Origin: Leisingera sp. NJS204
GTDB taxonomy: Bacteria > Pseudomonadota > Alphaproteobacteria > Rhodobacterales > Rhodobacteraceae
Direction: 5' to 3'
Assembly: GCF_004123675.1 (NCBI RefSeq)
Contig: NZ_CP035417.1
Coordinates: 3,029,501-3,093,500, forward strand
Length of the DNA: 64,000 nucleotides
The notes beneath the pieces were generated by a model that did no database searches, had not been told where the DNA came from, and saw only the letters and a list, made by a program, of their open reading frames with translations. Positions 1 through 64,000 of this stretch are shown one piece after another (position 1 is the first letter of the stretch; every line of letters starts with the position of its first letter). The translations under genes were made by a program, and so were the position numbers.

Positions 1-451
1 CATCGACTGCCCGCTGCAGCACGCCGCAGGACGCAAACGGGACCGGGCTGCCATCCGGATAGACCGGCGTGCAGAATATCCAGGCGGAATGGCCGGACCA
101 GGGCAGCGCGCGAAAGGTTTCGGGGCGCGGCACCAGCAGCACGTCGCCGGCACCCTGCATCGGGCCGGACAGGCCGGTGCCGCCGTCCCAGACCGGAAAG
201 GCATTGCGGTGGGAGGTGTCTTTCAGCAGCAAGGTTGCCGGCATGTTGAGACCACGGTCAAAGACGCTGGCAAAGGCCTCGGCCATCATTGTCTTGCCGC
301 GCAGGATCCCGTGCTGGTCGGGGAACAGCACCCGCACGGTTTCTATCCCGTCAAACTGCGCGCGGGAGGTGATCTCGGCTGCTTTGCGGCAATCTTCGGG
401 CGACAGCAGCCCCAGGCGGGCCAGTTTACCGGATGTGAAATCTTGTGCCAT
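1..451 (-). CDS. glutamine synthetase family protein, N-terminal part (cut by window edge)
   Basis: The first 150 residues are present; the rest lies beyond the left edge. The start is an ATG at 451, preceded by an AGGAGG ribosome binding site. The segment carrying VLFPDQHGILRGK is typical of the N-terminal beta-grasp region of glutamine-synthetase-like enzymes, of the kind that ligate glutamate to ammonia or to amines such as putrescine. The catalytic ATP-grasp-like domain is not visible, so the substrate cannot be assigned. It is divergent from the IclR-type gene at 664, which may regulate it. The family call rests on the N-terminal motif only. Confidence 0.75.
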   Translation of the reverse strand, partial: MAQDFTSGKLARLGLLSPEDCRKAAEITSRAQFDGIETVRVLFPDQHGILRGKTMMAEAFASVFDRGLNMPATLLLKDTSHRNAFPVWDGGTGLSGPMQGAGDVLLVPRPETFRALPWSGHSAWIFCTPVYPDGSPVPFASCGVLQRAVD

Positions 452-570
452 GGGCGGCCTCCTGGGTAGCGAGCTGTTTGAAATTGCACCGGAAATACCC
501 CGGCGTCCAGTCCACGGCAGATTTTGACGCAACCCGGTGCGCAATCCGGATATTGCGGGGGTTTTGCGCC

Positions 571-615
571 TTGACAGCATTCGCAGGGCGAACATTGTGT
601 CGAACATTCGCACAA
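571..615 (+). promoter_or_regulatory. candidate promoter -35 and palindromic operator of the IclR-type gene
   Basis: TTGACA lies at 571-576. Downstream, at 595-615, is a 21-nt near-palindrome: TTGTG-T-CGAA on the left and TTCGCACAA on the right, separated by CA. The octamer CGAACATT also occurs twice (589-596 and 601-608). The palindrome sits where a -10 element would be, as expected for a repressor site in a divergent IclR/target intergenic region. That the IclR protein binds here is inference. Confidence 0.45.
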
Positions 616-663
616 AGCCACTGCCCCGAGCGGTGCCATTCAAGATCAGGACAGCGGTTTCAG

Positions 664-1440
664 ATGACAGCAGTTGAACAGGACAGGAATATTTCGTCGA
701 GCTTTGCCAAAGGGCTGGCAGTTCTGGCGGTGTTTGACGCGGCCTCCCCCAGCATGACCCTGGCCGAGATCGCCCGGCGCACCGGCCAGGACCGGGCCAC
801 TGCCCGGCGCGGGGCGCTGACGCTGGTGCAGGCAGGCTATCTGCGCCAGGACGGGCGGATGCTGTCATTGACTCCGCGGGTGCTGGCGCTGGCGGGCGGT
901 TTCCTGCAGGCCAATCAGTTCGGGCGCCGGGTGCAGCCGGTTCTGAACCGCCACGCGCGGCAAATGGAAATCGAGGTGACGCTGGCAATGCTGGATCAGG
1001 GCCGGGTGCTGCTGCTGGCGCAATCCACCGTCGAGCATGGCCATATAACTTATGGCTTCACCGCAGGTTCCCATATTCCGCTGGCCCATACCAGCCTGGG
1101 GCGGATGCTGCTGGCCGGGCTGCCGGAGACCGCGGCGGCCGCGGTGCTGGCCGCAACAGAAATCCCGCGCCATACCGAGGCCTCGATCACCGATCCCGGC
1201 CGCATTCTGGACTGCGTGGATGAGGCCCGCACGCAGGGTTATTGCCTCACCAGCGGCGAATTCGAGGCCGGGATCACCGGTTACGCCGTGCCCGTCTCGC
1301 GGCCCGGGCAGACGCCGATTGTCGCCGGTTGTTCAGCGCCGCGCGGGTTGCAGCCGGAGGCGGATGCCGAACGGTTGTTGCGCGGATTGCAGCTCTGCGC
1401 CGCAGAGCTGCGCCAGGCCGAGGCCGTGGACCACCTGTAA
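664..1440 (+). CDS. IclR family transcriptional regulator
   Basis: A 258-residue protein of the usual IclR length. An N-terminal winged helix-turn-helix (about residues 10-75, containing LAEIARRTGQDRATARR) is followed by an IclR effector-binding domain (about 80-250, with HTSLGRMLLAGLP and a C-terminal GYAVPVSRP stretch). The reading frame stays open upstream to 445, but the ATG at 664 fits the family N-terminus. The effector is probably a small carboxylate or aromatic metabolite but cannot be named. It is divergent from the glutamine-synthetase-like gene, with an inverted repeat in the shared intergenic region. Confidence 0.85.
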   Translation: MTAVEQDRNISSSFAKGLAVLAVFDAASPSMTLAEIARRTGQDRATARRGALTLVQAGYLRQDGRMLSLTPRVLALAGGFLQANQFGRRVQPVLNRHARQMEIEVTLAMLDQGRVLLLAQSTVEHGHITYGFTAGSHIPLAHTSLGRMLLAGLPETAAAAVLAATEIPRHTEASITDPGRILDCVDEARTQGYCLTSGEFEAGITGYAVPVSRPGQTPIVAGCSAPRGLQPEADAERLLRGLQLCAAELRQAEAVDHL

Positions 1441-1523
1441 CCGCGCCTTGCGGGAAAGCCTGCTTTGCATTGCACGCCGCCCTTGCTAGGCTGAATCAAG
1501 ATATTTCCGCAGGAGCAATTTTG

Positions 1524-1838
1524 ATGATCAAACAGACTGCATTGGCAGCGGCCCTGTGCGCCGCGCTTGCCCCGGCTGCATCGGCCGCGGACGCCGAAGG
1601 CACCATGGTCACCGTTCTGGGCCGCGATTGGGCGGTTTTCCCGGTCGCGGACACACCGGGCCGCTACAGCGCCACGCGGATGAATCTTGAGCATTTGCCG
1701 TTCCGCCCGCCTGCGGTGCTGACCGCCCGCCAGGCAGTGCAGGCCCTGCGCACCGCCACCGGTTGCAGCGTCAACATGGACACGATGGTGCGCAGCATCA
1801 ACAGCACCTATTACGCCCACGTGATCTGCCGCAAATAG
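1524..1838 (+). CDS. small secreted protein of unknown function
   Basis: A 104-residue protein with a clear signal peptide (MIKQTALAAALCAALAPAAS, cleavage near residue 22). The mature part is about 80 residues and has two cysteines, one in the CSVNMD segment and one near the C-terminus (VICRK), which could form a periplasmic disulfide. An AGGAG ribosome binding site at 1511-1515 supports the ATG at 1524. I do not recognise a family. It stands alone between the IclR gene and the GAPDH paralogue. Confidence 0.7.
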   Translation: MIKQTALAAALCAALAPAASAADAEGTMVTVLGRDWAVFPVADTPGRYSATRMNLEHLPFRPPAVLTARQAVQALRTATGCSVNMDTMVRSINSTYYAHVICRK

Positions 1839-1959
1839 GGGCATGGCTGACGGCCCTGCTGTATTGCGGCGTATTTCTGAAACATCCTCTTGGGAAATGT
1901 GATCATTTTCCGGGAGGCCATGGATTGAGCGGCCCCGGCGCGCCTGCCATAGATTGCGC

Positions 1960-2943
1960 ATGAGACTTGCAATCAACGGATTCGGCCGCATTGGCCGCGC
2001 CATCCTGCGCCAGATTCTGACGACCCCGCGCGGAGACGGCATCGACGTGGTGCGGATCAACGATATCGCACCCTTGGATATGTGCGCCTATCTGTTCCAG
2101 TACGACAGCACCTTCGGCCCCTTTGCCCACCCAGTGGAGCATGGCGGCAGGGCGCTGCAGGTAATGGGGCGCTCAATCCCCGTCAGTCATGCGCCGGATC
2201 TGACATCGGTGGACCTCTCCGGCGTTGACCTGGTGCTGGAATGCACCGGCATCGCGCGGACGTCTGATGTGGCCGAGCGCGGCATCAAGGCAGGTGCGTC
2301 CAAGGTTCTGATCTCCGGCCCCTCCCCCGCCGCCGAGCTGACCGTGGTGCTGGGCGCCAACGAGGAGCAGCTGGGCGATGCGCGCATTGTCTCCAACGCC
2401 TCCTGCACCACCAATGGCCTCACTCCGCTGGTCAAGCTGCTGGACCGGATCGCCGGAATCGATACGGCACATATGACCACCATCCATTGCTATACAAACT
2501 CGCAGCCGATGGTGGACGCGCCGCGCGGCGATTTTGCCCGCTCGCGCGGCGGCGCGCAATCAATGGTGCCCACAACGACTTCGGCGACGCATCTGATCGA
2601 CGAGGTGCTGCCGCATCTGAAAGGCCGGGTCAGCGGTGCCGCAGTGCGGGTGCCGACGGCCAGCGTTTCCGCCGTGGATCTGGTGGCGCAGCTGAAGACC
2701 CCGATGAGCGAAGACGCGTTCACCGCTGCCCTGCGCGAAGGCGTGGCAGTATCCAAGGTGCTGGGCTGGACCGATATGCCGCTGGTATCCTCTGACCTGC
2801 GGGCGCGGCCTGAATCGCTGGTGATTGCCGGGCCGGAAACCCGCATGGCCGGCGAGCATCAGGCGCGGGTGTTCGGCTGGTATGACAATGAATGGGGCTT
2901 TTCGGCCCGGATGCTGGATGTGGCCAGGCTGATGGCGGGATAA
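1960..2943 (+). CDS. gap: type I glyceraldehyde-3-phosphate dehydrogenase paralogue
   Basis: A 327-residue enzyme with the Rossmann start INGFGRIGR, the catalytic cysteine motif SNASCTTN and the conserved histidine in TTIHCYTN. The C-terminal NEWGFSARM is also typical. It would oxidise glyceraldehyde 3-phosphate to 1,3-bisphosphoglycerate with NAD(P). The substrate-loop sequence (GAQSMVPTTTSATHL) departs from the usual NIIPSSTGAAKA, so a paralogue with another aldehyde phosphate substrate (for example erythrose 4-phosphate) is possible. The ATG at 1960 is preferred over a TTG six bases upstream. It is monocistronic, with a hairpin just after the stop. Confidence 0.82.
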   Translation: MRLAINGFGRIGRAILRQILTTPRGDGIDVVRINDIAPLDMCAYLFQYDSTFGPFAHPVEHGGRALQVMGRSIPVSHAPDLTSVDLSGVDLVLECTGIARTSDVAERGIKAGASKVLISGPSPAAELTVVLGANEEQLGDARIVSNASCTTNGLTPLVKLLDRIAGIDTAHMTTIHCYTNSQPMVDAPRGDFARSRGGAQSMVPTTTSATHLIDEVLPHLKGRVSGAAVRVPTASVSAVDLVAQLKTPMSEDAFTAALREGVAVSKVLGWTDMPLVSSDLRARPESLVIAGPETRMAGEHQARVFGWYDNEWGFSARMLDVARLMAG

Positions 2944-2974
2944 GATCCGCCCTTGTCCGCAGACCGGTTTGCAG

Positions 2975-2995
2975 GCCCGCTATTGGCGGGCTTTG
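2975..2995 (+). terminator. intrinsic terminator after the GAPDH paralogue
   Basis: The stem GCCCGC (2975-2980) pairs with GCGGGC (2986-2991) around a TATTG loop and is followed by TTTG. It lies between the convergent GAPDH gene and the membrane-protein gene, overlapping only the 3' edge of the latter's flank. Confidence 0.55.
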
Positions 2996-3604
2996 CTATT
3001 CCTGCGGTTTCCGCCCTGCTCCAGACAGCCGGATCCAGCGGAAAATCAGCATCAGCGCAACCATGCAGACCGCAAGGCCGATCAGATCGCCAGCCGCATA
3101 AACAGCCATGACCGGCAGCTGATCTCTGGGAAAGATCAGACCGGAGAACACCACCGATTGCCCCAGCGAATTGATGACAGAGGCCAGCGCCCCCACGGCC
3201 AGCAGCCCGGTCCAGGCGATCCGGCGCGCTTGGCCGGCATAAAGATCCCAACCGAATAGCCATGCGATTTCAAAACCCGCAAATGCGGCAAAGGCGCCAA
3301 CCGCGATGGATTCCAGCAGAACCGGCTCCATCAGTTGCTGAACATTGGCTGACGTGAACATCAGCTCGGACAGAAACGCGCCACTGGCGAGAGGCAAAAC
3401 CGCTCTCCAGCCGAACAGCCAGACGCTAAGCACCCGCACCCCGTGCGGCAAGTAGATCAGGCTGGCAAAGACGGTGATCTCCGGCAGAAACATATTCTGC
3501 ACCGGCGTGACGGCCCAGGCCGTCAGACCATGGCAAATGACATAAGCCGCGGTGATCACCGCAAAACTCTGAAAACCGGGCAGGAACTGCAATACGCGTA
3601 TCAT
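2996..3604 (-). CDS. integral membrane protein, MASE1-like
   Basis: A 202-residue hydrophobic protein with about six predicted membrane segments and no soluble domain. The segments around YLPHGVRVL and near AAGDLIGLAVCM resemble the conserved points of MASE1 sensory membrane domains (a proline/glycine-rich loop and a W/AxGDxxG motif), but no kinase or GGDEF output follows. It probably acts as a membrane sensor or transporter-like subunit. It is downstream of, and co-oriented with, the winged-helix gene at 3668-4012 (63-bp gap), so the two may form an operon. The fold call is tentative. Confidence 0.55.
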   Translation of the reverse strand: MIRVLQFLPGFQSFAVITAAYVICHGLTAWAVTPVQNMFLPEITVFASLIYLPHGVRVLSVWLFGWRAVLPLASGAFLSELMFTSANVQQLMEPVLLESIAVGAFAAFAGFEIAWLFGWDLYAGQARRIAWTGLLAVGALASVINSLGQSVVFSGLIFPRDQLPVMAVYAAGDLIGLAVCMVALMLIFRWIRLSGAGRKPQE

Positions 3605-3667
3605 GCCGCCCGTTTAGACAGCGCGCAAAGAAGCTGCAATCGGATGTTGGTCCGCCGGCGGGTGCGG

Positions 3668-4012
3668 TCACCTTGCGGCGGGATCAAAGCAAACCACGTA
3701 ATGCTTGGCCTTGCTGCCGCCCGCCCGCTCCAGCAATCCTAAGGCCAGCAGCGACTTCAGTGTCCTGTGAAAAGTCGCCTGGGCAATTTCCGTCACCAGC
3801 CGGTGGCTGCGGATTTGCTCGGACTGAACCGGGGCGCCTGGCACGCTGGTCAGCGCATGCGCGGCCAGCAGCACATCCCGTTCAGCCCGGTTCAACCGGT
3901 CCAGACCGATGTCGCGTTCCATTTTATGGAGCATATCCCGAAGTTCAAAAATTGACTTTAACCGATCCACAATTGCACCTCCGGGGAACACAAGCTGCTG
4001 CTCCAGCACCAT
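3668..4012 (-). CDS. small winged-helix transcriptional regulator
   Basis: A 114-residue protein. After an N-terminal amphipathic stretch (residues 1-38), the remainder reads as a MarR/winged-helix fold: helices around LNRAERDVLLAAHAL, a recognition-helix candidate in EIAQATFHRTLKSLLALGLL, and a short wing (ERAGGSKAKHYVV). It could control itself and the membrane gene downstream; an inverted repeat lies in its promoter region. No ligand domain is present. Precise family unknown. Confidence 0.6.
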   Translation of the reverse strand: MVLEQQLVFPGGAIVDRLKSIFELRDMLHKMERDIGLDRLNRAERDVLLAAHALTSVPGAPVQSEQIRSHRLVTEIAQATFHRTLKSLLALGLLERAGGSKAKHYVVCFDPAAR

Positions 4013-4030
4013 TTAATCTGCCAGTATAAG

Positions 4031-4095
4031 ATGACACCACGCGAAAATTATCAATCCGACAATTATCTGGACAGTTCAATTCCGCGTGGTATCAT
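4031..4095. promoter_or_regulatory. inverted repeat, candidate operator of the winged-helix gene
   Basis: The arm ATGACACCACGCG (4031-4043) is repeated in inverse as CGCGTGGTATCAT (4083-4095), with one mismatch and a 39-bp spacer containing two AATTATC heptamers. It lies 19-83 bp upstream of the regulator's start codon, covering the place where its promoter should be. Autoregulation is an inference from position. Confidence 0.4.
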
Positions 4096-4171
4096 TCCCG
4101 TCAGGCTGGGCTGCATTGTGAGTGGTGGCTGCGCCTGACGTTACTCGAAGTAGCTTTGTTAACCAGTGCCG

Positions 4172-4197
4172 GCTCCGGCAGTTTCAACTGCCGGAGC
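4172..4197. repeat. perfect palindrome upstream of tamA
   Basis: GCTCCGGCAGTT (4172-4183) and AACTGCCGGAGC (4186-4197) are exact reverse complements separated by TC. No T-run follows on either strand, so it is not an ordinary intrinsic terminator. It could be a protein-binding site, or a hairpin if transcribed. Confidence 0.6.
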
Positions 4198-4496
4198 TGA
4201 ACTGAATAGTACAGTTTCCTTACCAGTTGCCAATCACCTTTGCAGCCAATTTCACCGCGCACACGCCAAACCGGCAGGATTGTGCGCGCGGCCTTGCACT
4301 CCCCTTCCAGTGCCGCGGCCTGCCAGCTGCCACCATGCGCGGCAATCCGCTGCCAGCCGGTAGAGACCGAACCCCGGCGGAAAGCTGCTGCTTTACCGGT
4401 TCCATCCTGCATTTTTCCCGTGTTAGGCTTTGACCCAGCCGCCTGCGGCCCTGCCGGGCTTAGAGGCCGATTTTCCGCCCGCCGCCGGGAGCAGAC

Positions 4497-6299
4497 ATGA
4501 ATTTTCCTTTCCGCCCGCGACTATTGGCGAGCACCCTTGCTTTCAACCTGCTGACATTGCTGCCGCCTGCCGCCTTTGGCGCCGAGGCCACGCTGCAGGC
4601 GCCCGGTGCGGATGAAGCCCTGGCCGGACGGCTGCGCGGCGCCTCGTCTTCGGTGGCCGCCAGCGGCGAGACCAATGTGCAGGAACTGCTGGCGGCGGCC
4701 CTGTCGGATTACCGCACACTGGTGCAGGTGCTGTATGACGCGGGTCATTTTTCACCGGTCGTGAATATCCGCCTGGACGGGCGCGAGGCGGCGCGGATCC
4801 AGCCGCTGAACCCGCCAAAGAACGTCAGCAAGGTGGAAATCACCGTAAAGCCCGGCCCGCGGTTCGCTTTTGGCCGGGCCGAGCTGGCGCCGCTGCCGCA
4901 AACCAGCGACGTGGAGATCCCTGCGGGCTTTGCCCCTGGCCAGCCCGCCAGCACCGGCGCGATCCGCGACGCGGCGATTGCCGGCGTGCGGGCCTGGCGC
5001 CGCAACGGCCACGCCAAGGCAACAGTGGCGGATCAGAAGATCACCGCCAACCACGTGCAAGCCCGGCTTGATGCAGAACTCCGGCTGGCGCCGGGTCCGC
5101 AGCTTCAGTTCGGGCAGTTGCGGATCACTGGCGAAACCAACGTCCGCGAGGATGCCATCCGCCGGATCGCCGGGTTCCCGGAAGGCGGCGCGTTCCACCC
5201 TGATCTGGTCTCCAAATCCGCGACCCGGTTGCGCCGCACCGGCACTTTTTCCACCGTGGTCCTGCGCGAGGCCGAGCAGCCGAACCCGGACGGCACCTTG
5301 GATTTTACAGCCCGGGTCGAAGATCTGCCGCCGCGCCGCCTGACCTTCGGGGCCGAGATCAGCTCCTCCGACGGAATTGAACTGTCGGGCAGCTGGATGC
5401 ATCGCAACCTGTTCGGTGCCGCAGAGAAGCTGCGGATCGAGGCGCGGCTCAGCGGTATCGGCAGCAGCAATGACATTGACGGCCGTATCGCCATTCGCCT
5501 GGACCGGCCCGCAGCGCTGGGGCCGGATGACAGTATCTTCTATCTGGCCGAGGCCGAACGGCTGGACGAGGAACACTACAGCGCCACCCAGGTGCTGGGG
5601 GCCATCGGCGTGCGGCGGACGTTTTCGGACCAGTTTTATGCCGAGGCCGCCTTGGGCGTGACGTCCATCCTGGCTGAGGACGTCTTCGGCAAGCGGCGCT
5701 TCAAATATCTGGCAGGCCGGATCCGTGCGGAATACGACGGCCGCGACAGCCGGGTGAATCCGGCAAGCGGCTATTTCCTTCAGGGCGGCGCAACCCCTTT
5801 CATCGGCATTGACGGCAACGACTCCGGCCTGCAAATCAAAGCTGACGGGCGTGCCTATTACGGGCTGGGCGCCGATGACCGGATCGTGCTGGCCGGGCGG
5901 CTGCAGATGGGGTCGGTGATCGGACCGTCCCTAAGCGGGACCGCCCCCACCCTGCTGTTCTTTTCCGGCGGCGCGGGGTCGGTGCGCGGGCATGAATTCC
6001 AGTCGCTGGGCGTGCCCGCCAATGGCGGCATCGCCGGCGGGCGCGGTTTTCTGGCGCTTTCGGGCGAAGTCCGGGGCAAAGTCACCGACAAGATTTCCCT
6101 GGTCGGGTTTTACGACCTTGGTTTTGTCGATGCAGACAGTTTTGTCTCCGGCTCATCTGCGCGCCATGCCGGCGCGGGCTTTGGCCTGCGCTATGATGTG
6201 GCAGGCATCGGCCCGATCCGGCTTGACCTCGCCTATCCGGTGGACGGCGGGTCCGAGGACGGGCTGCAATTCTATATCGGGATCGGACAAGCGTTTTGA
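4497..6299 (+). CDS. tamA: autotransporter/outer-membrane assembly protein TamA
   Basis: A 600-residue Omp85-superfamily protein. A signal peptide (residues 1-29, ending PAAFGAEA) is followed by POTRA-type repeats (roughly 75-270, with PGPRFAFG and GPQLQFGQLRITGETNV marking repeat starts) and a 16-strand-type beta-barrel (about 280-600) ending in the aromatic residue F expected of outer-membrane proteins. The segment GGAGSVRGHE corresponds to the conserved VRGY/F barrel-lumen motif. With TamB it inserts or exports selected outer-membrane proteins and possibly phospholipids. The tamB start codon overlaps its stop codon. Confidence 0.9.
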   Translation: MNFPFRPRLLASTLAFNLLTLLPPAAFGAEATLQAPGADEALAGRLRGASSSVAASGETNVQELLAAALSDYRTLVQVLYDAGHFSPVVNIRLDGREAARIQPLNPPKNVSKVEITVKPGPRFAFGRAELAPLPQTSDVEIPAGFAPGQPASTGAIRDAAIAGVRAWRRNGHAKATVADQKITANHVQARLDAELRLAPGPQLQFGQLRITGETNVREDAIRRIAGFPEGGAFHPDLVSKSATRLRRTGTFSTVVLREAEQPNPDGTLDFTARVEDLPPRRLTFGAEISSSDGIELSGSWMHRNLFGAAEKLRIEARLSGIGSSNDIDGRIAIRLDRPAALGPDDSIFYLAEAERLDEEHYSATQVLGAIGVRRTFSDQFYAEAALGVTSILAEDVFGKRRFKYLAGRIRAEYDGRDSRVNPASGYFLQGGATPFIGIDGNDSGLQIKADGRAYYGLGADDRIVLAGRLQMGSVIGPSLSGTAPTLLFFSGGAGSVRGHEFQSLGVPANGGIAGGRGFLALSGEVRGKVTDKISLVGFYDLGFVDADSFVSGSSARHAGAGFGLRYDVAGIGPIRLDLAYPVDGGSEDGLQFYIGIGQAF

Positions 6300-9200
6300 G
6301 ACAGTTTCTTGGCCTTGCCCTGGCCCTTGGGCTGACGATTGCGCCCGCAGCGGCACAGGACACCACGACGGAGGACGCCGGCGGGCTGCTGGTCGATTTC
6401 CTGGAGGATACGCTGTCCGGCGACAGCCGCTATATCAGCGTGACAGGTCTTGAGGGCGCGTTTTCCTCGCAGGCCAAGATCAAGCAGATCACGGTGGCGG
6501 ATGAAGACGGCATCTGGCTGACCGTTGAGGGCGCCGAACTGGACTGGAACCGGCTGGCGCTGCTGCGCGGACGGTTCTCGGTCAATGAGCTGTCGGCTGA
6601 ACGCATCGAAGTGGCGCGCGCGCCCAAACCGCTGCCGCCGGACCCCGAACTGCCAGAGCCTGAGGCCACGCCGTTTGCCCTTCCGGAACTGCCGGTGGCA
6701 ATTGAGCTGGGCCGGATCAAGGCAGCCCGGATCGAACTGGGCGAGGAATTGGCCGGTTCGGCGGCCAGCCTGTCGGTCGAAGGCTCGCTGATGCTGGCGG
6801 ACGGGGCACTGGATACCAAACTGGCAGCAACCCGGCTGGACAAACCCGGCGACCATTTCCGGCTGGAGGCGGGGTTTGCCAATGAAACCCGGCAAATCAC
6901 CCTGGATCTGGCAGTGGAGGAAAGCGCGGGCGGTCTGATCTCGCGCAGCCTGGATCTGCCGGGCAGCCCCGAGTTGCAACTGACCGCCCAAGGCAGCGGC
7001 CCGGTCAGTGACTTCACCGCCGATATCCGGTTCAGCACCAATGGCGCGGAACGGCTGGCAGGCCAGGTGGTGCTGGCGGCTGTGCCTCTGCCCGCAGACG
7101 CCGCGCCGGACGCTCCGCGCGATATCGGCTTCTCTGCCGACCTGGGGGGCAATATCGACGTGCTGCTGCCGCCGGTGCACCGGCCGTTCTTTGGCCCCGG
7201 TCTGCGGCTTAATGTAAAGGGCACGCGCGCAGGCAGCGGCGCGGTGGCGCTGGACACGCTGGCCTTGCGCAGCAATGCGCTGCAAGTTACCGGCGCAGCA
7301 GCGCTGGATGCGGGCGGCAAGCTGGACACTGCAAACCTGAAAACCGCCATCACCCCGCCCCCAGGCCAGGCCGCCGTCGCCCTGCCCTTTGGCGGCGGGC
7401 AGACGACGCTGGCGGCGGCAGACCTGCAACTGAAAAAGACCGCCGGGGGCAACTGGACCCTGGACGGGGTGCTGGACCAGCTGAGCCACCCCGGCGCCCT
7501 GGTGGGCCGGGCCGAGATTTCCGGACGGGGCACGCTGGACCAAAGCACCGGCTTTGCACTGACGGGACGGCTGACTGCCGGCCTCAGCAGTTTGCAGCCG
7601 CGCGATCCGGCGCTGGCCAAGGCCACCGGCAATGAAATCCGCTTTGAAGGCACGCTCACCACCGAAGGCCCCGGCGCGCTGCAGATCACGGATATGGAAC
7701 TGCGGGGCAGCGATTACCAAGCCGCGGGGGATGTGGGTTTTGACGGGTTGGAAGACGGCCTGAAAGTCAGCGCTGACCTGACTGCGGACCTGGCTGATCT
7801 GGCCCGGTTCTCGGACCTGGCCGGGCACTCGTTGGGCGGCGCGGTACAGGCCGCGGTCAAAGGTTCCTTTACCCCTCTTTCGGGGGCGTTTGACACCGAC
7901 CTTTCTATGCAGGCGCAGGACCTGTCGGCAGGCATTGCTCAGGCGGATGAGCTGCTGAAGGGCACAACCACGCTGGCGCTGAAGTCGGCGCGGGATGAGA
8001 ACGGCATTGCAATCGACCGCTTTGAGCTGGCAGGCAGCGCGCTGCTGGCCAGCGCCGCAGGCACGCTCAACAGCGATGCCGGACGGATGGAGATCACCGC
8101 CAAGCTGAACCGGCTGGAGGTGCTGCTGCCGCAAACACCCGGCGCGCTGGAACTGGCGACCACCCTCACCCGCAATGGCGATACCCTGAATGGGGTGGCA
8201 GAGCTGAAGGGACCGCACACCTCCAGCGCCAAACTGGATGGCTCGGTCACGCTGGAAGGCGATGCCGATTTCACCTTTGCCGCCGCCCTGAACGAGATGG
8301 AGCGCTTTGTGCCGCAGCTGGCGGGCAAGCTGACCGCCCAAGGCACCGCCGCGCGCCGCAACGGGGAATGGCAGATTGCGGGCAAAGCGGCGGGTCCAGC
8401 CGCCATCACCGCGGATATCGAGGGCCGCTTTACCGAAAACAACGGCAGCACAGATCTGCGCTTTGATGCGGCGATCGGCCAGCTGCAGCGGCTGGTCCCT
8501 GATCTTCCCGGCCGCCTCGCCGCCAAGGGCACTGCGGCGCGGCGGGACGGCACCTGGACCATCGACAGCACCGCCAGCGGCCCCGCCGGCATCGACAGCC
8601 GCGTTGCCGGCAGCTGGAGCGAGGCCAAAGGCACCGCAGATGTGACTGCCAAGGGCACGCTCCGGCTGGAAGGGCTGAACCCGTTCATCTCCCCCAACCT
8701 GATGCAGGGCCCTGCGAATTTCGACATGGCCTTGCGGGGCGTCCCGGCACTGGATGGCTTAAGCGGCACTATCTCGGTACCCGGCGCCTCGCTTGCCATC
8801 CCGTCGGCGGCACAGCGGGTGGATGATATCAACGCCACCGTTTCCATCGCCCGCTCCAGCGCGCAGCTGCAGGTCTCGGCCCGCCCGCGCGACGGCGGCA
8901 CGGTGCGGATCAGCGGCCCGGTCGGGCTGCAGCCGCCGTTCAACGGCAACCTGCAGATTGCCATCGGCGATGTGGTGGTGACCGACCACCTGTCTTATGA
9001 AACCCTGCTGAACGGCAGCCTGGCGATGTCAGGTGCGATGGCGGGCAACAACCGGATTGAGGGGCGGATCGATGTGGGCGAGACCAATATAAACCTGAAC
9101 ACCGCCGGCGGTTCGGTCTCAGCGGCACCGATCCCGCCAATCCGCCATGTCGGAACCCCGCGCGATGTGCGCCGGACACTGGCCCGCGCCGGGCTGACCG

Positions 9201-9922
9201 GCAGCAGCGGCGGCGGTGGCGGCTCCGGCAGAACCGAACTGGACATTCTGATCAGCGCGCCCTCCAGGATCTTTGCCCGCGGCCGCGGGTTGCGCTCGGA
9301 ATTGGGCGGCGAGATCCGCCTGCGCGGCACCACCGCGCGGCTGTCGCCCTCCGGCCAGATCAGCCTGATCCGCGGCACCTTTGATATTCTGGGGCGGCGG
9401 CTGGAGCTGGATGAAGGCCGGATCACCCTGCTGGGGGATCTGAAACCCTATCTGGAGTTCAAATCCTCGGCGGCCACGGATCAAGGCACCGCAACGCTGG
9501 AAATCTCGGGCCGGGTCGATGCGCCCGAGATCAAAGTCACCTCGGACCCGCCCCGCCCCAGCGAGGAAGCCCTGGCGCTGCTGCTGTTCGGCGACAATAT
9601 CCAGGACATCTCACCGCTGGCGCTGGCCCGTCTGGCGGGGTCAGCGCTGACCCTCAGCGGGCGCGGCGGCGGTGCGCAGAACAAGCTGCGCAATGCCACC
9701 GGTGCGGATGACGTCGATATCGGCGCCGATAATCTGGGGGCCGGGCAGCTGGGCCTCGGCGGCTATGTGGCGGAAAACGTCTATACCGATTTCAACGTCA
9801 ACACCCGTGGCGACAGCGAGCTGAGCATCAACCTTGACATGACCGACAGCCTGACGGTGCAAGGCACGGTGGACAGCGAGGGCGAAACCGGGTTTGGCCT
9901 GTTCTTCAAACGCGACTACTGA
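6296..9922 (+). CDS. tamB: translocation and assembly module inner-membrane protein TamB
   Basis: A 1208-residue AsmA-like/DUF490 protein. It starts with a TTG codon overlapping the tamA stop (ATG is absent nearby), followed by an uncleaved or cleavable signal segment (residues 1-20). The body is made of repeated beta-rich stretches typical of the bridge-like hydrophobic groove, with a Gly/Ser-rich loop at about 965-980. The C-terminal DUF490 region (about 860-1208) contains RGTFDILGRRLELDEGRITL, PRPSEEALALLLFG and a final FFKRDY. It spans the periplasm and works with TamA. The size is typical for alphaproteobacteria. Confidence 0.9.
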   Translation: MRQFLGLALALGLTIAPAAAQDTTTEDAGGLLVDFLEDTLSGDSRYISVTGLEGAFSSQAKIKQITVADEDGIWLTVEGAELDWNRLALLRGRFSVNELSAERIEVARAPKPLPPDPELPEPEATPFALPELPVAIELGRIKAARIELGEELAGSAASLSVEGSLMLADGALDTKLAATRLDKPGDHFRLEAGFANETRQITLDLAVEESAGGLISRSLDLPGSPELQLTAQGSGPVSDFTADIRFSTNGAERLAGQVVLAAVPLPADAAPDAPRDIGFSADLGGNIDVLLPPVHRPFFGPGLRLNVKGTRAGSGAVALDTLALRSNALQVTGAAALDAGGKLDTANLKTAITPPPGQAAVALPFGGGQTTLAAADLQLKKTAGGNWTLDGVLDQLSHPGALVGRAEISGRGTLDQSTGFALTGRLTAGLSSLQPRDPALAKATGNEIRFEGTLTTEGPGALQITDMELRGSDYQAAGDVGFDGLEDGLKVSADLTADLADLARFSDLAGHSLGGAVQAAVKGSFTPLSGAFDTDLSMQAQDLSAGIAQADELLKGTTTLALKSARDENGIAIDRFELAGSALLASAAGTLNSDAGRMEITAKLNRLEVLLPQTPGALELATTLTRNGDTLNGVAELKGPHTSSAKLDGSVTLEGDADFTFAAALNEMERFVPQLAGKLTAQGTAARRNGEWQIAGKAAGPAAITADIEGRFTENNGSTDLRFDAAIGQLQRLVPDLPGRLAAKGTAARRDGTWTIDSTASGPAGIDSRVAGSWSEAKGTADVTAKGTLRLEGLNPFISPNLMQGPANFDMALRGVPALDGLSGTISVPGASLAIPSAAQRVDDINATVSIARSSAQLQVSARPRDGGTVRISGPVGLQPPFNGNLQIAIGDVVVTDHLSYETLLNGSLAMSGAMAGNNRIEGRIDVGETNINLNTAGGSVSAAPIPPIRHVGTPRDVRRTLARAGLTGSSGGGGGSGRTELDILISAPSRIFARGRGLRSELGGEIRLRGTTARLSPSGQISLIRGTFDILGRRLELDEGRITLLGDLKPYLEFKSSAATDQGTATLEISGRVDAPEIKVTSDPPRPSEEALALLLFGDNIQDISPLALARLAGSALTLSGRGGGAQNKLRNATGADDVDIGADNLGAGQLGLGGYVAENVYTDFNVNTRGDSELSINLDMTDSLTVQGTVDSEGETGFGLFFKRDY

Positions 9923-9963
9923 CGTCTGCCCCGGCGGAGTGTTTCACACGTCTGCCCCGGCGG
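9922..9963. repeat. 16-bp direct repeat at the tamB/glk junction
   Basis: ACGTCTGCCCCGGCGG occurs at 9922-9937 and again at 9948-9963, 26 bp apart. The second copy encodes the last residues of glucokinase; the first lies between the two convergent stop codons. It looks like a short tandem duplication that left an extra copy of the gene's 3' end in the 21-bp intergenic gap. Confidence 0.7.
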
Positions 9964-10894
9964 CGGCCAGCGCCACCCGCGCAGCCCCGCCGACACCTGC
10001 CGCATCATCCGTGATCAGCCACAACGGCGTCCCGGCACAGACAGTCCCAAGCTGGCCGCCCGGCGCCGTATAACTCTCCAGGAAATGCGACCGCGCGGGG
10101 GAGTTCAGCACACCGCGCGCGACGCTTCCGGCAAAGAACAAACCCTGCGCCGGCAGGTAGGCCGCTGTCAGCTCGCGCGCCATCAGACCTAGCAAATGCG
10201 CCCATTCGCAGACCGTCCGTGCCTCGGGCGAGTCCGGGCTTGCCAGACAGGCGGCCACGATCCCCTCGGCACTGCTGGCTGCCGAGCCGGTCAGGGCTTG
10301 GTGAAACCGCACCAGTCCAGCACCCGAGAACAGCATTTCGGTGCTGGCCGCATTCTCCGGCTCATGGTCCAGCACCCCCTGCAGGCGGCGGTGCACGGCT
10401 TGCGGCAGGCTGGTGCGGCCAAGTTCGGCTGCCAGCACCTCGCCGTTCAGCGCGGCTGAGACATTGAACCCGGTGCCGATGCCGGCAACCAGTGCTTGGC
10501 CGCCGCTATGCCGCCCCGGGTCAAGACAGGACAGCTGTCCCCGGATCAGCGCAGGCAAGGCATGGCACAGGGCTGCAAGATCGTTAACTACATTGGCCTT
10601 GGCACTTGCCGGCAGTTGCAATGCGGCGGCTATGCTGCCTCCATCGCCCTGCCAATTGCGGTTACTGAGGTGAAACTGCCCTTCCCGGACCGGACCTGCC
10701 ACGGCCAGGCAAGCCCCCTGCAGGGGCGGAAACCCCGGCTGCGCGCAATAGGCCTTCAGCACATCCTCCAAACTGGTGAAACTGCTATTGGCGAAGCTCT
10801 GCAATGCTGTGACCCCGATGCCAGGGGCCGCCAGGGCCAGCCGGGTCCGGCTGCCACCAACATCGCCAGCCAAAACGGTCAGCTCAGCCGCCAT
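9944..10894 (-). CDS. glk: glucokinase
   Basis: A 316-residue Glk-family kinase that phosphorylates glucose to glucose 6-phosphate with ATP. The N-terminal phosphate loop is LAGDVGGSRTRLAL. NVVNDLAAL carries the catalytic Asp region, and GIGTGFNVSA is the second phosphate-binding segment. ELGRTSLP replaces the usual ExGH motif, so the conserved histidine there is changed. The ATG at 10894 is chosen because the Glk fold begins immediately after it; the frame is open further upstream. It converges on tamB and is divergent from the glycosyltransferase at 11048. Glucose phosphate could feed the adjacent polysaccharide locus. Confidence 0.8.
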   Translation of the reverse strand: MAAELTVLAGDVGGSRTRLALAAPGIGVTALQSFANSSFTSLEDVLKAYCAQPGFPPLQGACLAVAGPVREGQFHLSNRNWQGDGGSIAAALQLPASAKANVVNDLAALCHALPALIRGQLSCLDPGRHSGGQALVAGIGTGFNVSAALNGEVLAAELGRTSLPQAVHRRLQGVLDHEPENAASTEMLFSGAGLVRFHQALTGSAASSAEGIVAACLASPDSPEARTVCEWAHLLGLMARELTAAYLPAQGLFFAGSVARGVLNSPARSHFLESYTAPGGQLGTVCAGTPLWLITDDAAGVGGAARVALAAAGADV

Positions 10895-11047
10895 CTGCCG
10901 CGGTCCTTTTCTGATCACTTTCGTACGATCAAGACTGCAGCAATCCCGCCGCAATTGCAATTGAGCGCACCCGCAGTGCTTGCGGCCATCGGCGGAAGTC
11001 TGCACTTTGACAGGAAAATTCCAGGCAACCGCAACACGGAACGCATT

Positions 11048-12085
11048 GTGCAAAGAACATTCGTCCAAAGGCTGGCTGCCCGCAGCGGGCGCATGGCGCA
11101 TGCCGCAAGGTTCCGCGCGTCGCTGCGCCATCTGTATGGGCCAGCCCGCCGCTTTGCCGCAGCGGATCAGGTGGTGCTGATCGCCCTGGTGCGCAACGGC
11201 GCCTTTTACCTTGATGTGTTCTTTGAGCATTACCGGAGGCTGGGCGTTTCGGCTTTTGTGTTCTTCGACAATGGCTCAACCGATGGCACGCTGAACCGCA
11301 TCCGGCAGGAACCGGACACGGCGGTGCTGCGCTCGCCCCTGCCCTGGCTGGAATACGAGAACACCTTCCGCGCATATGCCGCCAACCGCTATGGCCGGGA
11401 CCGCTGGTGCCTGTTTGCAGATATGGACGAGCTGTTTGAATTCGAAGGCAGCCGCACCGCGGGGCTGGCCGGGCTGACCCGCTACCTGACACGGAAAAAC
11501 TATACCGCCTTGCAGGCGCAAATGCTGGAGATGTTTCCCAAAGGCCCGCTGGCGGCAGCCTGCGGTCTCAGCTACGCCGAGGCTGTGGACGCCTTCCGCT
11601 ATGCCGACATCAGTGCGGTGCGGGCGGTGGACTACGGGTCTAAGGACACGCGCCTGGCCTATTATCTGCGCCAGAACCGCCTGCCGCCGGGCGGCGCAAG
11701 GATGCTGTACGGCGGCGTGCGCGGCAAGGTTTTCGGCGAGAATTGCTGTCTAAGCAAGCACCCGCTGATCTTCAACGGGCCGGGCGTGCAAGCGGCAGTG
11801 CATCCGCATCTCTCTGCCGGTCTGCGGCTGGCGGATATGGACGGCTTGATCCGCCACTACAAATTTGCCGGCGACAGCCTGGCGCGCGACTTGCAATCCC
11901 AGGCCGAGGCCCGGTCCGAACATGGCGAGGACAGGCTGCGTTCCGGTGTTCTTCAGGCCCGGCCTGAGGTAAGCCTGTGGTCGGATGCAGCCCTGCAAAA
12001 CGCCGGTATCGAAACCCTCCAGCAACGCGGGTTCCTGCGCCGGTCGGCTGACTACAGCGCCTTTCTGGCGGGCGGCAGCACATGA
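11048..12085 (+). CDS. glycosyltransferase family 2-like protein (Glyco_tranf_2_4 type)
   Basis: A 345-residue predicted glycosyltransferase. The core is ALVRNGAFYLDVFFEHYRRLGV, then FFDNGSTDGT (nucleotide-sugar binding) and CLFADMDELFEF, where DMD serves as the metal-binding DxD. No signal peptide or membrane segment is evident. The start is uncertain: a GTG at 11048 is used, and an ATG at 11093 would give 330 residues. Its stop overlaps the start of the next glycosyltransferase by ATGA, so the two are co-translated. It begins the polysaccharide locus. Confidence 0.72.
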   Translation: MQRTFVQRLAARSGRMAHAARFRASLRHLYGPARRFAAADQVVLIALVRNGAFYLDVFFEHYRRLGVSAFVFFDNGSTDGTLNRIRQEPDTAVLRSPLPWLEYENTFRAYAANRYGRDRWCLFADMDELFEFEGSRTAGLAGLTRYLTRKNYTALQAQMLEMFPKGPLAAACGLSYAEAVDAFRYADISAVRAVDYGSKDTRLAYYLRQNRLPPGGARMLYGGVRGKVFGENCCLSKHPLIFNGPGVQAAVHPHLSAGLRLADMDGLIRHYKFAGDSLARDLQSQAEARSEHGEDRLRSGVLQARPEVSLWSDAALQNAGIETLQQRGFLRRSADYSAFLAGGST

Positions 12086-13032
12086 CCGCGCCCTCCGTCG
12101 CTGCAGTGGTCATTGGCCGCAACGAGGGCGAACGCCTGATCCGCTGCCTGCGCTCCTTGCAAGGCCAGGCGCAGCCGCTGATCTATGTGGACAGCGGCTC
12201 CAGCGACGGCTCGGCAGCTGCAGCCCGGGCGATTGGCGCCGAAGTGGTGGATCTGGACCTCAGCCGGCCCTTCACTGCGGCGCGTGCCCGCAATGCCGGG
12301 CTGGCAGTTTTGGATGACAGAGCCGGCTACGTGCAGTTCGTGGACGGCGATTGCGAGGTGGACCCGGATTGGATCACCACCGCAGCAGCGTTTCTGCAGG
12401 CGCACCCCCAGACGGCCGTGGTTTGCGGGCGGCGGCGGGAGCGGTTTCCCGATGTCTCGGTCTACAACCGGCTGTGCGATGCGGAATGGGACACCCCACT
12501 GGGCGAAGCCAAGGCCTGCGGCGGCGATGCGCTGATGCGGGTTGCGGCGGTGCGGGCGGCGGGCGGATACCGCGAAAGCCTGATCGCCGGGGAAGAGCCG
12601 GAACTGTGCCTGCGGTTGCGGCGGGACGGTTGGCGGATCTGGCGGATAGATGCGGAGATGACCCTGCATGACGCGCAGATGCAGCATTTTGGCCAGTGGT
12701 GGCGGCGCAGCCGCCGGGCCGGCCATGCTTTCGCCGAAGGCGCGGCCTTGCATGGGGCGGGACCGGAACGCCATTGGGCCGCCGAAACCCGCCGCGCGCT
12801 GTTCTGGGGCGCGGCACTGCCGGCGGGCATCATTCTGGCTGGTCTGATGAACCCGTTCTTGATGACTGCTATATTGATCTACCCGGCGCAATTTCTGCGC
12901 CTGGCCCGTCGCATGGGATACACGCAGGCGCTGTTTGCCGTCATCGGAAAATTCGCCGAAGCTGCTGGAGCTGTAGAGTTCTACTGGCGCCGCTTGCATG
13001 GCAGGGCTCGCGGCATTCTCGAGTATAAGTAG
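12082..13032 (+). CDS. glycosyltransferase family 2, membrane associated
   Basis: A 316-residue GT-A enzyme. VVIGRNEGERL and YVDSGSSDGS form the donor site, FVDGDCE carries the DxD metal motif and GEEPELCLRLRRDGW is the acceptor-side ED/ExxLxxR region. One or two hydrophobic segments near 245-280 suggest membrane attachment, as in many exopolysaccharide glycosyltransferases. The start ATG overlaps the stop of the upstream gene by 4 bp. The sugar specificity cannot be read from sequence. Confidence 0.82.
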   Translation: MTAPSVAAVVIGRNEGERLIRCLRSLQGQAQPLIYVDSGSSDGSAAAARAIGAEVVDLDLSRPFTAARARNAGLAVLDDRAGYVQFVDGDCEVDPDWITTAAAFLQAHPQTAVVCGRRRERFPDVSVYNRLCDAEWDTPLGEAKACGGDALMRVAAVRAAGGYRESLIAGEEPELCLRLRRDGWRIWRIDAEMTLHDAQMQHFGQWWRRSRRAGHAFAEGAALHGAGPERHWAAETRRALFWGAALPAGIILAGLMNPFLMTAILIYPAQFLRLARRMGYTQALFAVIGKFAEAAGAVEFYWRRLHGRARGILEYK

Positions 13033-13159
13033 CGCCGGCCGGGGCTTTGCCCCTCTTGGCCTTGCGGCCAGAAGAATAAGGGATCCAGTTCTCATCTGGC
13101 CCTTAAATGTCCCTAAGCACGCGGCATAATCCCGCCGAAAGACCGGGCATTGCCGCCCG
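13033..13159. other. convergent intergenic region with hairpins
   Basis: This 127-bp gap separates two convergent glycosyltransferase genes. It carries GGGGC-TTT-GCCCC near 13042 and a longer imperfect hairpin, AAGGG..CCAG/CTGG..CCCTT, around 13078-13108. They are plausible bidirectional transcription stops; neither has a strong T-run. Confidence 0.35.
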
Positions 13160-14011
13160 TTACCGCGCCCGGATGCGCCAAGCCCTGAGCATCTGGCCAG
13201 GCAGGATCATCAGGCATTTGGCATAGCGCGGCAGCAGCCGCGCCGGGCTGGACAGCGCCCGCCACAGCCACTCCATCGCCACCGCCCGCACCCAGGCAGG
13301 CGCCCGTTTTTGATGACCGCCAAGGAAATCCAGCCCGGCTCCGACGGAGGCAAACCCCGTGCGCGGCGACATCCGGCGGCCGCGTTGGGCAAACCGTTCC
13401 TGCTTTGGCGCGCCCAGCGCCAGGAAGCACAATGCAATGCCGGTCCCTTCCAGGCGATGCAGGATCTGATCCGCTTCTGGCCCGTCCGGGTCAAACCGGC
13501 CTGATGGCGCATGGACCCAGGCGAGTTCCAGTCCCGGCACCTGTGCCAGCAAAGCGGCCTTGGCGTCCTGCAGCGCCGCATCCGTACTGCCCACGAGGGC
13601 CACCGGAACCCCGGCCTCTGCCGCCAGGCGGCACAGCGGCAATACCATGTCCGAGCCGGGCATCAGCTCCACCGGGCGGCGGGCAAGCCGCGACAGCCAG
13701 ACAACCGGACGCCCGTCTGCAACCACCAGATCCTGCGCCTGATAGGCCGCCAGGAAGCCCGGGGACTCTGCCATCTTGACCAGGTGGTCCAGATTTACCG
13801 TGGCCAGCGCAAACCCCTGCGAGGCCTTGAACCGGGCCCGGACCTCGGCCTCAAGCATGGAACGCGCCGGCATGGTCACCGCAACCCGGCGGCCGTGAAA
13901 TTCGAAATACAATGCAGCCTCCAACGACAATGCCGTTTCCTCATACCGCCGGCACGGCGGCCAGGCCAGCAGACCCGCGTCCGCTGCGCCCTGAGCGTGG
14001 CAAAGCTGCAC
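13160..14011 (-). CDS. WecG/TagA/CpsF family glycosyltransferase
   Basis: A 283-residue GT26-type enzyme. Diagnostic pieces are NLDHLVKMAESPGFLAAYQA, VVADGRPVVWLSRL, MPGSDMVLPLCRLA and FLALGAPKQERFAQR. The family transfers N-acetylmannosaminuronic acid, N-acetylmannosamine or glucose onto lipid-linked intermediates. The start is uncertain: a GTG at 14011 with an AGAGG-type ribosome site is used because a longer frame would overlap the divergent gene at 14106. It is the only gene on this strand between 11 and 33 kb, facing the preceding glycosyltransferase. Confidence 0.82.
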   Translation of the reverse strand: MQLCHAQGAADAGLLAWPPCRRYEETALSLEAALYFEFHGRRVAVTMPARSMLEAEVRARFKASQGFALATVNLDHLVKMAESPGFLAAYQAQDLVVADGRPVVWLSRLARRPVELMPGSDMVLPLCRLAAEAGVPVALVGSTDAALQDAKAALLAQVPGLELAWVHAPSGRFDPDGPEADQILHRLEGTGIALCFLALGAPKQERFAQRGRRMSPRTGFASVGAGLDFLGGHQKRAPAWVRAVAMEWLWRALSSPARLLPRYAKCLMILPGQMLRAWRIRAR

Positions 14012-14105
14012 GCTGTTTACCTCTTCTTGCAAATCCGCGGGACAGGGACGTCCGCAACCGGTAAACTTTGACGCAAATCCGGGGAATTGAGGGGGCACGA
14101 AGGCT

Positions 14106-15569
14106 TTGCCCAACGCTTTGGCCTATCTGATGCTGCTGGCTTGGCCGCTGGCCAGCCTGATCCTGTTCCGGCGCCTGCCGCTGGAGCGGGCAATCCTGTG
14201 GTGCATCATCGCAGGCTATCTGCTGCTGCCGCCGCTGGCCGAGTTCGACCTGCCGCTGGTGCCGGATATGGACAAATTCGCCATTCCATCCGTGATGGCA
14301 TTCCTGTTGTGCCTGCTGCTGCTGCGCAGGCCGGTGCCGCTGCTGCCGCGGCATCCGGCGGTGCGGGTTCTGGCGCTATTGTTTGTGTTCGGCGTTATTC
14401 CAACAGTGCTGACCAATGGCGAGCCGATCCTGTTCCGCAGGATCGCCAATTCCGATCCGATTGTCTTTCTGACCGATCAGCTGCCAGGACTGCGCTGGCG
14501 CGACCTGGGATCCGTGATCATCAACCAGATGATCGTGCTGATACCTTTTTTGCTGGCGCGGCGTTACCTCTCCACCCCCGAAGCGCAGCGCGAGCTGCTG
14601 CTGGCGCTGATGATCGGCGGGCTTGCCTATACCGTCCCGTCGCTGATTGAAATCCGGCTCAGCCCGCAGATGAACGTCTGGATATACGGCTTCTTCCAGC
14701 ATGACTTCAGCCAGATGATCCGCCAGGGCGGCTTCCGCCCCATCGTATTCCTGCCGCATGCCCTGTGGCTGGCGTTTTTCATGCTGTCGGCGCTGCTGGC
14801 CGCCACGTCCCTGGCCCGCGCGGCCGCTTCCGGCCAAAGGCTTCGCCTGATCCTTGCGGCGGTATATCTGTTTGCCGTTCTGGTGCTGTGCAAGAGCCTC
14901 GCCGCGCTGGCCTATGCGCTGGCCTTCACGCCTGTGGTGGCGCTGGCGCCCCTGCGCTGGCAGCTGCGGGCGGCGCTGTTGCTGGCGCTGATCGCAGTGG
15001 TCTATCCGATGCTGCGCAACACCGGGCTGGTGCCGACGGAGGCGCTGGTGGCGCAGGCCGAGGCAATCAGCGCCGAGCGGGCGCAGTCGCTGAACTACCG
15101 GTTCGAGAACGAGACACAGCTGCTGGCGCGGGCGGCGGAGAAACCCTGGTTCGGCTGGGGCGGCTGGGGCCGCAACCTGGTGCGCCACGCCGAGACCGGA
15201 CAGATCCTGTCGATCCCGGACGGGCGCTGGATCATTGTGTTCGGCACCTTCGGCTGGCTGGGCTATATTGCCGAGATGGGCTTGCTGGCAGCGCCGCTGG
15301 TTCTGCTGGCACAAGCCGCGCGGCGCGCGCCGCAGGGCAGTGTCTCGCCGTTTGCCGCGCCGATTGCCCTCATCCTGGCCGCAACCATGGTGGATATGCT
15401 GCTCAACGCCACCCTGATCCCGATCACCTGGATGTGCGCCGGCTCGGTGCTGGGCTACGCCGAGCGGTTGCTCTACCCGAATCTGTTCAGCCGGAAACCA
15501 GCCCTGTTCGGCGGGGCGCAGGCGCTGATGCCTGACACCGCCGGGCCAGAGAAGCGAAATATTCTGTGA
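14106..15569 (+). CDS. O-antigen ligase/polymerase-like membrane protein
   Basis: A 487-residue polytopic protein with about 11-12 predicted membrane segments and a large loop (about 310-370) containing RFENETQLLARAAEKPWFGWGGWGRN, the region where Wzy/WaaL-type O-antigen polymerases and ligases carry their catalytic loop. It probably polymerises or ligates the repeat unit of the exopolysaccharide in the inner membrane. It starts at a TTG (14106) preceded by GAGGGGG; no better ATG precedes the first membrane segment. It is followed by a 260-bp leader before the polyketide synthase. Confidence 0.75.
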   Translation: MPNALAYLMLLAWPLASLILFRRLPLERAILWCIIAGYLLLPPLAEFDLPLVPDMDKFAIPSVMAFLLCLLLLRRPVPLLPRHPAVRVLALLFVFGVIPTVLTNGEPILFRRIANSDPIVFLTDQLPGLRWRDLGSVIINQMIVLIPFLLARRYLSTPEAQRELLLALMIGGLAYTVPSLIEIRLSPQMNVWIYGFFQHDFSQMIRQGGFRPIVFLPHALWLAFFMLSALLAATSLARAAASGQRLRLILAAVYLFAVLVLCKSLAALAYALAFTPVVALAPLRWQLRAALLLALIAVVYPMLRNTGLVPTEALVAQAEAISAERAQSLNYRFENETQLLARAAEKPWFGWGGWGRNLVRHAETGQILSIPDGRWIIVFGTFGWLGYIAEMGLLAAPLVLLAQAARRAPQGSVSPFAAPIALILAATMVDMLLNATLIPITWMCAGSVLGYAERLLYPNLFSRKPALFGGAQALMPDTAGPEKRNIL

Positions 15570-15660
15570 TGCCGCAATCTTTCCGCTTTTCAGGCCCAAT
15601 TCAACACATTGCGTCCACAGGCTGGCCCTATGGATTGACGAAATTAAACTGAATAAATCC

Positions 15661-15829
15661 GGTTTGCAGCACAGATGGGGATCTGGTGCTGCCAGACCGG
15701 GACAACCCGCCGGGGAGAACTCCGGCACCAAAAACCAACCCGTCCGGCGGGCGCCTGCCAGCTCTGCAAAGCAGTCTGGCACCGTTGTGCCGGACTGTTT
15801 TTAAGGGGCCAGTGGGTCAGGTATTGGCG
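15661..15829 (+). promoter_or_regulatory. PKS leader with alternative RNA pairings (attenuator candidate)
   Basis: A terminator hairpin (15773-15796) can be disrupted by two upstream segments: TGCCAGAC at 15690-15697 is complementary to its left arm (15774-15781), and TCCGGCAC at 15721-15728 is complementary to its right arm (15787-15794). A further pair, CCCGCCGG (15706-15713) and CCGGCGGG (15744-15751), could join an upstream fold. A short frame opens at ATG 15675 with consecutive Trp-Cys-Cys codons, but it lacks a good ribosome site. The pairings are read directly from sequence; the regulatory role is inferred. Confidence 0.4.
15773..15802 (+). terminator. intrinsic terminator 27 nt before the PKS start codon
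   Basis: AGTCTGGCAC (15773-15782) pairs with GTGCCGGACT (15787-15796) with one G-T wobble around a CGTT loop, followed by GTTTTT. The T-run ends only 27 nt before the ATG, too close for a separate promoter plus ribosome site. PKS transcription must therefore pass through this hairpin. Confidence 0.6.
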
Positions 15830-18800
15830 ATGCAGGATGGGAAACCCGCAGCGGGGGGCGCTGCCGGAGATATAGCAATTGTCGGGTTGTCAGTGACAGT
15901 CCCCGGCGCAACTTCTGCTGACGCCTTCTGGCAGAACCTGCGCGACGGCATTGAATCGATTGAGGTTCTGGACCGCGACACCCTGCTGGCGGCTGGTGAA
16001 CGGGCGTCTGTGCTGGCCGACCCGGACTATGTGCCTGCCGCAGCCCGGCTGCAGGGGTTTGATGAATTCGATGCCGAGTTCTTTGGCTTCAGCCCCAAGG
16101 AAGCCGCCATCCTCGACCCCCAGCACCGCAAATTCCTGGAAGTGGCCTGGGGAGCCATGGAGAACGCGGGCCACCCGCCCGAAAGCATCGCTGGCCCCAT
16201 CGGCGTTTATGCAGGCTGCGGCATGGGCAGCTATTTCTATTTCAACATCTGCTCGAATCCGGCCCTTGTGGACGATGTCGGCATGTTCCTGCTGCGCCAT
16301 ACCGGCAACGACAAGGACTTCCTGTCGACCCGCGTCAGCCATGTGTTCGACCTGCACGGGCCCTCGGTCAACGTGCAGACCGCCTGCTCCACCTCGCTGG
16401 TTGCGGTGCATTACGCCTGCAAGGCCCTGCGCGAAGGCGAGTGCGATATGGCACTGGCCGGCGGTGTCACCATCGAGCTGCCGCAGAGCCGCGGCTACCT
16501 CTACAAGGAAAACGAAATCCTCAGCCCGGACGGCCACTGCCACGCCTTTGATCACCGGGCGCAAGGAACGGTTTTCGGCTCCGGCGCAGGCGCGGTGGCG
16601 CTGAGGCGGCTGGAGGATGCGATTGCCGATGGCGACCACATCTGGGCCGTCATCAAAGGCTCCGCCATCAATAACGACGGTGCGGACAAGGCCGGGTATC
16701 TGGCGCCCTCGGTTGGCGGCCAATCGGCAGCGGTGCAGGCTGCGCTGCAGGCCGCAGGCACCCCGGCAGAGACCATTGATTACGTCGAATGCCATGGCAC
16801 CGGCACCTATCTGGGCGACCCGATCGAGGTCACAGCCCTGACCGACGCCTACCGCGCCACCACCCAGGACAACGGTTTTTGCCGCATCGGCTCGGTCAAG
16901 ACCAACATCGGCCATCTGGACACCGCCGCCGGTGTCGCCAGCCTGACCAAAACCGCGCTGGCGCTGCATCATCAGGAAATACCGCCCTCGCTAGGGTTTG
17001 AGGCGCCGAACCCCGCAATAGATTTCGAGACGTCACCCTTCAAAGTCAACGCCGCCCTCACGCCATGGGAACCGCACAAGGGACCGCGCCGCGCCGGCAT
17101 CAACTCACTGGGCGTCGGCGGCACCAATGCCCATGTGATCCTCGAGGAAGCGCCAGAGCGTGCAGCCTCGGAAGAAAGCGATTTTCCGTTCCAGATCCTC
17201 TGTGTTTCCGGCCAATCCAAGGCCGCGCTGGATGCCAACACGCAGTCCCTTGCAGAGTACCTGAAGGCAAACCCGGATGCCGATCTGGCCGACGTGGCCT
17301 ATACGCTGAAGGAAGGCCGCCGCGGCTTTGCCAAACGCCGCGTGCTGGTGGCGGAAACCACCGCTGAAGCGATTGATATTCTGACAGAAAACGACCCGCG
17401 CAAGGTCTTTACTCATGACCGTCTCGGCGACACCCCCGAGGTGGTCTTCCTGTTTCCCGGCGGCGGCGCGCAATATGCCGGCATGGCCCGCGATCTGTAC
17501 GAGACTGAACCGGTCTTTGCCGATTGGATGGACCGCGGGCTGGACCACCTGCAACAGGGCCTGGATTACGACATCCGCGCCATCTGGCTGCCCGAAGCGG
17601 GCGAAGAGGACGCGGCAAACGCCAGGCTGCAACAGCCCTCGGTGCAGCTGCCGCTGGTCATGATCGTGGAATACGCGCTGGCGCAGCTGTGGATCAGCTG
17701 GGGCGTCAAACCCGCGGCACTTGCGGGCCATTCTATGGGCGAAAACACCGCCGCCTGCCTGGCCGGCGTTATACGTTTCGAGGACTGCATTGATCTGGTC
17801 CTGTTGCGCGGACGGCTGTTTGATACCGTTCCCGCAGGCGGCATGCTGTCCATTGCCCTGCCGCTGGCCGAAGTTGAGGCGATCATCGGCGATGATCTGG
17901 ACATTGCCAGCGTCAACGCGCCCGCGCTGACGGCCGTTTCCGGCCCGCAAGAGGCGCTGGACCGGTTGTCCGCCGACCTGACCGCCCGCGAGGTGGAGCA
18001 CCAGCGCATCCAGATCGACATTGCCGCCCATTCGCGGATGCTGGACGGCATCCTGCAGCAGTATGGCGATTTCATCCGCTCGCTGACCCTGTCAGCGCCG
18101 AACCTGCCGGTGATCTCCAACCGCACCGGCGCCGCCCTGACCGCCGAACAGGCCACCAGCGCCGATTACTGGGTCGGCCAGTTGCGCAACACCGTGCGCT
18201 ATGCCGATTGCATTGAAACCCTCGCCAAGACCCCGAACCGTGTGTTCCTTGAGACCGGCCCCGGCAAGGCCCTCAGCGCGCTGGCGCAAATGTCGCCCGT
18301 GGTGCAACCGGGCCAGGTGCTCAGCTCGTTGCGCCACCCGGATCAGGACGTGATGGATGACAGTTACTTCTTCGGCGTCATCGGCCGGCTTTGGGCTTGC
18401 GGGGTCGAGGCCGACTGGCAGCAGATTTGGGGCGAAGCGCGGCGCAACCGCCTGCCCCTGCCCGGTTACGCCTTTCAGCGCAGCCGCTATTTCATCGAAC
18501 CCGGCAAACCTGCCGTGGAAGAAGACACGCCCCCCGCCCGGCGCGAAGACCTGGCCGATTGGGGCTACCGCCCTGCCTGGCGGCCCAGGTTCGCCGATTG
18601 CACCCTGGACGTGGAACATGAACTGGACCAGGCACCGCAAACCTGGCTGATTTTCGAGGATGAAACAGGCCACGCGGCCCGCGCCGCAGACCAGCTGCAG
18701 GCCGCTGGCCACAGCGTCACCCGCGTCCGCGCCGGCGACACTTATGCGCAGCTGTCCCCGGTCTCATACATCCTGCCGCCGGAACAGGGCCGCGCCGCCT

Positions 18801-21800
18801 ATGGCGCATTGCTGGCAGACTTGGCAGGCGCCGGGCTGCTGCCGGACCGCATCGCCCATTTCTGGCTGGTGACCGGGGAAGAAACCTATCGCCCCGGCTC
18901 TTCCTTCTTTGACCGCAATCTGGAGATGGGCTTTCACTCCCTCACCGCATTGGCGCAGGAACTGGGCAATGCCGGTCTGCCCGGCCCGCTGCATATCAGC
19001 GTCTTCACCACTGGCGCAGCACAGGTCCGCAGCGAAGCACTGCCCTATCCCGAAAAAACGATGATCGCGGGGCCGCTGGGGGTGATCCCGCGTGAGCTGC
19101 CCGGCATCACCTGCGCCGCCATCGACATCGAACTGCCAAAGCCGCCCAAGGCGCTGTTTACGCGCCGCAAACCGGTACAAGCAGACATTACCCCGCGCCT
19201 GCTGGAAGAGCTGATGGCGGATCCCGCAAACACCTCTGCCGCCTGGCGCGGTGAAAAGCGGCTAGAACTCACGTGGCGCCCGCTGCCGCTGCCCGCGCCG
19301 GAAACGCCGCCCTTTAAACAGGGCGGCCACTATCTGGTAACCGGCGGCTATGGGGGTATCGGCCTGACCGTCGCGGGCCATCTGATGCGCGAATACGGCG
19401 CCAAAATCTCACTGATCTCCCGCGAAGGACTGCCCCCGCGCGCCGCCTGGGAGCGCTACTTGCGCAGCCACAGCCCGGCCAACCGCACCGCTTTGCGCAT
19501 CCGCGCGGTAATGGCGCTTGAGGAGACCGGCAAAGGCCGGATCCTGCCGCTGGCCGCCGACGTCTGCAACAGCGGCGAGCTGCGCCGCACCCGCGCGCAA
19601 GGCGAAGCCGCCTTTGGTCCCGTCACCGGCGTGATCCACGGCGCCGGTATCATCGATGACGGCCCGCTGCTGGCCAAAGACGAGAACCGGATCGCCCAGG
19701 TGCTGGCGCCCAAGGTCAGCGGGCTGCGGGCGCTTGATGCGGTCTTCCCCGATGGCAGCCTGGAGCTGATGGTGCTGTTTTCCTCCTCCTCCGCCGTGAC
19801 CCGGCCTGCGGGCCAAGTGGATTACATTGCCGCCAATGAATTCCTCAACGCCTGGGCCAAGCACCGCACCGGCGGCCTCACCCGTGTGATGGCAGTGGAT
19901 TGGGGTGTCTGGTCCGATACCGGCATGGCCGCCGACGCCATGGCCAGCCGCAACGGCGCCACCGCCGCCGGCACGATGGCCCCCTGTCCCCAGCCGCTGT
20001 TACAGCAATGCGGCTATGACACGGCCGGCAACCGCATCTTCACACCGCGTTTTGAAACCGCGGATTGGCTTCTGGACGAACACCGGACCGCCGATGGAAC
20101 CGCCCTGGTGCCCGGCACCGGCTACATCGAAATGGCGGCAGAGGCGCTGGCAGAAACCGGTTTTGAAGGGCCAATCGAAATCCGCGACCTCTACTTCATG
20201 CGCCCTCTGGTTGCAAAAAGTGAAGCCCCGGAAAAGCTTGCGGTAAAACTCGAAGCTAATGAAAATGGTTATGAACTGTTTGTTTACTCGGCATGTACAA
20301 ATGGTTACTCTCTAAATTGTCAGGCTATGCTGGCCTCAGCGGCGGCGGCAGAATGCCCCGCCGCACTCAACCTCCAGAAGATTTTCACCCGTTGCCCGGA
20401 GGAGCAGGCGCCAATTAACGGGCGCTTGCGCTCCGCGCAGGAGGCGCATCTGCGCTTTGGTCCGCGCTGGCATGTGCTAAGGCGCGCGGCACTGGGCAAT
20501 GGCGAGGGCCTCGCCACTCTCTCACTCCCGGACATCGCGGCGCAGGACGGCTGTCTGCTGCATCCCGGCCTGCTGGACCTGGCCACCGGCTGGGCGATTG
20601 GCCTGATCCCCGGATACGACGCCAGCGCGCTTTGGGTGCCGGTGTCCTACCACCTGATCCGGGTTTTCGCACCGCTCACCTCCAGCATCTGCAGCCATGT
20701 GCGGCTGACGGATGCGCCGGATGGCCGCTCTGCCGGTTTTGACGTCACCCTGACAGATCCGCACGGCACTGTTCTGGTCCGGATCGAAGGTTTCCGGATG
20801 CAGCGCCTGACCGGCGGATTCGACGCCGCAGCAGCCGAAGGGCAAGCCGACGCCACCGCCGCTGAGCTGGGCCTGGAACCTGCCGCCGGCACGCAGCCTC
20901 TGTCTCCCGAGGAACGGCGCCTGCAGCTGAACATCTCCAACGGCATCAAAGCCGCTGAAGGCGGCGAGGCGCTGGCCCGCGCCCTTGCCACCGGTCTGCC
21001 GCAGGTGGTGGTCTCCTCGCTGGACCTGCCCGCTTTGATCGCACAGGCAGGGCAGACTGCCGCCGCGGAGGACACCCAGACGTTCGAGCGCCCGCAACTG
21101 GATACTGACTACGTCGCCCCCCGCAACCCGGTAGAGGAGGAACTGGCCGGCCTCTTTGCCGCCCTCGTTGGGGTGTCGCAAGTGGGGATCGAGGACAGTT
21201 TCTTTGACCTTGGCGGCCACTCGCTGATTGCGGTGCGGCTGTTTGCCCAGGTCAAACGCGGCTTTGGTGTGGAATTCCCCCTGTCGGTGCTGTTTGAGGC
21301 CCCCAGCGTCGCCGCGCTGGCAGAACGGATCATAGACCGCACCGGCGGCGGTATCGCTGCGGAACCAGGGAAACCCGCCGCAGCTGCAGAAAACACACCA
21401 TCCTTCACCCATCTGGTGCCGCTGCATCCGGGCGACGGCACCGGACGGCGGCCCTTCTTTCTGGTGGCAGGCATGTTCGGCAATGTGCTGAATCTGCGCC
21501 AACTGGCCTTGCTCGTGGGTAAGGACCGCCCGGTCTATGGCCTGCAGGCCAAGGGGCTGGTCGGCAATGACGCCCCGCACTCCCGGATCGAGGACGCAGC
21601 CCGAAGCTGCCTGGACGAGATCCGCCGGATCCAGCCCGAGGGTCCCTATCTTCTGGGCGGCTTTTCCGGCGGCGGCATCACCGCCTATGAGATGGCGCAG
21701 CAGCTGAAGGATCAGGCCCAGGAAACCGCCGCGCTGATCCTGCTGGACACGCCTTTGCCCATGCGCCCGCCGCTCAGCCGCCGCGACAAGGCACTGATCA

Positions 21801-22255
21801 AACTGGCAGAACTGCGCAGCAAAGGGGCCGGCTACTTTGGCGAATGGGCCAGAAACCGCATCGCCTGGGAGATTGAAAAACGCCGCGCCGCTCCGGTTGA
21901 GACCGGCGCCCTGCCCGAATTCAACAACCGCAAGATTGAGCTGGCCTTCCGCACCGCCGTTGAAACTTACGCCCTGCGCCCCTGGACCGGCCCCCTCACG
22001 CTGTTCCGCCCGCCGCTGGACCGCAATTGGCAGGTCAGCGGCGGCAACTGGGTCAGCACTGCCCGCGAATATGTGTTTGATGACAACAACTGGACCCGCT
22101 GGGCCGCACAGACCGAGGTGGCCGAAGTGCCGGGCGACCACGACAGCATGGTGCTGGTGCCGAATGTCAGCGTGCTGGCCGCCGGTGTCAAAGCCCGGCT
22201 CGACGCCGCCGATATGGCGGCTGGCCGGCCCCGCTATGCCACGGCCGCGGAGTGA
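15830..22255 (+). CDS. type I polyketide synthase, KS-AT-KR-DH-ACP-TE
   Basis: A 2141-residue single-module synthase. The ketosynthase (about 12-440) has Cys186 in TACSTS, His322 in CHGTGT and His362 in TNIGH. The acyltransferase (about 530-850) has Ser635 in GHSMGE, which suggests malonyl-CoA. The ketoreductase (structural part from about 905; TGGYGGIG near 1170, YIAANEF near 1332) precedes a dehydratase-like double hot-dog (about 1405-1665; DEHRTADGTALVP, LHPGLLDLA). The carrier protein has Ser1798 in GGHSL. The C-terminal thioesterase (about 1875-2130) has Ser1946 in GGFSGGG and His2104 in PGDHD. The KR-before-DH order is unusual, and the DH His motif is one residue longer than HxxxGxxxxP. 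ATG 15830 is chosen just before the KS. It overlaps the next gene's region. Confidence 0.88.
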   Translation: MQDGKPAAGGAAGDIAIVGLSVTVPGATSADAFWQNLRDGIESIEVLDRDTLLAAGERASVLADPDYVPAAARLQGFDEFDAEFFGFSPKEAAILDPQHRKFLEVAWGAMENAGHPPESIAGPIGVYAGCGMGSYFYFNICSNPALVDDVGMFLLRHTGNDKDFLSTRVSHVFDLHGPSVNVQTACSTSLVAVHYACKALREGECDMALAGGVTIELPQSRGYLYKENEILSPDGHCHAFDHRAQGTVFGSGAGAVALRRLEDAIADGDHIWAVIKGSAINNDGADKAGYLAPSVGGQSAAVQAALQAAGTPAETIDYVECHGTGTYLGDPIEVTALTDAYRATTQDNGFCRIGSVKTNIGHLDTAAGVASLTKTALALHHQEIPPSLGFEAPNPAIDFETSPFKVNAALTPWEPHKGPRRAGINSLGVGGTNAHVILEEAPERAASEESDFPFQILCVSGQSKAALDANTQSLAEYLKANPDADLADVAYTLKEGRRGFAKRRVLVAETTAEAIDILTENDPRKVFTHDRLGDTPEVVFLFPGGGAQYAGMARDLYETEPVFADWMDRGLDHLQQGLDYDIRAIWLPEAGEEDAANARLQQPSVQLPLVMIVEYALAQLWISWGVKPAALAGHSMGENTAACLAGVIRFEDCIDLVLLRGRLFDTVPAGGMLSIALPLAEVEAIIGDDLDIASVNAPALTAVSGPQEALDRLSADLTAREVEHQRIQIDIAAHSRMLDGILQQYGDFIRSLTLSAPNLPVISNRTGAALTAEQATSADYWVGQLRNTVRYADCIETLAKTPNRVFLETGPGKALSALAQMSPVVQPGQVLSSLRHPDQDVMDDSYFFGVIGRLWACGVEADWQQIWGEARRNRLPLPGYAFQRSRYFIEPGKPAVEEDTPPARREDLADWGYRPAWRPRFADCTLDVEHELDQAPQTWLIFEDETGHAARAADQLQAAGHSVTRVRAGDTYAQLSPVSYILPPEQGRAAYGALLADLAGAGLLPDRIAHFWLVTGEETYRPGSSFFDRNLEMGFHSLTALAQELGNAGLPGPLHISVFTTGAAQVRSEALPYPEKTMIAGPLGVIPRELPGITCAAIDIELPKPPKALFTRRKPVQADITPRLLEELMADPANTSAAWRGEKRLELTWRPLPLPAPETPPFKQGGHYLVTGGYGGIGLTVAGHLMREYGAKISLISREGLPPRAAWERYLRSHSPANRTALRIRAVMALEETGKGRILPLAADVCNSGELRRTRAQGEAAFGPVTGVIHGAGIIDDGPLLAKDENRIAQVLAPKVSGLRALDAVFPDGSLELMVLFSSSSAVTRPAGQVDYIAANEFLNAWAKHRTGGLTRVMAVDWGVWSDTGMAADAMASRNGATAAGTMAPCPQPLLQQCGYDTAGNRIFTPRFETADWLLDEHRTADGTALVPGTGYIEMAAEALAETGFEGPIEIRDLYFMRPLVAKSEAPEKLAVKLEANENGYELFVYSACTNGYSLNCQAMLASAAAAECPAALNLQKIFTRCPEEQAPINGRLRSAQEAHLRFGPRWHVLRRAALGNGEGLATLSLPDIAAQDGCLLHPGLLDLATGWAIGLIPGYDASALWVPVSYHLIRVFAPLTSSICSHVRLTDAPDGRSAGFDVTLTDPHGTVLVRIEGFRMQRLTGGFDAAAAEGQADATAAELGLEPAAGTQPLSPEERRLQLNISNGIKAAEGGEALARALATGLPQVVVSSLDLPALIAQAGQTAAAEDTQTFERPQLDTDYVAPRNPVEEELAGLFAALVGVSQVGIEDSFFDLGGHSLIAVRLFAQVKRGFGVEFPLSVLFEAPSVAALAERIIDRTGGGIAAEPGKPAAAAENTPSFTHLVPLHPGDGTGRRPFFLVAGMFGNVLNLRQLALLVGKDRPVYGLQAKGLVGNDAPHSRIEDAARSCLDEIRRIQPEGPYLLGGFSGGGITAYEMAQQLKDQAQETAALILLDTPLPMRPPLSRRDKALIKLAELRSKGAGYFGEWARNRIAWEIEKRRAAPVETGALPEFNNRKIELAFRTAVETYALRPWTGPLTLFRPPLDRNWQVSGGNWVSTAREYVFDDNNWTRWAAQTEVAEVPGDHDSMVLVPNVSVLAAGVKARLDAADMAAGRPRYATAAE

Positions 22256-22260
22256 TGCCG

Positions 22261-23277
22261 ATGAACCCGCAGCGCATCCTTACCATCCTCCTCAACTACC
22301 GCACGCCGGAGATGACCCTGCAGGCCGCCGAGGCCGCCCTGCGCGAAATGGAGGACCTGCCGGGCGAACTGCTGATCATCGACAATGGATCCGGCGACGG
22401 CTCCTATGATCAGATCCGCGCCGAAGCAGACAAACGCGGCTGGCTCGGCAGCGGGCGGTTGCGGGTGATCGCCTCGCCTGTGAACGGCGGCTTTGGCGCG
22501 GGCATGAACTTGGGGCTGAAAACCGGCCTGTCGGGCGGCAGCGCGCCGGAATTCTACTACTTGCTGAACTCCGACGCCTTTGTGCAGGGCAGCACCATCG
22601 GCACCCTGCGCGACTTCCTGCTGGAACGTCCCGGCGCCGGGCTGGCCGGCTCTTTTGTGCGCGGCACCGACGGCGCGCCGCACCGCACCGCCTTCCGCTA
22701 TCCCTCAATCGCGGGTGAGTTCGAGGCCAGCGTGCGCACCGGCATTTTCACCCGCCTGCTGAAACCCTGGGTGGTCGCCATGGACATGCCGCAGGACGAG
22801 CTGCAGGTTGACTGGACCGCCGGCGCCAGCCTGATGATCCGCCGCGAAGTCATCGAGGCCGTTGGCGGCTTTGACGAGACCTTCTTTCTGTATTTTGAGG
22901 AAACCGACCTCTGCCGCCGTGCCGCCCGTGCGGGCTGGCGCACCCACTATGTGCCAACGAGCGAAATCGCCCACGTGGGGTCGGCGTCCACCGGGATGAA
23001 AGCCTGGCAGCGCACGCCGCAATACTGGTTCAACTCGCGGCGGCATTACTTCGTCAAGCACCACGGGCACGCCTATGCCGCCGCCGCAACGCTGGCGCGG
23101 ATCACTGGCAGCCTGATCTATGGGCTGCGCCGCCTGATCTCGGATAAACCACAGGCGGATCCGCCGCATTTCCTGCGCGATCTGGTCCTGTACAGCCTGC
23201 GTGCGGTATTTGCGCCGCAGCCAAAAACATCACCAAAAACGCGCGCGCCCTCTCCGATTGCAAAGGAGCAGAAATGA
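22261..23277 (+). CDS. glycosyltransferase family 2, rhamnosyltransferase-like
   Basis: A 338-residue GT2 enzyme. TILLNYRTPEMT and LIIDNGSGDGS form the N-terminal donor site, YYLLNSDAFV replaces a classical DxD, and the segment FDETFFLYFEETDLCRRAARAGW is typical of WcaE/RfbN-like rhamnosyltransferases. HVGSASTG is the usual following motif. The ATG at 22261 follows GGAG by 8 nt; an ATG at 22255 overlapping the PKS stop is the alternative. Its position between PKS and NRPS genes, with a 4-bp overlap to the latter, suggests it glycosylates the cluster's product. Confidence 0.8.
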   Translation: MNPQRILTILLNYRTPEMTLQAAEAALREMEDLPGELLIIDNGSGDGSYDQIRAEADKRGWLGSGRLRVIASPVNGGFGAGMNLGLKTGLSGGSAPEFYYLLNSDAFVQGSTIGTLRDFLLERPGAGLAGSFVRGTDGAPHRTAFRYPSIAGEFEASVRTGIFTRLLKPWVVAMDMPQDELQVDWTAGASLMIRREVIEAVGGFDETFFLYFEETDLCRRAARAGWRTHYVPTSEIAHVGSASTGMKAWQRTPQYWFNSRRHYFVKHHGHAYAAAATLARITGSLIYGLRRLISDKPQADPPHFLRDLVLYSLRAVFAPQPKTSPKTRAPSPIAKEQK

Positions 23278-26200
23278 CGTTCTTCACATGTGCCCTGATT
23301 GGCAATGAATCCCTTCTGATCGGCTGTGCCGAGGCGCTGCTGGCACGCGGCCACCAGATCCGGGCCGTGGTGTCGCAAGACCCCGATATCCGCAGCTGGG
23401 CCGATGGCAAGGGCCTGCCCCTGCTGGACACCCAGCAGCAGCTGCAAGGCGGCTTCGACTGGCTGCTGTCAATCGCCAACCTGACAGTGATCCCTGATGA
23501 GGTTCTGGCACTGGCCGCCAAAGGCGCGGTGAACTTCCACGACGGTCCCCTGCCCCATTACGCGGGCCTCAACACCCCGAATTGGGCGCTGATCAATGGC
23601 GAAACACAGCATGGCATCACCTGGCACCTGATGACCAGCGGCGTCGATGAGGGCGACATCCTGGCCCGGCGGCTGTTCGATGTAGCGGCGGATGAAACTG
23701 CGTTCAGCCTGAACTCCAAATGCTACGCCGCCGCGATGGACAGCTTTGACGAGGTGATGGCGCAGCTGGAAACCGGCGAGTTGAACCGCCAGCCGCAGGA
23801 CCTGAGCCAGCGCCGCGTGTTTGCCAGATCCGACCGCCCCGCCGCAGGGGGACTGCTGGACGTCTCCCGCCCCGCCGCCGAACTGGCGCGGCTGGTCCGT
23901 GCCTTGGACACCGGCGGATACTGGAACCCGCTGTGCGCCGCCAAATTGCGGATTGGCGGGCAGGTCGCTCTCACTGGGGCCGCGGAAACAGCAGAAGGCT
24001 CCGGCGCCCCCGGCACAGTGCTTGACGTCCGCAAAGACAGCGTGACAATCGCCACCGCGGACGGCGCGCTGATGCTGTCGCGGCTGACCACGCCGGCAGG
24101 CAAACCGCTGGACGTATCCGGGCTGGTCAAAGCCGGCGATTTGCTGCCGGCGCTGACCGCGGAAGACGCCGGGTCCCTCACTGCACAGATGGCCGCCGTG
24201 CAGGGTGGCGAAAGCCACTGGCGCAAGGCGCTTGCCGCGATGCAGCCGGTCCAGGTACCGCTTGCAACAGATACCGGCAGCGCAGGGGTAACCCGCCGGA
24301 AGATCGCCATGCCTGCCGCCCTCAGCGAAGAACAGGCCGCCGCCGGGGTGCTGGCCTGGGCCTTGCTCAGCAGCGGCGAGAAATCCGCTGATGTGGCGCT
24401 GTCCATCGCCGGTATGAACGCGGTTCCTGGGCTGATCTCCGATTGGGTTCCGCTGCAGGCGCGGCGGGAACAAACCGTGTCCGATCTCAAAGCGAAAGCA
24501 ATTCAGGGCATTGAAAAAGCGCGTAAATACGGCGGATTTGCCGAGGATTTGGCCGCGCGGGCACCCGAGATTCCGGCGTTCTCTCAACCAGCCATAGGCC
24601 TGTCTCTGGACAGGGACGGCCCGGTTTCAGGCTGCGCCGCCACCGTCGCTTTCTGCGATGGCGCACTGGCGCTGCACACGGACGCCCAGCTGGACGAACA
24701 GGCCGCAGAATTGCTGGCCGCGCGGCTGGCTCTGGTGCTGGGCGCCCTGGCCGGTGATGCGGACCTAGCGGTCGCAGACCTCCCCATCCTGCCCGAAGCC
24801 GAGCGCAAGCTGCTGCTGGAGGATTGGAATCAGACCGCCGCGGACTATCCCGCAGATCTGACCATTCACGCCGCTTTCGAGGCCCAGGCCGCCAGCACCC
24901 CTGACGCCGCTGCACTGGTGTTCGAGGACCAGAGCTTCACCTATGCCCAGGTCAACGCCCTCGCCAATGCCGTGGCCCGGCGCCTGCGTGAAATGGGCGT
25001 GAAACCTGGAGTTCATGTAGGCATCCATATCCGCCGCGCACCCGAGCTGGTGTTTGCCGCCCTGGGCGTGATGAAGGCCGGCGGCGCCTATGTGCCGCTC
25101 GACCCGGCCTATCCTGCGGACCGGATTGCCCATTACATCAGCGACAGCCGGGCGCAGGTGATCGTGACACAATCCGCACTGGCCGGCGCCCTGCCCGCCT
25201 CCGGGGCACAGGTGCTGGAAATGGAAACCGTCCCCGCGGGGACAGCCAACGATAACATCAATGGCGGCGCCACGGGCAGCGATCCGGCCTATCTGATCTA
25301 CACCTCCGGCTCGACCGGTCTGCCCAAGGGGGTGATGGTCACCCACGCCAATGTCTCGAACGTCTTCACCGGCATGGATCAGCGCATCCCGCATCAGCCC
25401 GGCGATGCCTGGCTGGCGGTCACCAGCCTTAGCTTTGACATCTCGGTGCTGGAGCTGTTCTGGACCCTGTCGCGCGGGCTGAAGCTGGTCTTGTCCAGCG
25501 ATGAAAGCCGGCTGGAGCTGTCCAAGGGCCCGGTTGCGAAATCGGACCGCAGAATGGATTTCAACCTGTTCTACTGGGGCAATGACGATGGGCCGGGGCC
25601 GCAGAAATACCATCTGCTGCTGGAAGGCGCCAAGTTTGCCGATAGCCACGGTTTCAACGCGGTCTGGACGCCGGAACGGCATTTCCACGCTTTTGGCGGC
25701 CCCTATCCGAACCCGTCGGTTACCGGTGCTGCCGTTGCGGCGGTGACGCAGAACATCGGCGTGCGGGCCGGTTCTTGCGTGGCCCCCTTGCACCATTGTG
25801 CACGGATTGCCGAGGAATGGGCGGTGATCGACAACCTGACAGCAGGCCGCGCCGGGATCGGTTTTGCCTCAGGCTGGCAACCGGATGATTTCATCCTGCG
25901 GCCTGAAAATACGCCGCCTGCAAATAAACCTGCCTTGTTTGAGAGCATTGAAACCGTGCGCAAACTCTGGCGCGGCGAGGAGGTTGCCTTTGCCCGCAAA
26001 GACGGCAGCGATCACGCCGTTGTCACCCAGCCCCGTCCCGTCTCAGCCGAACTGCCGGTCTGGGTCACGACTGCTGGCAACCCGGAAACCTGGCGCGAGG
26101 CCGGGGCGATCGGGGCAAATGTGCTGACCCATCTCTTGGGCCAGAGCATCGACGAGGTCGCGGGCAAAATCCGTATATATCATGACGCTTTGCGCAAAGC

Positions 26201-27848
26201 CGGCCATGACCCTGCGGATTTCAAGGTTACCCTGATGCTGCACAGCTATCTGGCAGCAACCCGCGAGCAAGCCCGCCAAGTGGCGCGCGAGCCAATGAAG
26301 GACTACCTGCGCTCGGCCGCCGGGCTGATCAAGCAATATGCCTGGGCCTTCCCGGCGTTCAAGAAACCCGAAGGCGTAAAGAACCCGTTTGAGATGGATC
26401 TGGGATCGCTGTCTGAGGAGGAGCTGGAAGCGATACTCGACTTCGCCTTTGAACGGTATTTTGAGGACTCGGGCCTGTTCGGCACCATTCAGGATGCCTG
26501 CCAGCGGGTCGAGCAACTGAAACACATCGGTGTGGATGAGATCGCCTGCCTGATCGACTACGGCATCGCGCCGGACGTGGTGCTGGAGGGGCTGAAACCC
26601 TTGGCCGAAGTGCTGCGCCTGTCCAACGCCCCGCAAGAGCTGGCGGCGGATGACTTCTCTTTGGCTGCACAGATCGTGCGCCATGGGGTCAGCCACATGC
26701 AGTGCACCCCGTCGATGGCGCGGATGATTGCCGCGGATGAAGACGCCAGCGCCTGTTTGGCACAATTGCAGCATCTGCTGGTTGGGGGCGAGGCGCTGCC
26801 CGGAGATCTGGTGCAGGCGCTGCGCGAGGCTACCCCCGCCGGAATCCACAACATGTACGGCCCGACCGAGACGACGATCTGGTCGACAGTGGAGAAAGTC
26901 ACGGCTGTCCCGGCGGGGACAACAGGGATCGGCACGCCGATTGCCAACACGCAGGTTTACGTTCTGGACGAAAAACAGATGCCTGTCCCCGCGGGGACAG
27001 CCGGGGAATTGTATATCGGCGGCGCGGGTGTCACGGCGGGCTACTGGCAACGGCAAGAGCTGACTGCTGAACGGTTCGTAAACACAGCGTTCGCTGATAC
27101 CCCCCTTTACCGCACCGGGGATCTGGTGCGCTGGACAGCCGGCGGCACGCTGGCCTTTCTGGGCCGCACCGACCATCAGGTTAAGATCCGCGGCCAGCGG
27201 ATTGAGCTGGGCGAGATCGAAGCCGCGATGGCCGCCTTCCCCGGTGTGACGGGGGCTGTGGTTGTGCCGCGCGGCGAAAGCGGCGCCGGGCAATTGGTAG
27301 GTTATGTCACCACCGCTGCACCTGTTGACGAGAGCCTTGTGAAACAAGCCTTGGCGGCCAGACTGGCCGAGGCGATGGTGCCTGCACGGATCGTCACGCT
27401 GGAGGCCTTCCCGCTGACACCAAACAAGAAAATCGACCGCAAGGCACTGCCTGATCCGCAGCCGCCACGGGCCGAAGCCCCTGCGGCTGTTGCGCTGGAT
27501 GCAGGCGCGCAAGCCAGGATCGCAACCGTCTGGAGCCGCATTCTGGGAATCAGCGGCATCGGCGCACAGGACAATTTCTTTGCGCTTGGCGGCCATTCGC
27601 TGCTGGCGGTGCAGGCGCACCGGGAATTGCGCGACGAACTGGGCGAAGCACTGGGGACTGCCAGCCTGTCGATCACGGATATCTTCCGCTTCCCGACGCT
27701 GGCGGGGCTGGCAGCCCATATCGAAGGGCTTGCAGGCACACCTGCAAATGCGGAACAACAGCCGCAGGACAGCGAAGGGCCCGACCGCGCCGGCACCATG
27801 TCGAAACGGCGGGCCATGCGTGCAAACCGCAAAGCAAGGACCGGATGA
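23274..27848 (+). CDS. NRPS-like protein: formyltransferase - adenylation domain with embedded luciferase-like monooxygenase - thiolation
   Basis: 1524 residues. A formyltransferase domain (1-190, with C-terminal subdomain to about 285) keeps the catalytic triad Asn87, His89 and Asp125. Residues about 285-520 resemble the C-terminal half of a condensation domain without HHxxxD. The adenylation domain starts near 525 (YTSGSTGLPKG at 676-686) and is interrupted at about 761-1115 by an FMN-dependent luciferase-like monooxygenase of the MupA/Atu3671 type (MDFNLFYWGND, NAVWTPERHFHAFGG, GRAGIGFASGWQPDDF). It resumes with NMYGPTETT (1193), YRTGDLVRW (about 1278) and NKKIDRKALP with Lys1386. The thiolation Ser1442 is in GGHSL. 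It likely activates, N- or C-oxygenates and formylates an amino acid. No condensation or release domain is intact. Confidence 0.88.
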   Translation: MTFFTCALIGNESLLIGCAEALLARGHQIRAVVSQDPDIRSWADGKGLPLLDTQQQLQGGFDWLLSIANLTVIPDEVLALAAKGAVNFHDGPLPHYAGLNTPNWALINGETQHGITWHLMTSGVDEGDILARRLFDVAADETAFSLNSKCYAAAMDSFDEVMAQLETGELNRQPQDLSQRRVFARSDRPAAGGLLDVSRPAAELARLVRALDTGGYWNPLCAAKLRIGGQVALTGAAETAEGSGAPGTVLDVRKDSVTIATADGALMLSRLTTPAGKPLDVSGLVKAGDLLPALTAEDAGSLTAQMAAVQGGESHWRKALAAMQPVQVPLATDTGSAGVTRRKIAMPAALSEEQAAAGVLAWALLSSGEKSADVALSIAGMNAVPGLISDWVPLQARREQTVSDLKAKAIQGIEKARKYGGFAEDLAARAPEIPAFSQPAIGLSLDRDGPVSGCAATVAFCDGALALHTDAQLDEQAAELLAARLALVLGALAGDADLAVADLPILPEAERKLLLEDWNQTAADYPADLTIHAAFEAQAASTPDAAALVFEDQSFTYAQVNALANAVARRLREMGVKPGVHVGIHIRRAPELVFAALGVMKAGGAYVPLDPAYPADRIAHYISDSRAQVIVTQSALAGALPASGAQVLEMETVPAGTANDNINGGATGSDPAYLIYTSGSTGLPKGVMVTHANVSNVFTGMDQRIPHQPGDAWLAVTSLSFDISVLELFWTLSRGLKLVLSSDESRLELSKGPVAKSDRRMDFNLFYWGNDDGPGPQKYHLLLEGAKFADSHGFNAVWTPERHFHAFGGPYPNPSVTGAAVAAVTQNIGVRAGSCVAPLHHCARIAEEWAVIDNLTAGRAGIGFASGWQPDDFILRPENTPPANKPALFESIETVRKLWRGEEVAFARKDGSDHAVVTQPRPVSAELPVWVTTAGNPETWREAGAIGANVLTHLLGQSIDEVAGKIRIYHDALRKAGHDPADFKVTLMLHSYLAATREQARQVAREPMKDYLRSAAGLIKQYAWAFPAFKKPEGVKNPFEMDLGSLSEEELEAILDFAFERYFEDSGLFGTIQDACQRVEQLKHIGVDEIACLIDYGIAPDVVLEGLKPLAEVLRLSNAPQELAADDFSLAAQIVRHGVSHMQCTPSMARMIAADEDASACLAQLQHLLVGGEALPGDLVQALREATPAGIHNMYGPTETTIWSTVEKVTAVPAGTTGIGTPIANTQVYVLDEKQMPVPAGTAGELYIGGAGVTAGYWQRQELTAERFVNTAFADTPLYRTGDLVRWTAGGTLAFLGRTDHQVKIRGQRIELGEIEAAMAAFPGVTGAVVVPRGESGAGQLVGYVTTAAPVDESLVKQALAARLAEAMVPARIVTLEAFPLTPNKKIDRKALPDPQPPRAEAPAAVALDAGAQARIATVWSRILGISGIGAQDNFFALGGHSLLAVQAHRELRDELGEALGTASLSITDIFRFPTLAGLAAHIEGLAGTPANAEQQPQDSEGPDRAGTMSKRRAMRANRKARTG

Positions 27849-28534
27849 CAGAGGCCGAAAACAAACTGGCAAAGCGGCTGGCACTGGTCCGGCCGCTTTT
27901 TGCCGCCGATGTGGCGCTGGCCGGGGCAGATCCGCTGGGCGCCCCGTCCGCACCGCTGGCAGAGGAAGCCGCGGGGCTGTCGCCGAACGCGGTGATCAAA
28001 CGGCGCACCGAATTTGCCGCTGGACGCAGTGCCGCGCATCAGGCGATGCGGCAGCTTGGGCTGACTCCTGCACCTGTGCCCGTGGGCCGCGACCGGGCGC
28101 CGGTCTGGCCCAAGGGGCTGGTCGGCTCGATCACCCATACCAAAAGCTGCGCCATGGCCGTGCTGGCCCATGAGGGCGACGTTCAGGGTCTGGGGATCGA
28201 CGTGGAAGAGGACACGCCGCTGAAGGACGAACTGCTGCCTGCAATCTGCTCGGAGCGGGAACAGGCCTGGCTGAAACGGCAGGACAACCCCGGACAGATG
28301 GCCAAGGTGATCTTTTCCGCCAAGGAAGCGGCCTACAAATGCCAATACACGCTGAGCCGGGCTTTTTATGGCTTTGACGGGATGGAGCTGGAGTTTGATC
28401 TGGCGGCAGCTGCGTACCGGGCCGTGTTTACCGCTGACAGGCCGCCTTTTGTGCGCGGAGAAGCTGTCAGCGGGCGCTTTGCTATTGGTGCCGGCCTGAT
28501 CATCACCACGGCGGAAATCCGGGGGCGCGGATGA
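27845..28534 (+). CDS. 4'-phosphopantetheinyl transferase (Sfp/EntD family)
   Basis: A 229-residue enzyme that transfers phosphopantetheine from CoA to carrier-protein serines. The conserved blocks are GSITHTKSCAMAVLA, GLGIDVEE (metal-binding Asp and Glu) and FSAKEAAYKCQY. Length and motifs match the EntD-like branch. It overlaps the NRPS-like gene by 4 bp, so it almost certainly primes Ser1442 there and Ser1798 of the polyketide synthase. Confidence 0.92.
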   Translation: MTEAENKLAKRLALVRPLFAADVALAGADPLGAPSAPLAEEAAGLSPNAVIKRRTEFAAGRSAAHQAMRQLGLTPAPVPVGRDRAPVWPKGLVGSITHTKSCAMAVLAHEGDVQGLGIDVEEDTPLKDELLPAICSEREQAWLKRQDNPGQMAKVIFSAKEAAYKCQYTLSRAFYGFDGMELEFDLAAAAYRAVFTADRPPFVRGEAVSGRFAIGAGLIITTAEIRGRG

Positions 28535-29469
28535 TGGGGCGGCGCGGATTTCTGGTTTTTGGCGCGCTGAGTGCGGCGCTGGGGCTGATGGGGTTTGCAA
28601 CACGCAGCCGCGGCGTGCCGGTTCCACCGCCGCTGGCGCCGTCTGAGGCACCCTTGAAGGTTTTCCATCTGGGTCATTCGCTGGTCGGGTCTGACATGCC
28701 GCATATGCTGGCGCAGCTGGCGCCTGCGGGGCATGGGTTCAACAGCCAGCTGGGCTCGGGCACATCGCTGCGGGCGCATTGGGAGCCGGGGGAAGATATC
28801 CTCGATTTTGAGACCGCCAATCAGCCGCCCGCTTACCGGGACGCGCGGGAGGCCGTCAAATCCGGTGAATACGGTGCCTTGGTGCTGACCGAGATGGTCG
28901 AACTGCGCGACGCCCTCCGCTATTTCAGCGCCGCCGAATACCTGACGAATTGGGCAGGGCTTGTGCGGCAGGCCTCGCCTGGCACACGTATGTATCTCTA
29001 TGAGACCTGGCACAGGCTGGACGACCCGGACGGCTGGCTGGAACGGATCGACGGCGATCTTGAGGCGCTGTGGGTGGGCAAACTGCTGGGTCCGGACAGC
29101 CGCAGCAACCCGCAGCACCCGGTCTATCTGATCCCCGGCGGGCAGGTACTGGCGGCACTGGCGCGGGCGGCGGAGGCCAGAGGGATCCCTGGCCTGGCTT
29201 CACGTGAATCGCTGTTTGCCCGCACGCCCGCGGGGGAATTGGACACGATACATGTCAATGATCTGGGCGCCTATGCGGTTGCGCTGACCCACTATGCGGT
29301 GCTGTACCAGCGCTCGCCCCTGGGGCTGCCGCATCAGCTGACCCGCGCCGATGGCAGCCCGGCGCAGGCGTTTTCAGCTGAGGCCGCCGCCAAAGTGCAG
29401 CAGATTGTCTGGGACGTGGTGCGCGCCCTGCCCCGTACAGGTATCGCCACCGGGGGAGCACCGTCATGA
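28531..29469 (+). CDS. SGNH-hydrolase-like exported protein (Tat-type signal)
   Basis: 312 residues. The N-terminus MMGRRGFLVFGALSAALGL has a twin-arginine-like RRGF ahead of a hydrophobic core, so export in folded form is likely. The mature domain has GHSLVGSDMPHM (block-I Ser), YLYETWHRLD and DTIHVND (DxxH), the points expected of an SGNH esterase/acyltransferase fold. It is a paralogue of the N-terminal domain of the next gene: both share GHSL, ETWHxLD, GQxxAxL and GLPHQL in the same order. It overlaps both neighbours by 4 bp. A role in acylating or deacylating the glycan or natural product is inferred. Confidence 0.6.
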   Translation: MMGRRGFLVFGALSAALGLMGFATRSRGVPVPPPLAPSEAPLKVFHLGHSLVGSDMPHMLAQLAPAGHGFNSQLGSGTSLRAHWEPGEDILDFETANQPPAYRDAREAVKSGEYGALVLTEMVELRDALRYFSAAEYLTNWAGLVRQASPGTRMYLYETWHRLDDPDGWLERIDGDLEALWVGKLLGPDSRSNPQHPVYLIPGGQVLAALARAAEARGIPGLASRESLFARTPAGELDTIHVNDLGAYAVALTHYAVLYQRSPLGLPHQLTRADGSPAQAFSAEAAAKVQQIVWDVVRALPRTGIATGGAPS

Positions 29470-31991
29470 AGCTGGAGGCGCTGATTACCTCCGTGGTCAT
29501 GATCGGCCATTCGCTGTTCGGGCCGGACAACCCGCAGATGCTGGACCAGCTTTTGAATGCGCGCGGGCAGGCCACGGTCGAGGCGCAGATCATCAATGGC
29601 GCGCCGCTGAGCTATAACTGGCAGCACAGCAGCACCGCCGAAGGTTTTGATTCACGTGAAAGGCTGCGCCGCCCGGCGGAGGCGGTGATTGTGACCGAAG
29701 CCATTCCGCTGGCCAATCACTTGAAGTGGAGCGATACCGAAGGCGCTGTCACCCAATTCTACCAGCTGGCGCGGGCCGCGAACCCGGATGTGGACTTTTA
29801 CCTGCAGGAAACCTGGCACAGTCTGGACAGCGGCACCGGCGCCGAGGTGCCCTTTGACAAGGGTGCCGATATTCCCTGGCGCGAGAGGATCAGCCAGGAC
29901 CTGCCGCGCTGGCAAGCGGTAGTAGATGAGGTCAACACAGCCACCAGCGGCACCGTGAAACTGCTGCCTGCGGGGCAGGCCATGGCGCGGCTGGAGGATG
30001 CAATCCTGGCCGGCACCATGCCCGGCCTCAGCAGCATCCGCGATGTGTTTGCCGATGACATCCATCCCAATGCCACTGGTTTCTATTTCCTGGCGCTGCT
30101 GCAATTTGCGGTGCTGACCGGGCAGGACCCGGCTGGCCTGCCGCATCAGCTGAGCGACCGCTGGGGCAAGCCCTATTCCGCGCCGCCGCCGGACCTGGCG
30201 GCACGGCTGCAGGACATTGCCTGGGCTGCGGCTCAAGGAACCGATGTGCGCACCGCCGCTTTGCCGCCGGATCCTGCCGCGCTGCCGCGGGAGCCTGCCC
30301 TGCCTGCGCTCAACTCGGTGATGGCCGCTGACAGGGCTGACAGTTCCGCACCGATGGCCAGCCCCAACCGGCAACCCGTCGCCATCAACCTGGCAGCCAT
30401 TGCCGACTGGAGCACCCAGGCGCCGTTTCTGGACCATTTTAAAACTGCGCGCCCCTGGATCGGGCATCTGCCGAAACGCTGGGGCGGTGCGGACCACCAG
30501 GATCTGCTGGCCGCCGGGTATCTGGACCCGGAGGGCTGGCCCACTGCTATCCCGCCTGAGCTGACATCAATCGGCACGGTGATCCTGACCGACCTGCCAG
30601 AGGAGGCCGGTTCGCTTGCGGGCCGCTATGTGCTGCGGTTCGACGGTCAGGGCATTGTCGAGGTTGCCGGCCGTGCTGAGAATGTGCGCTACGGCAAGGG
30701 CGAAGTGCGGTTTGACTATGCCCCCGGCCCCGGTCCGGTGGAAATCCGCATCCAGCGGACAGGACGGCGCGGCGGCAGCGGCGATGACTATGTGCGCAAC
30801 ATCCGGGTGGTGAAGGAAGAGCACCTGGAGGCCTATGAGCAAGGCGCGCTGTTCAACCCGCTGTGGCTGGACCGGCTGGACGGGTTTGCCGCGCTACGGT
30901 TCATGGATTGGATGGCCGCCAATGATTCAGAGCAAACCGGCTGGGAGGACCGGCCGCGGGTTCCTGAATACACTTGGGCGCTGAAGGGCGTTCCGGCCGA
31001 GATCATGCTGGCGCTGGCCAACACGCTGGGGGCCGATCCCTGGTTCACCATGCCGCATATGGCGGATGACACTTATGTCCGGCAGTTTGCACGGACAGCA
31101 GAGCGCGGCTTGGATGAGGATCTGCGCGCCTATGTGGAGTATTCCAACGAGGTCTGGAACTGGCAGTTCCAGCAGGCGGCCTGGGCTGATGCGCAGGCGC
31201 AGGCACGCTGGGGCGGCGATGGGTTGTGGATGCAGTTCTACGGCGGCCGTGCCGCCGAGATTGCGCAGATCTGGACGCAGATTTTCGGTGCTGACAGCAA
31301 GCGTCTGGTGCGGGTGATCTCCTCGCAGACCGGCTGGCTGGGATTGGAAGAGCAGGTTCTGACGGCGCCGCTGTGGAAGGCGGAACAGGCGGGGCGCCAA
31401 GCGCCTGCTGCCTATTTCGATGCCTATGCGGTAACGGGGTACTTCGGCGGCATCCTTGGCATCCCGGAACGCGCCGGGCACGTCCGCGCCTGGATCGCCG
31501 ACAGCCGGGAGCAGGCCCGGGCGGTGGCGGAGGAACGCGGGCTGTCTGGCCCGGCGGCAAGCGCATTTGCAAAGGAACATCAATATGATGCAGCCTCTGC
31601 CCAGGCCGGAGCGGAGTTGCGCGACGGGCTGATCTCGGGGGACGGCACCGATACATTGACCGATTTGCTGGGGCGTGTGCTGCCCTATCATGCCCAGGTT
31701 GCGCAGAAACACGGGCTGGAGCTGATCATGTATGAGGGCGGCAGCCATGTGGTCGGTATCGGCCCATTGGTGGAGGATGAGACACTGACCGGGTTCTTCA
31801 CCCATTTCAACTATACGCCCGAGATGGGCAGGCTGTACCAGGAACTTCTGACAGGCTGGAGCACACTTGGCGGGGGCATGTTCACCGCCTATGCCGATGT
31901 TGGCGTGCCTGGAAAGTGGGGGAGCTGGGGCGCCTTGCGGGTGCTGAGCGACGAAAACCCGCGCTGGAACGCGTTGGAGGCCGTGAAGTGA
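29466..31991 (+). CDS. two-domain protein: SGNH-like domain plus glycoside-hydrolase-like domain
   Basis: 841 residues. The N-terminal domain (1-260) repeats the SGNH-like pattern of the upstream protein (MIGHSLFG, YLQETWHSLD, DDIHPNATGF). A Pro/Ala-rich linker (about 260-300) leads to a C-terminal region (about 300-841): a beta-rich part, then a TIM-barrel-like glycosidase with YSNEVWNW (acid/base candidate Glu562) and MYEGGSHVVG (nucleophile candidate Glu757). No signal peptide is obvious, unlike its upstream paralogue. It may trim or modify the polysaccharide or a glycosylated metabolite. Functional names are inferred from motifs only. Confidence 0.6.
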   Translation: MKLEALITSVVMIGHSLFGPDNPQMLDQLLNARGQATVEAQIINGAPLSYNWQHSSTAEGFDSRERLRRPAEAVIVTEAIPLANHLKWSDTEGAVTQFYQLARAANPDVDFYLQETWHSLDSGTGAEVPFDKGADIPWRERISQDLPRWQAVVDEVNTATSGTVKLLPAGQAMARLEDAILAGTMPGLSSIRDVFADDIHPNATGFYFLALLQFAVLTGQDPAGLPHQLSDRWGKPYSAPPPDLAARLQDIAWAAAQGTDVRTAALPPDPAALPREPALPALNSVMAADRADSSAPMASPNRQPVAINLAAIADWSTQAPFLDHFKTARPWIGHLPKRWGGADHQDLLAAGYLDPEGWPTAIPPELTSIGTVILTDLPEEAGSLAGRYVLRFDGQGIVEVAGRAENVRYGKGEVRFDYAPGPGPVEIRIQRTGRRGGSGDDYVRNIRVVKEEHLEAYEQGALFNPLWLDRLDGFAALRFMDWMAANDSEQTGWEDRPRVPEYTWALKGVPAEIMLALANTLGADPWFTMPHMADDTYVRQFARTAERGLDEDLRAYVEYSNEVWNWQFQQAAWADAQAQARWGGDGLWMQFYGGRAAEIAQIWTQIFGADSKRLVRVISSQTGWLGLEEQVLTAPLWKAEQAGRQAPAAYFDAYAVTGYFGGILGIPERAGHVRAWIADSREQARAVAEERGLSGPAASAFAKEHQYDAASAQAGAELRDGLISGDGTDTLTDLLGRVLPYHAQVAQKHGLELIMYEGGSHVVGIGPLVEDETLTGFFTHFNYTPEMGRLYQELLTGWSTLGGGMFTAYADVGVPGKWGSWGALRVLSDENPRWNALEAVK

Positions 31992-32824
31992 CCAGAGGTG
32001 TTTCGGTCCTGATCCCGGCCCATGATGAAGCGGTGTATATCGCGGGGTGCCTGCAAGCGGTTTTTGCCTCGGATCCGCTGCCTGCGGGTATGGCCGCTGA
32101 GGTTCTGGTGCTGGCAAATGGCTGCCGCGATGAAACGGCCGCGCTGGCGCGGGTTCAGCAGCCTCCCGCTGGCTGGGATCTGCGGGTTCTGGAATTGCCG
32201 GAGTGCGGCAAGCTTGGGGCGCTGAATGCCGGCGATGCGGCAGCCCGCGGCGGTATCCTGATCTATCTGGATGCGGATGTTGCAGTCAGCCCGGCGCTGA
32301 TCCCGCAACTTGCCGCAGCACTGCCGCAGGACGTGCCGCGTTATGCCAGCGGCTGCCCGCAAGTGGCACTGGCGCGCAGTGCGGTGACCCGCGCCTATGC
32401 ACGGCTCTGGACCCGGCTGCCGTTTGTCACCGGCGGCGTGCCCGGATTTGGTGTCTTCGCCATGACCTGCGCGGGACGGCAGCGCTGGGGGGACTGGCCG
32501 GATATCATCGCCGATGACATTTTTGCCCGGCTGAATTTTGCACCGTCTGAACGGGTGAAAGTGCCTGCGGTTTACAGCTGGCCGATGGTGGAGGGTTTCC
32601 GCAATCTGGTCCGGGTGCGGCGGCGGCAAAACGCAGGCGTGGCTGAGGTGGCAAGCAAATTCGCAGGCCTGCTGCAGAACGAGGACAAAATCCCGCCAAG
32701 CGCCGGCGCCGTGCTGAAGCTGCTGCTGTCGGATCCAGCCGGTTTTGCGGTCTATGCGATGGTCGGCCTGGCCACAAAAACACCGCTGTTTGCGTCCCGC
32801 AGCCGCTGGACCCGCGGCCGTTGA
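31988..32824 (+). CDS. glycosyltransferase family 2
   Basis: A 278-residue GT-A enzyme. It starts at GTG 31988, overlapping the upstream stop by GTGA; the motif SVLIPAHDEAVYI follows at once. VLANGCRDET and LIYLDADVAVS (DxD) mark the donor site, and WPDIIADDIFARLNF carries the catalytic Asp region. Hydrophobic segments near the C-terminus suggest membrane association. It is the last gene of the overlapping PKS-NRPS set. A palindromic repeat follows. Confidence 0.78.
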   Translation: MTRGVSVLIPAHDEAVYIAGCLQAVFASDPLPAGMAAEVLVLANGCRDETAALARVQQPPAGWDLRVLELPECGKLGALNAGDAAARGGILIYLDADVAVSPALIPQLAAALPQDVPRYASGCPQVALARSAVTRAYARLWTRLPFVTGGVPGFGVFAMTCAGRQRWGDWPDIIADDIFARLNFAPSERVKVPAVYSWPMVEGFRNLVRVRRRQNAGVAEVASKFAGLLQNEDKIPPSAGAVLKLLLSDPAGFAVYAMVGLATKTPLFASRSRWTRGR

Positions 32825-32858
32825 AGCCTGGGGTTTGCTGCTGATCTGTCCCGGTGGT

Positions 32859-32994
32859 GCTCCCGCGCCCGCAGGGTGCCCTGGCTGCGCCAGCGTACCC
32901 TTGGCTGCCTTGGGCGTGGCCCGGCGCCTTGGCGCCGGGCCACGCCCAACGGAAGCGGTGCATCTGCAGATGCGTCGGCGACGGGCGGGAGTGC
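32859..32994. repeat. 136-bp palindromic intergenic repeat, copy 1
   Basis: It has GCTCCCGCGCC at the left end and GGGCGGGAGTGC at the right. At the centre (32910-32949) is a perfect 19-bp stem starting TTGGGCGTGG, with a TT loop. GCATCTGCAGATGC (32960-32973) is a second palindrome inside it. The left half and stem base match the element at 41671-41806, which is the same length. It sits between convergent genes. Confidence 0.75.
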
Positions 32995-33001
32995 GCCGGT
33001 T

Positions 33002-34207
33002 TTACCCGGCGATGGCCTTGCGGAAATGGGCGGCGAGTTTGGCGGCCTCTGCGGCACTGTCATGACGGTCCAGCACGCGCCTGCGGCCCGCCTGGCCCAA
33101 AGCGTTCAGCTGCGAGGGCGGTGTCTGTGCAAGCTTGATAATAACCTGCGCCAGGGCGTCTTCATCCCCGGCCGGCAGCAGCCAGCCGGTTTGCCCCGGC
33201 ACCACCAGCTCGGGCGTGCCCGCGATAAATGTCGCGATCACCGGGCGCGCGGCGGCCATTGCCTCCATCACCACCATCGGCAGGCCTTCGGCAAAAGATG
33301 GCATCACCAGCGCATGGGAACTTGCCAGCTCTGCCTGCACCTCGGTTTCGGCAAGCCAGCCGGTCAAGGTGACGCTGCCCTGCAAACCATGCGCTGCAAT
33401 TGCGGCCTCCAGCGCAGGCCGCATACCGCCGTCTCCAACCAGCGACAGATACAAATCCGGAATTTCCTGCACCAGCCGTGCCATGGCGTTCACCAGCACC
33501 ATCTGACCTTTCTGCTCCACAAACCGCCCGATCGCCACCAGCCGCAGCGGCCCCTGCGGCAACGGTGCAGGATCGGCAAACCGTTCCGGCTCAATCCCGC
33601 AATGCACCACCTTGAGACTGTCCCATTTACCGAAAGCGGCCCAGCGGCTCAGCTGGCTTTTGCCAAAGCTGCTGACCGCCACAGTAAAAGCCGCACGGTT
33701 GATTTTCTCGCCCAGTGACAGCGCCTGCGGCGCGTCGAACTCCTCGGGCCCGTGCACGGTAAAGCTGTAGCCAGGCCCTCCCAGCGCATGGGCCAGCATC
33801 GCCACCGCCGCGGCATTGGTGCCAAAATGGGCGTGCATATGCTGTACGCCTGCCGCAGCGCAGCGCTGTTTCACATAGGCGGCTTCGCCGAGATAGATCA
33901 GGTGCCGCAGGAGGCCTGTGCCGGCGGCATGCGCCAGTTTCAGCGCCAGCCGCAGCGCTTGGGCAAATCGAACAGGTGACGCTGCCTCCCTGGCGAGTGC
34001 TGCAAGCAGGCGCCCGGCGCCGGCCTGCAGCACGTAGCCGGTGCGGGCTGCCTCAGCCTGATCCTGCGGATCCGCCAAAGCCGCAGCCGAGGGGCGCATT
34101 GCCAGGCGCAGGATCTCCACGCCCTGATGTTCCAGCGCCTGCAGCTCACGCCGGATGAAACTGTGCGAGGGCTGGGGATACGTGTTCAGGACATAGGCAA
34201 TTTTCAA
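33002..34207 (-). CDS. glycosyltransferase family 4
   Basis: A 401-residue GT-B retaining glycosyltransferase. KIAYVLNTYPQPSHSFIRREL is the classical N-terminus; the C-terminal donor domain has AIGRFVEQKGQMVLV and PSFAEGLPMVVMEAMAAARPVIAT (the E-x7-E region). The start is a TTG at 34207, because the GT4 fold begins at the next codon; the open frame extends further with low-complexity sequence. It faces the GT2 gene at 31988-32824 and is divergent from the flippase. Confidence 0.85.
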   Translation of the reverse strand: MKIAYVLNTYPQPSHSFIRRELQALEHQGVEILRLAMRPSAAALADPQDQAEAARTGYVLQAGAGRLLAALAREAASPVRFAQALRLALKLAHAAGTGLLRHLIYLGEAAYVKQRCAAAGVQHMHAHFGTNAAAVAMLAHALGGPGYSFTVHGPEEFDAPQALSLGEKINRAAFTVAVSSFGKSQLSRWAAFGKWDSLKVVHCGIEPERFADPAPLPQGPLRLVAIGRFVEQKGQMVLVNAMARLVQEIPDLYLSLVGDGGMRPALEAAIAAHGLQGSVTLTGWLAETEVQAELASSHALVMPSFAEGLPMVVMEAMAAARPVIATFIAGTPELVVPGQTGWLLPAGDEDALAQVIIKLAQTPPSQLNALGQAGRRRVLDRHDSAAEAAKLAAHFRKAIAG

Positions 34208-34442
34208 CGCGGCTTGTTCCGTGCAAATCTTGGGTCTGCGGCAGGTTAACGGCGGTTGAGCAGCTTGCCCAGCGTCCTGTTGCGCTTGTCGCACAGATGT
34301 GGAGAATGGGCTGCGGGGGCCATGATTGTTAAAGTATTTCCACCCCTGTATCCCGCATTCCTGTTGCAAGCGGCCCTGTGATTGACGCCCCCTGCCCTGC
34401 CGCCTAGCCTGCGGAACCGGACGTTTGGGGATTGGCGCGGAC

Positions 34443-35813
34443 ATGCAGCGGGTTGCTTCGCTATTTACCGGTCAGGGGATGATGGCGCGGGTTCTGCGCT
34501 CAGCTTCCTGGCTGATGATCGGATATGGCGGCAGCCAGGCCTTGCGGCTGGCCTCAAACCTGATCCTGACCCGCCTCCTGTTTCCCGAGGCCTTTGGTCT
34601 GATGGCGCTGGTCTCGGTGGTGACGGTGGGGCTGTCGCTGTTTTCAGACGTTGGCATCGGCCCGTCGATTGCCCAGAACAAGCGCGGTGATGATCCGGAA
34701 TTCTTGGACACGGCCTGGACCATTCAGGTGATGCGGGGTTTTGGCCTGTGGGCATTAACGGCGCTGCTGGCCTGGCCTGCGGCACAGTTTTATGGCGCCC
34801 CGGAGCTGCTGATCTATCTGCCCATTGCCGGTGCCGGGTTGGCGATTGCCGGCTTTAACCCGACAAGGATCGAGACCGCGCACCGGCATCTGCTGGCGGG
34901 ACGGGTCACGGTGCTGGATCTGGCGGGCCAGGTCATTGGGCTGGCAGCAATGGTTGCGCTGGCACTGGCCACGCAGTCGGTGATCGCGCTGGTGCTGGGC
35001 GGGGTGATCCAGGCGGCGGCCAAGCTGATTTTGTGCCATTACGGCCTGCCCGGTGCTGCAAACCGGTTCCGCTGGGAGACGGCGGCCGCAGGGGAATTGA
35101 TCCATTTCGGTAAATGGATATTCCTGTCGACCGCCTTCTGGTTTCTGACCTCGCAAGGCGACCGGGCGATCCTGGGCAAGTTCGTCCCGCTGGAGGTGCT
35201 GGGCATTTACAACATCGGCTATTTCCTGGCGAGCTTTCCGATGCTGCTGGGCCATGCGGTGAACCAGCGGCTGATGATCCCGGTCTATCGCGACAAACCA
35301 GCCAGGGAGGCGCCGGAAAACCTGCAGCGGCAGCGGCAGCTGCGCGGCGGGCTGACGGCGGGAATTCTGGCGATGCTGATTGCGATGGCCTGGGCCGGAC
35401 CCTGGCTGGTGCAGTTCCTGTATGATGACCGGTACCTGCAAGCGGGGCCGATGATCGTGCTGATTGCGCTGGCGCTGGCGCCGGCCGTGATCACCATGAC
35501 CTATGATCAGGCAGCCTTGGCAGCAGGCGACAGCCGCGGGTTCTTTGTGTTCTCGGCTGCGCGGGCCTGCTTGCAAACCGGCATGTTCCTGGGCGGGGTG
35601 GCCTGGTTCGGGCTGGCGGGCGGCATTGCGGCGCTGGGGCTGGCAATGCTGGCGGCCTATCCGGTGCTGGTGCGGCTGGCGCGCAGGCATCATGTCTGGG
35701 ATCCGCTGCATGATGCGGGCTATGGGCTGCTGACCCTTGCGGCCGGGGGGGCAGCCCTGCTCTGGCACTGGGATGCTGTAACGGCCATGGCAGCCGCGAT
35801 GAGCTTTTCCTGA
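34443..35813 (+). CDS. polysaccharide flippase, Wzx/MOP type
   Basis: A 456-residue protein with about 12-14 predicted membrane segments. The N-terminus (SASWLMIGYGGSQALRLASNLILTRLLFPEAFG) is the usual opening of polysaccharide-biosynthesis MOP exporters, where a lipid-linked repeat unit is turned across the inner membrane. The ATG at 34443 is preferred over an in-frame TTG at 34425. It converges on the Wzz-like gene with a 2-bp gap. Confidence 0.83.
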   Translation: MQRVASLFTGQGMMARVLRSASWLMIGYGGSQALRLASNLILTRLLFPEAFGLMALVSVVTVGLSLFSDVGIGPSIAQNKRGDDPEFLDTAWTIQVMRGFGLWALTALLAWPAAQFYGAPELLIYLPIAGAGLAIAGFNPTRIETAHRHLLAGRVTVLDLAGQVIGLAAMVALALATQSVIALVLGGVIQAAAKLILCHYGLPGAANRFRWETAAAGELIHFGKWIFLSTAFWFLTSQGDRAILGKFVPLEVLGIYNIGYFLASFPMLLGHAVNQRLMIPVYRDKPAREAPENLQRQRQLRGGLTAGILAMLIAMAWAGPWLVQFLYDDRYLQAGPMIVLIALALAPAVITMTYDQAALAAGDSRGFFVFSAARACLQTGMFLGGVAWFGLAGGIAALGLAMLAAYPVLVRLARRHHVWDPLHDAGYGLLTLAAGGAALLWHWDAVTAMAAAMSFS

Positions 35814-35815
35814 CC

Positions 35816-37066
35816 TCAGGCCCCGCGCCTGAACAGTCTGGACAGCCCGCGCTGGGGCCGCCGGGCGCCCATAACCGGGATTGAGACCACCGGTATCAGG
35901 CCGGTTTCCCGCTCCATCTGCGCGGCAGTGCGCAAAACCGGGTGGCGCAGCTCTTGCAGGAAGGCCGCCAGAAGCGCCGCGATTACACTGGCCGCGGCGC
36001 CCAGCAGGGCCTTGGTCTTGCGGGCGCCGGTTACAGGAAAGTCCGGCAGCGGCGCGGGTTCGATCACTGTCAGCCGCTCGGCCTGACGGCCGGTTTCCAG
36101 GCGAAACCCGACCTCGGCCTCGTTGCGGCGGGCGGTCATTTGCGACAATTCCCCCTGCGCCTGCTCCAGGCGGCGGTCATAAGCACCCAGCCGGCGTTCA
36201 ACCTCGGGCGTGGTCTGCAAGGAGGCCTCAAGCCCGGTCTTGCGCTGGGACAAGAGCTGCTCCTGGGCGTCCAGCGTGGCCAATTGCTGGTCCGCCTCCG
36301 CCAGCAACCGGCGGGCCGTGGCCGGGCGTTCCGTGGCCTGGGCCTGATCGGCTGCGCGGCGGATTTCGATGCGTTCGCGGGCAATTTCCAGCAGCCCCTC
36401 GTTCATCGTGGCGATTTCGGCGCGGCGGAATTCGATAGTGCCGGGCAAGGTCACGTCGTTTTCATTCCGGTAGGCCGCGATTTCGTCTTCCAGAGCCGCG
36501 ACCTGATCCGCAAGTGCGGCCTCCTTTTCGGCAAAGAAGCTGAGGGTCTCGCGGGCCTGGTCAATGCGGGTGGCGACGCTGAGTTCGATGGTGCGGCGGC
36601 CGAACTCGCTGGCGACTTGCTGCGCCTGCACGGCGGTGGGCATCCGGGCGGTGATGGTCAGCACCGAAATAGTGCCGTCATCGGCAAAGCCTTCACGCGC
36701 GGCGGCGACACCGGTGATGCGGACCGAGTCCCGCAGCAGCGCCACCTTCTGCAAGGGGGTCAGCGCGGCCATGTCCGCGTACAGGCCGAATTTTTCGATG
36801 ATTTCCAGCACCGTGCCGCGCGCCATCAGACGTTGTTCAATCAGCTGCATCCGGCGGGCAGAGGAGCCTTCGACCGTTGACTTGGCCAGTTCACCGGCGA
36901 TCTGCGGCTGGGTGATCTGCAACACTTCAGCAGTTTCAAATTCATGCTGCTGCCGGGCGGCAAACCAAAGCGACAGCAGGCAGCCCAGAATGAAGACGCA
37001 AGCGATGGTGAACAGCCTGCGCCGCACCATGTCCAGGAAATCGCCAAGCGTGTATATCGGCCCCAT
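35816..37066 (-). CDS. Wzz-type chain-length determinant protein
   Basis: A 416-residue PCP protein. There is a membrane segment at about 18-37, a periplasmic domain with long coiled-coil heptads (about 170-345, rich in Ala/Glu/Gln/Arg), and a second membrane segment at about 360-380 after the Pro-rich PAPLPDFPVTGARK, the conserved pre-TM2 motif. It controls polymer length with the Wzy-like protein. Unlike fused BY-kinases it has no ATPase domain; the separate ATPase-like protein is encoded just upstream on the same strand (131-bp gap). Confidence 0.82.
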   Translation of the reverse strand: MGPIYTLGDFLDMVRRRLFTIACVFILGCLLSLWFAARQQHEFETAEVLQITQPQIAGELAKSTVEGSSARRMQLIEQRLMARGTVLEIIEKFGLYADMAALTPLQKVALLRDSVRITGVAAAREGFADDGTISVLTITARMPTAVQAQQVASEFGRRTIELSVATRIDQARETLSFFAEKEAALADQVAALEDEIAAYRNENDVTLPGTIEFRRAEIATMNEGLLEIARERIEIRRAADQAQATERPATARRLLAEADQQLATLDAQEQLLSQRKTGLEASLQTTPEVERRLGAYDRRLEQAQGELSQMTARRNEAEVGFRLETGRQAERLTVIEPAPLPDFPVTGARKTKALLGAAASVIAALLAAFLQELRHPVLRTAAQMERETGLIPVVSIPVMGARRPQRGLSRLFRRGA

Positions 37067-37197
37067 CTGTCTGCTCTCTTGCGGCTGATGCGTGCCAGCC
37101 GGTTGCCATCCATGCCTTCAGACGGCCCGTCGGCCGCCATTACCCGGATTTTGACCACAGCAACCGGGCAAAACTATGACCCCCGGCTGCGTGGCCG

Positions 37198-38052
37198 TCA
37201 ATTCAGCGAGCAGTCCGCCTTGCGGGCCCGGTTCAATACAACGCCCAGCATTTGCGTATGGCCCGCCAGCATCTTCTCGCAGGCGGCCAATTGGGCTGCA
37301 GTGGTACGGGTGCCGTCCGCAATCAGCAGCACCCCGTCCACCTGCGGCAGGAAGGCGGCGGTGTCGTCATGCTCCAGCACCGGCGGCAGGTCGAACAGAG
37401 CGGTATCGGCGCCCAACCGCAGCATCATGTCGTCCAGCACCCCGGCACAGCTGCGGCCATGCAGTATTTCGGCGGCGTCCTGATCCACGGCACCGTTCAG
37501 ACCAACGGCCAGCGAGGGCAGCGGGCGCAGCAGCTGATCCTCCATTTGAACGCGGCCGGACAAAAAGCCCGCCAGTTCCCCAGGTGCTGTCATTCCCAAG
37601 GCCCGCGCGGCACCGGGGCGGCGGAAGTTCATATCCATCAGCACCGTGCGGCTGTCCGGCACCCGTGCCAGGCTCAGCGCCAGGTTCACTGCCGTAAAGG
37701 TGGTGCCGCAGCCGGCGGCGGGCGCCGTCAGGGCAACCCGTTTCCAGCCGCGGGCCTTCAGCGTGTGCAACAGCCGGGTGCGCAGCAGGTCAAACGACTT
37801 GGCCGCAGGATCTGCGCGGAACCGGCTGACCAGAGGCAGCCGCGCCTGTGCCTGTGCTGCGGCGTCGAATGGCACCTGGCGGACCCTGTCCCAGGGTTCT
37901 GGCAGGGTCGCGGGCAATTGCGCAGGCGGCGCAGCAGCAGTGGCAGCGAGAGGCGCTGATGAAGGCTGGCTGCCGCCATCGTCAGCGGCAAAAGGCATGG
38001 CACCCGCCGGAGCGCCGCGGCGGCGGAACCGTTTGAAGCCCTGCTCGCTCAT
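37198..38052 (-). CDS. CpsD/CapB (BY-kinase)-like ATPase with degenerate Walker A and no tyrosine
   Basis: A 284-residue P-loop protein. A disordered Ala/Pro-rich N-terminus (1-55) precedes the ATPase core. Walker A reads TAPAAGCGTTFTAVNLA (about 109-124), so the invariant lysine is replaced by Thr117. Walker A' is VLMDMNFRRP (137-146) and Walker B ALFDLPPVL. The protein contains no tyrosine at all, so the C-terminal autophosphorylation cluster of BY-kinases is missing. It probably acts as a non-kinase partner of the Wzz-like protein. The ATG at 38052 is supported by AGGAGGG upstream; the start is internal to a longer open frame. Confidence 0.75.
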   Translation of the reverse strand: MSEQGFKRFRRRGAPAGAMPFAADDGGSQPSSAPLAATAAAPPAQLPATLPEPWDRVRQVPFDAAAQAQARLPLVSRFRADPAAKSFDLLRTRLLHTLKARGWKRVALTAPAAGCGTTFTAVNLALSLARVPDSRTVLMDMNFRRPGAARALGMTAPGELAGFLSGRVQMEDQLLRPLPSLAVGLNGAVDQDAAEILHGRSCAGVLDDMMLRLGADTALFDLPPVLEHDDTAAFLPQVDGVLLIADGTRTTAAQLAACEKMLAGHTQMLGVVLNRARKADCSLN

Positions 38053-38202
38053 GCCGTTTTGTTCTCCCTCCTGCGGGCTGCCTGCCGGACTGGCAGCACA
38101 TGCCCCTGATCGTGCAAAATGCTTCACAACCGCGTTCCCCGCAATGGCTGACCGGGCTGCAGCGGGCACTCGGACTGAGGCCTGCAGCGGACCAGACAAT
38201 AA

Positions 38203-38970
38203 TTAATATCCCGTCCCTTTCAGCACCACGCCGGCCGTCCGCCAGATCAGCCCCAGATCCCGGCTCAGCGACAGGCTGCGCCGGTATTCGAAATCCGCAT
38301 GCATGCGGCTGGCAAAACCGGCTTCATTGCGGACCGAGACCTGCCAGATGCCGGTGATACCCGGACGCAGTTCGTTATAGGCGCCGGCATCGCCATACAG
38401 CGGCAGCTGCTCCGGCATCATCGGGCGCGGGCCGACCAGGCTCATATCTCCAGTCGCCACGTTCCACAGCTGCGGCAGCTCGTCCAGCGAGGTCGCACGC
38501 AGAAAGCGGCCAACCTCTGTGATACGCGGATCGTTCTTCAGCTTTTGAGTGTCGTCCCATTCCCGCCGCAGCGCCGGGTCGGTCTCAAGATAATACTGCA
38601 GCAGGTGGTCCGCATCGCGCACCATGGTGCGCAGCTTCAAGATGCGGAAGACCCGCCCGCCGCGGCCCAGACGGGCCTGCGTGTAAAACGGCCGGCCGCC
38701 CTCCAGCCAAAGCGCTGCCGCACACAGCGCAATCAGCGGCAGCACCAGCGGCAGGCTTAGAATCACCAGCAGCAGATCCAGCCCCCGCTTGCCTGCTACG
38801 GCATAGGCACCGCGTGACCCCTGCCTGGGCCGTCGCGCCTGCGCGATGCCCTTCAAAGCCGCATTTATGTTGGCTGCTTGCATCTGGTGCGCGGCCATTG
38901 CTGGCCGCTGCCGTTCGATTTCAGCCCGCATAAAAGACAGCCCCGCCCCTCCGGGAACCATGTCTTTCAT
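38203..38970 (-). CDS. exopolysaccharide initiating sugar transferase (ExoY/WbaP type)
   Basis: A 255-residue bacterial sugar-phosphate transferase: one N-terminal membrane segment (about 55-75, [19 protein letters not shown]), then [44 protein letters not shown] and [14 protein letters not shown], the family signature. It transfers hexose 1-phosphate to undecaprenyl phosphate, the first step of repeat-unit assembly. The ATG at 38970 is used; an ATG at 39078 would add 36 residues of doubtful sequence. Its position after the Wzz and ATPase genes on the same strand suggests an operon. Confidence 0.85.
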
Positions 38971-39367
38971 TCGAAAACCCCCGCTCTCCAGCCTTAAATC
39001 CTGCTGGACCGCCGCCTCAATAGACGGCCGTTCAAACTCAACCCTGCATTCCGCAAGTCTTTGACAGCGAAATGCCATTACTGATTTTCAGATTCCGAAC
39101 CGGCCACGCCCCCACGCGCCCGCACCTATTTTGGAAACCGCCCAATTCCCCGGCGGCAGTTCAGTGCTGCGCCTTTCTGCAGCCCGTCTTATTTAAAGCA
39201 AATTTTAGAAATTCCGCACAAAATGTGAAAACAGGCCGGAAAAAACCCGGAAACCCCATTTGAATACAGATTGCCCGGAGACAATTCGCACCTATTGCAA
39301 GCCATTGTTTACGCGGGAGCGCGATGCCTGTTCTGGACTGCGGGGATCTGCGGAGCCTCGGGCCGGT
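38971..39367. other. 397-bp intergenic region
   Basis: It separates the sugar-transferase gene from the AraC-type gene, both on the minus strand. The part at 39180-39260 is clearly more A/T-rich than its surroundings. I see no reliable gene; an alternative upstream start of the sugar transferase at 39078 would take 108 bp of it. Confidence 0.5.
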
Positions 39368-40384
39368 TTATTTACCCCGGAACTGCCCCGGGCTTTGGCC
39401 TGTCCAGCGCCGGAACGCATCGCTGAAACTATTCAGCCCGGAGTAGCCCAGGAGAAAGGCGATTTCGGCCAGGGCCAGGCCGCTTTCGCGCAGATAGCGA
39501 ATTGCCAGCGCCTTGCGCAGTTCCTCAAGAATGGTGAAATAGCTGGTCCCCGTTTGCGCCAATTTGCGCGACAGGGTCCGCGGGCTCATCCCCAGGTCCG
39601 CCGCCACAGTGCCAAGCGTCGCCGATCCGCTGGACAGCCGCGCAGAAACCGCGTCTTCGACCTGTGCTGCAAGACCTGTATTTTTGCGGCCCCGAGCCTG
39701 GCCCTCCAGAAGCTGATCCCCATAAGACCGCAGCACGCGCAGCAGAACCCCGTCGGCGCTGATCAGCGGCAGCTCCAGATCTTCCGGCCTGAAGACAAAC
39801 CGGCTGACCGGGGCGCCGAATTCCACCGGGCAGCCGTAGAATGCCGAGACTTCATCCCTTCCGCCGCTGCGCTGATGGCTGAAGGCTGCCTTTTGCGGTT
39901 CAATCCGGGATTCAGTTCCATCACGAAGGGCGGCAAAGAACACCGCTGCCAGAAATTCAATGTACTGATGCGCATGCAAACCGGGCTCCGCTCTGCACGT
40001 CCAGGTGAACTCGCCGTGCGAGGCAAGCCGGGAGGTCTCCAATTCCCAGACCTCGCTCATGACGCCGGCATAGCGCGCGATGTTGCGCAAAAAACAGCCT
40101 GCAGTCGGCGAACTCCGCGCGATGTAGCCCAATAGTCCAGCCTGCCGCAAATCCGTTGCACAGCCGAGATGGAAGCCGAATAACGGGTCGCCGGTCAGTT
40201 CCGCCGCGTGTTCAAAGAAGCCCGCGATTGCCGAAAACGGTGCTGCGGGGTCTTCCTTGCTCAGCAGTGCCTGGCCGAAACCGGTTCCCGTAAATACTGC
40301 CGCAGGTGTATAGTCGCGGGCCAGAAGATGGCGCGCGGCCAACTGGGCAAAAATCGCATTATGCGGTGCCGGAGTGCCGGGCAT
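39368..40384 (-). CDS. AraC family transcriptional regulator (OruR/ArgR-like, Arabinose_bd domain)
   Basis: 338 residues. The N-terminal ligand-binding domain (about 15-200) is followed by a C-terminal pair of helix-turn-helix motifs (about 240-335; TVAADLGMSPRTLSRKLAQTG and EIAFLLGYSGLNSFSDAFRRWTGQSPG, the AraC signature). The ATG at 40384 has an AGGAGGT site nine bases upstream, which decides against a longer frame. It is divergent from the DgoK-like gene, which may be its target. The inducer is unknown. Confidence 0.87.
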   Translation of the reverse strand: MPGTPAPHNAIFAQLAARHLLARDYTPAAVFTGTGFGQALLSKEDPAAPFSAIAGFFEHAAELTGDPLFGFHLGCATDLRQAGLLGYIARSSPTAGCFLRNIARYAGVMSEVWELETSRLASHGEFTWTCRAEPGLHAHQYIEFLAAVFFAALRDGTESRIEPQKAAFSHQRSGGRDEVSAFYGCPVEFGAPVSRFVFRPEDLELPLISADGVLLRVLRSYGDQLLEGQARGRKNTGLAAQVEDAVSARLSSGSATLGTVAADLGMSPRTLSRKLAQTGTSYFTILEELRKALAIRYLRESGLALAEIAFLLGYSGLNSFSDAFRRWTGQSPGQFRGK

Positions 40385-40734
40385 ATTTGCAGTACCTCCT
40401 GTCACTGTTACGCGTGCGCCGCCTTGTTCCGGCGCAGCACAAGCCACCGGGCTGCCGGTTCCCGTATTCCGCGCCGCCGTCCCTGGCGGGACCGATGGGC
40501 CGAAGGGCCGCCGATGCCTGAACTCTAATGGATTTTGGGGACCGGGCGCAGAGCTGGATAGGCTGTCTTTTGCACAAATCCTGCGCGCGTTAGCCCATGA
40601 CGCGCATACGTTCGGACAGTACCTTCGCCATACGGGTATTCAGCCCCATACCGGCGGGCGGGGCGCCCGCTTGCCGGTGCAGAGAATCAGCGCCATAAGC
40701 CCGGTAACGCAATGGCAAAGGAAGTGAGGACATC
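40385..40734. other. 350-bp divergent intergenic region
   Basis: It lies between the AraC-type gene and the DgoK-like gene. It contains the AraC ribosome site (AGGAGGT on the minus strand near 40398) and the dgoK-like site (GAAGTGAGGA, 40721-40730). I find no convincing operator repeat or small gene. Confidence 0.5.
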
Positions 40735-41577
40735 ATGCAGTCTCCCCGCAACGGCACCGGCTGGCTGGCCGCGAATCTGGACGGAGACACGCTTTCAGCC
40801 TGGGAAATGGCCGGCAGCACAGCGGGGCCGGCTCAAATGCTGCGCCTGCAGGACAGCCGTCCGCCCGCGCTGGCGGCGGCGTTGCGGCAGGTGCTGGGCG
40901 GCGCGCCGCGCCCGGTGCTGCTGGGCGGCACTGCTCTGGCGCCGCCGCATCCGGTTCCGGTGCAGCCGGCCAAGCTGCCCGTGACAAAAACGGTGTTGGA
41001 CGGCATGCCGGTTCATGTCCTGCCAGGGCTAAGCCAGGCCGCACCCTGCGGGTTGATGCAGGGCGTCGCGGCTACGGTCAGCGGCTTCCTGCAGCTGAAC
41101 CCGGAGTGGGACGGGGTGATCTGCCTGCCGGGCATTGTGACCCATTGGGTGCAGGTCAGCGCCCGCGAAGCTGTCAGTTTTCAAAGCGCTTTGACCGCCC
41201 AGCTGGCACAGGTTGCGATACAGGGCATGGCGCCGGAGGCGGCAGGAACCTGGGACAAGGCAGTATTGGCAGAGGCGGTGGCAGACGGCATTGCCAAACC
41301 CGAGCAGCTGGCAGCGCGGCTGGCATCGGTTCAGGCGGCGGCGGCGCTGGGGCAACTGCCTGAAGAAGCTGCGCGGGCGCAGATTTGGGGCCATCTTCTG
41401 GGCGCCGAACTGGCAGCCGCCCGGCCTTACTGGCTGGGTCAGAACCTGGCCTTGATCGCCGATCCAACTCTGCAGGCTTTTTATGCCGCGGCATTGGACG
41501 CGCAAGCGCTGCCGGTCACCCTGGCGGATCCTGGCCGCATGACACTGCAAGGGCTGATTGGCGCCTGGCCAGGTTAG
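40735..41577 (+). CDS. dgoK: 2-dehydro-3-deoxygalactonokinase-like protein
   Basis: A 280-residue protein of the DgoK family, which phosphorylates 2-keto-3-deoxygalactonate in galactose or galactonate catabolism. Similarity points are PGLSQAAPCGLMQGVAATVSG, DGVICLPGIVTHWVQVS and the C-terminal ADPGRMTLQGL. The N-terminal ATPase loop (normally DWGTTxxRxW) is degenerate here (WLAANLDGDTLSAW), and the protein is about 20 residues shorter than usual. No aldolase, dehydrogenase or transporter accompanies it. It may be a divergent paralogue or a decaying gene. Confidence 0.62.
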   Translation: MQSPRNGTGWLAANLDGDTLSAWEMAGSTAGPAQMLRLQDSRPPALAAALRQVLGGAPRPVLLGGTALAPPHPVPVQPAKLPVTKTVLDGMPVHVLPGLSQAAPCGLMQGVAATVSGFLQLNPEWDGVICLPGIVTHWVQVSAREAVSFQSALTAQLAQVAIQGMAPEAAGTWDKAVLAEAVADGIAKPEQLAARLASVQAAAALGQLPEEAARAQIWGHLLGAELAAARPYWLGQNLALIADPTLQAFYAAALDAQALPVTLADPGRMTLQGLIGAWPG

Positions 41578-41670
41578 GTGTACCGCCTGCCAGCCTTCGC
41601 TGCCGCGGCAACCGGCGTCCAAGACTGTTTCATGAGGGCAGCAAACCCGGAAGTTCCAAGACAAACCGAA

Positions 41671-41806
41671 GCTCTCCCGCGCCTGCAGGTGTCCCGGCTG
41701 TGCCGGGGCCCCTTGGCAGCCTTGGGCGTGGCGCCGCACAAAGTGCGGCGCCACGCCCAACGGGCACAGGATTTCCGTCAGGAAGGCCGAAGCCGGGCGG
41801 GAGCGC
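41671..41806. repeat. 136-bp palindromic intergenic repeat, copy 2
   Basis: It begins GCTCTCCCGCGCC and ends GGGCGGGAGCGC. The central perfect 18-bp stem (41722-41739/41743-41760, AAA loop) shares the base TTGGGCGTGG/CCACGCCCAA with copy 1 at 32859-32994 but has a different tip. It also lies between convergent genes. Confidence 0.75.
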
Positions 41807-41826
41807 TCCGCGGATGCCGGGACTAT

Positions 41827-42627
41827 TCAAGCTTCTGTCTTGTAACGAATTCCCTTGCCGGGCGGAGTTTCCGGCGGGCCTGCAAAACACTGGGCGATGT
41901 TCATCCAGCTGGCGGCAGTTTCGCCTGACAACTGCAGCCCGCTGTCTGCAATGCTGCGCACCTGCGTGACCACCTGGGCAAATTCCACCGCCGAACCTTT
42001 GACAAATTCCCTGTCCTGCGGCGCGTTCCAGTCCCAGACTGCTCCGGACGGCCCGGTCAGCTGCACATAAGGCGCAGGCTCCGGCACCGCCAGCCCGCGG
42101 TTGCGGAAACTCCAGCCGTAGGTCGCCACGCCCAGATGCGCGATGTTGCGGATGCGGTCCGGCTCTTGCCGCTCCAGCCCCAAGAGATCGAACACCTCCT
42201 GGCCATGCGCCCAGGTCTCCATCTGCCGGGCAGTGACCGAACTGAGCGCGCTCATGTCCGGCCCGATCCATTTCAACCGCTGTTTTGGATTCGCCTTGGC
42301 AAAGGCATCGGCGCAGGACTCCGCCCCAAGCCGCCAAGCTTCAAACAGCGCCCGGCCTGACAGGCCGTTCAACCAGGGGAATTGACAGTCCAGGATGGGC
42401 TGGCCCGCCTGCATGTGCCGCAGCACCGGGGCGATGAAGGCGGCAAATGCCTCGTCTCCTTGCAACGCCGCCTCCGCTGCGGCGTTGAACAGGTGCAGAT
42501 GCCCCAGCACATGATCAATGGTCCACCCCTTGAACTGGGTCGCGCGGTGGAACTCCGCCTCTGGCAGATCCTCCAGAATGGCCGCCAAGGCGCGGCTTTC
42601 GGCACGGAAATCTTCGGCCTGCTGCAT
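41827..42627 (-). CDS. TIGR03084-type metal-binding protein (DinB/maleylpyruvate isomerase-like)
   Basis: 266 residues. The N-terminal four-helix DinB-like domain carries metal-ligand histidines in WTIDHVLGHLH (residues about 35-45) and in QMETWAHGQEVFD (about 137-149), the pattern of mycothiol-dependent maleylpyruvate isomerase-like proteins. A C-terminal domain (about 180-266) follows. The biochemical reaction is unknown. It is encoded 91 bp downstream of the phosphotransferase gene on the same strand. Confidence 0.75.
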   Translation of the reverse strand: MQQAEDFRAESRALAAILEDLPEAEFHRATQFKGWTIDHVLGHLHLFNAAAEAALQGDEAFAAFIAPVLRHMQAGQPILDCQFPWLNGLSGRALFEAWRLGAESCADAFAKANPKQRLKWIGPDMSALSSVTARQMETWAHGQEVFDLLGLERQEPDRIRNIAHLGVATYGWSFRNRGLAVPEPAPYVQLTGPSGAVWDWNAPQDREFVKGSAVEFAQVVTQVRSIADSGLQLSGETAASWMNIAQCFAGPPETPPGKGIRYKTEA

Positions 42628-42718
42628 ATCTGTTCCCCGGTTGTGTCCGGCCGCAGACTAGCGGCCGGGCCACCAGGCCAGAACCCTGGACCGCACGTCA
42701 CAAACGGAAGAAAGGCGT

Positions 42719-43732
42719 TCAGACCCCGGACATTGACTGGAACGCGCGCCCGGCAGCCTCGAAGTTGCGGCAAAGCGGCGCGGTCAGCTTGGACTGCGCG
42801 GCATAGTAGGCACCGGTGCGGCACAGCTGCGCGGCAAACTCCGGGTGCACCCCGGCATCATCGTACTTGCGCACCCGCTCCTGGCTGAGCCAGCCGCGGC
42901 TCTTGACCTCTTTCTGGATCAGCTCCAGCCGCTGGATGCAATGCAAGGCGGTATAGGCCGAGAGATATTCAAGATAAGCGCCGATCTCATGGCCGCAGCC
43001 AGGGTCAAAAGTCTCGATCATCACATCGGCCATTTGATCGGGAGCGATGGGCCAGGTCTCATCGCCGATCAGCCAGGCGAAATCCTCGGCCCCGTGGCGC
43101 AGGCCCGCATATTCGAAATCAAACCAGCGCACGAACCCGTCTTCCCCGATCGCGGCGTTGCCTGCGCGGCAGTCCCATTTCAGAAACTGAACTCCGGGCT
43201 GCTCCATGAATTCGGCGACTGCCGGATAGTCGAATGAATCGGGGATGCCCATGGAAAAGGCTTCAAGTGCCCCGACCGAGCTGACAAAATTGCGGATCCA
43301 GCTGCGGTTGGCACCAAGATGCGGCAGGACGCTGTGCAGTTCGGTTTTGCGGGCTGCTGCCTGGATCCGGAAGATTGCGGCGCAGGCCTCTGCCGCCAGT
43401 TCCAGCTGGTCGCCCGGCGCATGTTCGATAATTTCTTCGCTGAGCCGGACCTGACCGGTGTCTGATTGAAACAGCACATCGTTGTGAACACCCAGCACCC
43501 GCGGAATGTCATCGCAATGGGGCGCCAGCTGCTCAAGCACAAAGGCCTCCAGATGGGTGCGGCGGAAGTTGGCACGCAGAGTGGCGATTACGGTGCGGTC
43601 CGTGAAATGCAGCCGCAAGGAGGACCGCGACTTCCCCCCCGGTGCCGAGATTTCCCGCGGCTCTTCGCCCAGAACCTCCCAGGCCGCCCCCGCAATATAT
43701 GCTGAGCGTTCGTCAAATCTGCCATCAGCCAT
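42719..43732 (-). CDS. aminoglycoside/choline-kinase-like phosphotransferase
   Basis: A 337-residue protein with the APH kinase-like fold. The catalytic-loop equivalent reads LKWDCRAGNAAI (His of HxDxxxxN replaced by Lys, Asp and Asn kept), and VRWFDFEYAGLRHGAEDFAWL carries the metal-binding DxD-type motif. It would phosphorylate a small hydroxylated metabolite; resistance should not be assumed. The ATG at 43732 is preferred to one six codons upstream. It is probably co-transcribed with the TIGR03084-type gene. Confidence 0.75.
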   Translation of the reverse strand: MADGRFDERSAYIAGAAWEVLGEEPREISAPGGKSRSSLRLHFTDRTVIATLRANFRRTHLEAFVLEQLAPHCDDIPRVLGVHNDVLFQSDTGQVRLSEEIIEHAPGDQLELAAEACAAIFRIQAAARKTELHSVLPHLGANRSWIRNFVSSVGALEAFSMGIPDSFDYPAVAEFMEQPGVQFLKWDCRAGNAAIGEDGFVRWFDFEYAGLRHGAEDFAWLIGDETWPIAPDQMADVMIETFDPGCGHEIGAYLEYLSAYTALHCIQRLELIQKEVKSRGWLSQERVRKYDDAGVHPEFAAQLCRTGAYYAAQSKLTAPLCRNFEAAGRAFQSMSGV

Positions 43733-44094
43733 TCCCGGTCCCCATTCCAAGCCTGCCGCCCGAAACCGGTGCGGATTCCCTTTTGTGAGTTAACACCCTG
43801 GCAGTAAAAGGCGGCGCTTTTCGGGACAGATTTGGGCAATTCCCGCGCTCCACTGGCTGATTCGGACGGCAGCAACCGGGACGCACGGGTCAATTGGAGG
43901 CTTTAATAAAACAATGACGCCCCCATCGGTCCATTTGTTTCCGCACCCGGCCTCCTTCGTTGAAATATTGACTAAAATGCGGTGGAAGTTTGGCCCCTCC
44001 GGCCGGTTTTCCTACTCTCATGCAATTCGCGTTTGCGGCTGGCGGAAAGCTGCAGCGCCACTGTGATTCAAGATTTTTCTGGGGGTAGAAAAAC
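43733..44094. other. 362-bp divergent intergenic region
   Basis: It is A/T-richer than the neighbourhood near 43900-43985 (including TTGAAATATTGAC at about 43959). It precedes the glycine-rich protein gene and presumably carries its promoter. GGGGGTAG near 44084 is that gene's ribosome site. No RNA gene is recognised. Confidence 0.45.
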
Positions 44095-45414
44095 ATGGGC
44101 CGGGGACATTTTTCATATGGCTGGGGGCGCGGGAATGCGTCCTGGGGCGGCAAGCAGGCTTGCGGCGGCAACAGTTATTACAACGGCGGCGTGCAAGGCG
44201 GGCATTTCGGCCGCTGGTACGACAGCAACCTGTCTGACCGCTATGGCTGGAAGGGCAAGGGCAGCAAAACCTGGTGGCAAGACAAGGACCAGGACGGAAC
44301 CGGTGGCACCAAGGGATCCGGTGGGACAAAGGGGTCTGGCGGCACAAAGGGATCTGGCGGCTCCTATGGGTCTGGCGGCACAAAAGGGTCCGGCGGCACC
44401 AAGGGCTCCGGTGGCACAAAAGGATCGGGCGGCACAAAAGGCTGTGGTGGTTCCAAAGGCTGGGGCGGCAAGGGCCATCACGGCAAGAAGCATTGGTGGC
44501 ACCGCGAAGAAGACGATTGGAACAGCAATGGAAGCGGAGGATCGGGCGGCACCGGCGGTTCCGGTGGATCAGGCGGCACGCATGGGTGCGGCTCCGGCAC
44601 CAAGGGTACGGGCACAGGTGGTTCGGGCACGGGCGGTTCGGGTACGGGCGGCACCAAAGGGAGCGGCGGGACTAAGGGAACAGGCGGAACCAAGGGCACC
44701 GGAGACGGCGGTGGCAATGGCGGCGGCGATACCGGCAAAACCTCGGTCACATTTGAGATCGGCGGCAATGGCGACCCCAGCGTCTCGGTCGAGGTGCTGC
44801 AGACTCCGCAGGGGCAGCTGTTCATCAAGATGGAGCCGACCTCCTGGGATGGCGAGGTTGCCGATATCGACGGGTTGTTCTTCAACATGGCGGATGACGC
44901 CAGCGTCGACGGTTTGAACTTCTTTCCGGATGAGAACGCGCTGCCGGTCACCGGTCATGCGGCCAGCGCCAATGCGGTCAATGCGCTGGACACCGGCACC
45001 ACCGTGCCCGGCAATTTTGACGGCATGGTGCAATTCGGCCAGGCGCCGGACAGCACCGATGGCACCGTCACCAATGCCAACTTCACCCTGTGGTCCGATG
45101 CCGGGCTGACGCTGGACGATATCGACCTTAGCAGCATGTCGCTGGTGGTCAGCAACCCGGACGGCTCGCAGCACGTTCTGGAGGGCGGCTATGATCCGGC
45201 AGCTGCGGCCAGCAGCGGTGCGTCTTATGCCAATGGCGGGGTGACCGGCGACGGGCTGAGCAATTGGTATGACGCCAATCTGGGCGGCCAGTTCCAGGGC
45301 GGCAGCGAACCCGGCACCGAGGATATCATGGCGCTGATGAACCAGCCGGTGGGCGGCACCATGCCCGGCAGCGGAACCGAGGGCGGGGCCGAAGATATGT
45401 ATGAGTTCGCCTGA
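44095..45414 (+). CDS. glycine-rich GGTKGS-repeat protein with duplicated WYDxNL module
   Basis: 439 residues of unrecognised family. A module at 27-54 (SYYNGGV...WYDSNLSDRY) recurs at 377-403 (SYANGGV...WYDANLGGQF). Between them are a low-complexity block of GGTKGS-type hexapeptides (about 68-124), a Lys/His/Trp-rich hinge (125-145), a second Gly/Thr/Ser block (146-213) and a globular, acidic beta-rich domain (about 215-370, VTFEIGGNGDPSVSVEVL). No signal peptide is seen, so export, if any, would be by a type I-like or other route. It could be a structural, adhesin-like or matrix protein; this is inference from composition. A terminator follows. Confidence 0.7.
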   Translation: MGRGHFSYGWGRGNASWGGKQACGGNSYYNGGVQGGHFGRWYDSNLSDRYGWKGKGSKTWWQDKDQDGTGGTKGSGGTKGSGGTKGSGGSYGSGGTKGSGGTKGSGGTKGSGGTKGCGGSKGWGGKGHHGKKHWWHREEDDWNSNGSGGSGGTGGSGGSGGTHGCGSGTKGTGTGGSGTGGSGTGGTKGSGGTKGTGGTKGTGDGGGNGGGDTGKTSVTFEIGGNGDPSVSVEVLQTPQGQLFIKMEPTSWDGEVADIDGLFFNMADDASVDGLNFFPDENALPVTGHAASANAVNALDTGTTVPGNFDGMVQFGQAPDSTDGTVTNANFTLWSDAGLTLDDIDLSSMSLVVSNPDGSQHVLEGGYDPAAAASSGASYANGGVTGDGLSNWYDANLGGQFQGGSEPGTEDIMALMNQPVGGTMPGSGTEGGAEDMYEFA

Positions 45415-45445
45415 GCCGGCCTGACCTGTTCCACACATCCAGCAG

Positions 45446-45470
45446 GAGGGCGCAACAGAGCGCCCTCTTT
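45446..45470 (+). terminator. intrinsic terminator after the glycine-rich protein gene
   Basis: GAGGGCGC (45446-45453) and GCGCCCTC (45460-45467) form a perfect 8-bp stem with loop AACAGA, followed by TTT. It lies 31 bp after the stop codon, between two convergent genes. Confidence 0.75.
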
Positions 45471-45484
45471 ACGTTAAAGCCCTG

Positions 45485-46603
45485 TCAGGGCAGCGGACCC
45501 GTCTTGAACAGGCGGATTTTCAAGCCGCCATGCGCCACAGGGGCACCAAAGGGCAGGAACGGCAGGTTTGCAGCCTTTGCCAGCCCGGTTTCCGAGGTGA
45601 CAATGCCGACGCGCCAGCCGGAGAACCGTTCCTTGAGTACCTGCCCCAATGCCCCATAAAGGGCAAAGAGCAGCTTTTTGTTGCCGATCCGGGCACCATA
45701 AGGCGGGTTGACGATGACCAGGCCCGGCGGGCCGTCCGGGCGCTGCAGGTCACTGACTGCGGCTTGGGCAAAACGGGTGCAATCCGCCACGCTGGCGCGG
45801 TCCGCATTGGCTGCGGCCATCTCAACTGCGCCTTCGTTGCGGTCGGAGCCGTGGAACAGCAGATCTGTTCCGCGGGCCTCACCTTGCTGTTTCAGCGCAG
45901 CCCAGGCCGCCGCATCAAAGGTGGCCAGCTGTTCAAACGCAAAGCTGCGGCTGCGGCCGGGCAGCAGGCCCTTGGCGATCTCGGCCGCCTCGATCACGAA
46001 GGTGCCGGAACCGCACATCGGGTCCACCACAGGTTCATTTCCGTCAAATCCGCATTCCCGCAGGAACATCGCCGCAAGGTTTTCGCGCATCGGCGCCTTG
46101 CCGACAGCGGATTTGTGGCCGCGCTTGTGCAGCCCCTCGCCCGAGGTATCGACGCTGAAGACGCAAAGGTTGTCCTCGATCCGCAGCTTCACCGTCAGTT
46201 CCGCATCTTTGGTGACCGGCGCGCCGAGAGTCTCGGCAATGGCCTTTTCCACCCGCTGGGCGGCGGCGCCGGCGTGGTAGATCTTGGACTTTTTGTTGGT
46301 GGACACTTCCACCTTGACCGGCACATCCGGGCGCAGCACGTCGCTCCAGGGAAACTTGCGCGACCGTTTGTCGAGCTGGGCCAAGTGGAAGGCGCGGAAT
46401 TCGCCGATCCGGGCCAGCACCCGCGCGGCGCCGCGCACCGACAGGTTGGCGCGCCAGACATCCGCCCAGCCGCCCTGCACCGTGACCCCGCCCGGCACTG
46501 CCTTGGGCGCGGCAAATCCCAGCTCCTTGGCCTCGGCCAGCAGCGCCTGTTCCAGTCCCGGCGGTGCGGTCAGGAAGATCTCAAATGTGCTTTCTTGCGT
46601 CAT
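45485..46603 (-). CDS. THUMP-domain class I SAM-dependent RNA methyltransferase (RlmL N-terminal-like)
   Basis: A 372-residue enzyme. A THUMP-containing RNA-binding region (about 40-165) precedes a Rossmann methyltransferase with VVDPMCGSGTFVIEAAEIA (SAM loop) and VIVNPPYGARIG (the NPPY motif of N-methyltransferases acting on bases). It probably makes N2-methylguanosine in 23S rRNA, as RlmL does for G2445. Length matches the single-domain RlmL/YpsC type. It is divergent from glpV. Confidence 0.86.
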   Translation of the reverse strand: MTQESTFEIFLTAPPGLEQALLAEAKELGFAAPKAVPGGVTVQGGWADVWRANLSVRGAARVLARIGEFRAFHLAQLDKRSRKFPWSDVLRPDVPVKVEVSTNKKSKIYHAGAAAQRVEKAIAETLGAPVTKDAELTVKLRIEDNLCVFSVDTSGEGLHKRGHKSAVGKAPMRENLAAMFLRECGFDGNEPVVDPMCGSGTFVIEAAEIAKGLLPGRSRSFAFEQLATFDAAAWAALKQQGEARGTDLLFHGSDRNEGAVEMAAANADRASVADCTRFAQAAVSDLQRPDGPPGLVIVNPPYGARIGNKKLLFALYGALGQVLKERFSGWRVGIVTSETGLAKAANLPFLPFGAPVAHGGLKIRLFKTGPLP

Positions 46604-46879
46604 GCCGCCTCCTTAGCTGCAAAGCCTGCACACGGCGACTGTTTTTTCCGCAACCGCATAAGCGGAAAGTACCGTGGCGTCACAACCGCTGATGCTGCAA
46701 TGCGGCATTCTTTTTACCATCTTTCCCGACCGGAGGTGGTTCAAAATTCCCTGTAAAAACTGATGCATACGCATTACTAAAAAATTAGTTTGACAAGATA
46801 TTCCAACCTATGAAAGCTCTATAGCAGTCAGGTGCAGATCACGCACAACTGGCCTTAAGCGACTTTCAGGGAGGAAAAG

Positions 46880-48613
46880 ATGCGTAAGTATCTTTTGTCC
46901 GCAGCCGCCGTTTGCGCGATGGTTGCCGGATCAAATGGCTATGCCGACGAAATGGCAGCCAAAAAATGGATTGATGAAGAATTCCAGCCGTCGGTGCTGA
47001 CCAAGGATGAACAGCTGTCTGAGATGCAGTGGTTCATTCAGGCGGCCCAGCCGTTCAGCGGCATGGAAATCAACGTGCTGTCGGAAGGTATCCCGACACA
47101 CTCCTACGAATCCGAAGTGCTGACCAAAGCCTTTGAGGAAATCACCGGCATCAAGGTGAATCACCAGATCCTGGGTGAAGGCGAGGTCGTTCAGGCCGTG
47201 CAGACCCAGATGCAGACCAAGCGGAATCTCTATGACGCCTATGTCAATGACTCCGACCTGATCGGCACCCACTCGCGTCTGCAGCTGGCCTATAACCTGA
47301 CCGACATGATGGCAGGCGACTTCAAGGACGTGACCAACCCGGATCTGGACCTGGATGACTTCATGGGCACCCAGTTCACCACTGGCCCGGACGGCGATCT
47401 GTACCAGATGCCCGACCAGCAGTTTGCGAACCTCTACTGGTTCCGCAAGGACTGGTTCGACCGCGAAGACCTGCAGGCGGCCTTCAAGGAAAAATACGGC
47501 TATGACCTGGGTGTGCCGGTCAACTGGTCGGCCTATGAGGACATCGCCGAGTTTTTCAGCGATCATGTCAAGGAAATCGACGGCACCGCGATCTATGGCC
47601 ACATGGATTACGGCAAACGCGCGCCGGACCTTGGCTGGCGGATGACCGATGCCTGGCTGTCAATGGCCGGTGCAGGATCGAAGGGTGAGCCGAACGGCGT
47701 GCCGATCGACGAATGGGGCATCCGTATGGATGAAGGCACCTGCAACCCGCAGGGTGCCAGCGTCACCCGCGGCGGTGCTGCCAACGGCCCGGCGGCTGTT
47801 TATGCGATCCGCAAATGGGACGAATGGCTGCGCAAATACGCGCCTCCGGGCGCTGCATCCTATGACTTTTACCAGTCGCTGCCGGCACTGGCACAGGGCA
47901 ACGTTGCGCAGCAGATCTTCTGGTACACCGCATTCACCGCCGACATGGTGAAGCCGCAGTCCGAAGGCAACAACACTGTCGACGCCGAGGGCACGCCGCT
48001 GTGGCGGATGGCGCCCAGCCCGCATGGCCCCTATTGGGAAGAAGGCCAGAAGGTTGGTTATCAGGACGTGGGTTCCTGGACCTTCCTGAAGTCCACCCCG
48101 GTGGACCGTGCGCAGGCGGCCTGGCTTTATGCCCAGTTCGTGGTGTCGAAAACCGTGGACGTGAAGAAATCGCATGTGGGTCTGACCTTCATCCGCGACA
48201 GTTCGATCAACCACGAAAGCTTCACCGAGCGTGCCCCCAAGCTGGGCGGCCTGGTTGAGTTCTACCGCTCGCCCGACCGTGTGGCTTGGTCGCCGACCGG
48301 CGTGAACGTGCCTGACTATCCGAAGCTGGCCCAAATCTGGTGGCAGCAGATCGGTGACGTCAACTCTGGCGCCTTCACCCCGCAGGAAGCGATGAACCGT
48401 CTGGCCGAGGAAATGGACATCACCATGGCCCGGATGCAGCGTGCGGACGAGCAGGCCAGCGTCTATGGCGGCTGCGGCCCGCGCCTGAACGAAGAGAAAG
48501 ACGCGGAGTGGTGGTATGCCAATGGCGGCGCCAAGCCGCCGCTGGAGAACGAGAAACCCGCAGGCCAGACCGTCAACTATGACGAGCTGGTGGCCCGCTG
48601 GGCGACTGAGTAA
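46880..48613 (+). CDS. glpV: glycerol ABC transporter substrate-binding protein
   Basis: A 577-residue periplasmic solute-binding protein with a signal peptide (1-22, ending NGYADE). The large size and segments such as PDQQFANLYWFRKDWFD and DYGKRAPDLGWRMTDAWLSMAGAGSKG match the GlpV/sugar-type binding proteins of the alphaproteobacterial glycerol transporter. It captures glycerol for the GlpPQ/GlpST complex. Its start has AGGGAGGAAAAG upstream. Here it precedes the ATPase genes rather than ending the operon. A hairpin separates it from glpS. Confidence 0.83.
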   Translation: MRKYLLSAAAVCAMVAGSNGYADEMAAKKWIDEEFQPSVLTKDEQLSEMQWFIQAAQPFSGMEINVLSEGIPTHSYESEVLTKAFEEITGIKVNHQILGEGEVVQAVQTQMQTKRNLYDAYVNDSDLIGTHSRLQLAYNLTDMMAGDFKDVTNPDLDLDDFMGTQFTTGPDGDLYQMPDQQFANLYWFRKDWFDREDLQAAFKEKYGYDLGVPVNWSAYEDIAEFFSDHVKEIDGTAIYGHMDYGKRAPDLGWRMTDAWLSMAGAGSKGEPNGVPIDEWGIRMDEGTCNPQGASVTRGGAANGPAAVYAIRKWDEWLRKYAPPGAASYDFYQSLPALAQGNVAQQIFWYTAFTADMVKPQSEGNNTVDAEGTPLWRMAPSPHGPYWEEGQKVGYQDVGSWTFLKSTPVDRAQAAWLYAQFVVSKTVDVKKSHVGLTFIRDSSINHESFTERAPKLGGLVEFYRSPDRVAWSPTGVNVPDYPKLAQIWWQQIGDVNSGAFTPQEAMNRLAEEMDITMARMQRADEQASVYGGCGPRLNEEKDAEWWYANGGAKPPLENEKPAGQTVNYDELVARWATE

Positions 48614-48665
48614 AGCTCTCCTCCCGGTCCGGCCAGGCTCCCCATCGCCCGGCCGGGCTGAACCC

Positions 48666-48704
48666 AGGCCCCGGAGACACTTTCCCGTCTTCCGGGGCCT
48701 TCTT
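48666..48704 (+). terminator. hairpin between glpV and glpS
   Basis: AGGCCCCGGA (48666-48675) and TCCGGGGCCT (48691-48700) form a perfect 10-bp stem with a 15-nt loop, followed by TCTT. It probably acts as a partial terminator or 3' mRNA stabiliser, giving more binding protein than transporter, as is common after such genes. Confidence 0.6.
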
Positions 48705-48780
48705 CCCCAAAAGACTGCGCGCCCCTGCCCCCATTCGCACCTGGGCGCAAACAGGCCGCCTGCCAGAAAGTCAAAGCAAG

Positions 48781-49857
48781 ATGGCACTCGAACTTAAGGG
48801 TGTGACCAAGCGCGTCGGCGCGATCCAGCACATCAAGGACACCTCATTGGTGCTGGAACCCGGTCATTTTAACGTTCTCCTCGGCGCCACCGGCTCCGGT
48901 AAGACCTCACTGATCAAACTGATGGCGGGCCTCGATCCGATGGCCAGCGGACAGGTGATAATGGACGGCGAGGATGTCAGCCGTCTTAGCACCCAGAAAC
49001 GCAACATCAGCCTGGTGCATCAGTTTTTCATCAACTACCCGCATATGACGGTGTATGAAAACATCGCCTCACCGCTGAAAGTGGCCGGGATGGCCAAGTC
49101 GGAAGTTGCCGGCCGGGTTGAGGAAGCCGCAGACATTCTGCAGCTGAAGCCGATGCTGCACCGCCGCCCGCATGAGCTGTCGGGCGGCCAGCAGCAGCGC
49201 TGCGCGCTGGCCCGCGCGATTGCCAAGGAAAGCCGCGCGGTGTTCCTGGATGAGCCGCTGGCCAACCTCGATTACAAGTTGCGAGAGGAGCTGCGCGACC
49301 AGCTGCCCGAGCTGTTTGCAGGCCGCGGCGCCGTGGTGGTCTATGCGACCTCGGAACCCGAAGAGGCGCTGCTGCTGGGCGGCAAGACCGCGCTGATGCG
49401 TGACGGCCGCGTCACCCAGTTCGGCCCCACCGCCGAGATCTACCGCAACCCCGGCAATGTCGATGCGGCGCGGGTGTTCTCCGACCCGCCGATCAACACC
49501 GCCGAGATCATCAAGCAGGGCAGCACGGCCCGCCTTGGCGCAGGCGTCACCTGGGAGCTGAGCGGTGATGCTGCGAACCTCAACGATGGCACCTATACCA
49601 TCGCAATCCGCCCGCACCACGTGCTGCCCGTCGCCAAAAACGGCGCTCAGGTGCGGCTGTCAGGCCAGGTTCAGGTGACCGAGCTTTCCGGCTCTGAAAG
49701 CTCGGCCCATTTCGACATGGGTTCCGGCCCAGCTGCCGGCAGCTGGGTATCGCTGGCCCACGGCGTTCACCCCTACCGCGTGGGTGAGTTGCACGACTTT
49801 TACATGGACCCCGCGCAGGCATATTTCTTTGCCCCCGACGGCAGCCGCGCGGCGTGA
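48781..49857 (+). CDS. glpS: glycerol ABC transporter ATP-binding protein GlpS
   Basis: A 358-residue ABC ATPase of the MalK type. Walker A is GATGSGKTS, the signature LSGGQQQR and Walker B VFLDEPLANLD; a C-terminal regulatory OB-like domain (about 240-358) follows. It pairs with the GlpT ATPase encoded immediately downstream to drive import through GlpP/GlpQ. The Walker A reads GATGSGKT rather than GPSGCGKS, as in this subfamily. Confidence 0.87.
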   Translation: MALELKGVTKRVGAIQHIKDTSLVLEPGHFNVLLGATGSGKTSLIKLMAGLDPMASGQVIMDGEDVSRLSTQKRNISLVHQFFINYPHMTVYENIASPLKVAGMAKSEVAGRVEEAADILQLKPMLHRRPHELSGGQQQRCALARAIAKESRAVFLDEPLANLDYKLREELRDQLPELFAGRGAVVVYATSEPEEALLLGGKTALMRDGRVTQFGPTAEIYRNPGNVDAARVFSDPPINTAEIIKQGSTARLGAGVTWELSGDAANLNDGTYTIAIRPHHVLPVAKNGAQVRLSGQVQVTELSGSESSAHFDMGSGPAAGSWVSLAHGVHPYRVGELHDFYMDPAQAYFFAPDGSRAA

Positions 49858-49864
49858 GGCATCA

Positions 49865-50958
<1,094 letters not shown>

Positions 50959-50959
<1 letters not shown>

Positions 50960-51822
50960 TGAAAACCGAAAACCAGAAAGCCTGGTTCTTTGTGCTGCCG
51001 GTGCTGCTGCTGGTCGCCTTTAACGCACTGATCCCGATGATGACGGTGGTCAACTACTCGGTGCAGGAAACCTTTGGCGACAACGTGTTCTTCTGGCAGG
51101 GGCTGGACTGGTTCCAGCAGATCCTGCGGTCGGACCGCTTCCATGCAGCGCTTGGCCGCCAGTTCATGTTCACCTTCCTGATCCTGATCATCGAGGTGCC
51201 GCTGGGCATCGCCATTGCCCTGTCGATGCCGCGCAGCGGCTTCTGGGTGCCCGTGTGCTTGGTGCTGATGGCGCTGCCGATGCTGATCCCGTGGAACGTG
51301 GTTGGCGCGATGTGGAACATCTTCACCCTGCCCGACATCGGCCTGCTGGGGTATTTCCTGAACCACACGCTGGGCATCAACTATGACATGACACAGGATC
51401 CCATTGCCGCCTGGGTCACCATCGTCACCATGGATGTCTGGCACTGGACCTCGCTGGTGGTGCTGCTGTCCTACGCGGGCCTGGTCTCGATCCCCGACGC
51501 CTATTACCAGGCGGCCAAGATCGACGGTGCCTCCAACTGGGCGGTGTTCCGGTTCATCCAGTTGCCGAAGATGAAAACGGTGCTGACCATCGCGATCCTG
51601 TTGCGCTTCATGGACAGTTTCAACATCTACACCGAGCCGTTCGTGCTCACTGGTGGCGGCCCCGGCAACTCCACCACGCTGTTGTCCATCGATCTGGTGA
51701 AAATTGCACTTGGCCAGTTTGATCTCGGCCCCGCAGCCGCCATGTCGCTCATCTATTTCGCAATCACGCTCCTGGTCTCCTGGCTGTTCTACACGCTGAT
51801 GACCAAGGACGATCTGAACTAA
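50959..51822 (+). CDS. glpP: glycerol ABC transporter permease GlpP
   Basis: A 287-residue permease with about six membrane segments and the cytoplasmic EAA-type loop (QAAKIDGASNWAVFRFIQLP) that contacts the ATPases. Its ATG overlaps the glpT stop (TGATG). The frame is open upstream, but the membrane topology starts here. It forms the channel with GlpQ. Confidence 0.86.
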
Positions 51823-51833
51823 AGGAGGGGAAC

Positions 51834-52631
51834 ATGCAGAAACGATCCATCGTCCCCATTATCTATATCCTGTTCCTCATGCTGCCGATCTATTGGCTGG
51901 TAGCGATGAGCTTCAAGACCACTAACGAAATCCTGTCGGGCTTCTCGCTGTTCCCGCAGACCTTCACGTTGGAGAATTACGCGACCATCTTCACCGATCC
52001 CAGCTGGTACTGGGGCTATATCAACTCGATCCTTTACGTCACGATCAACACAGGCATCTCGATCGCCGTGGCGCTGCCGGCGGCCTATGCGTTCAGCCGC
52101 TACCGGTTTTTGGGCGACAAGCAGCTGTTCTTCTGGCTCTTGACCAACCGGATGGCACCGGCGGCGGTGTTTGCCCTGCCGTTCTTCCAGCTCTACTCCG
52201 CGGTGGAGCTGTTCGATACCCACCTGGCGGTGGCGCTGGCACACTGCCTGTTCAACATCCCGCTGGCGGTCTGGATCCTTGAGGGCTTCATGGGCGGCAT
52301 TCCGAAAGAATTGGACGAAACCGCCTTTGTCGACGGCTATTCCTTCCCGCGCTTCTTTGCGACGATCTTTATCCCGTCGATCAAGGCGGGCGTGGGCGTG
52401 GCGGCGTTCTTCTGCTTCATGTTCTCCTGGGTGGAGCTGCTGCTGGCCAAAACGCTTACCGCTGTCGCCGCCAAGCCGATTGCCGCCACCATGACCAAAA
52501 CCGCGTCCTCCGCGGGCTATGAACTGGGCCTGCTGGCGGCTGCGGGAACTCTGACAATTATTCCGGGCGCCATCGTGATCTGGTTTGTCCGCAACTACAT
52601 CGCGAAGGGTTTCGCGATGGGGAGGGTGTAA
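51834..52631 (+). CDS. glpQ: glycerol ABC transporter permease GlpQ
   Basis: A 265-residue permease with six membrane segments and EAA-type loop ELDETAFVDGYSFPRFF. A strong AAAGGAGG ribosome site precedes ATG 51834. It is the partner of GlpP; its stop overlaps the next gene (TAATG). Confidence 0.86.
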   Translation: MQKRSIVPIIYILFLMLPIYWLVAMSFKTTNEILSGFSLFPQTFTLENYATIFTDPSWYWGYINSILYVTINTGISIAVALPAAYAFSRYRFLGDKQLFFWLLTNRMAPAAVFALPFFQLYSAVELFDTHLAVALAHCLFNIPLAVWILEGFMGGIPKELDETAFVDGYSFPRFFATIFIPSIKAGVGVAAFFCFMFSWVELLLAKTLTAVAAKPIAATMTKTASSAGYELGLLAAAGTLTIIPGAIVIWFVRNYIAKGFAMGRV

Positions 52632-52909
52632 TGTTTTCATGGATGGCCTGGACCTGGCCCACTGCCCTGCTGTTCATCGGTATCTTCAGCGCCATCGGCG
52701 TGCTGATCGCGGTGGAAATCCGCCACCCCGGCGGCGCGGCCCGCAAGGGTGTGCTCGGCCTTACCACCACCCGCGGCGACCGGCTGTTCATCAGCTTGCT
52801 TGGCACCTCCTATATCTTCCTGGCATGGCTGGGCCTGGTGGGAATGCCGCTCTGGTGGCCCTTGGGACTGGCAATCGCCTGGGGCGTCTTCTGCTTCTGG
52901 AAGGTCTGA
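52631..52909 (+). CDS. DUF2160 small membrane protein of the glycerol transporter operon
   Basis: A 92-residue protein with two to three hydrophobic segments (about 5-25, 55-75 and 75-92). The sequence TTRGDRLFISLLGTSYIFLAW is characteristic of the DUF2160 family that accompanies glycerol/sugar ABC permeases (sometimes called GlpU). It overlaps glpQ by 1 bp and ends the operon. Its role in transport is not established. Confidence 0.8.
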   Translation: MFSWMAWTWPTALLFIGIFSAIGVLIAVEIRHPGGAARKGVLGLTTTRGDRLFISLLGTSYIFLAWLGLVGMPLWWPLGLAIAWGVFCFWKV

Positions 52910-53233
52910 CTGCCCCGCGGGTCAGTTCCGGTACTGCCCCTGCGGGTCAAGGGGGCCAAAGGCCCCGCCGCAGGCGGCTTGCCCTTGACGCGCGAAACCA
53001 AACACAATCGGAACAGGCCTTGAAGGCAAACCTGCCCTTCAAGGCCTTCTCAGCCAAAACACCAACGGACACGCCAAGCCCCGCCCCCAAGGCCGGCGCG
53101 TCACGTCTCAACACTCAGAATAAGAGCGCGCGGAAGCGCTCAATTTGACACCTTAGGCCCCAGCCGCCGCACGCCTCCTAAAAAAATAGTTTTCACCAGC
53201 CTCCCCTTCCCCTAGCATGACTGGAACCATCAA
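52910..53233. other. 324-bp intergenic region with strong hairpins
   Basis: After the glycerol operon, CCTGCGG/CCGCAGG (52939-52945/52967-52973) encloses GGGGCC-AAA-GGCCCC (52952-52966). A second perfect 12-bp stem follows at 53015-53026/53036-53047 (AGGCCTTGAAGG and its complement, 9-nt loop). Neither has a T-run. TTGACA occurs at 53145-53150. No gene is recognised; a structured 3' end or small RNA is possible. Confidence 0.5.
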
Positions 53234-53650
53234 ATGAGCCGGACAGCCGAGGCAATGCGCAAGAAACACGACAATTCCCTGCTCACCGAAGTGGAGCTGG
53301 AATTCATGACCGCCGTCTGGGACATGGGCGGCGGCACCGTGCGCGATATCCTGGCCAAGCTGAACCAGGTACAGGAACGCGCCTATACCTCGGTGGCCAC
53401 GGTTCTTAAAATCATGGAGCAAAAGGGCTTCCTGACCAGCGAGCGCAAGGACCGCTCTTTGGTTTACCGCCCCGTCGTTCCCAAGGCAGAGTATCAGAAA
53501 ACATCTCTGAAAAACCTTTCGAGCAAGCTTTTCAACGGCGCGCCCGCCGCCCTGGTGGCGCGGCTGGTCGATGATGAGGATGTGACCGACGAGATGCTCG
53601 AGGAGATGCGGGCGCTCTTGGAGGAAAGGCTGGGGGACAATGCCAACTGA
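53234..53650 (+). CDS. BlaI/MecI/CopY family transcriptional repressor
   Basis: 138 residues with a winged helix (about 15-85; LTEVELEFMTAVWDMGGGTVRDIL, TSVATVLKIMEQKGFL) and a C-terminal dimerisation helix region ending in acidic, leucine-rich sequence, the standard BlaI layout. In BlaI-BlaR1 systems the partner metallopeptidase inactivates the repressor after ligand sensing. It overlaps the M56 gene by 11 bp. No beta-lactamase gene is in the window, so the target is unknown. Confidence 0.87.
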   Translation: MSRTAEAMRKKHDNSLLTEVELEFMTAVWDMGGGTVRDILAKLNQVQERAYTSVATVLKIMEQKGFLTSERKDRSLVYRPVVPKAEYQKTSLKNLSSKLFNGAPAALVARLVDDEDVTDEMLEEMRALLEERLGDNAN

Positions 53651-54782
53651 TGCTCTGCTGAATGCCTATTTTGACCTGAATATCCTGCTGCTGGCAGGGG
53701 TTGCGTTGTGGTTCTTAGCCCGCAAGCTGCTGGCGCGCAGCAAACTTGGCCGCGCTTACCGGCCGCAATTGCGGTTGCTGAACGGGATGACGGTGCTGCT
53801 GGCGGCGACGCCATTGCTGATCATTGCCTTCACGCATTTCGTCACCCCCCATCCGCCGAATTTCTCCGACATGCTGGTCTCGCAATACTTGCAGGGCAAT
53901 GTCAGCATGAGCGCAGGCACGTTTGAGACGCTTCTGGGCTTGCGTGAGGATGCCATGCGCGGCCTCACCAGTCTGCAGCCGTTTTGGGCCCAGGCCCTGT
54001 CCGCCGCGTTTGCCGCCGGAGCGCTGTTCTGTCTCGCCCATGTGGCTGTTTCCATCTTCCGCCTGCGCCAGAACCTGGGCTGCGCCTTTGTCTGGAAACG
54101 GATCGGCCGGGTGCAGCTGATGGTCTCTGACACCGTCCGTGTTGCCTATTCCACCCGCGGGCTGTTTTGCCGCTATGTGGTGCTGCCTTCGGCTCTGCTG
54201 AGCGATCCGCGCGATCTGCGCCTGACCGTTGCGCATGAGCTGCAGCACTTCCGCCAGCGGGATATCGAATGTGAATTCCTGCTGGAGATGCTGCGCCCGC
54301 TGCTGTTCTGGAATCCGGCGTTTTATCTGTGGCGGCACGAGGTGCGGCTGCTGCGCGAGTTTGCCTGCGATCAGGCGCTGATGGCGCGGCCCCGGTTTGA
54401 AGTTCGTGCTTATTGCGAGTGCCTGATCCGCGCCTGCGCCCATGCCGCCCGCGGCCCGGCCTTGTTTACCCGCCGCAGCCCGGCGGTGGCCCTGGTCGAC
54501 CGCCGCGAAACCCGCCGCGGCGCCTCGCTGCAACGCCGTATCATTGCGGTTACTGCCGCTCAGCCGCAGGGGCAAAACTCGCTGGGCTGGGGCCTGGTGT
54601 ACCTGACCATGGCCGGGGCGGTGCTGGCCACGGCCATGCTGCTGCAGCGGCCCAGCGACTGGAGCCATGACCGCATCATGCTGTCGACCATCGTCAACCT
54701 GGAACGCATGGCCAGCCGTAACACGTCACCTGCACTTGCCGTCAGCGCGCTGAACGGCGGTTTTGCTGTCCCCGCCCAGTAG
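53640..54782 (+). CDS. M56 family (BlaR1-like) membrane metallopeptidase
   Basis: A 380-residue membrane protein with about four hydrophobic segments. The zinc motif is HELQHFRQRDIE (HExxH), with the downstream HEVRLLREFACDQ supplying the third ligand, as in BlaR1/MecR1 peptidases. There is no C-terminal penicillin-sensor domain, so the signal is not read by a beta-lactam-binding module. It is translationally coupled to the BlaI-type repressor upstream. Confidence 0.85.
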   Translation: MPTDALLNAYFDLNILLLAGVALWFLARKLLARSKLGRAYRPQLRLLNGMTVLLAATPLLIIAFTHFVTPHPPNFSDMLVSQYLQGNVSMSAGTFETLLGLREDAMRGLTSLQPFWAQALSAAFAAGALFCLAHVAVSIFRLRQNLGCAFVWKRIGRVQLMVSDTVRVAYSTRGLFCRYVVLPSALLSDPRDLRLTVAHELQHFRQRDIECEFLLEMLRPLLFWNPAFYLWRHEVRLLREFACDQALMARPRFEVRAYCECLIRACAHAARGPALFTRRSPAVALVDRRETRRGASLQRRIIAVTAAQPQGQNSLGWGLVYLTMAGAVLATAMLLQRPSDWSHDRIMLSTIVNLERMASRNTSPALAVSALNGGFAVPAQ

Positions 54783-55185
54783 GCAGCCGGTTTCAGGTAC
54801 CGGCCGGTACAGTCGCCCAGTTTTTCTGAAATGCACCGCCTGGTCGGCCATTAGTGACCGGCAACGGCTGCTTGGCGCCCCCGTCTCCCGGACAGGGCAC
54901 GGCAGTTCCCCGCTCTTAGATTTCAAGACGCGAACAGGTATCGCAGCCGGCACAGGCAGATTTCTGCAGGACCGGCTGCGGCGCTTGAGCGGAGAAAGGA
55001 CCAGGAAGAATCCAGGGCGGCAAAGCGCCTAGGAGACAGGCCGGTTCTGGCAGTCCGGCGCCGGAAATTGCGCCTATGGCTCAAGGGGATAGAACCTGGC
55101 TCTGCGGCAGCCTAGCTCTATGCCACGGCACACGGAACACCGTGGCCGCTGGTAACGATCCAAACAAATAAATGGAGTGTCTCAC
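54783..55185. other. 403-bp intergenic region
   Basis: It contains the perfect palindrome GTACCGGCCGGTAC (54797-54810) 14 bp after the M56 stop, and GGAG near 55174 as the EF-hand gene's ribosome site. Weak short frames on both strands show no protein-like features. No RNA gene is recognised. Confidence 0.5.
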
Positions 55186-55434
55186 ATGAAAAAATTCGCA
55201 CTGACCGCCGCCGCCTTTGCTGTTCTGACCGCTGCGCCGCTGGCCGCAATGGAATCCATCACCGAGGCCGACGTGGACGGTAACGGCACCTATTCGCTGG
55301 AAGAGCTGCAGGTGGCCTTTCCTGATCTGACTGCAGAAACCTTTGCCACCATTGACGCCAATGCCGATGGCGAGGCTGACCTGGCCGAGGTGAAGGCAGC
55401 GGCGGATGCCGGCCTGCTGGCAGCGGCCGGCTGA
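55186..55434 (+). CDS. small exported EF-hand protein
   Basis: An 82-residue protein with signal peptide MKKFALTAAAFAVLTAAPLAA and two EF-hand-like calcium loops, DVDGNGTYSLEEL (about 29-41) and DANADGEADLAEV (about 57-69). Each loop keeps the alternating Asp/Asn ligands and terminal Glu. Likely a periplasmic Ca2+-binding protein. A strong terminator follows. Confidence 0.82.
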   Translation: MKKFALTAAAFAVLTAAPLAAMESITEADVDGNGTYSLEELQVAFPDLTAETFATIDANADGEADLAEVKAAADAGLLAAAG

Positions 55435-55513
55435 ACCCGCGGCAAGGCGGCTCTCCCCCCGAAACCGGGCCGCCTTGCCACATTGTGTCTCCCCCACTGT
55501 TAAATGGTGCCAC

Positions 55514-55537
55514 GGCCCCGCGTTGCGGGGCCTTTTT
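55514..55537 (+). terminator. intrinsic terminator of the EF-hand gene
   Basis: GGCCCCGC (55514-55521) and GCGGGGCC (55525-55532) form an 8-bp stem with a GTT loop, followed by TTTTT. Confidence 0.85.
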
Positions 55538-55554
55538 ACGTGTGATGATGCTGC

Positions 55555-55779
55555 TTAGCCTTTGTCTGCCTGTTGCATCAGCCGGGCGATGTGACGGGCG
55601 AAGATATATGTGGCGGGCAGGCCCAGAAGCAGACCCCATGCGACCGATTCATAGGGGGTCAGCACCCGCCAACCGATCCAGCTGCCAATCAGCGAGGCAA
55701 AGAAGATATTGACCGCGGCAGCCCCCGCCCCGAACGGGTAGAGCGCCGCCAGCAGCCGCCAGGAGGGCTGCGGTGTCAT
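55555..55779 (-). CDS. small membrane protein at the end of the nor operon (nnrU position)
   Basis: A 74-residue protein with two hydrophobic segments (about 8-35 and 43-62). It is the last gene of norCBQD-x-y and overlaps the previous small gene by 4 bp. In Rhodobacter sphaeroides the nor operon is described as norCBQDnnrTU with two short membrane genes in this place; equivalence is inferred from position and size, not from sequence identity I can verify. Confidence 0.6.
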   Translation of the reverse strand: MTPQPSWRLLAALYPFGAGAAAVNIFFASLIGSWIGWRVLTPYESVAWGLLLGLPATYIFARHIARLMQQADKG

Positions 55780-55967
55780 CGCCGGCTCACCAGGTACTGG
55801 ACAAACCCCAGGCTGATGATCAGCGCGATGGAGCCCACCAGGAACCAGAACTCCGCGGTTTCGGTCTGCGGCTGCGGGATCGGGCGCTCGAATGCGGCGG
55901 CAATGGCGCTGGAGGGGGCCAGCAAGGGCAGGCAGAGGGAAAGAGTAGGGGCGAGGATGCGTTTCAT
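55776..55967 (-). CDS. small membrane protein after norD (nnrT position)
   Basis: 63 residues: a signal-like N-terminus (MKRILAPTLSLCLPLLAPSSAIAA) and one further membrane segment (about 41-60). The ATG at 55967 is 1 bp past the norD stop and its end overlaps the next small gene. It corresponds by position to nnrT of the R. sphaeroides operon. Function unknown; probably helps NO reductase assembly. Confidence 0.6.
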   Translation of the reverse strand: MKRILAPTLSLCLPLLAPSSAIAAAFERPIPQPQTETAEFWFLVGSIALIISLGFVQYLVSRR

Positions 55968-55968
55968 C

Positions 55969-57846
55969 TCAGTGCTCCATGGTCAGGGATTGATAGATTT
56001 CCGGCAAGGCGCGCGGCAGCCGGGCCGGGTCGGGCAAGAGAGTAAAGCCGGCACGGCCAAAGATGCGGGCAAACCAGTCCTGCCCGTCGGCGTCGATCAC
56101 CACGCCATGCACCGACTGGCCCAGGGCGCGGGCCTCGCGCACCGCCATTCGGCTGTCCTCAATGCCGTGCACGCCTTCGTAATGGTCCAGATCATTGGGC
56201 TTGCCGTCCGTGATGACCAGCAGCAGGCGGCGCTCGGCGCCTTCTGCTGACAGCTGGGCCGAGGCATGGCGGATCGCGGCGCCAAGCCGGGTGTAGTGGC
56301 CGGGTTTGAAGCCGCCGATGCGGGCGGTGACCGCCTCGGACATCCCGTCCTCGAAGCCTTTGGCGCGGGTCAGGAACACCCGGTCGCGGCGCAGGGAGGA
56401 AAACCCCCAAATGCCCAGCCGGTCCCCCGCGGTGGCAATGCCGCCTGCCAGCGCCGCAAGCGACTCGCGCGCGGTCTCAATCACCGGGCGGTCGCCGACC
56501 GTGGCCTCGGTGGATCGCGAGCAGTCCATCAGCACTGCCACGCTCAGGTCGCGGGCCATCGGGCGGCTGGCTTGCCAGACCCGGTCGCTGCCCTGCTGGC
56601 CGCAGGCCAGATCGACATGGGATTTCACCACCGCTTCCAGATCCAGCTCGTCGCCGTCCAGCTGCCGCGGCAGCATCACCCGGCGCGGGTGCAGCGGTGC
56701 GAACTGGCGGCGCACCCGGGCAACCAGCCTGGGGTCTGGCAGAAAGCTGTCGGCGGGCTTGCCCTCGGCCTCCAGCACACAGGTGTGATCAGGCATGTGC
56801 TTGCCCAGGCGGTGGTTCCATTCGGGATAGGTGAACTGCCCCGCCAGCCGTTCGTGTTCGGCGTCCTGCGGCGACAGGTCCAGCGAGATCCGAAGGCGCG
56901 AGGCAGCCCGCTTCATATGCTGCGAGAGGGTGAGATTGTCCTGATCCTCTGCCGCTTTCTGGGCGTTCTCGTTATCGTCGTCATCCACCATCCGGTTGAT
57001 ATTCAGGCTTTCAGCCCAGGACAGGATGGATTCAAACCGGTGGACGATGAAGCTGTCCTTGCGGGTGGTCTGGTCCTGATCCTGCCGCTTGGCCGTTTTG
57101 CGGGTGGAGACGGCGAGGCCGGGGGTTTTCATCTCTTCCGCCTCAGGCGCTGCCCCCCTGCCCGCCTGCGGAACTGGCAGGCGCAGCCAGAAAGGCACCG
57201 GCTGATAGGTCCGGTAGCCGCGCGGTTCGGTGCAGGTGCAGGGTTCGGCGATCCGGCAGTCGGAACCGATCTGATCCAGCACCATCCGTTCAATCCGCGC
57301 CTCGGACCGCGGCAGGCCGCTGCGCTTGCGGGTCTCGGCCATATGGGCGCAGAACGCCCCATAGGCAGACCGCAGCCCCGGACAGGCGGCAAACACCCGA
57401 TCGGCTGCGCGGGCATTGGCCGCGATCTCCAGCTGGTCGGCCTGATAGCGGTCCTCGTTGCGTTCCGGCAGGTCTATCGTGGCGGCCATCGCCGCCAGCC
57501 ACAGATAGGCCTTGCGGTTCAGCGCCCTGCTGGGAAAGGCAGCCATTTCCGGCGGCAGGCGCAAGCGCTCGCCGTCGAAGCTGGCCATATGCGCCATCTC
57601 CCGCGGAGTGCCGATGCGGCGCAGCCGGTCCGGACGGTGGTCCGACAGCACCGAGGGCGCCGGTTGGATTTCCACGCCCCCGGCCCCGCCCAGCGCCCGG
57701 AACAGCGCTGCCAGGCTGGCGCGCATGTCCTCAAACCGGACGGTGTGTTCCGCTTCGTCCCCGGCGGCGCCGATCCGTGTGGCCATGCCATGCCACAGGT
57801 TGCCAACCGTTTCTTCGGGTTCCAGAAGGTCGAGAGCGTGGATCAT
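55969..57846 (-). CDS. norD: nitric oxide reductase activation protein NorD
   Basis: A 625-residue protein with a C-terminal von Willebrand A domain; the MIDAS motif is DCSRS in VLMDCSRSTEA (about 450-460), with later DGKPNDLDHYEG. The middle has a charged Asp/Asn-rich region (DDDDNENAQ). NorD works with the NorQ ATPase to insert non-haem iron into NorB. The start at 57846 is just beyond the norQ stop (57851), with a 4-bp gap. Confidence 0.88.
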   Translation of the reverse strand: MIHALDLLEPEETVGNLWHGMATRIGAAGDEAEHTVRFEDMRASLAALFRALGGAGGVEIQPAPSVLSDHRPDRLRRIGTPREMAHMASFDGERLRLPPEMAAFPSRALNRKAYLWLAAMAATIDLPERNEDRYQADQLEIAANARAADRVFAACPGLRSAYGAFCAHMAETRKRSGLPRSEARIERMVLDQIGSDCRIAEPCTCTEPRGYRTYQPVPFWLRLPVPQAGRGAAPEAEEMKTPGLAVSTRKTAKRQDQDQTTRKDSFIVHRFESILSWAESLNINRMVDDDDNENAQKAAEDQDNLTLSQHMKRAASRLRISLDLSPQDAEHERLAGQFTYPEWNHRLGKHMPDHTCVLEAEGKPADSFLPDPRLVARVRRQFAPLHPRRVMLPRQLDGDELDLEAVVKSHVDLACGQQGSDRVWQASRPMARDLSVAVLMDCSRSTEATVGDRPVIETARESLAALAGGIATAGDRLGIWGFSSLRRDRVFLTRAKGFEDGMSEAVTARIGGFKPGHYTRLGAAIRHASAQLSAEGAERRLLLVITDGKPNDLDHYEGVHGIEDSRMAVREARALGQSVHGVVIDADGQDWFARIFGRAGFTLLPDPARLPRALPEIYQSLTMEH

Positions 57847-57850
57847 GGCA

Positions 57851-58645
57851 TCACCCGTAGACGCTGGCGGCAAGGTCGCGCAGCGCTTGGCTCACGTCAG
57901 CCTCGTCGCTGAGGGGTTCGATGATGGCGGCCTCTACCGCGCGCTCCACGCTCATGCCTTTGGCAATCAGCGTGGCGGCATAGATCAAGAGGCGGGTGGA
58001 AACCCCCTCCTCCAGGTCCATGCCCGACAGCTTGCGGATATGGCCCGCCAACCGCACCAGTGCGGCAGAGCGGTCCGCGTCCAGCCCGCTTTCAGACGCG
58101 ACCACGGCGGTTTCGGCAGTGGCTTCGGGGAAATCAAAGCTGATAGACAGGAACCGCTGCCGGGTCGAAGGTTTCAGCTTTTTCAGGATGTTCTGGTAGC
58201 CGGGGTTGTAGCTGGCGACCAGCATAAAGGGTTTGGGGGCTGACAGTTCTTCGCCCGTGCGGTCGATCACCAGGCGGCGGCGGTCGTCGGTCAAAGGGTG
58301 CAGCACCACGGCCACGTCTTTGCGCGCCTCAACCACTTCATCCAGGTAGCAGATGCCGCCCTCGCGCACGGCGCGGGTCAACGGCCCGTCGACCCAGACG
58401 GTTTCGCCGCCCTTCAGCAGGTAGCGCCCGATCAGGTCAGCGGCGGACAGGTCATCGTGGCAGGCAACGGTGTGCAGCGGCAGGCCCAGACGGGCTGCCA
58501 TATGTTCCACAAACCGCGTCTTGCCGCAGCCGGTCGGCCCCTTCAGAAGAAGGGGCAGACCGTTGGCTTGGGCCATCTCGAAGACGGTGCATTCATCGCC
58601 TGCGGGACGGTAGAAGGGCACGGAAGGCATGTTCATCGCATTCAT
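57851..58645 (-). CDS. norQ: MoxR-type AAA+ ATPase NorQ
   Basis: A 264-residue CbbQ/NorQ-family ATPase. Walker A is GPTGCGKTRF, Walker B ICYLDEV, and PFMLVASYNPGYQNILKKL is the usual sensor-1 region. With NorD it remodels NorCB during metallation. It lies 3 bp after norB. Confidence 0.9.
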   Translation of the reverse strand: MNAMNMPSVPFYRPAGDECTVFEMAQANGLPLLLKGPTGCGKTRFVEHMAARLGLPLHTVACHDDLSAADLIGRYLLKGGETVWVDGPLTRAVREGGICYLDEVVEARKDVAVVLHPLTDDRRRLVIDRTGEELSAPKPFMLVASYNPGYQNILKKLKPSTRQRFLSISFDFPEATAETAVVASESGLDADRSAALVRLAGHIRKLSGMDLEEGVSTRLLIYAATLIAKGMSVERAVEAAIIEPLSDEADVSQALRDLAASVYG

Positions 58646-58648
58646 GGC

Positions 58649-59992
58649 TTACTCTCCCGGTACGGCCGCGGGGCCGGGTTTGATGACTTCGCGGCGGACC
58701 ACGACGGTTGCGTAGATGAACAAGAGCGCGCCCAAAACCACCACCACGCCAGAGCCGAGACGCATCAGATAGAACAGTCCCAGCTGGTCCTGCACATCCA
58801 TGTAGTAGTCGCCGACAATGCGCTGCATGTGGGTCTGGATGGTGCCGGCAAAGGTCAGCACAAAGGTCATAAAGGCCATGCCGCCGGTCATCAGCCAGAA
58901 GGACGCCATGTTCAGCACCTGGTTATAGGGATCGCGGTTGCGCAGATGCGGCATCGCATAGGTGAACATCGCCAGGTTCATCGCCACATAGGCGCCGTAG
59001 AACGCGAGGTGCCCGTGGGCGGCGGTGATCTGGGTGCCGTGGGTATAGTAGTTCACCCCGTGCAGCGTGTGCAGGAAACCCCAGACGCCGGCGCCAAAGA
59101 AAGCCACGGTCGATGCACCCAGCGACCACAGCAGTGCGGCCTTGTTCGGGTGGTTCTTGCGGCCTTTCCAGACCATGACAAAGGCAAAGCTCATCATCGC
59201 GAAGAAGGGGATCACCTCAAGAGTTGAGAAGATAGAGCCGACCCACTGCCAGTAACCCGGTGTGCCGATCCAGAGGAAATGGTGGCCAGTGCCCAGGATG
59301 CCGGAGAACAGCGCCAGGGCAACGATGACATAGAGCCATTTTTCCACCACTTCGCGGTCCACACCGGTGAGTTTCAGCATCAGGTAACCAAGGATTGCGG
59401 CCATCACCAGTTCCCAGGTGGCTTCCACCCAGAGGTGCACAACAAACCACCAGTACATTTTATCAAGGCTGAGGTTGTCCGGGTTGATGAAGGCAAAGAC
59501 CCACAGCAAGGACAGCAGCCACAGGCCCATCAGCAGGATGTTGGTGATCGCGGTTTTGCGGCCCGCCAGCACGGTCAGCGAGATGTTCACGAGGAATATC
59601 ACCGCCGCGACAAGAATGCCGAACTTGACCCACAGGGGCTGTTCCAGGAACTCCCGCCCGCCGTGGATGCCCACGAGGTAAGAGCCGACCGCGCCCAGAG
59701 TGCCGACGACAAGAATGGCCAGCTGGATATAGGCGAGTTTCACCGAGAAAATCTCGCGTTCGGACTCCTCGGGGATCAGGTAATAGGCGGCGCCGAAGAA
59801 GCCCAGCAGCAGCCAGACAATCAGCGCGTTGGTATGCAGCATGCGCACGATGTTGAAGGGCAGCAGCTCGCTCAGCGTGTTGGGCCAGACATAGATCCAG
59901 CCCGCCAAAAGCCCGCCAAGGACCTGGATTGCAAACAGGCCCATTGCCACCATGAAATAGGCATAGGCCACCTTTTGTGATTGATACTTCAT
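58649..59992 (-). CDS. norB: nitric oxide reductase catalytic subunit NorB
   Basis: A 447-residue haem-copper-type oxidoreductase with 12 predicted membrane segments. It reduces NO to N2O at a haem b3/FeB centre in the inner membrane. Histidine ligands are in VRMLHTNALIVWLL, VVHLWVEATWE (with the NorB Glu) and GTGHHFLWIG. Length is that of the cNOR catalytic subunit. It takes electrons from NorC, encoded upstream. Confidence 0.93.
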   Translation of the reverse strand: MKYQSQKVAYAYFMVAMGLFAIQVLGGLLAGWIYVWPNTLSELLPFNIVRMLHTNALIVWLLLGFFGAAYYLIPEESEREIFSVKLAYIQLAILVVGTLGAVGSYLVGIHGGREFLEQPLWVKFGILVAAVIFLVNISLTVLAGRKTAITNILLMGLWLLSLLWVFAFINPDNLSLDKMYWWFVVHLWVEATWELVMAAILGYLMLKLTGVDREVVEKWLYVIVALALFSGILGTGHHFLWIGTPGYWQWVGSIFSTLEVIPFFAMMSFAFVMVWKGRKNHPNKAALLWSLGASTVAFFGAGVWGFLHTLHGVNYYTHGTQITAAHGHLAFYGAYVAMNLAMFTYAMPHLRNRDPYNQVLNMASFWLMTGGMAFMTFVLTFAGTIQTHMQRIVGDYYMDVQDQLGLFYLMRLGSGVVVVLGALLFIYATVVVRREVIKPGPAAVPGE

Positions 59993-60004
59993 TGTTTTTC
60001 TCCC

Positions 60005-60457
60005 TCAGCCCGCGTCATTCGGAGGCCAGTTCTGGGTATCGGTCTGATCCGCCCAGCGCAGGAATTCAGAAAGGCCGCGCATTTCTTCCTCGGTGATCTC
60101 GAAATGCGGCATCTGGCGGCGGCCCTCGACACCGGACGGCTGGGCTTCCATCCAGCCGTTCAGCATTTCATAGGCGTCCTCGGGTTCGTCCAGCACGCCC
60201 CAGCGGGTCATTACGTTGCCGACTTCAGGGGCGAAATAAGCGCCCTCGCCATGCAGGGTGTGACAGTTGATGCAGGAGTGACGCTCCCACACATGTTTTC
60301 CCAGCCGCACCGCGTCGGTCAGTTCCATGCCAGCAGTGGAGGTCTTGACGATGTAGCGGTGGCTGTGCGCGGTCATGGCCACGAACACGACAACGAAGAA
60401 CAAGGAGCCCCCGTAGAACACGTTCCTGGCCCGCGACTTGGTAAGTATCTCTGACAT
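60005..60457 (-). CDS. norC: nitric oxide reductase cytochrome c subunit NorC
   Basis: A 150-residue membrane-anchored cytochrome c. One N-terminal membrane segment (about 13-30) precedes the haem site CINCH (in HSCINCHTLHGEGAYFAP); Met in RRQMPHF is the probable axial ligand. First gene of the nor operon, transcribed leftward from the Fnr/Nnr-type box at 60519-60532. Confidence 0.93.
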   Translation of the reverse strand: MSEILTKSRARNVFYGGSLFFVVVFVAMTAHSHRYIVKTSTAGMELTDAVRLGKHVWERHSCINCHTLHGEGAYFAPEVGNVMTRWGVLDEPEDAYEMLNGWMEAQPSGVEGRRQMPHFEITEEEMRGLSEFLRWADQTDTQNWPPNDAG

Positions 60458-60518
60458 ATCGCGGTCCTGAGTACAGTTGCGGATAGGGTCTGCCTAAACC
60501 CGCGCACCGCCGCGTATG

Positions 60519-60532
60519 TTGTTAAAGCGCAA
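60519..60532. promoter_or_regulatory. Crp/Fnr-type (Nnr) box between norC and the DUF1858 gene
   Basis: TTGTTAAAGCGCAA on the plus strand, i.e. TTGCG-CTTT-AACAA read toward norC. It has the TTG-N8-CAA form and matches most of the TTGCG(N4)CxCAA-type NnrR site known from Rhodobacter. It is 62 bp from the norC start and 50 bp from the DUF1858 start, so it may serve both directions. Confidence 0.6.
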
Positions 60533-60581
60533 AGACCGGACCCATTGCTGCACGCAAGATGCAAGAAAAGGAGGACACGCC

Positions 60582-60794
60582 ATGCGACGCCCCGATTTCG
60601 ACAACCCGGATTTGCCCCTGGCAGACCTGTTTCACCACTGGCCCGCCTGCGCGGCCGAGTTCATGCGCCGCCAGATGATCTGCCCCGGCTGCCCGATCGC
60701 CCCCTTTCACACGCTGATCGATGCCTGCGGCGAATACGGGCTGGAGGAGATGGATTTCCGGGAGCAGTTGCGGGGAATGATAGGAGCCAAGTAA
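60582..60794 (+). CDS. DUF1858 domain protein, divergent from nor
   Basis: A 70-residue protein with CPGCP and the pattern of DUF1858 (FHHWPACAAEFMRRQMICPGCP, then acidic helix). Such small proteins occur near denitrification and nitrosative-stress genes and may have a redox-active or iron-related cysteine pair. AAAGGAGG precedes the ATG. Shares the Crp/Fnr-type box with the nor operon. Confidence 0.8.
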   Translation: MRRPDFDNPDLPLADLFHHWPACAAEFMRRQMICPGCPIAPFHTLIDACGEYGLEEMDFREQLRGMIGAK

Positions 60795-60970
60795 AACTAT
60801 TTGCAAGATATCGCTGCAGCTCTCTTGCAATCATGGATCGCATACCCCATCTCGGTCCAGCAAAGCTTCTTCTTAGACCTTCTGTTTCCTAACGGCCCCA
60901 GTTGTTCCTATGTCGACACTGGGCCGGGCTATCGCGTGTTGCGGATAGCATTTATCAAGGAGACGACACG

Positions 60971-61177
60971 ATGGCCAATGGCACCGTGAAATGGTTCAAC
61001 TCGCAAAAAGGTTTTGGTTTCATCGCGCCCGAGCAGGGATCGCGGGACATCTTTGTCCACATTTCCGCTTTGGAACGCGCTGGCATCCAGCAGCTTGACG
61101 ATGGCCAAGCCGTGACTTTCGACATCGAAAGCGGCCGCGACGGACGTGAGTCCGCCAGCAATCTTGCACTTGCGTAA
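60971..61177 (+). CDS. cspA: CspA-family cold-shock protein
   Basis: A 68-residue single cold-shock domain. It has [16 protein letters not shown] (RNP1) and DIFVHIS (RNP2), which bind single-stranded RNA or DNA. The 5' region from 60795 (176 bp) is long, as is usual for cold-shock mRNAs whose leader regulates translation. AAGGAGA is at 60959-60965, and a hairpin follows the stop. Confidence 0.93.
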
Positions 61178-61201
61178 GCCATTGCAGGCATGAAACTATT
61201 G

Positions 61202-61230
61202 ACGGGAGCATTCTTGCGATGCCCCCGTTT
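61202..61230 (+). terminator. intrinsic terminator after the cold-shock gene
   Basis: ACGGGAGCAT (61202-61211) and ATGCCCCCGT (61219-61228) form a 10-bp stem with one A-C mismatch and a 7-nt loop; TTT follows. Confidence 0.65.
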
Positions 61231-61321
61231 CCTGCATCTGCCCTGTTTAAACTGCAGATGCGGTTCTCTTCCAAAAATTACCGAAAGAACAATCTTGATA
61301 GAAATCTCTTGGGGTTCTCCC

Positions 61322-61552
61322 ATGACCATTTTCCTGCCCTCGGAAGGCCGGACACAAAAAATCTCGACGATTGAACAAGCCCACTTCTGGCTGCAGAAAG
61401 CCTGGCCGGTTTCCGATCGCAACAGAAACATTGCGCTTGAGAAAATTGATGCCGTCATGGACTGTCTCGCCCCCGTCGGCGCCGCACGCGCAGCTTTCCT
61501 CTCTGCTGTTGACACTGCTGGGTTTCAAACGGACTCCCGCACCGCCGCTTAG
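61322..61552 (+). CDS. DUF982 domain-containing protein
   Basis: A 76-residue cytoplasmic protein. Its pattern (a Trp-containing helix, then a repeated Ala/Arg-rich helix ending ARAAFLSAVDTAGF) matches the DUF982 family common in alphaproteobacteria, with no known function. It follows the cold-shock gene's terminator and has its own ATG at 61322 (CTCCCATG context, weak ribosome site). Confidence 0.65.
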   Translation: MTIFLPSEGRTQKISTIEQAHFWLQKAWPVSDRNRNIALEKIDAVMDCLAPVGAARAAFLSAVDTAGFQTDSRTAA

Positions 61553-61664
61553 ACCGCCGCGCCTTACTCATCCGGTCCCTGCCGCACTTGAGAGACAAAA
61601 TATACTGAACGTTCGTCCGCTAAAATAAATCCTGCCCCGGAATCAATCCAGTTAGAGTGACCAG

Positions 61665-61862
61665 ATGACCAAGCTAAACATCGAAGAATTGGGCCTGGCC
61701 GGTCTGTCCCGCAAGGAAACAGCGATCGAAAAGACCTCACGTGCAGCGCGTGAAATCCTCGACGACGAAAACGAGCTTCGGCGCAGAAAAATTGAGCGTC
61801 TTAAACGGACCCGGCTTCAATATGAGCACGGTAGTCAGCAGCCCGAAGACACTCAGCAATAA
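61665..61862 (+). CDS. small charged hypothetical protein
   Basis: 65 residues, highly charged (Glu/Arg/Lys-rich), helical, no membrane segment or cysteine. No family is recognised. The reading frame is uninterrupted with an ATG at 61665, but there is no strong ribosome site. It could be a small DNA- or RNA-associated protein; a chance frame is also possible. Confidence 0.5.
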   Translation: MTKLNIEELGLAGLSRKETAIEKTSRAAREILDDENELRRRKIERLKRTRLQYEHGSQQPEDTQQ

Positions 61863-62073
61863 TAACACCGGCCAAGAAGTATCGTGCCTGCTGAACACCG
61901 GGCATAGCCTGCCCGCAGGCCGGCCAGGCGGCAATCGCAGCGAATGGCTTGTGCAGTTTCTGTGTGCAACGTGTGCCTGCGCATCAAGGAAACCTGCCCC
62001 GCTTGGCGTTCCGGCCTCTTGCCCTAATAGTTACCTGCTGCCAGCGGGACACCTCCCGGTCTTTCAGCCGCCC

Positions 62074-62769
62074 CTACCCCTGTGCGCCGCTCAGGACCAC
62101 CAGCCGGTGCGGGTCGGTGACAACAATATGCTTGCGGGTGGAGTGAACGATGCCGTCCTTTTCCCAGGCCGACAGCAGGCGGCTGACGGTGTGCAGCGTG
62201 GTGCCGGTCATCTCCGAGATATTGCGGCGGGTCACTGGAAAAGCGATCTCGATCCCTTCCTCCACCTTGCGGCCCGACTGGGTCACCATCCGCAAAAGCG
62301 CTGCCGCCACCCGTTGCTCCACTGCTTGCGTCGCCAGTTCGGTGATCCTTGTCTGCATCTCCCCCAGGCGCTGGCCCAGGGTGCTGTAGCTTTCGGTGGC
62401 AAAGCCCTGGTACTTGGCGGTGAACTCAGCCCACAGCCGCACCGGCCAGGACAGCGCCAGCGATTCCGAAGCCGCCACAGCCGTCGCCGGATAGGTGTCG
62501 CGGTTCAGCGCGGGCGCTATGCCGAACAACTGGCCCGGCGAGATATGCAGCGCGATGATCTGCTCGCCGCCTTCGGTGGTTTTCACAACACGGATGTAGC
62601 CGTCCAGCAGCAGGTGGAAGCGGTCGGCGTCATGGCCTTCGTGAAAAACCTCATTGCCCTCGTCATAGCGCCTGGGCAGGGCTTGATCGAGGATCTCGCG
62701 GATCTGGCCGCGCTCCAGGAGGTTGAAGGGCGGCAGCCCGGTCAGGAGGCTTTCGTCGAGCTTGGACAA
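62074..62769 (-). CDS. nnrR: Crp/Fnr-family regulator, NnrR-like
   Basis: A 231-residue regulator: cNMP-binding-like domain (about 15-145, with EGNEVFHEGHDADRF) and C-terminal winged helix (about 160-225; TRRNISEMTGTTLHTVSRLLSAWEKDG). It lacks the N-terminal cysteine cluster of Fnr, as expected of NO-sensing Nnr proteins, which control nor and related denitrification genes. The location near nor and nnrS supports the name. A TTG-N8-CAA box lies 16 bp before its start codon. Confidence 0.75.
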   Translation of the reverse strand: MSKLDESLLTGLPPFNLLERGQIREILDQALPRRYDEGNEVFHEGHDADRFHLLLDGYIRVVKTTEGGEQIIALHISPGQLFGIAPALNRDTYPATAVAASESLALSWPVRLWAEFTAKYQGFATESYSTLGQRLGEMQTRITELATQAVEQRVAAALLRMVTQSGRKVEEGIEIAFPVTRRNISEMTGTTLHTVSRLLSAWEKDGIVHSTRKHIVVTDPHRLVVLSGAQG

Positions 62770-62784
62770 GAATGCACCGCAAGT

Positions 62785-62798
62785 TTGCTGAAGGACAA
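62785..62798. promoter_or_regulatory. candidate Nnr-type box upstream of nnrR
   Basis: TTGCTGAAGGACAA, a TTG-N8-CAA site 16 bp before the nnrR start codon. It could mediate autoregulation. Weaker than the box at 60519-60532, as it lacks the TTGCG half. Confidence 0.35.
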
Positions 62799-62953
62799 AG
62801 AGATGACCCCGCCGTTATCGCATAGTGACGCCAGAGGAAACAACCGTGCGGGAAAAACGGGAACCCGGATCCGGGGGAGCCTCCCTCCCCCCTGCCTGCC
62901 GGTGCTGATCCACGGGGTTCGGCGAAAGATTGCGTCCCTTGCGCCGAACCGGC

Positions 62954-62988
62954 GGGCGGCACCTGACCAGTGCCGCCCGTCTTTCTTT
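62954..62988 (+). terminator. terminator-like hairpin in the nnrS leader
   Basis: GGGCGGCAC (62954-62962) and GTGCCGCCC (62970-62978) form a perfect 9-bp stem with a 7-nt loop, followed by GTCTTTCTTT. It lies 22 nt before the nnrS start codon; a further 9-bp stem, GGTTCGGCG/CGCCGAACC, lies just upstream. It may attenuate nnrS transcription. Confidence 0.5.
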
Positions 62989-63010
62989 GATTGGACACTT
63001 GGAGGCCGAA

Positions 63011-64000
63011 ATGGCTGCGCGAACCGACTATTCTGGACCCGTCCTTTTTTCCTTTGGCTTCAGGCCGTTCTTTCTTGGGGCCTGCCTGTTTGCCCTGCTG
63101 GCGATCCCCGCCTGGCTGCTGATCTGGCAGGGCACGCTGGAGTACAGCGGGCCGTTTCTGCCAACCGACTGGCACATTCATGAGATGATCTTTGGCTACG
63201 GCGCGGCGGTCGTGGCGGGTTTCCTGTTCACCGCAGTGCCCAACTGGACCGGGCGGATGCCTGCGCGCGGCTGGCCGCTGGCGCTGCTTTCAGGCCTTTG
63301 GCTGCTGGGCCGGATCGCCGCTGCCGGCTGGCTGGGGCTGTCGGCGCTTGGGGTGATGGTTGCGGACTGCGCCTTTCTGGCCGCTGTGGTTGTGATGATC
63401 GCGCGCGAAATCATCGCGGGTGAAAACTGGCGCAACCTCAAGGTTCTGGTGCCGATCACCCTGCTGGGCCTGGCCAATGCCTGCTTCCATATTGAGGCGA
63501 TGACCGAGGGGGCGGCTGATATCTCGCGCCGTTTGGGAATTGCCGTGCTGATCTTTCTGATCATGCTGATCGGCGGGCGGATCATCCCCAGTTTCACCCG
63601 CAATTGGCTGGCCAAGAACGGCGCAGAGAAGATGCCGGTGCCATTCGGCAAATTCGATGCCGTGACCCTCGCGTCGGGTGCTGCCGCTTTGCTCGCCTGG
63701 ACCGCAGCGCCCTGGGCTGCCGTCAGCGGTGTGCTGCTATTGGCAGCCGGGCTGCTGCACGTCCTGCGATTGGCACGCTGGTGCGGGCTGGCCAGCCTGG
63801 GTGAGCCGCTGCTGTTCATGCTGCATGCGGCCTATGCGCTGGTGCCTGCAGGGCTGATCGCCGCCGCGGCAGTGCCATTTGGCTTGCTCGAACCCGCCGC
63901 AGCCGCGCATATTCTGGGTATCGGTGCTGTTGGCGGCATGACATTGGCCGTCATGATGCGCGCCACCATGGGTCACAGCGGCCGGCCGCTGGTTGCAGGC
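63011..64000 (+). CDS. nnrS: NnrS family protein, N-terminal part (cut by window edge)
   Basis: 330 residues are present; the rest lies beyond the right edge. It is a polytopic haem-copper membrane protein of the NnrS family (up to 12 membrane segments), with LFSFGFRPFFLGACLFA, HIHEMIFGYGAAVVAGFLFTAVPNW and GGRIIPSFTRNWL as conserved motifs. It eases nitrosative stress during NO exposure. GGAGG precedes ATG 63011. Divergent from nnrR. Confidence 0.9.
   Translation, partial: MAARTDYSGPVLFSFGFRPFFLGACLFALLAIPAWLLIWQGTLEYSGPFLPTDWHIHEMIFGYGAAVVAGFLFTAVPNWTGRMPARGWPLALLSGLWLLGRIAAAGWLGLSALGVMVADCAFLAAVVVMIAREIIAGENWRNLKVLVPITLLGLANACFHIEAMTEGAADISRRLGIAVLIFLIMLIGGRIIPSFTRNWLAKNGAEKMPVPFGKFDAVTLASGAAALLAWTAAPWAAVSGVLLLAAGLLHVLRLARWCGLASLGEPLLFMLHAAYALVPAGLIAAAAVPFGLLEPAAAAHILGIGAVGGMTLAVMMRATMGHSGRPLVAG

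Follow-up and report, generated by a model that had tools for sequence, protein, structure and literature searches.

A cluster of genes for a PKS, a glycosyl transferase, an NRPS and a PPTase has been described as conserved amongst roseobacters, and its product had not been identified as of 2016 (PMC5014874, citing Martens et al. 2007). In Phaeobacter inhibens, a PKS (Inhi_1972) and an NRPS (Inhi_1974) lie two tags apart (PMC4062626). The window considered here, a stretch of 64,000 nucleotides from Leisingera sp. NJS204, holds the same four genes in the same listed order, as matched by gene content alone; a formyltransferase, a monooxygenase, (predicted) glycine and a polysaccharide locus, all of which belong to the window, go unmentioned in the account of the roseobacter cluster given there (PMC5014874). 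The existence of such a cluster was thus already on record, and what we add is a predicted chemistry (an N-formylglycyl unit, its alpha-hydroxylation and one reducing C2 extension), together with the reading that the product may decorate an exopolysaccharide.

The monooxygenases of the myxothiazol and melithiazol adenylation (A) domains belong to the luciferase-like monooxygenase (LLM) family. In these systems, the monooxygenase inside the glycine A domain is said to hydroxylate C-alpha, and there, as well as in crz-like clusters, it lies within a glycine-loading A domain, as it does in the window (PMC11342130). As described, however, the myxothiazol and melithiazol modules take an upstream peptide, whereas the window protein appears to be an initiation module that has a formyltransferase in front and a condensation (C) domain of which just the C-terminal lobe is left. 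Judged by its sequence, it was thus not classed with that type, as a peptide-delivering C domain is absent.

Closer in domain order are CongA (conglobatin) and OzmO (oxazolomycin), each described as a formyltransferase and a predicted glycine A domain followed by PKS, with the partner CongE/OzmP proposed to form the oxazole (PMC4504003). In the account given there, neither an embedded LLM nor a polysaccharide locus is mentioned, whereas the window A domain is interrupted by an LLM, a comparison made by description (PMC4504003). The window protein shares with these starters the order F-A(Gly)-T and the catalytic Asn-His-Asp of the F domain. To our knowledge, the CongA and OzmO A domains are not interrupted by an LLM, and we know of neither an LLM nor a C lobe between F and A in LgrA. 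The latter (linear gramicidin, F-A-T) also carries a formyltransferase ahead of its A domain, yet that formyltransferase matches the one in the window much more weakly (best E 4.2e-6) than do Fmt (2e-24) and ArnA (6e-23). Turning to the monooxygenase, PuwE (6ket) belongs to the same LLM family but sits between PKS and NRPS modules rather than in an A domain, and a part in the synthesis of a 3-amino-2-hydroxy acyl chain has been proposed for it (PMC4219810). The palmerolide LLM was placed in TIGR subfamily 04020 with alpha-hydroxylation proposed, and hydroxylation or Baeyer-Villiger roles are named for other PKS LLMs (PMC8739492). Several LLM relatives have been reported or proposed to oxidise the carbon alpha to the carrier thioester.

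Domain organization of the NRPS protein

One ORF (23274..27848, + strand) spans every domain of the 1524-residue NRPS initiation protein, whose anatomy, FT-(C-terminal lobe of C)-A[LLM]-T, we regard as near certain from the combined ORF, Pfam, NCBIfam, AlphaFold and Foldseek data; the product of the cassette and its polysaccharide role are what we infer from it and its surroundings. All coordinates in this section are on the + strand. The formyltransferase domain (residues 1-290; 23274..24143) matches Pfam Formyl_trans_N at residues 70-152 and Formyl_trans_C at 193-284, and its catalytic Asn87, His89 and Asp125 were found where the first-pass annotation had placed them. This triad is kept in 46 of 49 aligned rows, and one family member (L044) has a formyltransferase without the His and the Asp. 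Residues of about 300-520 (24171..24833) match residues 259-471 of McyB (profile E 1.9e-14; also Foldseek), which is the C-terminal lobe of a condensation domain. This lobe was overlooked in the first-pass annotation; the catalytic N-lobe and the HHxxxDG motif are absent. A full upstream condensation domain delivering a peptide was thus not found, only the C-terminal lobe with the formyltransferase in front, and of 36 members with such a lobe, each searched by itself, only 1 reaches the Pfam Condensation profile.

The A domain is split into an N-terminal part with motifs A1-A4 (residues 525-745; 24846..25508) and a C-terminal part with A5-A10 and Lys1386 (residues 1120-1395; 26631..27458), and Pfam accordingly reports AMP-binding as two stretches (best 535-747) and AMP-binding_C at 1314-1386. 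Between them lies the embedded LLM (25560..26612), for which NCBIfam TIGR04020 (MupA/Atu3671 family) matches residues 763-1113 with 471.3 bits against a curated cut-off of 244.45, nearly the same extent as the 761-1115 given earlier; Pfam Bac_luciferase covers 773-1088. The carrier protein (T/PCP) follows at residues 1415-1483 (27516..27722; PP-binding over the same residues) with Ser1442. The contiguity of the A domain around the insert was assessed on a model of residues 300-1400 built with AlphaFold (mean pLDDT 85.7). In Foldseek, this model aligned to GrsA/PheA (1amu) over 893-902 columns with a target TM of 0.68-0.73, and to C-A proteins such as Txo2 (6p1j) over 1156 columns with an E value of 1e-58. 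By these alignments, the two halves make up a single A domain into which the LLM is inserted, as had been claimed; the insertion lies between motifs A4 and A5, the domain is complete in other respects and Lys1386 is at the given position; the TIGR04020 match and the model agree in this respect.

The specificity code of the A domain, DILQLGMIWK, predicts glycine. A glycine-like code was read in 49 of 49 aligned rows and, for other taxa, where the 80 top-ranked of 588 relatives were analysed, in 75 of 79 A[LLM] modules, the rest being three incomplete codes (two hit contig ends and one, in L107, lies in an ORF that breaks off) and one degenerate code; two LLMs that lack a nearby A domain (L156 and the first of L148) are outside this count. 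A PDB search with a short A-domain stretch at a loose limit gave DhbF (5u89) as the best hit, with Gln278, Gly301, Ile330 and Trp331 in common. DhbF loads glycine.

The LLM itself superimposes on the PuwE monooxygenase (6ket) with a target TM of 0.90-0.91 and an rmsd of 2.8-3.2 in the model comparison, and PuwE scores 345 bits in the same LLM family. As regards a possible loss of FMN-binding residues, which was examined at the level of conserved blocks, the window protein necessarily carries the LLM residues invariant across 12 diverse members, itself included, and the blocks they form are largely common with PuwE. Over 47 aligned rows, the LLM is the best conserved domain, with a mean majority frequency of 0.82 and 102 of 351 positions invariant, compared with 0.70-0.73 for the A halves and the carrier and 0.61 for the formyltransferase (17 of 290 invariant). 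It should be noted that the rows were chosen by their LLM, and its presence in them therefore proves nothing. This count omits L037 (a split gene) and L039 (Nostoc), both of which lack an aligned formyltransferase and were also left out of some profiles.

Genes surrounding the NRPS

Six consecutive genes on the + strand overlap by four bases at all five of their junctions. These are a type I PKS of 2189 residues with the order KS-AT-KR-DH-ACP-TE (15686..22255), a GT2 glycosyltransferase (22252..23277), the NRPS, a 4'-phosphopantetheinyl transferase (27845..28534) and two SGNH-like proteins. The first of the latter, hyp312 (28531..29469), has an SGNH-hydrolase-like fold (4i8i, DUF4886, E 1.4e-6) and an N-terminal hydrophobic helix and is a candidate carbohydrate acyl esterase or acyltransferase. 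The second (29466..31991, 841 residues) has an SGNH-like N-terminus (Lipase_GDSL_2, E 0.002, below the cut-off) followed by 560 residues without an assigned family. In the PKS, 13 catalytic and two AT flanking positions are identical in 45 of 45 rows, a count that omits L037, L038, L039 and L041, of which L037, L039 and L041 deviate at TE residues.

The six genes lie within a Wzx/Wzy-dependent polysaccharide locus. Upstream are a glycosyltransferase family 2 gene (12082..13032, +), a WecG/TagA/CpsF glycosyltransferase (13160..14113, -) and a member of the Wzy-like polymerase/O-antigen ligase family (14106..15569, +; Wzy_C below the Pfam cut-off). Downstream are a further glycosyltransferase family 2 gene (31916..32824, +), a group 1 glycosyltransferase (GT4; 33002..34444, -), a Wzx-like flippase (Polysacc_synt_3; 34425..35813, +), a Wzz-like chain-length protein (35816..37066, -; sequence features, below the Pfam cut-off), a BY-kinase-like protein of CpsD type (37198..38199, -; below the Pfam cut-off, with the relative in L033 annotated as CpsD/CapB family) and the initiating sugar-phosphate transferase (Bac_transf; 38203..39078, -). 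Initiating transferase, flippase, polymerase, chain-length protein, kinase and glycosyltransferases are thus all represented, with Wzy, Wzz and the kinase scoring below Pfam cut-offs, and the PKS beside the NRPS is indeed linked to exopolysaccharide genes, as the first-pass annotation had it. No TonB receptor was found among the window ORFs given to Pfam, and the sole ABC transporter found among those searched (46.9-51.8 kb), which has a solute-binding protein, is situated away from the locus.

Distribution and genomic context

It had initially been suggested that embedded LLMs are known in a few clusters and that the full combination appears unusual. Neither statement held when genomes were searched, and rarity of the architecture can be rejected: of 394 genomes sampled from the family, 142 have a TIGR04020 match over the cut-off, formyltransferase-A[LLM] proteins are present in ten phyla, a PKS neighbours the NRPS in all 40 family loci inspected, and at least 52 of the best 80 among 588 relatives from other taxa have a formyltransferase, which is a lower bound, as several contigs end early. 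In a phylum sample, 8 of 150 genomes matched, six of them from the window's own family, its own genome included. As the relatives from other taxa were ranked by likeness to a Deinococcus LLM, counts among them should not be taken as frequencies; several also lie on contigs too short to reveal a formyltransferase or a PKS. The formyltransferase with A[LLM] can be seen as a recurring module for initiation, predicted to be with glycine, across phyla.

The 40 family loci were selected from the 142 genomes over the cut-off with a preference for long contigs and so as to span the ranking, and are hence non-random. The KS-AT-KR-DH-ACP-TE PKS adjoins the NRPS in 40/40, the GT2 is found in 38/40, the PPTase in 33/40 and the gene order PKS>GT2>NRPS>PPT in 33/40. 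Inside 20 kb, at least two of the nine polysaccharide gene types of the window were present in 26/40, and once one or both flanks were added, 12 of the remaining 14 showed 6-9 types, so that Wzx/Wzy-type polysaccharide genes accompany 38/40 loci, which, being related, do not give independent counts. The two loci without such genes (G144 and G217) are the same two that lack the GT2. As a control, 20 arbitrary 20-kb stretches, at round coordinates in 20 of the 40 genomes, contained none of the polysaccharide gene types (0/20), although the extended test covered 40-60 kb. A clade of nine family loci without window-type neighbours was considered to lack polysaccharide genes, but this was rejected, as the added flanks hold them in 9/9; the apparent absence arose because the 20-kb stretch had cut the polysaccharide locus.

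Outside the family, among the best 80 of 588 relatives, at least one polysaccharide-type gene was found in 9/9 formyltransferase loci with a GT2 and in 14/43 without one, and the more specific types were found in 8/9 and 7/43, respectively. A universal polysaccharide link of these proteins was thus rejected, as 29 of those 43 loci show none of the nine types. Likewise, no polysaccharide families were detected in 22 flanking ORFs of five loci (Myxococcus L088, Ramlibacter L085, Chloroflexi L108, Rhizobium L122 and Planctomycetota L131), from which it follows that a polysaccharide is not needed for the protein to function. The Methylobacterium locus L101 is ambiguous, with a sugar epimerase and an FkbM methyltransferase adjoining. 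For L073, the ORFs given to Pfam were chosen by a third-position GC criterion.

Proposed chemistry and role

We propose, with a probability of roughly one half, that the NRPS and PKS form a two-protein line whose product is a small acyl group destined for the exopolysaccharide. The A domain would load glycine onto the carrier protein, the formyltransferase would cap the glycyl amine with formyl-tetrahydrofolate as donor, and the embedded FMN enzyme would hydroxylate the alpha carbon of the N-formylglycyl-S-carrier. That an amino acid on the carrier is both oxygenated and N-formylated, as initially predicted, thus remains the natural reading of the sequence, with glycine as the predicted amino acid. 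The formyl group may act as a stand-in for the peptide presumably encountered by the LLM in elongation modules: in relatives whose C domain is full, the substrate would be a peptidyl-glycine, whereas here only the C-terminal lobe is present with a formyltransferase in front. An N-formyl-alpha-hydroxyglycyl unit, or a glyoxylyl unit after loss of formamide, would then be handed to the PKS, which would extend it by one malonyl unit, followed by reduction and dehydration, although it could act more than once. The thioesterase would release or transfer the C4 acyl, the GT2 would put the modified sugar into the lipid-linked repeat, Wzx would flip it and Wzy polymerise it, and the SGNH proteins might remove or shift periplasmic acyl groups. 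For the step that attaches the acyl to the sugar, TE and GT2 are no more than candidates.

A free secreted metabolite (a signal, an antibiotic or a metal binder, e.g., a hydroxamate if the LLM hydroxylates nitrogen), with the polysaccharide setting due to co-inheritance or to glycosylation of the product, we consider unlikely, though worth weighing. The roseobacter literature files the PKS, GT, NRPS and PPTase cluster under secondary metabolism, at least in the account cited (PMC5014874), a terminal TE can simply hydrolyse, and the related loci described above had no polysaccharide families among the flanking ORFs tested. Nonetheless, the 38/40 family loci with Wzx/Wzy-type genes against 0/20 arbitrary stretches, the co-occurrence of the GT2 with polysaccharide genes and the lack of a TonB receptor or of an ABC transporter within the locus among the ORFs searched all speak against it. 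Less probable still is an iterative PKS that turns the formylglycyl starter into a longer unsaturated chain for anchoring, priming or lipidating the polysaccharide. A single KS-AT-KR-DH module without an enoylreductase can act repeatedly, as in iterative PKSs, and sugar-transferase genes adjoin; however, an initiating Bac_transf and a Wzx-like flippase, both normally users of undecaprenyl phosphate, are present, and no anchor acyltransferase was found among the window ORFs searched. That the LLM is idle or acts on the PKS product, with the module just loading N-formylglycine as proposed for oxazolomycin and conglobatin, whose FT-A(Gly)-T starters are presented with no monooxygenase mentioned in the account cited (PMC4504003), is highly improbable given that the LLM is the best conserved domain, albeit in rows picked by it.

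If the acyl line does serve the exopolysaccharide, assembly-line enzymes would be tied to surface polysaccharides, biofilm and algal association. Given the position of this widespread gene set among sugar-polymer genes, a cluster of marine bacteria so far taken for an unexplained 'secondary metabolite' pathway may instead serve to decorate their slime coat. In its broadest form, which we put forward tentatively, marine Alphaproteobacteria and some sphingomonads, Burkholderiales and Porticoccus might decorate a Wzx/Wzy exopolysaccharide with an NRPS-PKS acyl made from oxidised N-formylglycine and a single malonate, which would be an N-formyl hemiaminal acyl or, with formamide lost, a reactive 4-oxobut-2-enoyl aldehyde that could cross-link the matrix, so that the orphan roseobacter cluster would be one of polymer tailoring and not of secondary metabolism. 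As the match to that cluster lies among polysaccharide genes in 38 of the 40 inspected genomes, the product should be searched for in the exopolysaccharide and not in culture extracts alone, and the predicted glycine-formyl-hydroxyl chemistry supplies exact masses for its detection.

Phylogeny of the formyltransferase form

A single clean origin of the formyltransferase form was considered and rejected, as a quick LLM tree needs 10 changes of the formyltransferase label, at least six of them forced by starred branches; with only the rows that have a formyltransferase or a full C domain, it needs five changes. The label is nonetheless strongly clustered on the tree (10 changes vs. a shuffled mean of 25.9), and the window falls within a clade of 20 rows, all with a formyltransferase (SH-aLRT 99).

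Domain organization and fold of the NRPS

The NRPS is encoded by an open reading frame at 23274-27848 on the forward strand (1524 residues). Pfam and NCBIfam searches found the N and C domains of a formyltransferase (FT), an AMP-binding domain split in two pieces, the C-terminal piece of an adenylation (A) domain and a carrier domain, and placed TIGR04020, the MupA/Atu3671 family of luciferase-like monooxygenases (LLM), at residues 763-1113 with 471 bits against a cut-off of 244. The residues named in the first-pass annotation (FT Asn87, His89 and Asp125, and Lys1386 of the A domain) are present at those positions. About 220 residues separate the FT from the A domain, a region that single-sequence Pfam searches detect in only 1 of 36 members. 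The profile of all 36 members, by contrast, matches the C-terminal lobe of condensation (C) domains (McyB residues 259-471, E 1.9e-14; also Txo1, Txo2 and PvdL), while the catalytic N-lobe is missing from the protein.

An AlphaFold model of residues 300-1400, based on an alignment of 40 rows including the window, gave a mean pLDDT of 85.7 and a pTM of 0.67. In Foldseek searches against the PDB, the top matches were C-A proteins (6p1j, E 1e-58 over 1156 columns); the free A domain 1amu aligned over 893-902 columns, spanning the long insert (target TM 0.68-0.73), and PuwE (6ket) was matched with a target TM of 0.90-0.91. The A domain is thus contiguous around the LLM, as had been proposed, and the anatomy of the NRPS, namely its domain order and its LLM-split A domain (A[LLM]), is confirmed.

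Predicted glycine specificity and proposed chemistry

The ten specificity letters of the A domain are DILQLGMIWK, close to DILQLGLIWK, which we take to be a glycine code. The best solved match for the stretch around positions 278-331 is DhbF (5u89), presumably a glycine-activating enzyme, with which Gln278, Gly301, Ile330 and Trp331 are common. The code DILQxGM(I/V)WK was found in all 49 aligned rows (the window, 40 family loci and 8 plasmid loci). Among 79 A[LLM] modules from the best 80 of 588 relatives, 75 carry the full glycine-like code, three have incomplete codes that are consistent as far as readable, and one (L144) is degenerate. PMC11342130 describes the monooxygenase domains of myxothiazol and melithiazol biosynthesis as also lying within glycine-recruiting A domains, where C-alpha is hydroxylated and carrier-bound glyoxylate is left.

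Beside the demonstrated domains, fold, active-site conservation and gene context of the cassette, we propose a route in which the A domain would load glycine, which would then undergo alpha-hydroxylation as well as N-formylation. A single C2 unit may next be added, reduced and dehydrated, and the acyl group would be transferred onto a sugar and edited in the periplasm. Candidates for this group are an N-formyl hemiaminal or, after formamide loss, a glyoxylyl-derived 4-oxobut-2-enoyl.

The operon and its polysaccharide locus

The PKS (15686-22255), a GT2 glycosyltransferase (22252-23277), the NRPS, a PPTase (27845-28534) and two further genes follow one another with four-base overlaps at all five junctions. 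The PKS has the order KS-AT-KR-DH-ACP-TE, and its 13 catalytic positions, together with two AT positions flanking the catalytic His, are identical in 45 of 45 rows. The first of the further genes (28531-29469) encodes a 312-residue protein that carries a hydrophobic helix at its N-terminus; its model (pLDDT 91.0) shows an SGNH fold, and its GHSL and IH motifs are invariant in 15 rows. Its top PDB match is 4i8i (DUF4886; E 1.4e-6), followed by a GDSL lipase and, further down with weaker E-values, by carbohydrate esterases. The product of the second (29466-31991) is 841 residues long; its N-terminus is SGNH-like, and some 560 residues have no significant Pfam match. It is present within 20 kb in 11 of the 40 family loci.

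The operon is surrounded by glycosyltransferases, WecG, Wzy-like, Wzz-like and BY-kinase-like proteins, a Wzx-like flippase and an initiating sugar transferase. As TamA/TamB-like genes and a glucokinase lie to the left, and an AraC regulator, a sugar kinase and ABC-transporter genes to the right, we place the polysaccharide locus at about 12.1-39.1 kb of the window.

Distribution within the Rhodobacteraceae

The arrangement had been considered unusual; this was mistaken, as TIGR04020 scores over the cut-off in 142 of 394 family genomes. It does so in 8 of 150 phylum-drawn genomes, six of them from the same family. In 40 inspected family loci, hand-picked from the 142 genomes, the PKS was found in 40, GT2 in 38 and the PPTase in 33, with the order PKS, GT2, NRPS, PPTase in 33. 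In 26 of them, a 20-kb stretch contains two or more of the window's nine types of polysaccharide gene, and when one or both flanks were added to the search for the remaining 14, 12 held six to nine types. As a control, arbitrary 20-kb stretches from 20 of the same 40 genomes contained polysaccharide genes in 0 of 20 cases. The other two loci, L052 (genome G217) and L041 (G144), have none of the nine types in 60 kb and are the sole inspected family loci without GT2; L052 still has a nearby SGNH gene.

PMC5014874, citing Martens et al., states that roseobacters hold a conserved PKS/NRPS cluster. Our cassette agrees with it in gene content, likened by description rather than by sequence, and matches this already known orphan cluster. 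The open-licence literature, in the parts available, yielded no description of an FT and an embedded LLM in one module, nor any that sets the roseobacter-type cluster within a polysaccharide locus, and this absence is weak evidence for the novelty of both. New and useful here are the setting among polysaccharide genes and the chemistry predicted for glycine.

Some individual loci deserve mention. In L044 (G126), the NRPS (8209-12876, reverse strand) retains A[LLM], but of the catalytic FT residues it keeps Asn alone, with His and Asp replaced by Phe and Ser; its neighbours are a C-A-T-TE NRPS (3834-7964) and glycosyltransferases. This natural variant could reveal the purpose of formylation. 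On a Paracoccus marcusii plasmid (L036), a second NRPS (674-4552, C-A-T-TE) shares the polysaccharide locus with the cassette, and assembly-line genes may be commoner in such loci than believed. The window's own genome holds a second LLM match (C2:145700-146665; 119.9 bits, below the cut-off) in a 373-residue frame; this is probably a luciferase-like enzyme of the ordinary, stand-alone kind.

Relatives in other taxa and evolution of the module

Among the best 80 of 588 relatives, 52 carry the FT. These belong to Pseudomonadota, Myxococcota, Chloroflexota, Planctomycetota, Gemmatimonadota, Cyanobacteriota, Nitrospinota, Rhodothermota, Acidobacteriota and Omnitrophota. A KS-AT-KR-DH PKS is found in 32 of the 52 (28 of the 35 whose loci span the full 21 kb), compared with 3 of the 28 relatives lacking the FT. 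GT2 homologues occur in nine of the 52. All nine have at least one polysaccharide-type gene, compared with 14 of the 43 that lack GT2; when the more specific types are counted, the numbers are 8 of 9 and 7 of 43. Because 22 flanking ORFs in examples from Myxococcus, Ramlibacter, Chloroflexi, Rhizobium and Planctomycetota include no polysaccharide family, the polysaccharide link is limited to the clade.

A quick LLM tree built from 97 rows places the window within a 20-row clade (SH-aLRT 99) in which all 20 rows are of the FT type, drawn from Alphaproteobacteria, Porticoccus and another gammaproteobacterium, Gemmatimonadota, and Myxococcota or other deltaproteobacterial rows. Modules with a full HHxxxDG C domain before the A domain sit mainly in other parts of the tree. 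The FT, C-terminal lobe and A[LLM] together look like a C-A[LLM] elongation module that may have lost its catalytic C lobe or had it replaced.

In three Anabaena loci (L127, L115 and L152), each FT-A[LLM] protein has a sugar transferase nearby, and two of the loci also have GT4 glycosyltransferases, with no KS-AT-KR-DH PKS within the fetched 21, 13 and 17 kb; these loci are perhaps a PKS-free cyanobacterial version. In Myxococcus and Pyxidicoccus (L144 and L156), the LLM lies in KS-AT-containing proteins beside A-domain remnants with weak A scores, and in L144 the glycine code is absent, a possible step from an embedded towards a free-standing monooxygenase.
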